Source: a virus
DNA length: 23,934 nucleotides
Virus record (IMG/VR): IMGVR_UViG_3300032156_000658
Location: 1-23,934 of that record
Reading direction: 5' to 3' (one strand)
The notes under the pieces were generated by a model, which was given only the letters and a program-made list of their open reading frames with translations, made no database searches and was not told the DNA's origin. Position 1 is the stretch's first letter; every line of letters begins with the position of its first letter. This document shows, piece by piece, positions 1 through 23,934 of the stretch. The position numbers were made by a program, and so were the translations under genes.

Positions 1-1
1 C

Positions 2-1069
2 CCTCTACGTTCTCGTGTTATCCGCCTAGCCCACACCCAGCCAAGTCTTCGTCCCTACCTCCTCCCGCTGTTGAAGACGGCCATTGATCCCGATGCCGTC
101 TACCAGAAGGCTCTGGAGGACCTCACGGACGCCGCCGCGATCAGTGACGCCGTGCAGGATGTGCTGGACGGATTCAACCTGCATTACGCATCGGTGGAAG
201 ACGAGACCAAGATCCTGTCCGAGTTCCAGGTGTTGAACAAGGCCAGGGATGGTCTGCGCTATGCCCAAGAAGCACAACGGGCTCTGAAGAATCTAGCCGC
301 CACGTTCCCCGGGGACGCCAAGTACTCCAAGGCCCTGACCGAGACCGAGAAGGTCATCGAGACGCTGGAGAAGCAGGTCAAGGCCGCGTCCACCGTCATC
401 CGCACCTTGTCCAAGAAGCTCGCGCCGAAGGCCCTGATGGCGATGATGAAGAAGGTCGAGGCGGGGATCAAGGGGTGGCTGCATGACCCATCGAAGCTCG
501 AAGTGTTCTACAACTGGCAGAAGGACTACCAGGGGAAGGTGTACTTCAACGGGATCATCCGGGCCAATATCCCACCAGGCCAGGGGAGGGATCGTACCAT
601 TGATCTCGTTCTGCGCGAGTACGTGACGGGGGCCCCCGGTATCACGATGGGGGTGGGTGGTTTCGATCTGAAACCAGCCTCGGTGAACGATGCCGTGGAC
701 CTGTTCATCACCTCGGCCAAGGGGTGGGACAACATCAAGGGCGAGACCGAGAGCCGGAAGGTGCGTGAGCCCGCCGCAAAGGCCATTGCTGCGGCCCTAC
801 AGGGCGTTCGCATGGGATGGGACAGCGACAATGCCACGATCAGCTCGGACTTCCGTACGGTCGAGTGGTCCTATCGTAGTGACAGTCTTCCGAAGGAAGG
901 TGCCTACGAAATGGGCGAGTCCAGGTACTACGAGATGGTCAGGGAGGAGATCGCCCACGCCAAGAAGGCCATAGAGTCCATGCTGGCCCCCTACAAGGAC
1001 AAGATCAACAAGGTGGACTTCCAGGACGGTGAGAAGTCGTGGATCTACATCACCGTGTACCTGAAGTAG
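2..1069 (+). CDS. Hypothetical protein, 5' end cut by window edge
   Basis: No function recognised. The frame ending in the TAG at 1069 is open to the first bases of the window, so at least 355 residues are encoded and the true start is probably just outside. A TTG at 71 is the first conventional start inside, but the codons before it read RVIRLAHTQPSLRPYLLPLL. That Leu/Pro/Arg pattern looks like a genuine conserved N-terminal peptide, so I do not use the TTG. The first ~150 residues are rich in Ala, Lys, Glu and Leu and should be helical, possibly coiled coil. The second half is mixed alpha/beta with many aromatics and ends in a beta-like stretch (WIYITVYL). A virion-associated role is a guess only. 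The next gene begins 25 bases downstream. Confidence 0.7.
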   Translation, partial: PLRSRVIRLAHTQPSLRPYLLPLLKTAIDPDAVYQKALEDLTDAAAISDAVQDVLDGFNLHYASVEDETKILSEFQVLNKARDGLRYAQEAQRALKNLAATFPGDAKYSKALTETEKVIETLEKQVKAASTVIRTLSKKLAPKALMAMMKKVEAGIKGWLHDPSKLEVFYNWQKDYQGKVYFNGIIRANIPPGQGRDRTIDLVLREYVTGAPGITMGVGGFDLKPASVNDAVDLFITSAKGWDNIKGETESRKVREPAAKAIAAALQGVRMGWDSDNATISSDFRTVEWSYRSDSLPKEGAYEMGESRYYEMVREEIAHAKKAIESMLAPYKDKINKVDFQDGEKSWIYITVYLK

Positions 1070-1079
1070 CTGGTTCACT

Positions 1080-1087
1080 GGGCGTAA
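1080..1087 (+). promoter_or_regulatory. GGGCGTAA upstream element, copy 1
   Basis: The octamer GGGCGTAA lies 7 bases before the ATG at 1095. The same octamer sits 10 bases before the polymerase ATG (1613-1620) and, on the minus strand, 8 bases before the ATG at 18899. The repeated placement suggests a translation or promoter signal. Its role is inferred. Confidence 0.35.
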
Positions 1088-1094
1088 TAGCCCC

Positions 1095-1592
1095 ATGCCC
1101 CGCAAGAAGCCTGTTCTACCACCCCCCGAGAAGAAGCACCTGTACCTGGCATACCAGGAGACCCATACGGGTGGCGAGCCCGAATCCGACGAACAATGGT
1201 CCAGCCGGTCGCCAGGATACCTCATGGTGTCTTTCACGGGTCTGGGACGGGAGAAGACCCCGCACGACGGGTTCTTCCCCTCGTCAAACGAACATGAGGT
1301 CGAGGTATCGGACGAAGTGTACGCCTCGTGTGAGGTCTATCTGGTCATCCCGCGCTATAGGGACGGGGACAGCTTCGGGACGACCCATGGGCACTGGACG
1401 GTATGGGCTGCGGTCACGTCTGAGGAAGAAGCCCTGCGGATCGCGGAAGATGCCAACAAGACCGACAACCCCTACCGGAGGGATCGGACGCCTGGCCCCT
1501 ACCGTCCGTGGGAAGGGTACTTTGCCAGGCTGGAAAATGTGGAAATTCACCACTTCCGGGTCGGGAAGTCGGGGCATATCATCCGGCACTAG
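1095..1592 (+). CDS. Hypothetical protein, 165 aa
   Basis: I do not recognise a family. The ATG at 1095 is the first in frame after the preceding stop and lies 7 bases after the GGGCGTAA element. The 165-aa product has a basic, proline-rich N-terminus (MPRKKPVLPPPEKK). A compact, aromatic-rich domain follows, with predicted strands around LYLAYQ, YLMVSFTGL, CEVYLVIPRY and HWTVWAAVTSEEEALRIA. It then has a charged stretch with several Arg and Pro residues and a His-rich tail (IHHFRVGKSGHIIRH). No signal peptide or membrane segment is visible. It sits directly upstream of the DNA polymerase on the same strand, 38 bases away, so co-transcription is plausible, but this says little about its job. 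Confidence 0.75.
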   Translation: MPRKKPVLPPPEKKHLYLAYQETHTGGEPESDEQWSSRSPGYLMVSFTGLGREKTPHDGFFPSSNEHEVEVSDEVYASCEVYLVIPRYRDGDSFGTTHGHWTVWAAVTSEEEALRIAEDANKTDNPYRRDRTPGPYRPWEGYFARLENVEIHHFRVGKSGHIIRH

Positions 1593-1612
1593 GGGATAGA
1601 TCCTACCCCCCG

Positions 1613-1620
1613 GGGCGTAA
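1613..1620 (+). promoter_or_regulatory. GGGCGTAA upstream element, copy 2
   Basis: An exact second copy of GGGCGTAA, 10 bases before the polymerase ATG. The sequence that follows it (CGTGGGGACG) resembles the one after the minus-strand copy at 18908-18915 (CATGGGGC), which extends the similarity beyond the octamer. Promoter or translation signal by inference. Confidence 0.35.
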
Positions 1621-1630
1621 CGTGGGGACG

Positions 1631-4324
1631 ATGGAACAGACCGACGGGTTGTTCGACTTTCTGGAGGGGGCGTCTGCGCTGAAGGTGGACCCGAAGCCGT
1701 GGATGACCACGGGGGAGTTCCACCTCATCCGAGCCACGAACGAGACCCTTCCCAAGATCATCGATGACTGCATCGCCAGCGGGCTGTACGCCCTAGACCT
1801 GGAGACCACTGGTCTCGACAACCGGGTCTTCGACGGCGAGACAGTGGCGAAGATCGTCGGGTGTTGCCTCAGTCCCGATGGGAAGTACGGGTACTACATC
1901 CCGCTCAGACACAGGACCAACATCGAGGCGAACGTGTCTTGGTCCCTGTTCAAGCGGGAGATGCTGAGATTGATCAACAGTCCAGCCCGTGCCATCTTTC
2001 ACAACGGCAAGTTCGATCAGGAATTTCTCCAGTTCTGCGGGGGTGACCCCATCGGGGAGTGGGACGACCCCAAGAGGTGGGAGGACACTCTCATTCTTGC
2101 CGCCCTGCGGGACACGTCCATCAAGCAGCGGAACCTGAAAATCACGGCCAAGAACGAGCTCGGGATGGAGATGATCGAGCTCCAAGAGCTGTTCCCTGAA
2201 GACAAGCGCAAGGGGGGACACCTGGACTTCAGTGAGCTCGATCCTACCTGGGAGCCTGTGACGTGGTACGGGGCGTCGGATGCCATCTGCACATGGAACC
2301 TGTTCCCGAAGTTCTACGAAGCCGTGGTGAACCCCAACGACGGGGTGAAAGGCCAAGGATTCATCTACTTCATCGAGAAGCTCTGTGTGTCTGCGACCCG
2401 ATGGATGGAACGAGCCCGGGTGAAGACCGATCAGAACAAGGCCCGGGAACTCATCCGTATCGGGCAGCGCGAGTGGTTCTCGGTGCTGGAGGATGTCTAC
2501 GATGGGGCATCATCGGTCGTGGGGAGGGACATCAGACCGGGTTACTACCGCATCCTTCGTGGGGCCGATAAGAGTCTGGAGAAGCTCAAGTTCGACACGG
2601 AACAGGTGTCCCCGTCCTACATGGAGCGGGTGGACATCGCTCGGGCTGCATCCATCAAGACCCACATGGACCCGATGGGGGACAAGAAGGGGAAAGTCTC
2701 CACGGTCACGAAGCGAGTGGCGTCCCTGACGGTGAAGGGTGTGACCGAAGACGTGGAATTCCCGGTTGTGTACGACGTGCTGTCGGCACAACAGCTCGGG
2801 TCGCTTCTGCGGGAATGCAAGGTACCAGGCCTGAAGGTCACCGAGAAATCAGGTCAGGTGGCTACTTCACAGGATGATCTGGAAGAGGTGCTTGAAAGCG
2901 CCGGGGACAAGTTCCCTTTCGCCAAGAAGATCAAGCGATTTCGCGAGGTCTCGAAGGCATTGTCCACCTACCTCATCCCGATTATCGAGGACTGCCATTC
3001 GGACCACACCCTTCGGGCGCACTTCAACGGGCAGGCGACTGAAACAGGCCGGTTCAACGCTCCTTCGTCCAAGAACCCCTCGGTGGACGGCGGGACCAGG
3101 CTTCCTTTCCACGGGCTCCCGGCAACCTACGACCCCGACCGCCCGGAGTGCCTGGCCCGCATCCGGGAGATCATCATCGCCCGGGAGGGGAAGTTCATCG
3201 TAGCCATCGACTTCTCGGGTGTTGAGCTTCGCATCGTCACCAACCTGTCCGGTGAGCCCAAGTGGTTGAGAGAATTCTTCCATTGTTCGGGCTGCGACTT
3301 CATATTCCCGATGCCTTGCCAGGACAATCCTACTCCATCGGCCCCACCACCGTTCTGTCCCCAGTGCGGGTCAGATAAGATCGGGGACCTGCACACCCTG
3401 ACGGCCCTGTCTATCTATGGGGAGGATTCCATCAAGAAGCTCGAATGGAAGCAACTTCGAGCGAACGGAAAATCCACGAATTTCGCCCTGGTATACGGAG
3501 GGGGAGGGAACGCCGTGGTGGCCGCCACGGGATGTGACAAGAACGAGGGGTGGCGCATCAAAGAACAGTACGACAAGACCTACCATGTTCTAGCTCAGTG
3601 GTGGAAGAGCCAGGTCAAGTTCGTCAAGGAGCACAAGTTCGTCGTAACCGCCTTCGGTCGGAGGTACCACCTCCCCGACATCACCCATGAACTTGGCGGG
3701 TTCCGGGCGAAGGCCGAGCGCAACGCGGTTAATGGTCCGGTACAGGGGACATCAGCGGACATCACGAAGATCTCGATGGGCCTGATCTATCGTGAGTGCA
3801 AGAAGCGCGGGTGGCTCGACAAGGCCCACATGCTGTTGACGGTCCATGACGAACTCGTGTTCGAGATCGACAAAGACATCATCGAAGAGGCCTGTGACAC
3901 CTTCATGGGGATCATGTGCCGGAACGACATCCTTCTTCGTCTGGGGTGGGCTGTGCCCCTCACGTCCGACATCGAGATCGGTCACGACTGGACGGTGCCG
4001 TGGAACCTACACAAGATCCGCCACAAGGGTAAGTGCCCACCGGAGCTTGACGGTTGCATCAAGGGCATCGGGACGAAGGACAAGGACGAACCCCCGAAGG
4101 GCGGGGACGGCGGAAGTGGCGCAGGGAAGGCAGACACACCTGAGCGGGTCTACAAGCTGAAGGGCCTGACCCTGGGTGAGGTAGAGGCACTAGCCCAGAT
4201 GATCCACGAGGGGTTGAAGACCCCAAAAGCCAAGCTCAGGGTGGTCGGCCCTAACGACGAGGACCTGACCTCGATGCTGTCCGCCGTATGGGGTGGTAGA
4301 CTACCGATGGTGGGCGACGCATGA
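1631..4324 (+). CDS. Family A DNA polymerase (3'-5' exonuclease plus polymerase) with zinc-ribbon-like insertion
   Basis: Replicative or repair DNA polymerase of the Pol I type, 897 aa, with no 5'-nuclease domain. The exonuclease domain has the acidic residues D56 and E58 (LDLETTGLD), D129 (FHNGKFDQEFL) and Y213/D217 (YGASD). The polymerase domain has TETGR at 470-474 and motif A with D527, E532 and R534 (AIDFSGVELR). Motif B has R610, K614 and F618, and motif C has H739-D740-E741 (TVHDELVFE). All key catalytic residues are present. Two oddities stand out. A cysteine-rich insertion (C552, C555, C563, C576, C579) lies between motifs A and B. A Gly/Lys-rich linker and a roughly 60-residue tail follow the normal end of the family. 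The ATG at 1631 was chosen because upstream codons in frame overlap the preceding gene and look non-coding. The stop overlaps the next gene as ATGA. The phage source is inferred from context. Confidence 0.97.
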   Translation: MEQTDGLFDFLEGASALKVDPKPWMTTGEFHLIRATNETLPKIIDDCIASGLYALDLETTGLDNRVFDGETVAKIVGCCLSPDGKYGYYIPLRHRTNIEANVSWSLFKREMLRLINSPARAIFHNGKFDQEFLQFCGGDPIGEWDDPKRWEDTLILAALRDTSIKQRNLKITAKNELGMEMIELQELFPEDKRKGGHLDFSELDPTWEPVTWYGASDAICTWNLFPKFYEAVVNPNDGVKGQGFIYFIEKLCVSATRWMERARVKTDQNKARELIRIGQREWFSVLEDVYDGASSVVGRDIRPGYYRILRGADKSLEKLKFDTEQVSPSYMERVDIARAASIKTHMDPMGDKKGKVSTVTKRVASLTVKGVTEDVEFPVVYDVLSAQQLGSLLRECKVPGLKVTEKSGQVATSQDDLEEVLESAGDKFPFAKKIKRFREVSKALSTYLIPIIEDCHSDHTLRAHFNGQATETGRFNAPSSKNPSVDGGTRLPFHGLPATYDPDRPECLARIREIIIAREGKFIVAIDFSGVELRIVTNLSGEPKWLREFFHCSGCDFIFPMPCQDNPTPSAPPPFCPQCGSDKIGDLHTLTALSIYGEDSIKKLEWKQLRANGKSTNFALVYGGGGNAVVAATGCDKNEGWRIKEQYDKTYHVLAQWWKSQVKFVKEHKFVVTAFGRRYHLPDITHELGGFRAKAERNAVNGPVQGTSADITKISMGLIYRECKKRGWLDKAHMLLTVHDELVFEIDKDIIEEACDTFMGIMCRNDILLRLGWAVPLTSDIEIGHDWTVPWNLHKIRHKGKCPPELDGCIKGIGTKDKDEPPKGGDGGSGAGKADTPERVYKLKGLTLGEVEALAQMIHEGLKTPKAKLRVVGPNDEDLTSMLSAVWGGRLPMVGDA

Positions 4325-4716
4325 ACGACATAGACGACCAGCGAGTGCACCAACTAGAGGAACAGGTCAAACTGCTGGCCAGTACCCTGGCCGAAACCGA
4401 CCGCAAGGTGGACAACCTGGTGACCGTGTGCTCCGCCGTAGCGGATGACACCCTCCGCATGTGCTTCATCCTTGATGAGCTCAACAGAGTGGGGGTGATG
4501 CCCACGCTGCCCTGGGACCTGGCGACCGTCCTGGTGGAGCTTCACCATGCCATACAGGCCGAGAAGAATGGGGACAAGGACCTCGACGGGACTCCGATGG
4601 CGAATCGGATCGCGGAATTGAAGCGGGAGATCTTGTTCCTGCGGGGCGAGTACCAGCGGTCCATGACCGCAGCGGAGGAAGACAAGGTGCCTGATGAAGA
4701 GCAACCTCCTGGATGA
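4321..4716 (+). CDS. Hypothetical coiled-coil protein, 131 aa
   Basis: No family recognised. The ATG overlaps the polymerase stop as ATGA, which indicates translational coupling. The 131-aa product is strongly helical and acidic. Residues ~5-45 form a heptad-like stretch (VHQLEEQVKLLASTLAETDRK), a central hydrophobic segment follows (PWDLATVLVELHHAIQAEK), and a second charged helix (NRIAELKREILFLRGEYQRS) ends in an acidic, proline-containing tail. No signal peptide or metal site is visible. A small coiled-coil protein directly behind a polymerase could be an accessory or oligomerisation factor, but nothing in the sequence proves this. Confidence 0.75.
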   Translation: MNDIDDQRVHQLEEQVKLLASTLAETDRKVDNLVTVCSAVADDTLRMCFILDELNRVGVMPTLPWDLATVLVELHHAIQAEKNGDKDLDGTPMANRIAELKREILFLRGEYQRSMTAAEEDKVPDEEQPPG

Positions 4717-5272
4717 TTGCAACGACCAGCGGGTACCCCCCAAGGAGTTCACCGAGACCTTCTGTAAACGATGCCGGAATCACGACTGCACGAACGCCGG
4801 GTGGAGCAGATCCTCATTCGAGGAGCGGGTACGGACCCAGGTGGACCGGCTGTTGGTGAATCCCCACCAGGCCCGTCCTGAAGATACCCGTTTTGACCTT
4901 TTCCGGGCGATGCACTTCGTGGAGATCCCTGCCGATGTCGCCATGTCTCGCCTGGCTGATCCGTGGGCCGGGCCCCAGGTCCACCTGGCGATCCCCCCTA
5001 CGTCGGTAGCAACCAACCAGGTGGTCGAGGAAGCCGTATCGAAGCTGGCCGAATCCCATGGGCGGAAACCACCAGAGCCCCAACCACAACCGGCACAGGA
5101 GCCTGTGCCTGCGGAACCCCCAACGGCCATCAACACCGAGTTTCCTGATGGCGGGGTGATGATAGGTGGTGGTCCGATCCCACCGTCATCGGAACTGAAA
5201 GCAGACCCATGGGCTCCGAAGCCCAAGGATAACGTCGTCCCTCGCGGGACGAAGATCAGGATGGGCGGATGA
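4694..5272 (+). CDS. Hypothetical protein with short Cys motif and proline-rich tail
   Basis: 192 aa, function unknown. The ATG lies inside the 3' end of the previous gene, giving a 23-base overlap. The N-terminal part holds C24-x2-C27-x4-C32 (FCKRCRNHDC), a possible small zinc or metal site; C9 could be a fourth ligand. A helical segment follows (EERVRTQVDRLLVNPHQA) and then LFRAMHFVEIPADVAMSRLADPW. From about residue 120 the chain is low-complexity and rich in Pro, Gln and Glu (PEPQPQPAQEPVPAEPP), probably disordered. A glycine-rich patch (GGVMIGGGPIPP) comes next, and the terminus is basic. The stop overlaps the next ATG as ATGA. It may bind nucleic acid or a protein partner, but this is only inferred. 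Confidence 0.75.
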   Translation: MKSNLLDDCNDQRVPPKEFTETFCKRCRNHDCTNAGWSRSSFEERVRTQVDRLLVNPHQARPEDTRFDLFRAMHFVEIPADVAMSRLADPWAGPQVHLAIPPTSVATNQVVEEAVSKLAESHGRKPPEPQPQPAQEPVPAEPPTAINTEFPDGGVMIGGGPIPPSSELKADPWAPKPKDNVVPRGTKIRMGG

Positions 5273-5586
5273 TCCAGTCGATCATGGCGATTATCCACAA
5301 GGCGGCAAGCCACGGAGGTCGGGCAGTGATCCTGGTCCCCGAGGCGGCCTACAAGGATGCGTTGAACGCACTGATGTGCGTGTACGAGGACAACATGGGG
5401 AGGTCAGCCAAGCAGCCTGATGGCACCCTGGTGTCAGTCCTGACTCCCTCGGGGGACGTGTCCGAGGTGCAGGGGGGGTTCTATCTGTACCTGGCCGGAT
5501 GGGGCCTGGCGACCCTGAGGGACGAGCGGGGAATGCTGGCATGGGTGAACAAGGCCATCCAGGTTTTCACCGAGATGTCCATGTAG
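5269..5586 (+). CDS. Hypothetical protein, 105 aa
   Basis: No family recognised. The ATG overlaps the previous stop (ATGA). The 105-aa product looks like a compact alpha/beta domain: a first helix with a possible strand (IMAIIHKAASHGGRAVILVPEAAYKDALNAL), a Gly/Ser-containing loop (PDGTLVSVLTPSGDVSEVQGG), a hydrophobic aromatic strand (FYLYLAGWGLATL) and a C-terminal helix (LAWVNKAIQVFTEMSM). No metal ligands, signal peptide or nucleotide-binding loop can be seen. It belongs to the tightly packed cluster that begins at the polymerase. A 34-base gap follows it, one of the few in this cluster. Confidence 0.7.
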   Translation: MIQSIMAIIHKAASHGGRAVILVPEAAYKDALNALMCVYEDNMGRSAKQPDGTLVSVLTPSGDVSEVQGGFYLYLAGWGLATLRDERGMLAWVNKAIQVFTEMSM

Positions 5587-5620
5587 ACATCGCTTCCATG
5601 CCGATAGGTACGGTATCAGC

Positions 5621-5938
5621 ATGGCGGACAACTGGTGGATCGACAATCAGGGACGGAACAATCTGGCAGGCATCCCGGGTGACCCGGACAATCCTGCAAT
5701 ACTGCCGGATGATGTGATTATCGACATCCTCATCAACATCCCGGTGGCCAAGCAGGACTTCCAGAACATGCTGCCCTACCTGACGGGGGCCGAGCAGGCG
5801 CGGTTGAACGCGCTGGTGCTACGGAACCCGTTGACCCTGCAACCCTTCCCCTTCGATGACCAGCAGGCAGCGGACACCTTCATGGGGGGCCAGAACGTCC
5901 CTGGCGTCCACGATCCGAACAACCGGAGGCGGAAGTGA
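5621..5938 (+). CDS. Hypothetical protein, 105 aa
   Basis: No family recognised. The ATG at 5621 follows a 34-base gap. The start is supported because the reading frame has no other good start nearby and the product begins with a plausible small domain. The N-terminus is rich in Asn, Asp, Trp and Pro (MADNWWIDNQGRNNLAGIPG). A helical segment with Leu/Ile periodicity follows (DVIIDILINIPVAKQDFQNMLPYLTGAEQARLNALVL), and the end is polar and Asn/Arg-rich. No transmembrane segment or signal is present. The gene ends in a GTGA overlap with a predicted lipoprotein gene, so the two may be co-translated, although no functional link is evident. Confidence 0.65.
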   Translation: MADNWWIDNQGRNNLAGIPGDPDNPAILPDDVIIDILINIPVAKQDFQNMLPYLTGAEQARLNALVLRNPLTLQPFPFDDQQAADTFMGGQNVPGVHDPNNRRRK

Positions 5939-6294
5939 AAGCACTGATCGTATTCCTGATGGCGGCTGGATGTGCGTCATCGGTCGTCCGGGATCGGGCG
6001 ACTTACGTTGCAGAGGTGGCTTTCACGGACCACATGATCCGTGATGGTGCCCCGGCGGTACGGGACTTCGTGGCCACACACTGTGCTTGTACTGACAACA
6101 CCTGGCGGGCGACCGGCCAGGGGGCCACGAACGAGCAGTGTGGTGTCTACGTGAACTGGTGGATGGTCTACACTGCGAGATGGCAGTGGCATCACGACAT
6201 GATGCTGTTCAACGCCAGGGTGACGAACGTGAGGCCCCCAGCGGCATCGCCCATCCCTGCGGTAACGTGTGACCTCCCACGGAGCAGCCCATGA
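5935..6294 (+). CDS. Predicted small lipoprotein, 119 aa
   Basis: The GTG start overlaps the previous stop (GTGA). The N-terminus has the layout of a lipoprotein signal peptide: one Lys, a hydrophobic core (ALIVFLM) and a lipobox-like AAGC with the candidate lipidated cysteine at C13. The mature part has four further cysteines (C50, C52, C69, C112), enough for two disulfides, many Trp/Tyr/His residues (NWWMVYTARWQWHHDM) and a Pro/Ala-rich end. This fits an envelope protein facing the periplasm or exterior. Some phages encode lipoproteins for superinfection exclusion or as outer-membrane spanins; the length and Cys content do not settle which, if either, applies. It sits within a DNA-metabolism cluster, with no holin or endolysin recognised nearby. 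The signal is visible; the role is inferred. Confidence 0.7.
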   Translation: MKALIVFLMAAGCASSVVRDRATYVAEVAFTDHMIRDGAPAVRDFVATHCACTDNTWRATGQGATNEQCGVYVNWWMVYTARWQWHHDMMLFNARVTNVRPPAASPIPAVTCDLPRSSP

Positions 6295-6644
6295 ACGAGC
6301 ACGCAGTCGAACTGGTGAACCAAGCCGTAAGCCGCCTGCGAAGCCTCCGCAATGAGGCCAGTGAGCCATGGGAGAAAGCCGTGATCGACGCTGGCTTGTC
6401 GGTCCTGGCTCGCGGTGGGACTGAAGCGGTGCAGCAACTGGTGTCCATGATCGAGCGGAAGGACTCAGCACAGCTCATCTCGACCGGCCTACCCCTGCGG
6501 GAGTCCAGCGACCTCCTGGTCGCACTCCAGAACGGTGAGGCTGATCGGGTGAAGCGGACCAAGGAACTGCTTGAGAAGGTGTGGGCGATGGCGAAGATCG
6601 TGGCGGAGGATTTGCTGAAGATCGCTCTCGGGAGTGCCGCATGA
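6291..6644 (+). CDS. Hypothetical helical protein, 117 aa
   Basis: No family recognised. ATGA overlap with the lipoprotein stop, and a GGAG six bases upstream could serve as ribosome-binding site. The product is almost wholly alpha-helical by composition: amphipathic stretches (HAVELVNQAVSRLRSLRNE, WEKAVIDAGLSVLARGG, AVQQLVSMIERKDSAQL) and a C-terminal helix (RTKELLEKVWAMAKIVAEDL). No cysteine, signal peptide or nucleotide-binding motif is present. It could be a small oligomeric or protein-binding factor, but the sequence gives no specific function. The stop overlaps the start of the cold-shock-domain gene. Confidence 0.7.
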   Translation: MNEHAVELVNQAVSRLRSLRNEASEPWEKAVIDAGLSVLARGGTEAVQQLVSMIERKDSAQLISTGLPLRESSDLLVALQNGEADRVKRTKELLEKVWAMAKIVAEDLLKIALGSAA

Positions 6645-7048
6645 AGGGGGCGATCAATCGGTATCTGGCTGAGAAGAGATACGGATTCATCACCCCGGAT
6701 GATGAATCCGAACAGGTGTTCTTCCACCAATCGGTGTTCGAGACCGGTGTGGAGGGGCCCCCGCCCATCACCGGGGAGCCAGTCGAGTATGCCATCGGGG
6801 AGACCACCAGAGCCACATCGGTCCATCGGATGGTGATCCCGGTCCATCACACTGGTGGGGTGAGGAGCTACGATCCCGTGAAGGGTTACGGGTTCATCCA
6901 GACGGCGGGCAGCCAGTTCTACATGCACAAGTCCGAGATCATCGGGGGGATCATCCCGGTGATCGGCTCGAAGGTGGACTTCTATACGTCGGGCAACCCG
7001 ATCCCAGGAAAGTCTCCTCGGGCCTGCTACGTGTCGGTGCTCCAATGA
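6641..7048 (+). CDS. Tandem cold-shock-domain protein, 135 aa
   Basis: Predicted single-stranded nucleic-acid-binding protein with two cold-shock (OB-fold) modules. Module 1 has KRYGFI at 12-17 (RNP-1-like) and VFFH at 26-29 (RNP-2-like). Module 2 has KGYGFI at 81-86 and FYMH at 93-96. Each begins with the family's glycine-plus-beta-strand entry (GAINRYLAEK; GGVRSYDPVK). Bacterial CspA-type proteins are usually ~70 aa with one domain, so this is a duplication with diverged halves. The ATG at 6641 overlaps the previous stop (ATGA) and has GGGAG upstream; the in-frame ATG at 6581 would add 20 residues lying inside the preceding gene and is rejected. A role as RNA chaperone or anti-terminator-like factor during infection is inferred from the family. 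Confidence 0.88.
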   Translation: MKGAINRYLAEKRYGFITPDDESEQVFFHQSVFETGVEGPPPITGEPVEYAIGETTRATSVHRMVIPVHHTGGVRSYDPVKGYGFIQTAGSQFYMHKSEIIGGIIPVIGSKVDFYTSGNPIPGKSPRACYVSVLQ

Positions 7049-7608
7049 GTGATGACAGCAACCCCTTCGGCGGGAAGAACCCGCACAGCATGTACACCCC
7101 GATGTCCGAGACCGAGCAGGAGTTCGTGTCCCGGCTGGCCGAAAAGGGGGACCTCCAGGTGAAGATCCATGGGTGGGGCATCGTCCCGAATCCCACGGTC
7201 ACCATTGGAGACCTCCGGGTGGTGATCCCGATGACGTTGCGGTTCGACCGGCCCGAGGTGCCTATCCCGGTCCACCAATTCGACCTGGAACTCCTCACTG
7301 GATCAGGTGTGTCGCTGTTCCGCGAGACCCAGCCCACGGAGTATGGCGGCCAGCCCATCCTGGTGGGCTCGGGGACCGAGATCCAGATGGTATGGGACAT
7401 TGCCGTCAAGGTGATGGACCCGAAGCTGGTGAAGATGTACTTGCCCAGTGCCACGGGGCTCACGTCTCGGCTGATCGACAAGGACACCGGAGACCTGACC
7501 CTCACTGGCAACATGAACCTGGGCACCAACCAGAAACGGCTTCTCCAGTTGATCCGTGTAGGCGAGGCCAGGGTCAAGGCAGGGAAGACGAACAAACCCC
7601 CCCGGTAG
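7045..7608 (+). CDS. Hypothetical protein, 187 aa
   Basis: No family recognised. ATGA overlap with the cold-shock gene. The first ~35 residues are polar (SDDSNPFGGKNPHS) and partly helical. The middle is rich in beta-strand-like segments (LQVKIHGWGIVPNPTVTIGD, LRVVIPMTLRFDRPEVPIPV, QFDLELLTGSGVSLF, EIQMVWDIAVKVM). The end is short, helical and basic (LLQLIRVGEARVKAGKTNKPP). No signal peptide, metal site or catalytic motif is visible. It closes the coupled cluster that starts at the polymerase; a 24-base gap with a CTATACC element precedes the next gene. Confidence 0.75.
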   Translation: MSDDSNPFGGKNPHSMYTPMSETEQEFVSRLAEKGDLQVKIHGWGIVPNPTVTIGDLRVVIPMTLRFDRPEVPIPVHQFDLELLTGSGVSLFRETQPTEYGGQPILVGSGTEIQMVWDIAVKVMDPKLVKMYLPSATGLTSRLIDKDTGDLTLTGNMNLGTNQKRLLQLIRVGEARVKAGKTNKPPR

Positions 7609-7613
7609 CCTAC

Positions 7614-7620
7614 CTATACC
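7614..7620 (+). promoter_or_regulatory. CTATACC element, candidate -10-like site
   Basis: An AT-containing CTATACC lies in the gap 19 bases before the ATG at 7633. Comparable CTATc/n elements occur in other gaps of the window 18-30 bases before starts (12496, 12920, 18123, 18958, 20533). CTATC also occurs inside genes, so the evidence is positional only. Confidence 0.3.
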
Positions 7621-7632
7621 TTGCCTCGGGGT

Positions 7633-10600
7633 ATGAACAGCCTCGTAGGCCGCGTCGCTGCGCGTTTTCTGTCCGCTGTCACTCCCCTTCCTGCTGAGGA
7701 CATCGAACCCCCCTCGCCTGGGGAGCAGATCAAGCACCTGTCTCTCCCGGGGCTGACGCCCTACGAGACGTGGCTTGATCTCAACAAGGTCCTCAAGAAG
7801 CCCCAGTGGCGGACGTTGACCTTCACCATGGAGACCAAGCTCCGCAAGGGGATGGGGCTGGGCCTCACATCACCGGCCTGGCAGTTCTTCCGCCTGGCGG
7901 ACCATGTGCTCCACATGTCCCTTGGGGCCCCCCGCGAGGACCTGTTCCAGCAGTTCAAGATGTCCAGCACCAGGCTGGCTAGAGTAGTGCTGGACAAGTT
8001 CGGGGATGTGGTGGGTGCCGAGGTCGCCGGAGCCATTCACAACTTCGTGGCGGAGAACCGCTCCAACTTGATGCGGATCGTCAACCCCAAGATCAATGGA
8101 GTTCCATTCACTCAGATCGGAATGGGGGTCTCCCAGGTCGTGGAGAAGATTGCCAAGGCGATGGATGTCCAGGCGGGGTCCATGATCAAGCCCATGGGGT
8201 CTGGCAAATGGCCGCAGATCCGGCTGCTGACCCGGAAGGAGAACGAACTCCAGAAGCTCCAGGAGAACAACCCCGAGTTGTATCAGGAGATCAAGCAGCG
8301 GGCCGATGCCCTGACTCCCGATGAGCAACTCGAACAGAGCGGCCTGGTTCGGACGACCGTATCCATCGATGGTGTCCCCGTCCCGGCTGGAGTAGACCCG
8401 GTGACTGGGGAGCGGTTTTTCTTCCCTGTGTCACAGCCTCCTGTGGAGGCGACGGCCCCCACCTACTACGACAGGGCGGCGCTTGAAGCCCAGAACGAAC
8501 TGGGGCGTCTTCGGGATGAAGACGCCAAGTACAAGCAGTTCACCGAGGTGTACCAGGAGAAGAAGCGCCTGAACCTCATCACCCCTGATGATGAGGCAGA
8601 TGCAAGCAACAAGGAACAGGATGCCCAGGCTCGGGAAGACCAGAAGGACATGCTGTCCGAGATGCTGAAGACTCGCCGGTCGGTCAACGTGGTGTCCGAA
8701 GCGGACTACCGCCGGGATCGAGCGAAGTATCTGCGGTCGAAGGGCGTACTGCTGACCGAGTTTGCTCCCATGACCACCTTCAAGAAGAAGGTCGAAGACG
8801 GCAAGGTGGTCACGGACAAGGACGGGCAACCCGTGTGGCAGGCCGAACCTGTCCGCAATCCAAATGCCCTGGTCATCGATGGGGCCCGTAGGATCGACCC
8901 ACTCGACTTCGTGGAGGACTGGGACAAGGAGCCCGCGCCCGAGGCCGAGGTCAAGCCGGAAGGCGAAGCCAAGCCGGAAGGCGATAAGGGCAAGAAGCCC
9001 AAGGGGAAGACCTGGAACGACGTGCTCAAGGACGTGCGGATCTTCCCGGAGATGCGGAGGGATGGAACCCCCAACGAGGTTCAGTACCGTGCCCTGACTG
9101 ACAACAAGGCCGACATCGAGGGCACGCGCGTCTATCCGGTGCGCGAGGATGCCAACGGTGAGCTGGTCATCATCGAGGGTCGGTTCCAGGGGTTCCACCT
9201 GGACGACATGGTGAACGCCGCCGGACGCCTGGTCGAAGGCGCAGCCTACGACCTGAATGATGAGGGCATCCCCGTCGAGTTCGATGCCTTGGATGAGAAG
9301 GGCAACCTGGCGCTCAATGCGGTCAACAAGGAGCCCTATTGCACCCTGGACTCGCAGGGCCGGTTCCTGCTGAAGATCCCGATGGTACGGGGTGGCCGGG
9401 GTGGAGATCCCTTCCGCATGGCCCGCGAGCGGCTGGCGGCGAAGGCATCGAAGCGTCCATTCACCCCGCTCGACAGGGAAGGCAAGCCTCAGATCGATGA
9501 TAAGACGGGCAAACGCAAGAGGAATCCCGGGTGGACGCGCGGGACCATCCTGGAGCTTCCGATGCGCTGGGGGGAGGGCCGCACCCTGTTCACCTTCGAG
9601 GCAAAGGACTTCGCTACGGTTCGCGCCTCCGTGGGCGGATTCTGCATGTCGGCTGCCGCTGCGGAGAAACTCCGAGAGTACAACTCCCAGTTGGCCCGTC
9701 AGGAAGCTGCCCTCAAGAAGGAGAATCTTGACCCCTTCGATCTGTACAAGCTCGGGGGATTCAACACCCAGCTCAAGATCGACCCGAAGACGGGCGAGCC
9801 CACCGATCCCCCGGTGCTGACCAAGGACCTCATGTCGAAGCAGAAGGAAGCCCTGGCGTGGGTCGAAGCGAAGGGCTACAAAGGCCTGGCGGCTCTCGAC
9901 ACGGGTGTGGGCAAAACCCTACTGACCATCGCCACGATCAAGAAGATGATCCGTGACGGGGCGGCCGGGGACCTGAAGTTCCTGTACGTCTGCCCGAGGC
10001 ACCTCCTGAACAACTTCGTCAGCGAGATGAAGGCGTGGCTGACCAAGGAAGCCAACGAAGATATGGCTCCGAGGGTCGTCCAGATGTCCTACGAGGACTT
10101 CGCCTTCGAGGTGATGGGCGGTGAACGCAACACCATGGCACCCAAGGAGGGCAGTGGGGTCAAACGGCGCGTGAAGAATTCCGAGACCGGCTTGATGGAG
10201 TACCATGAGGATGAGACCACACGGAAGCTGGTGAACGTGCGCGAGGCCGTTCCAGAGCTGGACAAGGATGGCAAGACCATCCCCGTACTGGACGCTGGTG
10301 GCAATCCTGTACTGGATGACAAGGGCAGGCCCCGGATCAAGCTCATTCAGCGCACTGACGACAAGGGGAACCCGCTGTTCGACAGCAAGGGGGGCCCCGT
10401 CTACAAGATGCGGAACAAGAAGGAGTCCAAGGGCCGGAACTTGGCCTTTGCGAAGCAGTTCGCTGCCATCTTCTTCGATGAGGCCCACTACCTGACCCAG
10501 GCTGGTGAGAACTCCCAGGTCAGCCAGGCTGCCCAGCTCATCAACCATCCCCGGAAGATCCTCCTGACGGCTTCCCCGATGGACGACGACCCCGACGCCC

Positions 10601-12111
10601 TGTACACAAGCGTTGCCATCACCAACAACCAGATCGTCTCCAGTGGGTGGGATCGGGACCCTGTCACCGGGGAGGCGGTCGAGGTCAAGGGTAAGAAGAT
10701 CTCGCAGGCCAGGAAGGAACTGATGGCGTTCCGTCGTAGGTTCTGCGTCCGGGTGGCCGGACGTACCCTGGGCATCAAGTCCGACAACGAGGCTGATCCG
10801 ACAGCACGACAGGACTTCGACGCATGGGCGAAGGACGGGATGTACTTCGCTGACAAGCGGACCATCGGGGTCGAGGGCACCAGCGAGTACGAGCAGACGT
10901 TGAAGCTGCCAGGGAAGATGGACCCTGAGACCGTGTGCTTGAACATGCACCCGGACATCGAGGAAGCCTACCGGGCGACGGCCATGGAGGTCGCCAACAT
11001 CCTGAAGGCCCTGGTGAAGGTCTTCAAGATGACCCCCGAGGAGTTGCGCCAGACCGGCAGGGGACGGAGCAAGGCGCTGACCGAGGCGGAGAAGGCACTG
11101 ACGACCAACTATGAATCCAAGCTCAAGAAACACATCAAGCTCCTGGAGCAGCTCGTCAACTACCCCGAGGAAGTACGGAACCCGGACGGGACGTACCGCT
11201 TCGAGAAGATCCTCTCGGATGACCCCAGGGACATCCTGAGCCCGAAGATCAAGAAGGCCCTGGAGGTCGTCCGCGACCACATCGGCAAGAAGCGGGTGGT
11301 GCTGTTCACGGACGACCCCAAGATGGCCAAGAAGACCGGCATGGCCCTTGTGAACAACCTGTCCGGCTGCCGTGTGGCGGTGGCCCTGAAGGATCGCATC
11401 ACGGTCTTCGAGGCCCGGCCTGCATTGCCCGCAGGGGAACAGCCGACCGTCAAGACAGGGGCCGAAGATGCCCCTGTGAAACCCACGGCGAAGGTCCACC
11501 GGCCCGAGGTCTACACCAGTAGGGAGTCCTACAAGACCAAGGACGGCGCGGATGTTACGCCGGACAAGTGGGCGTCACACGTACTGGAGGAGATCGTCTC
11601 CAAGGACCCGACGATCCAGGCCCTGGTGCTGACCAAGGATTATGCCCTCGGGCAGAACCTCCAGTCGTTCGGCACAGTGGTGCATCTCGACCGGGACACC
11701 TTCTCCAACGAGATGATGAAGCAGCGGCTCGCCCGCGTGTGGCGTACCAATCAGAAATCCCAGGTGGACGAGTACATGCTCGACGTGACCTACTCGGCTC
11801 CTGGCAAGGACGACTACACCCTGGATCAGGTGCGAAGCATCATCCAGTCCTCACAGGAGAACCTGTTCGAGGACATCGTCATGGACTCGCGCATGGCGGT
11901 CATCGGTGAGGACTGGAAGACGATGAAGGAGACCCAGGCCAGCATGGTGGAGGTGAACCGGCAGATGCTCGAACTGATGTTCGCCCCCTACCCCGAAGCC
12001 CTGGGGGACTACAAGCTCCAGCAGGCGAACCTGGCGCAGAAGATGAAGGGCACCGTGGACAAGGGGAAGCTGCCTCCAGCGGCCCCGCTCCCCACCAGGT
12101 TCGCTCAGTAG
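7633..12111 (+). CDS. Giant SF2 (SNF2-like) ATPase/helicase with long N-terminal extension
   Basis: 1,492 aa. The C-terminal half is a superfamily 2 DNA translocase or helicase core. Motif I is DTGVGKT with K761-T762, motif II is D949-E950-A-H952 (FFDEAH) and motif III is LLTASP at 977-982. Motif VI is Q1364-R1365-L-A-R1368-V-W-R1371. Typical SF2 cores are 400-600 aa. Here ~700 N-terminal residues precede the core and match nothing I know; they include a charged helical section (~aa 280-350) and a KPEGEAKPEG linker near aa 437-446. A ~105-residue insertion with D-x-x-G-x-P units sits between motifs I and II. The protein starts MNSLVGRVAARFLSAV, an RVAARFL-type N-terminus. ATG 7633 was chosen over TTG 7621 because it begins that motif and follows CTATACC at good spacing. 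Function in replication, recombination or as a packaged factor is inferred. Confidence 0.92.
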   Translation: MNSLVGRVAARFLSAVTPLPAEDIEPPSPGEQIKHLSLPGLTPYETWLDLNKVLKKPQWRTLTFTMETKLRKGMGLGLTSPAWQFFRLADHVLHMSLGAPREDLFQQFKMSSTRLARVVLDKFGDVVGAEVAGAIHNFVAENRSNLMRIVNPKINGVPFTQIGMGVSQVVEKIAKAMDVQAGSMIKPMGSGKWPQIRLLTRKENELQKLQENNPELYQEIKQRADALTPDEQLEQSGLVRTTVSIDGVPVPAGVDPVTGERFFFPVSQPPVEATAPTYYDRAALEAQNELGRLRDEDAKYKQFTEVYQEKKRLNLITPDDEADASNKEQDAQAREDQKDMLSEMLKTRRSVNVVSEADYRRDRAKYLRSKGVLLTEFAPMTTFKKKVEDGKVVTDKDGQPVWQAEPVRNPNALVIDGARRIDPLDFVEDWDKEPAPEAEVKPEGEAKPEGDKGKKPKGKTWNDVLKDVRIFPEMRRDGTPNEVQYRALTDNKADIEGTRVYPVREDANGELVIIEGRFQGFHLDDMVNAAGRLVEGAAYDLNDEGIPVEFDALDEKGNLALNAVNKEPYCTLDSQGRFLLKIPMVRGGRGGDPFRMARERLAAKASKRPFTPLDREGKPQIDDKTGKRKRNPGWTRGTILELPMRWGEGRTLFTFEAKDFATVRASVGGFCMSAAAAEKLREYNSQLARQEAALKKENLDPFDLYKLGGFNTQLKIDPKTGEPTDPPVLTKDLMSKQKEALAWVEAKGYKGLAALDTGVGKTLLTIATIKKMIRDGAAGDLKFLYVCPRHLLNNFVSEMKAWLTKEANEDMAPRVVQMSYEDFAFEVMGGERNTMAPKEGSGVKRRVKNSETGLMEYHEDETTRKLVNVREAVPELDKDGKTIPVLDAGGNPVLDDKGRPRIKLIQRTDDKGNPLFDSKGGPVYKMRNKKESKGRNLAFAKQFAAIFFDEAHYLTQAGENSQVSQAAQLINHPRKILLTASPMDDDPDALYTSVAITNNQIVSSGWDRDPVTGEAVEVKGKKISQARKELMAFRRRFCVRVAGRTLGIKSDNEADPTARQDFDAWAKDGMYFADKRTIGVEGTSEYEQTLKLPGKMDPETVCLNMHPDIEEAYRATAMEVANILKALVKVFKMTPEELRQTGRGRSKALTEAEKALTTNYESKLKKHIKLLEQLVNYPEEVRNPDGTYRFEKILSDDPRDILSPKIKKALEVVRDHIGKKRVVLFTDDPKMAKKTGMALVNNLSGCRVAVALKDRITVFEARPALPAGEQPTVKTGAEDAPVKPTAKVHRPEVYTSRESYKTKDGADVTPDKWASHVLEEIVSKDPTIQALVLTKDYALGQNLQSFGTVVHLDRDTFSNEMMKQRLARVWRTNQKSQVDEYMLDVTYSAPGKDDYTLDQVRSIIQSSQENLFEDIVMDSRMAVIGEDWKTMKETQASMVEVNRQMLELMFAPYPEALGDYKLQQANLAQKMKGTVDKGKLPPAAPLPTRFAQ

Positions 12112-12146
12112 GCCCCAGCACAACCACAGGGATGTAAGGTACGAAC

Positions 12147-12494
12147 ATGGCTGACATCAACCTTGACGAGTTCATGGGTGAGGTTCCCGACGAGGAGAAC
12201 CCCGAGGACGCCGATGCCACCAGTGACGACGCCGGGGAAGCCCCCGTCACGATGGATGACTGGCGGAAGTACGTGTCGGGCATCAAGGACGACGAGGAGT
12301 TGTACCAGACCGCCCTGGCTGTCGGGCGCATGAAGTTCAACGACAAGCTCATGGCTGAGGGCTACAGCTCCGAGGACATCGCATCCATCCGTGCGATGAT
12401 CGCCCAGAAGATGGCTGAAGTTGAGCTCGCCCCGCCTGGTCGGACCTCAGGCAACATGATCGACTACCGTCGCCTGGCCCATTTCGACTTCTAG
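12147..12494 (+). CDS. Hypothetical acidic protein, 115 aa
   Basis: No family recognised. ATG 12147 follows a 35-base gap and has AAGG about 10 bases upstream. The N-terminal ~40 residues are strongly acidic and low-complexity (GEVPDEENPEDADATSDDAG), probably disordered. A helical domain follows (MDDWRKYVSGIKDDEELYQTALAVGRMKFNDKLMAEGYSSEDIASIRAMIAQKMAEV), with a short tail ending RRLAHFDF. The acidic stretch could mimic DNA or bind a basic partner, but this is speculation. It lies directly after the giant ATPase and might be its partner. Confidence 0.75.
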   Translation: MADINLDEFMGEVPDEENPEDADATSDDAGEAPVTMDDWRKYVSGIKDDEELYQTALAVGRMKFNDKLMAEGYSSEDIASIRAMIAQKMAEVELAPPGRTSGNMIDYRRLAHFDF

Positions 12495-12495
12495 T

Positions 12496-12500
12496 CTATC
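12496..12500 (+). promoter_or_regulatory. CTATC element before the gene at 12518
   Basis: CTATC in a 23-base gap, 22 bases before the ATG at 12518. Part of the positional series described for 7614-7620. Weak evidence alone. Confidence 0.22.
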
Positions 12501-12517
12501 ATCTCCGGTGGGTAGTC

Positions 12518-12907
12518 ATGCCCGCCAACCTGTTCATCCGCTGCATCCACACTGGGGTCTACACGGACGGTCGCCCCAATGTGGCATCGGTTTTCCTGAC
12601 CGACATTGACACTGGGGCTGAGTTCCAGTGGCGGAAGACCACCCAGTATGTTCCCCCCAGGGGATTCATCGACATCCCTATCTCGGACAAGAACCTGCAC
12701 TCGTTCTACCACGGGGGCATCGCCGGGTTCGTAGCCAAGAACATCCTTCGGGCCTACATCTTCTTCCAGCCCGAGATCTGCAACAACTTCACCCGCCCCC
12801 CGGCTATCATCTATCCAATGGGCAGTTTCATCTGGAATACAGATGACAATGCCTACAATTACTCGGACGGTCAGTTCTGGTACGATGGCATGGGGAACCT
12901 GACCTGA
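12518..12907 (+). CDS. Hypothetical protein, possibly virion-associated, 129 aa
   Basis: No family recognised. ATG 12518 is the first start after the previous stop. The 129-aa product is rich in aromatic residues, Asn, Asp and Gly and looks all-beta (LFIRCIHTGVYTDGRP, VASVFLTDIDTGAEFQW, FIDIPISDKNLHSFYHGG, ILRAYIFFQPEICNN). It ends in an Asn/Tyr/Trp-rich tail (NTDDNAYNYSDGQFWYDG). Such composition is common in phage tail or capsid decoration proteins, which is the basis of the tentative label. No signal peptide or membrane segment is present. A 31-base gap with a CTATCC element separates it from the next gene. Confidence 0.72.
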   Translation: MPANLFIRCIHTGVYTDGRPNVASVFLTDIDTGAEFQWRKTTQYVPPRGFIDIPISDKNLHSFYHGGIAGFVAKNILRAYIFFQPEICNNFTRPPAIIYPMGSFIWNTDDNAYNYSDGQFWYDGMGNLT

Positions 12908-12919
12908 TCCCTAACCGTT

Positions 12920-12924
12920 CTATC
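12920..12924 (+). promoter_or_regulatory. CTATC element before the polyprotein gene
   Basis: CTATC followed by CTCCCC, 19 bases before the GTG at 12939. The spacing matches that before the giant ATPase gene. Candidate promoter; not proven. Confidence 0.28.
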
Positions 12925-12938
12925 CTCCCCTTGTCCGT

Positions 12939-15900
12939 GTGAACAGGTCTGCCTGCATCATTGCTGCGGGTGTGTGGGGCGGTAAGCGGTCCCTGCTGAA
13001 GAACCGCGACCGCAAGTACACCCCGAAAGTCGTGATCGTTCACGAGATCCTCGACGGCACCGAGGTCGCTTATATGTGCGACAAGGTGACGAACTGGTGC
13101 GAGGGGCTGAACGAGTACGGCATCGGAATCGTCAACGCTGCTCTGGCTGTGGGGCTGGACGAGGCAGAGGGTACGGACGAACGCCACGAGACCCACAACA
13201 AGTCCGACGATGGCGCGCGGGTGCTGAAGGCTCTGGCCTGCAAGACTCTGGACGATGCCATCAAAGCCGTCTGCGAGTACAAGGACGGTCTGGAGGGGCA
13301 CACCTTCGTATCCAACCCGAAAAGAGCCGTGTCGATTGAGCTCGTCGGGAAGGATTGTGTGGTCAAGGACCTGGACCCTGACGACATCCATGTTCGGACC
13401 AACCACGGACGAGACACCGGGGGCACAGGGTACACGGACGGTGAAGGCTACCTGGCATCCGCTGCCCGGAAGGAAAAGGCCATCCAGATCCTTCGGCAGA
13501 GCAAGAAGCCCACGGACCTTGGACCGGACCTGATGGCGAATAGGTCCGAGGAGGAACCTCATACGCTCAACGACCCTGTGCGGGACGCCAAGAAGATGAA
13601 GACCACTTCCCAGATGGTGGTGAACATCACCGATCGGGAGCTGGACTTCTTCGTGATCCCCGACAAGATGGAATACAAGGGCGTAGAGAACAAGCTGCCC
13701 AAGGGCTACAAAGCCAAGGTCAAGATCCGGGTGTTCGGCTACCAGGACGACGGCGCGAAACTGTCGGAGCTGGACCAGGCTACAGGGAAACCGAAGGGCC
13801 GGGCCAGGAAAGTGTCAGCGGACCCTCGTTCTCTACTTTTCAAGCCCGATATCACCGCAGACGAATTCCAGGTGCTGTTGCGGTGGTTGCGGGACATGGG
13901 CCAGGCCCGGGACCACATCGGGATCGACTACGACCGCTTTGCGGACTGGCTGAACACGTCATTCGGGTACGAGACCCCCCGGAGCACGTTCACTCCGCAG
14001 CAATACCGCACCTACTACGACTGGTTTCTGCGGAGCCTGGCACCCCCGGCGGTGGTTGCGGCCAGGGCCAATGCAGCGTCAACCGACGTGTGTTCGCCCA
14101 TCCAGGGGCACGTTGTCTACTCGGGCCTGGTGGGTGACGGACAGATTGAACTCAAGGATGGTTCGGCAAACATCCTTGAAGCTCTCCGGCACCGGGAGCC
14201 AGACCTGGCGAGCCACGAGTTCGTCAAGTTCAATCTGGATGTCCACGACTACCATCACATCCATTCCCCGGTGGACGGCAAAGTCAGCGACATCCACTAC
14301 TTCGATGAAGGCACCGACCCGTTCGGCCACAACAACGCCATGGTCATCGAGATCGATACGGCGTTCGGCCGGGTGTTCGTGTGTTGCATCGGGGAACTCA
14401 CCGTGCAGTCCATCCACCACGAGGTTCATCCCGGGGACACCGTGCGGAAGGTGGACAGGCTGGGATGGTTCTGGTGGGGATCGATGATGCTTGTGGTCTT
14501 CCCATCTGGGCTTCGTATCGAGGCCATGCCCGACCAGTCGGTTTTCGTCGGAGATTACATCGCCATGCTGGAACAACGGCGCGTACAGGCCGGGTCACAC
14601 GAGAAGTCCATCGCCCTGATGAAGTTTCTCTCCCGTGTAGCGATTGGGAACGGGGCAGCCCACCACATTTACATCACGGGGGGTGCGGTGCGGGACTTCC
14701 TTCTGGGCATCCCCCCGAAAGATATTGACGTGGTAGTGGACTCGGTATCTCTCGGTAGAGGGCGGGACTCCGAGTGGTTTGCGAAGAAGGTCATCGAGGC
14801 CATCCCGGTCCCGGCAAATCTGACGACCAACCAGTACGGTGTCGCCATTGTCACGGTGAAGGGGGAGTGGCTCCTCGACGGAATCAACATGCAGGGCGAT
14901 GTCATTGAGATCGCCAACGCCCGCAAGGAGTCTTACGAAGGTGTGGGCGGCAAGGGCAAGGGTTACAAGCCGACCGATGTGGTGCCAGCGACCATCGAAG
15001 AGGACATGTTCCGGCGGGAGTTCACCTTCAATGCCCTTCTGTGGCGACTACTGGACCTGACGGAAGGACCGGAGAAGGCTGAAGTCATCGACATCACTGG
15101 GCTTGGGAGGCAGCACCTACAGGAGAAGCTGATATCCACCCCGATGAACCCCGACAAGACCTTCGGGGACGACCCCACCCGGCAGCTCAGGATCATCAAG
15201 TTCCTCCTGCGCTACGACCTGAAGATCGCACCGGAGGTGGTCGCATCGGTCAAGCGCAACGCCCACAAGCTGAAGACCATGCCGTGGGAGGCCGTGGGGA
15301 ACATCCTGGTGGACAACATCCTGGCGTCTCCAAAGGCATCCCAGGGACTGAAGGTGATGAAGTCCCTGGGCATCCTTGATGTCCTTGTCGAGATGATCCA
15401 GGAGAACAAGTCGTTCGAGGCGTTCCTGACCAGGCAACTGGCATCAGGGAACCACTCGGTAGGGCTCCTGCTGGAGCTGGCCGACCTTGGCATCGCAGGG
15501 AGGGTGATCACCTTCCTGTCCCCGGAACAGCGTGGCCGCTTCCGTGATGTCACCACAGGGATGTCTGACCCTGAAGCCAAGAGGTACCTTGAAGCCCTGC
15601 GGAAGCCCCCTGTGGACAGTCTAGCACTGATCCAGGAGTTCAATCTCCAGGGCAGCGAGCGTGGTGTGATGACCCCCATGGCCCGGGACCTGATCCTTGA
15701 AGACCCGGACCTTGCGACCAACAGCGTGAAGCTCAACGACCTCTTGCGGGAGCGGCTTCGCCCGATGGCCAGGACGGCTGACCTGACTCCCCCACGGGGT
15801 GTCAATCGGATCGTGGACCTGATCTGGGATGACCTTTGCGTCAAAGAAGGTCTCAGTTGTTCGGAAAAGGAAGACTCGCCTGCCATGTCCTGTGGAGTCC

Positions 15901-16667
15901 CCATGAACACATCTGCAAGCCGTATCGCTACCTTGTACCTTCAGGCCATGGAACCCATGGAGGTGATTCTTCGTGATGTGGATACCCTCGAAGCCCTGGT
16001 AGCAGACATCCAGGTGGTGCTCGATACTTTCGAGAACACCGTCCCGATGCCACACGTCGGGCGCATTGCAGCCATCACCCTGATGTCCCAACGGGAGTGT
16101 TTCAACAAGTGCGAGCACGCCCTGAGACATTGCGAGCGGGTCATCAACATGGCCCGGGGGTACCTTTTGTATGTGCATCCCTCCGGGGAGGACCAGGCAG
16201 CACTTGTACTCAGGGATGCACAGACCATGTACGAGAAGTTCGAGTCCTTCCGGGCTCGGTCGCGGGAAATGCTCTCGGTTATGTCCCAAAAGATCATGCC
16301 GACCGAGCTCAAGGACACCGTGACTGCGGTGTTGAACGGGGTGCGGGAAGCCCTGAAGTACCCCAACAGTGCCACCGTGACGGTGGCCCCCCGCTTCGCC
16401 CCCTGTAAAGTGCGTGGTCGGCCGGTGGACGGCCTGGTGTTCTACGCCTATGTGACCGTGTACCCGTTGCCGAAGGATGAACACCCGTACTACCAACAGT
16501 TCGTGTTCACCCAGGCGACGATGGGGGACGACCTGAACCTGTACCTGGTCGCAGAGGATCGTGAGACAGGGGAGCCCACGAAGCCCATGGTGGTTGGGGC
16601 GGACACTGGGGCGGTGGTGAAGAAGGTCCTGGGAATGCTGAAGGGCTGGACGAACCTGAAAGACTAG
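12939..16667 (+). CDS. Multidomain protein: Ntn hydrolase + phosphatidylserine-decarboxylase-like + nucleotidyltransferase + unknown C-terminus
   Basis: One uninterrupted 1,242-aa frame from a GTG. (1) Residues ~6-240 resemble C45/AAT-type N-terminal-nucleophile hydrolases: candidate nucleophile C6 after a five-residue propeptide, N22-R23-D24, TNWCEGLNEYGIGIVN from residue 51, and TNH at 154-156. (2) Residues ~385-545 resemble phosphatidylserine decarboxylase: D437-Y-H439-H-I-H442 followed by SPVDGKV, and G514-S515 at the position of the family's self-cleavage and pyruvoyl site. The first motif reads SPIQG where an acidic residue is expected. (3) Residues ~575-870 match class II tRNA nucleotidyltransferase/poly(A) polymerase: GGAVRD at 581-586, D595/D597, RREFTFN at 692-698 and DDPTRQLR at 744-751. 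(4) Residues ~983-1242 are unrecognised and begin near MNTSASRIATLYL. The stop shares a CTAG with the convergent thymidine kinase stop. Maturation by self-cleavage is inferred. Confidence 0.9.
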   Translation: MNRSACIIAAGVWGGKRSLLKNRDRKYTPKVVIVHEILDGTEVAYMCDKVTNWCEGLNEYGIGIVNAALAVGLDEAEGTDERHETHNKSDDGARVLKALACKTLDDAIKAVCEYKDGLEGHTFVSNPKRAVSIELVGKDCVVKDLDPDDIHVRTNHGRDTGGTGYTDGEGYLASAARKEKAIQILRQSKKPTDLGPDLMANRSEEEPHTLNDPVRDAKKMKTTSQMVVNITDRELDFFVIPDKMEYKGVENKLPKGYKAKVKIRVFGYQDDGAKLSELDQATGKPKGRARKVSADPRSLLFKPDITADEFQVLLRWLRDMGQARDHIGIDYDRFADWLNTSFGYETPRSTFTPQQYRTYYDWFLRSLAPPAVVAARANAASTDVCSPIQGHVVYSGLVGDGQIELKDGSANILEALRHREPDLASHEFVKFNLDVHDYHHIHSPVDGKVSDIHYFDEGTDPFGHNNAMVIEIDTAFGRVFVCCIGELTVQSIHHEVHPGDTVRKVDRLGWFWWGSMMLVVFPSGLRIEAMPDQSVFVGDYIAMLEQRRVQAGSHEKSIALMKFLSRVAIGNGAAHHIYITGGAVRDFLLGIPPKDIDVVVDSVSLGRGRDSEWFAKKVIEAIPVPANLTTNQYGVAIVTVKGEWLLDGINMQGDVIEIANARKESYEGVGGKGKGYKPTDVVPATIEEDMFRREFTFNALLWRLLDLTEGPEKAEVIDITGLGRQHLQEKLISTPMNPDKTFGDDPTRQLRIIKFLLRYDLKIAPEVVASVKRNAHKLKTMPWEAVGNILVDNILASPKASQGLKVMKSLGILDVLVEMIQENKSFEAFLTRQLASGNHSVGLLLELADLGIAGRVITFLSPEQRGRFRDVTTGMSDPEAKRYLEALRKPPVDSLALIQEFNLQGSERGVMTPMARDLILEDPDLATNSVKLNDLLRERLRPMARTADLTPPRGVNRIVDLIWDDLCVKEGLSCSEKEDSPAMSCGVPMNTSASRIATLYLQAMEPMEVILRDVDTLEALVADIQVVLDTFENTVPMPHVGRIAAITLMSQRECFNKCEHALRHCERVINMARGYLLYVHPSGEDQAALVLRDAQTMYEKFESFRARSREMLSVMSQKIMPTELKDTVTAVLNGVREALKYPNSATVTVAPRFAPCKVRGRPVDGLVFYAYVTVYPLPKDEHPYYQQFVFTQATMGDDLNLYLVAEDRETGEPTKPMVVGADTGAVVKKVLGMLKGWTNLKD
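16664..16667. other. Shared palindromic stop: CTAG ends two convergent genes
   Basis: The plus-strand TAG (16665-16667) of the multidomain gene and the minus-strand TAG (16666-16664) of thymidine kinase lie in the same CTAG tetramer. There is no spacer and no obvious terminator between these convergent genes, so their 3' transcript ends are likely to overlap. Confidence 0.95.
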
Positions 16668-17224
16668 AGCCCCCGGCGGTTCTGCCGCCAGCAGACTAGA
16701 CAAGCTGGAGCGTATCCCTCCACACCGACCCGCACGGCCCCAGCCTTGGCTGCGGTGTTCGATGTGCGAGTGGCCTTGCGCCCGCACTCGCAGATCGCCT
16801 TGAGCTTCTTGGGCTTGCTAGCGATGCACAGGAGATGGCCCATCGGTCCGAAGGGGGCACCCTCGGAGGTGAGGTCAAGACCGGCGGCTACGATGTGCAG
16901 CTCAGGGTGTTCTCCCTGGATGCGGTCGAGCCATAGGGGGAGGTCCATGTCGAAGAAGTGGGCCTCATCGACCACGAGGAGGTCCAGACTCTTTGGCAGT
17001 CCATCGTAGATGCCCCGGGATGTTTCCACCCATCGGGGGGTGACCCCCAGGGACTCGATCAACTTCCCGGTGTGCGTCTTCCCACCGTGTCCATTGTTCC
17101 TCTTGTCCAGAGCAGGGATCACCACGTCCACGATCTTCCGTGCCCGCTTCGCTCTCTCCACGTAGCGGTACAAAGTGGTGCTCTTCCCCGCGAACATCGG
17201 GCCTACCACACATTTCAGGGACAT
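16664..17224 (-). CDS. tdk: Thymidine kinase, type II (TK1-like)
   Basis: Phosphorylates thymidine to dTMP with ATP in the salvage pathway, feeding phage DNA synthesis. 186 aa, a normal length for the family. The P-loop is G8-P-M-F-A-G-K14-S15-T16. The Walker B/catalytic site is D86-E87-A-H-F (VVDEAHFF), with E87 as the expected catalytic base. C-terminal zinc ligands are C145, C147, C175 and C178, followed or preceded by the lasso region (VRVGVEGYAPACLVCW). The first pair is C-x-C, whereas most TK1 enzymes have C-x2-C. The start is the ATG at 17224: it has GGGAGG 11 bases upstream, and the longer GTG start at 17242 would only add residues inside the preceding gene. It overlaps the end of the nuclease gene by 10 bases, suggesting coupling. 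The phage assignment comes from context. Confidence 0.95.
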   Translation of the reverse strand: MSLKCVVGPMFAGKSTTLYRYVERAKRARKIVDVVIPALDKRNNGHGGKTHTGKLIESLGVTPRWVETSRGIYDGLPKSLDLLVVDEAHFFDMDLPLWLDRIQGEHPELHIVAAGLDLTSEGAPFGPMGHLLCIASKPKKLKAICECGRKATRTSNTAAKAGAVRVGVEGYAPACLVCWRQNRRGL

Positions 17225-18012
17225 TTGACGATATCCTCCCACTTGATCCCTTGTTTACGGTTCTTGGCGACAGCAAGACGGAACCCCACACCGTTAGCCT
17301 GGCACCAGTCTTTGACTGCTTTGAACTTCTCCCCGGCCATATATGGGGTCACTAGATGAGCCCCCTTCCCCTCGATCACATCACGGTGGCCATCTGCGTA
17401 CGTCACCAAGAAGTCAGGGAGGGCGTGCTTCTTCGCCCCACTCGGGCCGATGTAGTGGACGACTATCGGGGACTGCCATGTGGTAACTGACTGGTCGGCA
17501 TCCAACATTTGCATCAGATGCAGCTCAATCAGTTTGGATCGATAGGGGATAGGCTTGTCCCCGGCTTTATTTGAGGTGTGGTAGCCTTTTACGTTGAAAT
17601 CCTCGCCCTGGAGGTGCCGTAGGACATTGTTTTTCGACGTGGCCTCCTGGCGTTTGCGGTATCCTGGGAGATCCTGATTGCGGTTGGTTTCAGAGATGCG
17701 TTCCCCGTACCCATCTGGTTTAGGCACCCCTTTTCGGCTCGCAGACATTTTTGCCCGGGTGCTATCCGTGGCTCGTCTCCCCAGATTAGCCTGACGGATC
17801 TTCTCCCTCGTAGTCTCGGACATGGGGTGCCCCTTCGGGGCCCTACGGGGATAGGACTTCCCTTTGTGGGAGGCCGACAGTTTATTTCTGACCTCGGGGG
17901 ATAGCTTCTTCCCGATCCTGGCTTGCCGGAGTTTTTCCTTCGTGGCCTCGGACATGGGGGGCCTGGACTTGTACCTGCGGGTAGGTGCTGGGGAGTCTGA
18001 TTCGGGGGTCAC
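17215..18012 (-). CDS. NUMOD3-containing PD-(D/E)XK endonuclease, probable homing endonuclease
   Basis: 265 aa from the chosen GTG at 18012. The N-terminal half has repeated NUMOD3-type DNA-binding motifs (SEATKEKLRQARIGKKLS, SPEVRNKLSASHKGK, SETTREKIRQANLGRR, STRAKMSASRKG). The C-terminal half looks like a TnsA/VSR-like PD-(D/E)XK nuclease: E163 in RSKLIELHL, D200 in LPDFLVTY, then E214-x-K216 in DVIEGKG and a helix KFKAVKDWCQANG. Family knowledge: NUMOD3 is typical of GIY-YIG and HNH homing endonucleases; here it is joined to a different nuclease fold. GTG 18012 was chosen because it lies 18 bases after a GTTATAGG element (18030-18023); a TTG at 18033 would place that element inside the gene. 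It lies immediately upstream of thymidine kinase on the same strand. Target unknown. Confidence 0.85.
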   Translation of the reverse strand: MTPESDSPAPTRRYKSRPPMSEATKEKLRQARIGKKLSPEVRNKLSASHKGKSYPRRAPKGHPMSETTREKIRQANLGRRATDSTRAKMSASRKGVPKPDGYGERISETNRNQDLPGYRKRQEATSKNNVLRHLQGEDFNVKGYHTSNKAGDKPIPYRSKLIELHLMQMLDADQSVTTWQSPIVVHYIGPSGAKKHALPDFLVTYADGHRDVIEGKGAHLVTPYMAGEKFKAVKDWCQANGVGFRLAVAKNRKQGIKWEDIVKCP

Positions 18013-18022
18013 GTTTTCTGGA

Positions 18023-18030
18023 CCTATAAC
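18023..18030 (-). promoter_or_regulatory. GTTATAGG element before the nuclease gene
   Basis: On the minus strand GTTATAGG ends 10 bases before, and starts 18 bases before, the GTG at 18012. The spacing is like that of the CTATC elements before plus-strand genes. Candidate promoter or start signal; it was used to choose the GTG. Confidence 0.28.
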
Positions 18031-18083
18031 CAAGCCACCGCTTTCATCGGACCACAGACGACCTTCAGCATGGGTGCCCCTTC

Positions 18084-18100
18084 CGGTAGCGATGCTACCG
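18084..18100. promoter_or_regulatory. Perfect hairpin CGGTAGC-GAT-GCTACCG between divergent genes
   Basis: A 7-bp perfect inverted repeat with a 3-base loop lies in the ~130-base gap between the minus-strand nuclease and the plus-strand zinc-ribbon gene. It could be an operator or a structured leader. No U-tract follows on either strand, so a classical terminator is unlikely. Confidence 0.5.
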
Positions 18101-18122
18101 CCCTTTGGGGTGTACAGGCTGT

Positions 18123-18127
18123 CTATC
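18123..18127 (+). promoter_or_regulatory. CTATC element before the zinc-ribbon gene
   Basis: CTATC starts 18 bases before the GTG at 18141, a spacing close to that of the elements at 7614 and 12920. Weak evidence alone. Confidence 0.2.
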
Positions 18128-18140
18128 GGTGTTCCCTTGT

Positions 18141-18320
18141 GTGGTCCCGAAGCTCAATCCTCTGGATGACAAGAGAGCTGCTGAAAACAAGGGTGAACAC
18201 GATCCTTGTGAGCACAAGTACCTGCGCTCCGAGGATGGTCAGTTCATCTGCCATGTGTGTGGGGAACAGGTACCTTGGTTGTTGAAGGTCGAGCAGGGTC
18301 CCGGGAAAGACAACCAGTGA
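18141..18320 (+). CDS. Small zinc-ribbon-like protein, 59 aa
   Basis: A short plus-strand gene in an otherwise minus-strand island. The product has C23-x-H25 and C37-x2-C40 (PCEHKYLRSEDGQFICHVCG), a pattern of small phage zinc-ribbon proteins that often interact with nucleic acid or the transcription machinery. The start is uncertain: GTG 18141 gives 59 aa and lies 18 bases after CTATC; GTG 18129 or TTG 18105 would extend it. The 3' end overlaps by 77 bases the end of the opposite-strand gene at 18244-18468. The zinc motif makes the coding call credible, but the function is unknown. Confidence 0.6.
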   Translation: MVPKLNPLDDKRAAENKGEHDPCEHKYLRSEDGQFICHVCGEQVPWLLKVEQGPGKDNQ

Positions 18321-18468
18321 CCATGCACCGGAACCCGATGATGGCTCCCCGGTTGGCGCGGTCCAGACGGATGTAGCCTGGGAACTCGGGATCCCACTTA
18401 TCCCATGGATCCCAGTAGGATATGCCCCGCAGACGGAACCTGGTCCTTTTCTCCGGCTGTTGTCTCAC
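18244..18468 (-). CDS. Hypothetical small protein, 74 aa
   Basis: GTG at 18468 overlaps the stop of the upstream minus-strand gene as GTGA, which supports a coupled gene. The product has an Arg-rich start (RQQPEKRTRFRLRG) and an aromatic patch (ISYWDPWDKWDPEFPGYIRL), then RANRGAIIGFRCMVTGCLSRD and a polar tail. Its last ~25 codons overlap the convergent zinc-ribbon gene, so either the tail is functional or one of the two calls is too long. No family recognised. Confidence 0.5.
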   Translation of the reverse strand: MRQQPEKRTRFRLRGISYWDPWDKWDPEFPGYIRLDRANRGAIIGFRCMVTGCLSRDPARPSTTKVPVPHTHGR

Positions 18469-18899
18469 GGGCCCTTGCGGACGATGTCCTCGGCCTCGGC
18501 CAGTTTTGATTGCGGCACCGACCACAGTTTCGTGTTGGGGTCCCATCGGGCTCCAATCGCCTTCAAGGCGTCTTTAACCGGGAAGGTCCTCCCCCGGACG
18601 GGTACCCAGACCTCGCGGGTGTGGTTGAATTTCCTCATCTCGTCCGGGGACACGTACAGCACCTTCCCGTACATGGTCAGGGATGGGTTGTACGATGTCA
18701 TCCGGTTGGCGATGAACCTGGACGCTCGTTCGTTCTCCATATCCCCAGGCAGGGGGGGCTTGATGAACCACCACGTAGCCCCGTCGTCCGTAGTTATCCG
18801 GGCGATGTTCTCCGCACCGAAGATCACACGGATGGCGTTCTCGTCCTGGGGGCCAGGACAATCCGATGTCTCGCCATCGGGGGGAATCACCATCGCCAT
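18465..18899 (-). CDS. Hypothetical protein with DUF5710-like C-terminal motif, 144 aa
   Basis: The start is placed at ATG 18899 because GGGCGTAA lies 8 bases upstream, as before two other genes. ATG 18893 and the longer ATG 18971 are alternatives, and still longer frames would run into the divergent gene at 18988. The N-terminal part has DENAIRVIFGAENIARITTD and a Trp-rich segment (ATWWFIKPPLPG). The C-terminal motif at 105-133 reads TFPVKDALKAIGARWDPNTK and ends LWSVP. This L-K-x-x-G-A-R-W-D-x-x-x-K-x-W-x-V-P pattern is that of small DUF5710-like domains found in phage, plasmid and primase-associated proteins. The function of that domain is not established to my knowledge. The stop overlaps the next gene as GTGA. 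Confidence 0.7.
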   Translation of the reverse strand: MAMVIPPDGETSDCPGPQDENAIRVIFGAENIARITTDDGATWWFIKPPLPGDMENERASRFIANRMTSYNPSLTMYGKVLYVSPDEMRKFNHTREVWVPVRGRTFPVKDALKAIGARWDPNTKLWSVPQSKLAEAEDIVRKGP

Positions 18900-18907
18900 G
18901 CCCCATG

Positions 18908-18915
18908 TTACGCCC
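18908..18915 (-). promoter_or_regulatory. GGGCGTAA upstream element, copy 3 (minus strand)
   Basis: Reads GGGCGTAA on the minus strand, 8 bases before the ATG at 18899. Together with the copies at 1080 and 1613 it forms a positional series. It was used to choose the start. Confidence 0.35.
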
Positions 18916-18957
18916 GGCGTAGGGTGGTTCGTGAGGTTGTCTGTTCCGCGTGGCTGG

Positions 18958-18963
18958 CTATTC
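18958..18963 (+). promoter_or_regulatory. CTATTC element before the gene at 18988
   Basis: CTATTCCC on the plus strand, 30 bases before the ATG at 18988, in the divergent gap 18900-18987. GAGG lies about 8 bases before the ATG. Candidate promoter only. Confidence 0.22.
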
Positions 18964-18987
18964 CCGCCCATGGAGTGAGGCCCCAAC

Positions 18988-19884
18988 ATGTCATTCGGCT
19001 GGACATCATTCTTCCGCCAGGGCGCGTGGATCGAGTTCCGGCGTTTCATCCTCAACCAGCGTCGGGACGTGATCGCCAGGGTCACGGCCATCAACGTCGA
19101 GCTGTCCAGAATTGGCAGCATCCAGATCCTCTACGAGCGCAGCGCCACGGACAGGAACCAGATGACCGAGCGCCGCATCGGGATGAACGTCACTCCGAAC
19201 ACCTCGATGGAGCATCTCCTACGGGCCTACATCGCTCATGGTGGGAACCCGTTCGACATCTCGATGTTCCTGATCCCGGACTCCTTCGACGTGATCGAGG
19301 AAACAGAGGCCGCCACGACGCAGGACCCATCGGCGGCCGGGACGGTCCCATCTGCGGCTGTCCAGGATAACCAACCCTACGGAGGCATCACGGCCTCGGG
19401 GACCACCGACCCGCTCACGCCAGGCCTGTACATGGGCGGGTGGTTGCCCCTGTGGCGGTACCCCCCCAGGCGTTTCGGCAACACGGTGAGCAACACGGCC
19501 TCGGGTGCGGACATGACCCGGACGATCCATGCAGCTCGGGGGTGGGTGACCCAGGAGATCAGGACCCTGCGGAACGACATCGAGGCCAGGATCATCAAGC
19601 TCATGGACCTCCGCGAGCAACTGATGCGGGAGCGGGACGAGATTCTCCCCACCGCTGTCGGTGGGTCCGTCCCTGGACTGAGCTGGTCCAACGATGGGGA
19701 GTTCGCTACTTCCCACAACGTCGCCATGATTGTCGATAACATCGATGCCGTGTACTACCCGGTGCGCCTACCTGACGGGTCCAGGGACTTCAACCATCCA
19801 AGAGAATCACGACCGAACCCAGAGCAACCCATGCTCCTGGATGATGCCCCGAACGGCGAAGAAGATTTTTCCGCCATCGGTTAG
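18988..19884 (+). CDS. Hypothetical protein, probable tail or baseplate component, 298 aa
   Basis: No family recognised with certainty. ATG 18988 has GAGG upstream. Residues 1-60 are helical and basic (EFRRFILNQRRDVIARVTAINVELSRIG). A region with SMEHLLRAYIAHGGNPFDISMF follows. The middle is low-complexity (ATTQDPSAAGTVPSAAVQDN, then Gly/Pro/Tyr-rich LYMGGWLPLWRYPPRRFG). A long helix follows (WVTQEIRTLRNDIEARIIKLMDLREQLMRERDEIL), possibly coiled coil, and then an acidic, Asn/Pro-rich tail. It lies upstream of the gp25-like and J-like baseplate genes, separated from them only by the homing endonuclease. That context is the reason for the structural guess. Confidence 0.75.
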   Translation: MSFGWTSFFRQGAWIEFRRFILNQRRDVIARVTAINVELSRIGSIQILYERSATDRNQMTERRIGMNVTPNTSMEHLLRAYIAHGGNPFDISMFLIPDSFDVIEETEAATTQDPSAAGTVPSAAVQDNQPYGGITASGTTDPLTPGLYMGGWLPLWRYPPRRFGNTVSNTASGADMTRTIHAARGWVTQEIRTLRNDIEARIIKLMDLREQLMRERDEILPTAVGGSVPGLSWSNDGEFATSHNVAMIVDNIDAVYYPVRLPDGSRDFNHPRESRPNPEQPMLLDDAPNGEEDFSAIG

Positions 19885-19915
19885 ACCACATTAGGGTGTC
19901 TCGGTAGGGTGCCCC

Positions 19916-20512
19916 ATGCCCTACGGAGAAATCTACTGCCTGACGTGTTTCGTCACTGGCAAGAAGTACATCGGCCAGACCACACAGGCATCTGATAAAC
20001 GCTGGAAACAGCACCGAAACGAGCGGAACCGGAAGGCTACCCACATCAACCGTGCCCTCGTGTTGCACGGGGTCGAGACCTTCACCCTGACAGTCTTGGA
20101 CATGGCCGATGATCAGACCGAACTGGACCTGAAAGAGGTCTATTGGATTCGTCTGGAAGGCACCCTGTCTCCCAACGGGTACAACCTCAACGAGGGCGGG
20201 CTGGGTGGCGGGAAACGCTCCCCTGAGACCCGCGCCAAGATGAGTGATTCCCAGCGGAAGAGAACACACCCTCCCGAGGTGCGGGCGAAAATCTCAGCAG
20301 GTAGCGACCACCACTCCCCATCACCCGAGAACCGCGCCAAGCTCACCGAGTACGCCCGGAACAAGAGCCAGGAACATCGTGATGCGATCCGCAAAATGAA
20401 CCGAGAGCGGGTGTTCACCCCTGAGATGCTGGCGAGGATGGGGGCGTCCCAGACGGCTCGCTGGGAACGGTGGCGTGCGGCCCGCGCTGATGCCCCGAAG
20501 GCCCAGCCGTAG
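19916..20512 (+). CDS. GIY-YIG homing endonuclease with NUMOD3 motifs (Seg-like)
   Basis: 198 aa. The N-terminal GIY-YIG nuclease has E5-I6-Y7 and Y18-I19-G20, catalytic-type R29 (DKRWKQH), E74 in LKEVYWIRLEG and N90 in PNGYNLNEGG, in the order and spacing of the family. C-terminal NUMOD3-type DNA-binding motifs follow (SPETRAKMSDSQRKR, PPEVRAKISAGS, SPENRAKLTEYARNK). This is the layout of the phage T4 Seg free-standing homing endonucleases. The first residue of GIY is Glu here, a modest deviation. ATG 19916 has AGGG upstream. The genes on either side are intact and no intron is evident, so it appears free-standing between two structural genes. Its cleavage site is expected in a related phage lacking it, probably in a flanking gene. 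Confidence 0.92.
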   Translation: MPYGEIYCLTCFVTGKKYIGQTTQASDKRWKQHRNERNRKATHINRALVLHGVETFTLTVLDMADDQTELDLKEVYWIRLEGTLSPNGYNLNEGGLGGGKRSPETRAKMSDSQRKRTHPPEVRAKISAGSDHHSPSPENRAKLTEYARNKSQEHRDAIRKMNRERVFTPEMLARMGASQTARWERWRAARADAPKAQP

Positions 20513-20558
20513 GGTGGCGAGCGGTTTCCGCGCTATCACCCGCACACGATGATCACCC
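20513..20558. other. 46-base gap before the gp25-like gene
   Basis: Contains a small inverted repeat GCGG-TTT-CCGC and a CTATCACC element at 20533, 26 bases before the ATG at 20559. No gene is seen. It is a possible promoter or leader for the baseplate genes. Confidence 0.3.
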
Positions 20559-21662
20559 ATGTCCAGGGACGTACAGCTCGCATACATCTGTCCTCATCTC
20601 ATTGGTGAGGAACGGATTCTTCTTGGGGCCGACCGGAGGACGCTGTACACGTCCAAGCCGATATCGGGACAGTCGCTCATCAAGGTCGTCTGCAACAACC
20701 TGTATCTGGTGTCCCCTTTTACTGGCCTGGTGAATCGGGCAACGGTGACTTCGTACCGGCGCGAGCCTTTCAAGGTCACCCTGGCAAGCCGTGCCCTGGC
20801 GATCCGATCCCAGGTAGGCACCGTCGCCACTACCCTGCCGACGGGATATCTGTCGGCGGCCCAGGTCGTAGCCTTCCTGACCTCGGTTGCCGGGGCCTAC
20901 GTGACGACGACGACATCCACCACGGGGTACATCACCATCACTGATGCCGGGAACCCTGGTCTTGCATCGCGGGTGCAGCTTTCTGGTAGCTCCCTTGAGG
21001 CGCTAGGTTTCGAGCTTCAGTCGGGGGACAAGGGCAAAGTGGTGGTGCCCCCGTGGAGGCTCTACTCACGGAACGCCGTGAACCCGCAGGATGCGGTGGA
21101 CAGCCTCGGGCACTACATCGGTTTCGACTCCCCTGTTTCCCAGGGAATGTACTTCTCGGTGACATACCCGGTCGCCCCGAACCTCTGCCTGCGATGCCTG
21201 ACTACCGAGGTTGAGAACGACTACAGGTTCGATGCCCAGGGGAACCCCCTGATGGTGCAGGACGAAAACCTCCTGTACCAGTCGTGCCTGAAAGTGTTGC
21301 TGACCGAGCTGCGGTCCAACGTCTACTACCCCTGGTACGGATCAACCCTGAACTCGATGATCGGGTCGAAGGTTGTTGGGGGGACGGTATCTGGTCTTCG
21401 GCAGTCAGTGTCGAATGCCCTGACGATGTTCCAGAACCTCCAGACAGCACAGGCCAAGTACCAGCGGATCACTGCCAAGGAGAGGTTGTTCTCGGTGGAT
21501 TACATCGATGTGGCGCCTTCCCCGGATGACCCAACGGTGTTCCTCATCGAGGTGGGGGTGCGGAACTACTCGAACGAGGCCGTGAGCATTACCATTGTCT
21601 ACACGGCCCCGGGTACGTTCGCGTTGCCTGGAACAAACCAACTGTCCATGGGGAACTACTGA
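20559..21662 (+). CDS. Baseplate wedge protein with gp25-like C-terminal domain, 367 aa
   Basis: Predicted virion baseplate protein of a contractile-tailed phage. The C-terminal ~120 residues (from ~235) look like the gp25/lysozyme-like baseplate family: a long helix with conserved aromatics (LLYQSCLKVLLTELRSN), then VYYPWYGSTLNSMIGSK, a helical QNLQTAQAKYQR stretch and final strands (DPTVFLIEVGVRNYSNEAVSI). The N-terminal part has a beta-rich module (TLPTGYLSAAQVVAFLTS ... GYITITDAGNPGLAS ... SSLEALGF). That module resembles repeats in phage tail and flagellar hook-associated proteins. gp25 alone is ~130 aa, so this is an extended version. It is followed at once by the J-like gene (TGATG overlap), the usual order of gp25 then gp6/J in baseplate operons. 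Confidence 0.85.
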   Translation: MSRDVQLAYICPHLIGEERILLGADRRTLYTSKPISGQSLIKVVCNNLYLVSPFTGLVNRATVTSYRREPFKVTLASRALAIRSQVGTVATTLPTGYLSAAQVVAFLTSVAGAYVTTTTSTTGYITITDAGNPGLASRVQLSGSSLEALGFELQSGDKGKVVVPPWRLYSRNAVNPQDAVDSLGHYIGFDSPVSQGMYFSVTYPVAPNLCLRCLTTEVENDYRFDAQGNPLMVQDENLLYQSCLKVLLTELRSNVYYPWYGSTLNSMIGSKVVGGTVSGLRQSVSNALTMFQNLQTAQAKYQRITAKERLFSVDYIDVAPSPDDPTVFLIEVGVRNYSNEAVSITIVYTAPGTFALPGTNQLSMGNY

Positions 21663-23934
21663 TGGCAACCACGGTCCAGATCCTCGGTCCAGATGGGGTG
21701 TTGCGTGAGACGCTAGCCTTCTCGACCACGCAGACATCCCGGTTCTTCACGGGCGTCCTACCAGATGACACCGTGGACGTGGAAGTGTCGGTCTTCGGAC
21801 AGACATTCACGAGCGATGCCACGCTGGTGGCGTTTGCGGACACGGGCTTCGTGGTGCCTAATCCTGCGTCGTACCCCGCAGGACTGGAATTGTTCTCTGG
21901 ATCGAACGTCATCCAGGTCAGAGCAGTCAGTCTGTCCGGGAACCGCAGCAACGCAGCGACGGCCACGGTGATTCTGTTGCCGCCCGCACAGGCGGACGTA
22001 TTCTCGCCTCCCACGGCGATCACCATCGAGCGGCTGGACGGTGCGGTGGAGGTCTCCGCTCAGGGGCTTACCGACACCCGGGTGAGGGGCTACAACTTCT
22101 ACGCGGCGACGACGGCTGGTGGCGGAACGGCAGGCTACCGCCTCATCAACGTCAACCGGGTCATTACGGGGGAACAGATCCAGGAGGTCACTGATATCTA
22201 CACGCTCGTTTCGGACAACGAGAAGAATACCACCGTAGATCCCGTGTACCTCCGGGCGATGATCACCCAGGAAGACAGTGCGGAAACGGTGCTGTCCACG
22301 GACGTGGACAGCAGGGTGGAGATTCCCGATACCGTCACGGACATTCGCACGACGATGACGGTGTCATCGGTCAAGACCATCACCTACTACAAGTTCCGCC
22401 ATTTGCGAACTGCGAATGCCAACTCAACCCCTGCGACGATCTTCAGCGGGACCTTTGCATCCACGCCGGATACCGAGCTTCTCTACTACGTGGTGACGGC
22501 GATCTATTACGACACCACGCTCCAGACCGAGTACGAGTCGTACTTCTCTGTAGAAGTTGCTGGGACACCAGCACAGGTCCGGCAACAGGTCAACGGGATC
22601 ACCACCGTCACCCGGCAGCAGATCCTCGAACAGGCCATTGCCAGCATCTACCGGCAGAACCCTGACATCGCCGTACAACCTGGTGCGGTCACGCGGGATG
22701 TGTTTCTTGATCCGTTCACCACCGAGGCGGAACGGCTCAGGATGCTCCTCGACTTCGTGTACCGGGCCAGTTCCTTCGACACTCTGCTCCTTGTGGACGA
22801 TCCCACGGGATCGGGCATCTCGCAGGACCCGGCAACGTCGGCGTACAAGACTGCCCTGGCGGCGGCGCTGTTCTACTCGAATGTCAACGATGTCCAGAAG
22901 GTCATCGACGCAGCCTTTGACAAAATATCGGCCAACTTCAACAAGTTCCGCCGGGCAGGTACGGGGGCCGTGGGCGAGGCTCGGTTCTACACCACGGTGG
23001 CCCCTACGCAGACGGTCTCGTTCCCCCTGGGCACGGTGATCTCGGGTGCGGGCATCCAGTACAAGTCCACCCGCTCGGCCAGCATGTTGTTCAACCAGTT
23101 GGCCAGCTACTACAACCCGTCCGCTCACGAGTGGTCGGTCACGGTGCCGATCCGGGCCCTGACAACCGGAACCGTCACCAACGTCGGGCCGAGACAGCTC
23201 ACGTCGTCCAACGTCTACGGCATGGCCGTCACGAACGATGCTGCCACCTTTGGTGGGGCCGACGAGGAGTCCAATGCTGAACTCGCTGCCAGGGCCCGGA
23301 TGGCCCTGGCCTCCGTGGACACCGGCACGGACCAAGGCTATGCCCAGGTCGCGGCAGGCGTCCCAGGCACCATCCAGTGCATGGTGGTCCGGGCAGGTAA
23401 CCCCCTGATGCAGCGGGACTACGACACGACCCTGGCCCGGCACATGGGCGGCAAGGTGGACGTGTGGGAACGTGGCCTTCGCAGTGCCACCATCACGGAC
23501 ACCTTCGCCTTCACCTACCAGCGGCTGGACAACGTGCAGTTCGTGGTGATCGGGAACCCCTTGAACTACGTGTTCCGGGCGGTCAACAACGAGATCACCC
23601 AGGTCAATCCAATCGCGGCCATGCTGGACTACCCGACATTGGGCCTCGGTCTCAGGAACGTCACCACGGGTGATTACTTCGACCTCACCAACGTGGTCAT
23701 CCTGAACTACAACACCATTCAGCTCGACTACACCACGATCCCCCAGCCCATCGTGACATTGACGGACATCGTACTGGGCGACATCAGGTTCCGACTGGGG
23801 AACGAGCACGTATTCACCCGTCAGCCGGTCAACAACGTCATGTCGGTCGTGGGCGAGGTGACCCAGACTCTCGACCTGTCCCTGTTCGATCTTGTCCATC
23901 CGAACAGCCCCCTGGGCCTCGGGTGTAGCACACG
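21662..23934 (+). CDS. Baseplate J-like protein (gp6/Mu gp47 type), 3' end cut by window edge
   Basis: The frame from ATG 21662 (TGATG overlap with the gp25-like gene) stays open to the right edge, giving 757 codons so far. The N-terminal ~230 residues look like Ig/FN3-type beta modules (AITIERLDGAVEVSAQGL, RGYNFYAATTAGGG). The next part has TRQQILEQAIASIYRQNPDI and a helical segment. The core has TQTVSFPLGTVISGAGIQYK and GGADEESNAELAARARMALA from residue 531, the conserved G-G-x-D-E-E-S signature of baseplate J-like proteins. GTDQGYAQVAAGVPGTIQCM follows. In myoviruses this protein forms the baseplate wedge ring that triggers sheath contraction. The long antisense frame over it has no recognisable content. 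Confidence 0.9.
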   Translation, partial: MATTVQILGPDGVLRETLAFSTTQTSRFFTGVLPDDTVDVEVSVFGQTFTSDATLVAFADTGFVVPNPASYPAGLELFSGSNVIQVRAVSLSGNRSNAATATVILLPPAQADVFSPPTAITIERLDGAVEVSAQGLTDTRVRGYNFYAATTAGGGTAGYRLINVNRVITGEQIQEVTDIYTLVSDNEKNTTVDPVYLRAMITQEDSAETVLSTDVDSRVEIPDTVTDIRTTMTVSSVKTITYYKFRHLRTANANSTPATIFSGTFASTPDTELLYYVVTAIYYDTTLQTEYESYFSVEVAGTPAQVRQQVNGITTVTRQQILEQAIASIYRQNPDIAVQPGAVTRDVFLDPFTTEAERLRMLLDFVYRASSFDTLLLVDDPTGSGISQDPATSAYKTALAAALFYSNVNDVQKVIDAAFDKISANFNKFRRAGTGAVGEARFYTTVAPTQTVSFPLGTVISGAGIQYKSTRSASMLFNQLASYYNPSAHEWSVTVPIRALTTGTVTNVGPRQLTSSNVYGMAVTNDAATFGGADEESNAELAARARMALASVDTGTDQGYAQVAAGVPGTIQCMVVRAGNPLMQRDYDTTLARHMGGKVDVWERGLRSATITDTFAFTYQRLDNVQFVVIGNPLNYVFRAVNNEITQVNPIAAMLDYPTLGLGLRNVTTGDYFDLTNVVILNYNTIQLDYTTIPQPIVTLTDIVLGDIRFRLGNEHVFTRQPVNNVMSVVGEVTQTLDLSLFDLVHPNSPLGLGCST

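Follow-up and report, generated by a model that had tools for sequence, protein, structure and literature searches.

Phages and conjugative elements carry polyvalent proteins, in which unrelated enzymes are joined in one polypeptide (Iyer et al. 2017, PMC5512222). For one enzyme type considered here, the phosphatidylserine decarboxylase (PSD) of E. coli, the residues D90 and D142 have been reported to be interchangeable in self-cleavage (PMC7952604). The locus analysed here lies on the viral contig IMGVR_UViG_3300032156_000658 (the window, 23,934 nucleotides), where three unrelated enzyme types and a C-terminal domain (CT) form a single in-frame product of 1242 aa (Table 1). A sequence-only reading of the window knew of no described system of this architecture; the four-module architecture is indeed new, but its kind, a mosaic phage protein made of unrelated enzymes, was already known as polyvalent proteins (PMC5512222).

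The reading as one in-frame fusion is borne out by the uninterrupted frame, by a single codon-position GC signature over the whole ORF and by the motifs, which lie where they had been placed: C6, NRD 22-24, TNH 154-156, D437-Y-H439 with H442, G514-S515, GGAVRD 581, D595/D597, RREFTFN 692, DDPTR 744 and RIATLYL 995. Third-position GC ranges from 0.60 to 0.92 as in the adjacent genes, with the low of 0.60 near residues 951-1025, the region of a module remnant and a tag. The proposed identities, an N-terminal nucleophile (Ntn) hydrolase, a PSD-like domain, a class II nucleotidyltransferase (NT) and an unassigned C-terminus, were recovered as well, with PF02666 (E=8e-25) and PF01743 (E=2.4e-16) both exceeding their Pfam cut-offs and Foldseek/VIA identifying the Ntn module. 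Every module is under purifying selection when compared with its relatives (dN/dS 0.13-0.44).

Table 1: Features of the fusion ORF and its surroundings in the window.
Feature	Position	Strand	Basis or remark
CT paralogue, about 22-25% identity	2..1069	+	clade-specific leader LRSRVIRLAHTQPSLRPYLLPLLKTA (tag B) at start
SNF2-type helicase, N-terminal tag MNSLVGRVAARFLSA	7621..12111	+	nearest large gene upstream, variable locus
Fusion ORF NTN-PSD-NT-CT	12939..16667	+	1242 codons, GTG start, open throughout
Module 1, Ntn hydrolase (C45/AAT, NAAA, BSH superfamily), residues 1-265	12939..13733	+	Foldseek/VIA, Pfam AAT, 47-member alignment
Linker and N-terminal part of PSD module, residues 266-352	13734..13994	+	comparison with L006
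Module 2, divergent PF02666 PSD-like domain, residues 353-545	13995..14573	+	Pfam; comparison with 69 bacterial PSDs
Putative self-cleavage site G514/S515	14478-14483	+	sequence comparison
Module 3, complete class II CCA/poly(A) nucleotidyltransferase (head, neck, body), residues 560-945	14616..15773	+	Pfam, motifs
Probable DUF4258-like module remnant, residues 947-985	15777..15893	+	sequence comparison; GC3 dip
Module 4, CT domain, residues 986-1242	15894..16664	+	AlphaFold, BFVD
Tag A-like element RIATLYLQA, residues 995-1003, start of CT module	15921..15947	+	18.6 bits
Thymidine kinase	16664..17242	-	downstream locus border in all four IMG/VR contigs
Two baseplate wedge genes (20559-21662 and 21662-23932)	20559..23932	+	structural-gene context downstream of locus

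Module 1 starts with the propeptide MNRSA followed by the predicted nucleophile C6 (12954-12956). Its AlphaFold model (pTM 0.86) matched isopenicillin-N acyltransferase (IAT) in Foldseek with E=8e-9, and VIA aligned about 200 of its residues with IAT, NAAA and bile-salt hydrolases at Z 17-19, in a register that puts residue 6 on the nucleophile of bile-salt hydrolase (2), IAT (103), NAAA (126-131) and acid ceramidase (143). The module shares with these enzymes and the C45 acyltransferases the Ntn fold over its whole length, the nucleophilic cysteine in register and a short N-terminal propeptide or Met-Cys start, but it is only 13-16% identical to them and is devoid of the long regulatory alpha chain. 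C6, R23, D24, N155 and H156 are invariant in an alignment of 47 members, several of which (L018 and the L028 and L029 groups) begin with Met-Cys, the others having a short propeptide that ends in E or A. The invariant C6 and the Met-Cys relatives identify the catalytic cysteine as the predicted mature N terminus. As the module alone reaches 15 bits (E=0.02) against Pfam AAT and thus misses the curated cut-off of 23.2 bits, we class it as an Ntn fold and not as an AAT enzyme; 16 of the 47 relatives match AAT, the best with 5e-6. The family was seen in phages only in these searches, with no member found in genome_contigs using two patterns and no relative from cells whose substrate is known, and NTN occurs in about 300 other phage contigs, mostly alone where checked. 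Chryseobacterium phage MA9V-2 has NTN as a gene of its own.

The linker region in front of module 2 aligns from residue 293 onwards with the start of a separate PSD gene in the sister contig L006. The module itself scores 88.1 bits against PF02666 (curated cut-off 22) and keeps 25 of the 44 positions that are near-invariant among 69 bacterial PSDs. Like the bacterial enzymes (E. coli PSD, 7CNW, 6L06) it has the Gly-Ser pair and the F.DWF.R segment, and D437, H439, H442, G514 and S515 are retained, covering the D142-, H144-, H147- and S254-equivalents. It differs from them in having Q389 in place of the usually invariant D90-equivalent, WGSM in place of LGST and no PGxL segment, which is conserved in bacterial PSDs, and in missing the cut-offs of the NCBIfam PSD equivalogs (best 43.7 bits vs 307). 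Because of Q389, WGSM and the loss of PGxL we regard both the putative self-cleavage at G514/S515 and the substrate of this module as doubtful; the PSD of L006 carries Tyr at the H147-equivalent. If the cleavage works, it would yield the chains 6-514 and 515-1242, the latter with a pyruvoyl N terminus and probably still bound to the former. The earlier suggestion that the product could process itself into separate chains is unsupported as stated, as a cut at C6 would free only five residues and a cut at G514/S515 would give two chains; a polyprotein releasing four chains is ruled out by its anatomy, with NT and CT staying joined after the second cut. Single-sequence scans of viral_contigs with full-length and PSD-only patterns, both over-strict, gave no match, and a search of nine further huge-phage records, a set with no positive control, yielded no PSD. 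The PSD matches in the phages collection were confined to Acinetobacter records with bacterial-looking neighbours and were therefore not counted as a precedent in phages.

Module 3 contains every class II head motif, scores 60.7 bits against PF01743 (cut-off 23) and is 76% identical to the NT of two sister phages. It resembles class II tRNA nucleotidyltransferases and poly(A) polymerase I in GGAVRD, DxD, RREFTFN, DDPTR and full length, the stand-alone enzymes being about 400 aa long, but differs in being fused and in reaching neither NCBIfam equivalog cut-off (CCA actinobacterial type 85.9 vs 438.8; pcnB 86.7 vs 305.65), and it may add either CCA or poly(A). A function in finishing phage tRNAs was considered and is unsupported, with one tRNA in 266 kb of the NT-bearing sister G003 and none in 105 kb of G002; a further point against it is the tRNA-rich LR745208.1, which is without this NT.

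The remnant between modules 3 and 4 reads TADLTPPRGVN... where its relatives have TADLSPPLGVNGG.... AlphaFold predicts long helices and a beta sheet for CT, and in BFVD this structure matched uncharacterised giant-phage proteins only. Against the PDB the model had no match that reached E<=0.001, the top rows being spectrin-like helices only, with E 0.01 and TM near 0.2, and the CT sequence had no match in phage records at E up to 1. Tag A (RVAxRYL-like) had 25 matches of at least 14 bits compared with 1-2 in reversed or shuffled proteomes, recurring at many module borders and at protein ends, among them those of TopoIB, HAD and helicase proteins, and it stands 17 residues ahead of NT in L219, L221 and L212. 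From these tag statistics and the position upstream of the baseplate genes, a link of CT to the virion is no more than plausible. For the tag B leader an origin as DNA repeat was ruled out, pS between its copies (0.55-0.67) exceeding pN (0.14-0.18). We know of no sequence likeness of the RVAxRYL and LRSKLIRLAH...LLPLL tags to the T4 CTS or SPN3US signals, and the role of the tags is putative. Tentatively, this huge-phage clade might build and rebuild enzyme polyproteins from shared cassettes (Ntn, PSD-like, NT, 2H, TopoIB, HAD, X, DUF4258-like, CT), with the tag TASxxRVAxRYLxA serving as a shared address, or as a site of processing, for the virion or some compartment of the phage, next to the leader LRSKLIRLAHxxPxLRPHLLPLL, which several proteins of each genome carry although they are otherwise unrelated.

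Three sister contigs have the locus and its flanks in common, and their modules are separated, absent or fused in a different order: NTN apart from PSD-X-D-CT, a fused NTN-NT-X-D-CT, and NTN-NT apart from X-D-CT. A search for the same domain order, as had been proposed, found the exact NTN-PSD-NT-CT order only in this 24-kb contig and several shuffled layouts in close relatives. In other huge phages the same NT belongs to fused proteins 1520-2495 aa long that also carry 2H phosphoesterase, TopoIB, HAD (HAD_SAK), PAP2 or GNAT modules.

The ORF encodes a genuine mosaic multi-enzyme protein, as shown by its four modules and their families, the conserved key residues, the purifying selection and the reshuffling in sister phages. 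In the reading we prefer, which we rate about as likely as not, adjacent genes of a huge tailed phage clade related to LR745208.1 fused in frame within a variable locus that lies upstream of the baseplate genes, and the product serves in counter-defence or repair like a polyvalent protein, acting early in infection. Once its five-residue propeptide is lost, the mature Ntn module would act on a small molecule or a lipid, hydrolysing or transferring an amide or acyl group, and the PSD-like module would cut itself at G514/S515 to become a pyruvoyl decarboxylase acting on a phospholipid or an amino-acid-like substrate. NT may restore or extend the 3' ends of RNAs, the simplest case being tRNAs whose CCA ends have been damaged by defences of the host, and CT with the tag-like element at its start could anchor the assembly to the virion or to some other structure of the phage.

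It is also possible, if clearly less probable, that modules for takeover of host lipid, acyl and tRNA metabolism were joined merely by intergenic deletion and share neither function nor packaging nor processing. This agrees with the varying layouts, with the occurrence of every module apart, and with fusion following deletion: in L007 the frame runs on through the 3' end of a tail-collar-like gene, read there out of frame, and this gene is intact in L008 and reduced to a 24-codon remnant in L006. However, fusions of like modules recur in distant huge phages and the tags near many borders, therefore suggesting a reason to stay linked or a shared address. A linked pathway, in which takeover or lysis would involve first the Ntn amidase and then the PSD-like decarboxylase acting on lipids of the membrane or on lipid-like amides, appears unlikely. 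NAAA and acid ceramidase, close fold matches, do act on lipid amides and PSD on a phospholipid, and a PAP2 lipid-phosphatase-type domain lies beside similar modules in L218, but L007 and L008 keep NTN without PSD, the wide occurrence of NTN alone speaks against a pathway, and so does the missing PGxL segment. A misassembly joining separate genes, which a metagenomic contig and an order seen once might suggest, is very improbable and the fusion is genuine, since NTN-NT is one ORF in two other assemblies and PSD is joined with CT in a third, the flanks are conserved in all three, similar fusions exist in two or more, the GC signature is continuous, and every module is under purifying selection. 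Neither outcome named beforehand as speaking against the fusion, a lack of the Ntn or PSD fold or domains that are always separate genes joined by an assembly error, was found.

Like the tagged proteins described above, head ejection proteins of giant phages with N-terminal targeting propeptides (T4 CTS; SPN3US, PMC10052503) show short terminal sequences on otherwise unrelated proteins of one phage. The short tag is a candidate packaging signal and, should it prove to be an address, would allow prediction from sequence of which proteins huge phages deliver into cells. The domains that typify polyvalent proteins (zincin peptidase, ArdC-N, LPDs) were not found in the fusion ORF by Pfam, and the available part of PMC5512222 contains neither phosphatidylserine decarboxylase nor Ntn hydrolase and mentions NTase only generally, with no CCA-type. 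The list of activities that phages fuse thereby grows by enzymes of lipid/acyl type (Ntn, PSD-like, PAP2) and by a nucleotidyltransferase of CCA type, and the sister phages display such fusions being made and unmade. As in the polyvalent proteins described there (PMC5512222), several unrelated enzymes are joined in one polypeptide of a mobile element, their domains also occur alone or in other combinations, and the 2H and GNAT domains known from polyvalent proteins are present in relatives of the fusion protein.

The GTG-started ORF, taken from a linear IMG/VR record of 23,934 bases, stays open for 1242 codons; codon-position base composition keeps to one frame throughout, with a GC3 dip around residues 951-1025, and each of its modules is under purifying selection. 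Gene calls simply took the longest ORF. On the translated ORF we could confirm the motif positions named by the sequence-only reading, which had proposed an Ntn hydrolase (NTN), a phosphatidylserine decarboxylase-like domain (PSD), a class II nucleotidyltransferase (NT) and a C-terminal domain (CT) of unassigned family, and all four assignments held; we place NTN at residues 1-265, PSD at 353-545, NT at 560-945 and CT at 986-1242. Among the loci compared this order occurs only in the window, and all close relatives are metagenomic.

Features of the fusion ORF, its locus and related phage loci
Locus	Position or length	Feature
Window	2-90	LRSKLIRLAHxxPxLRPHLLPLL leader
Window	2-1069	first gene, ~22-25% identical to CT
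Window	7621-7660	RVAxRYLxA-type tag
Window	12939-16667 (+)	NTN-PSD-NT-CT
Window	17215-18033; 19916-20512	genes resembling homing endonucleases (PHROG 314 among others), close to structural genes
G001/L006, sister contig (57 kb)	8975-9065	NTN / PSD-X-D-CT (two ORFs); tail-collar-like gene reduced to 24 codons
G002/L007, sister contig (105 kb)	~10092-10215	NTN-NT-X-D-CT (one ORF); tail-collar-like gene mostly deleted, 3' end read through out of frame
G003/L008, sister contig (266 kb)	10112-10842	NTN-NT / X-D-CT (two ORFs); tail-collar-like gene between them
LR745208.1, related huge phage (485 kb)		none of these layouts at the locus
LR745208.1 (L086)	29703-34937	DNA polymerase A homology in three pieces ~1 kb apart
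L009, another phage	7459-10066	X, NTN and tagged TopoIB as separate neighbouring genes
L219	2495 aa	2H, NT, TopoIB, GNAT
L221	2289 aa	NT-bearing giant protein
L218	1757 aa	X, NT, 2H, PAP2 (824-914), TopoIB
L217	1556 aa	NT, HAD_SAK
L212	1520 aa	NT-bearing giant protein
L225 and L226	5932-8572	interrupted NT

The NTN sequence of the window matches Pfam AAT weakly (E 0.02). An alignment of it with its homologues from Chryseobacterium phages MA9V-1/2 (36% identity) matched 315 IMG/VR loci; C6, R23, D24, N58, E59, N155 and H156 are invariant across a 47-member alignment, 16 members of which match AAT (best 5e-6). In a structure search the predicted model (pLDDT 83.5, pTM 0.86) matched isopenicillin N acyltransferase with E 8e-9, and it gave VIA Z 17-19 against CV2077, NAAA, acid ceramidase and IAT, the nucleophile Cys of each lying in register with residue 6. 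Several relatives (L018, the L028 and L029 groups) carry Cys directly after the start Met and the others a short propeptide, whose last residue is mostly E, but A in the group closest to the window. This is the usual anatomy of Ntn hydrolases, in which maturation takes off an N-terminal leader alone. At about 50 stand-alone loci NTN is followed by one shared gene run leading to putative baseplate wedge homologues (named by sequence reading), and the window NTN likewise lies upstream of baseplate genes.

PF02666 scores 88 bits on the PSD-like module (cut-off 22). Compared with 69 bacterial PSDs it retains 25 of 44 nearly invariant positions; D437, H439 and H442 (E. coli D142, H144 and H147), G514 and S515 are kept, Q389 occupies the D90 position, LGST is replaced by WGSM and the PGxL segment is absent. 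The sole close relative (L006, 49-50%) has Tyr at the H147 and Glu at the D90 position. Since D90/D142-H144-S254 drive self-cutting in E. coli and D90 and D142 are complementary (PMC7952604), the window module may still cleave itself despite Q389. The proposed self-processing could yield two chains at most, as Ntn maturation would remove the leader only.

NT matches PF01743, possesses all class II head motifs and has CCA-adding enzymes and poly(A) polymerases as best PDB relatives, two activities that are not separable from sequence. When residues 831-945 are included it corresponds to phage proteins of 404-424 aa that stand alone, and is thus complete. A scan found NT at 25 loci, several within giant proteins, where it is joined to enzymes acting on RNA ends or DNA; this agrees with RNA repair as the proposed use of CCA and 2H/HAD enzymes of jumbo phages (PMC7824862). 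With the phosphatidic-acid-phosphatase-type PAP2 of L218, proteins of this sort include another lipid-type enzyme besides PSD. In L225 and L226 NT is split between two reading frames, and the ~500 residues that part its pieces may be an inserted element. CT is 50% identical to the C-terminal domain of three sister phages, and its model (pLDDT 73.6; long helices and a sheet) matches uncharacterised giant-phage proteins, e.g. of Motura, Yoloswag and PaBG (BFVD, E 3e-7 to 9e-4), and no solved structure.

The modules are reshuffled between the sister phages, together with X, a small module present in 394 contigs, and D, which is DUF4258-like with a score below the cut-off. The window, the three sister contigs and LR745208.1 share the upstream flank from DNA polymerase A through 7045-7608 (where the examined stretch covers it) and downstream 18988-19884 plus the baseplate genes; the thymidine kinase of the window is shared by the three sister contigs, which also come from IMG/VR. 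The differing states of the tail-collar-like gene, and window residues 947-985, which look like the start of D, make fusion by loss of intervening DNA apparently visible. The pieces of DNA polymerase A in LR745208.1 appear as if split by introns, inteins or homing genes, and in L009 FKRVVTAHLLKQA precedes NTN.

Two tags recur in these phages. The nine-residue RVAxRYLxA-type profile gave 25 matches of at least 14 bits in predicted proteins of G001-G003 and LR745208.1 and 1-2 in shuffled or reversed ones, an excess that is partly circular as the profile was built from the same set; outside this set 12 matches of at least 12 bits stand against near 0 in shuffles. Its matches sit at the termini of TopoIB, HAD and helicase proteins and at many module borders, among them 17 residues ahead of NT in L219, L221 and L212, and many proteins of G003 and LR745208.1 carry it. 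The leader, conserved at the protein level, occurs at 23 places in all, 4-7 in each of G001-G003 and LR745208.1 (380 kb examined). Most copies lie close to an ORF start, and in each genome several ORFs with nothing else in common carry one; the reversed pattern had no match there, and among 50,697 phage records LR745208.1 alone has the leader (11 places).

For the fusion protein we infer activity, substrates, early action and the virion carriage suggested by the sequence-only reading. Both tags resemble T4/giant-phage targeting leaders (PMC10052503) in distribution only. Word searches of the main text on polyvalent proteins (PMC5512222) gave no mention of PSD or an Ntn hydrolase and only general ones of NTases. 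None of the domains of the published polyvalent network was seen in the fusion ORF, which would belong there in part: as in polyvalent proteins, a single phage chain combines enzymes of unrelated kinds, and the fusion ORF most likely encodes a polyvalent-type protein.
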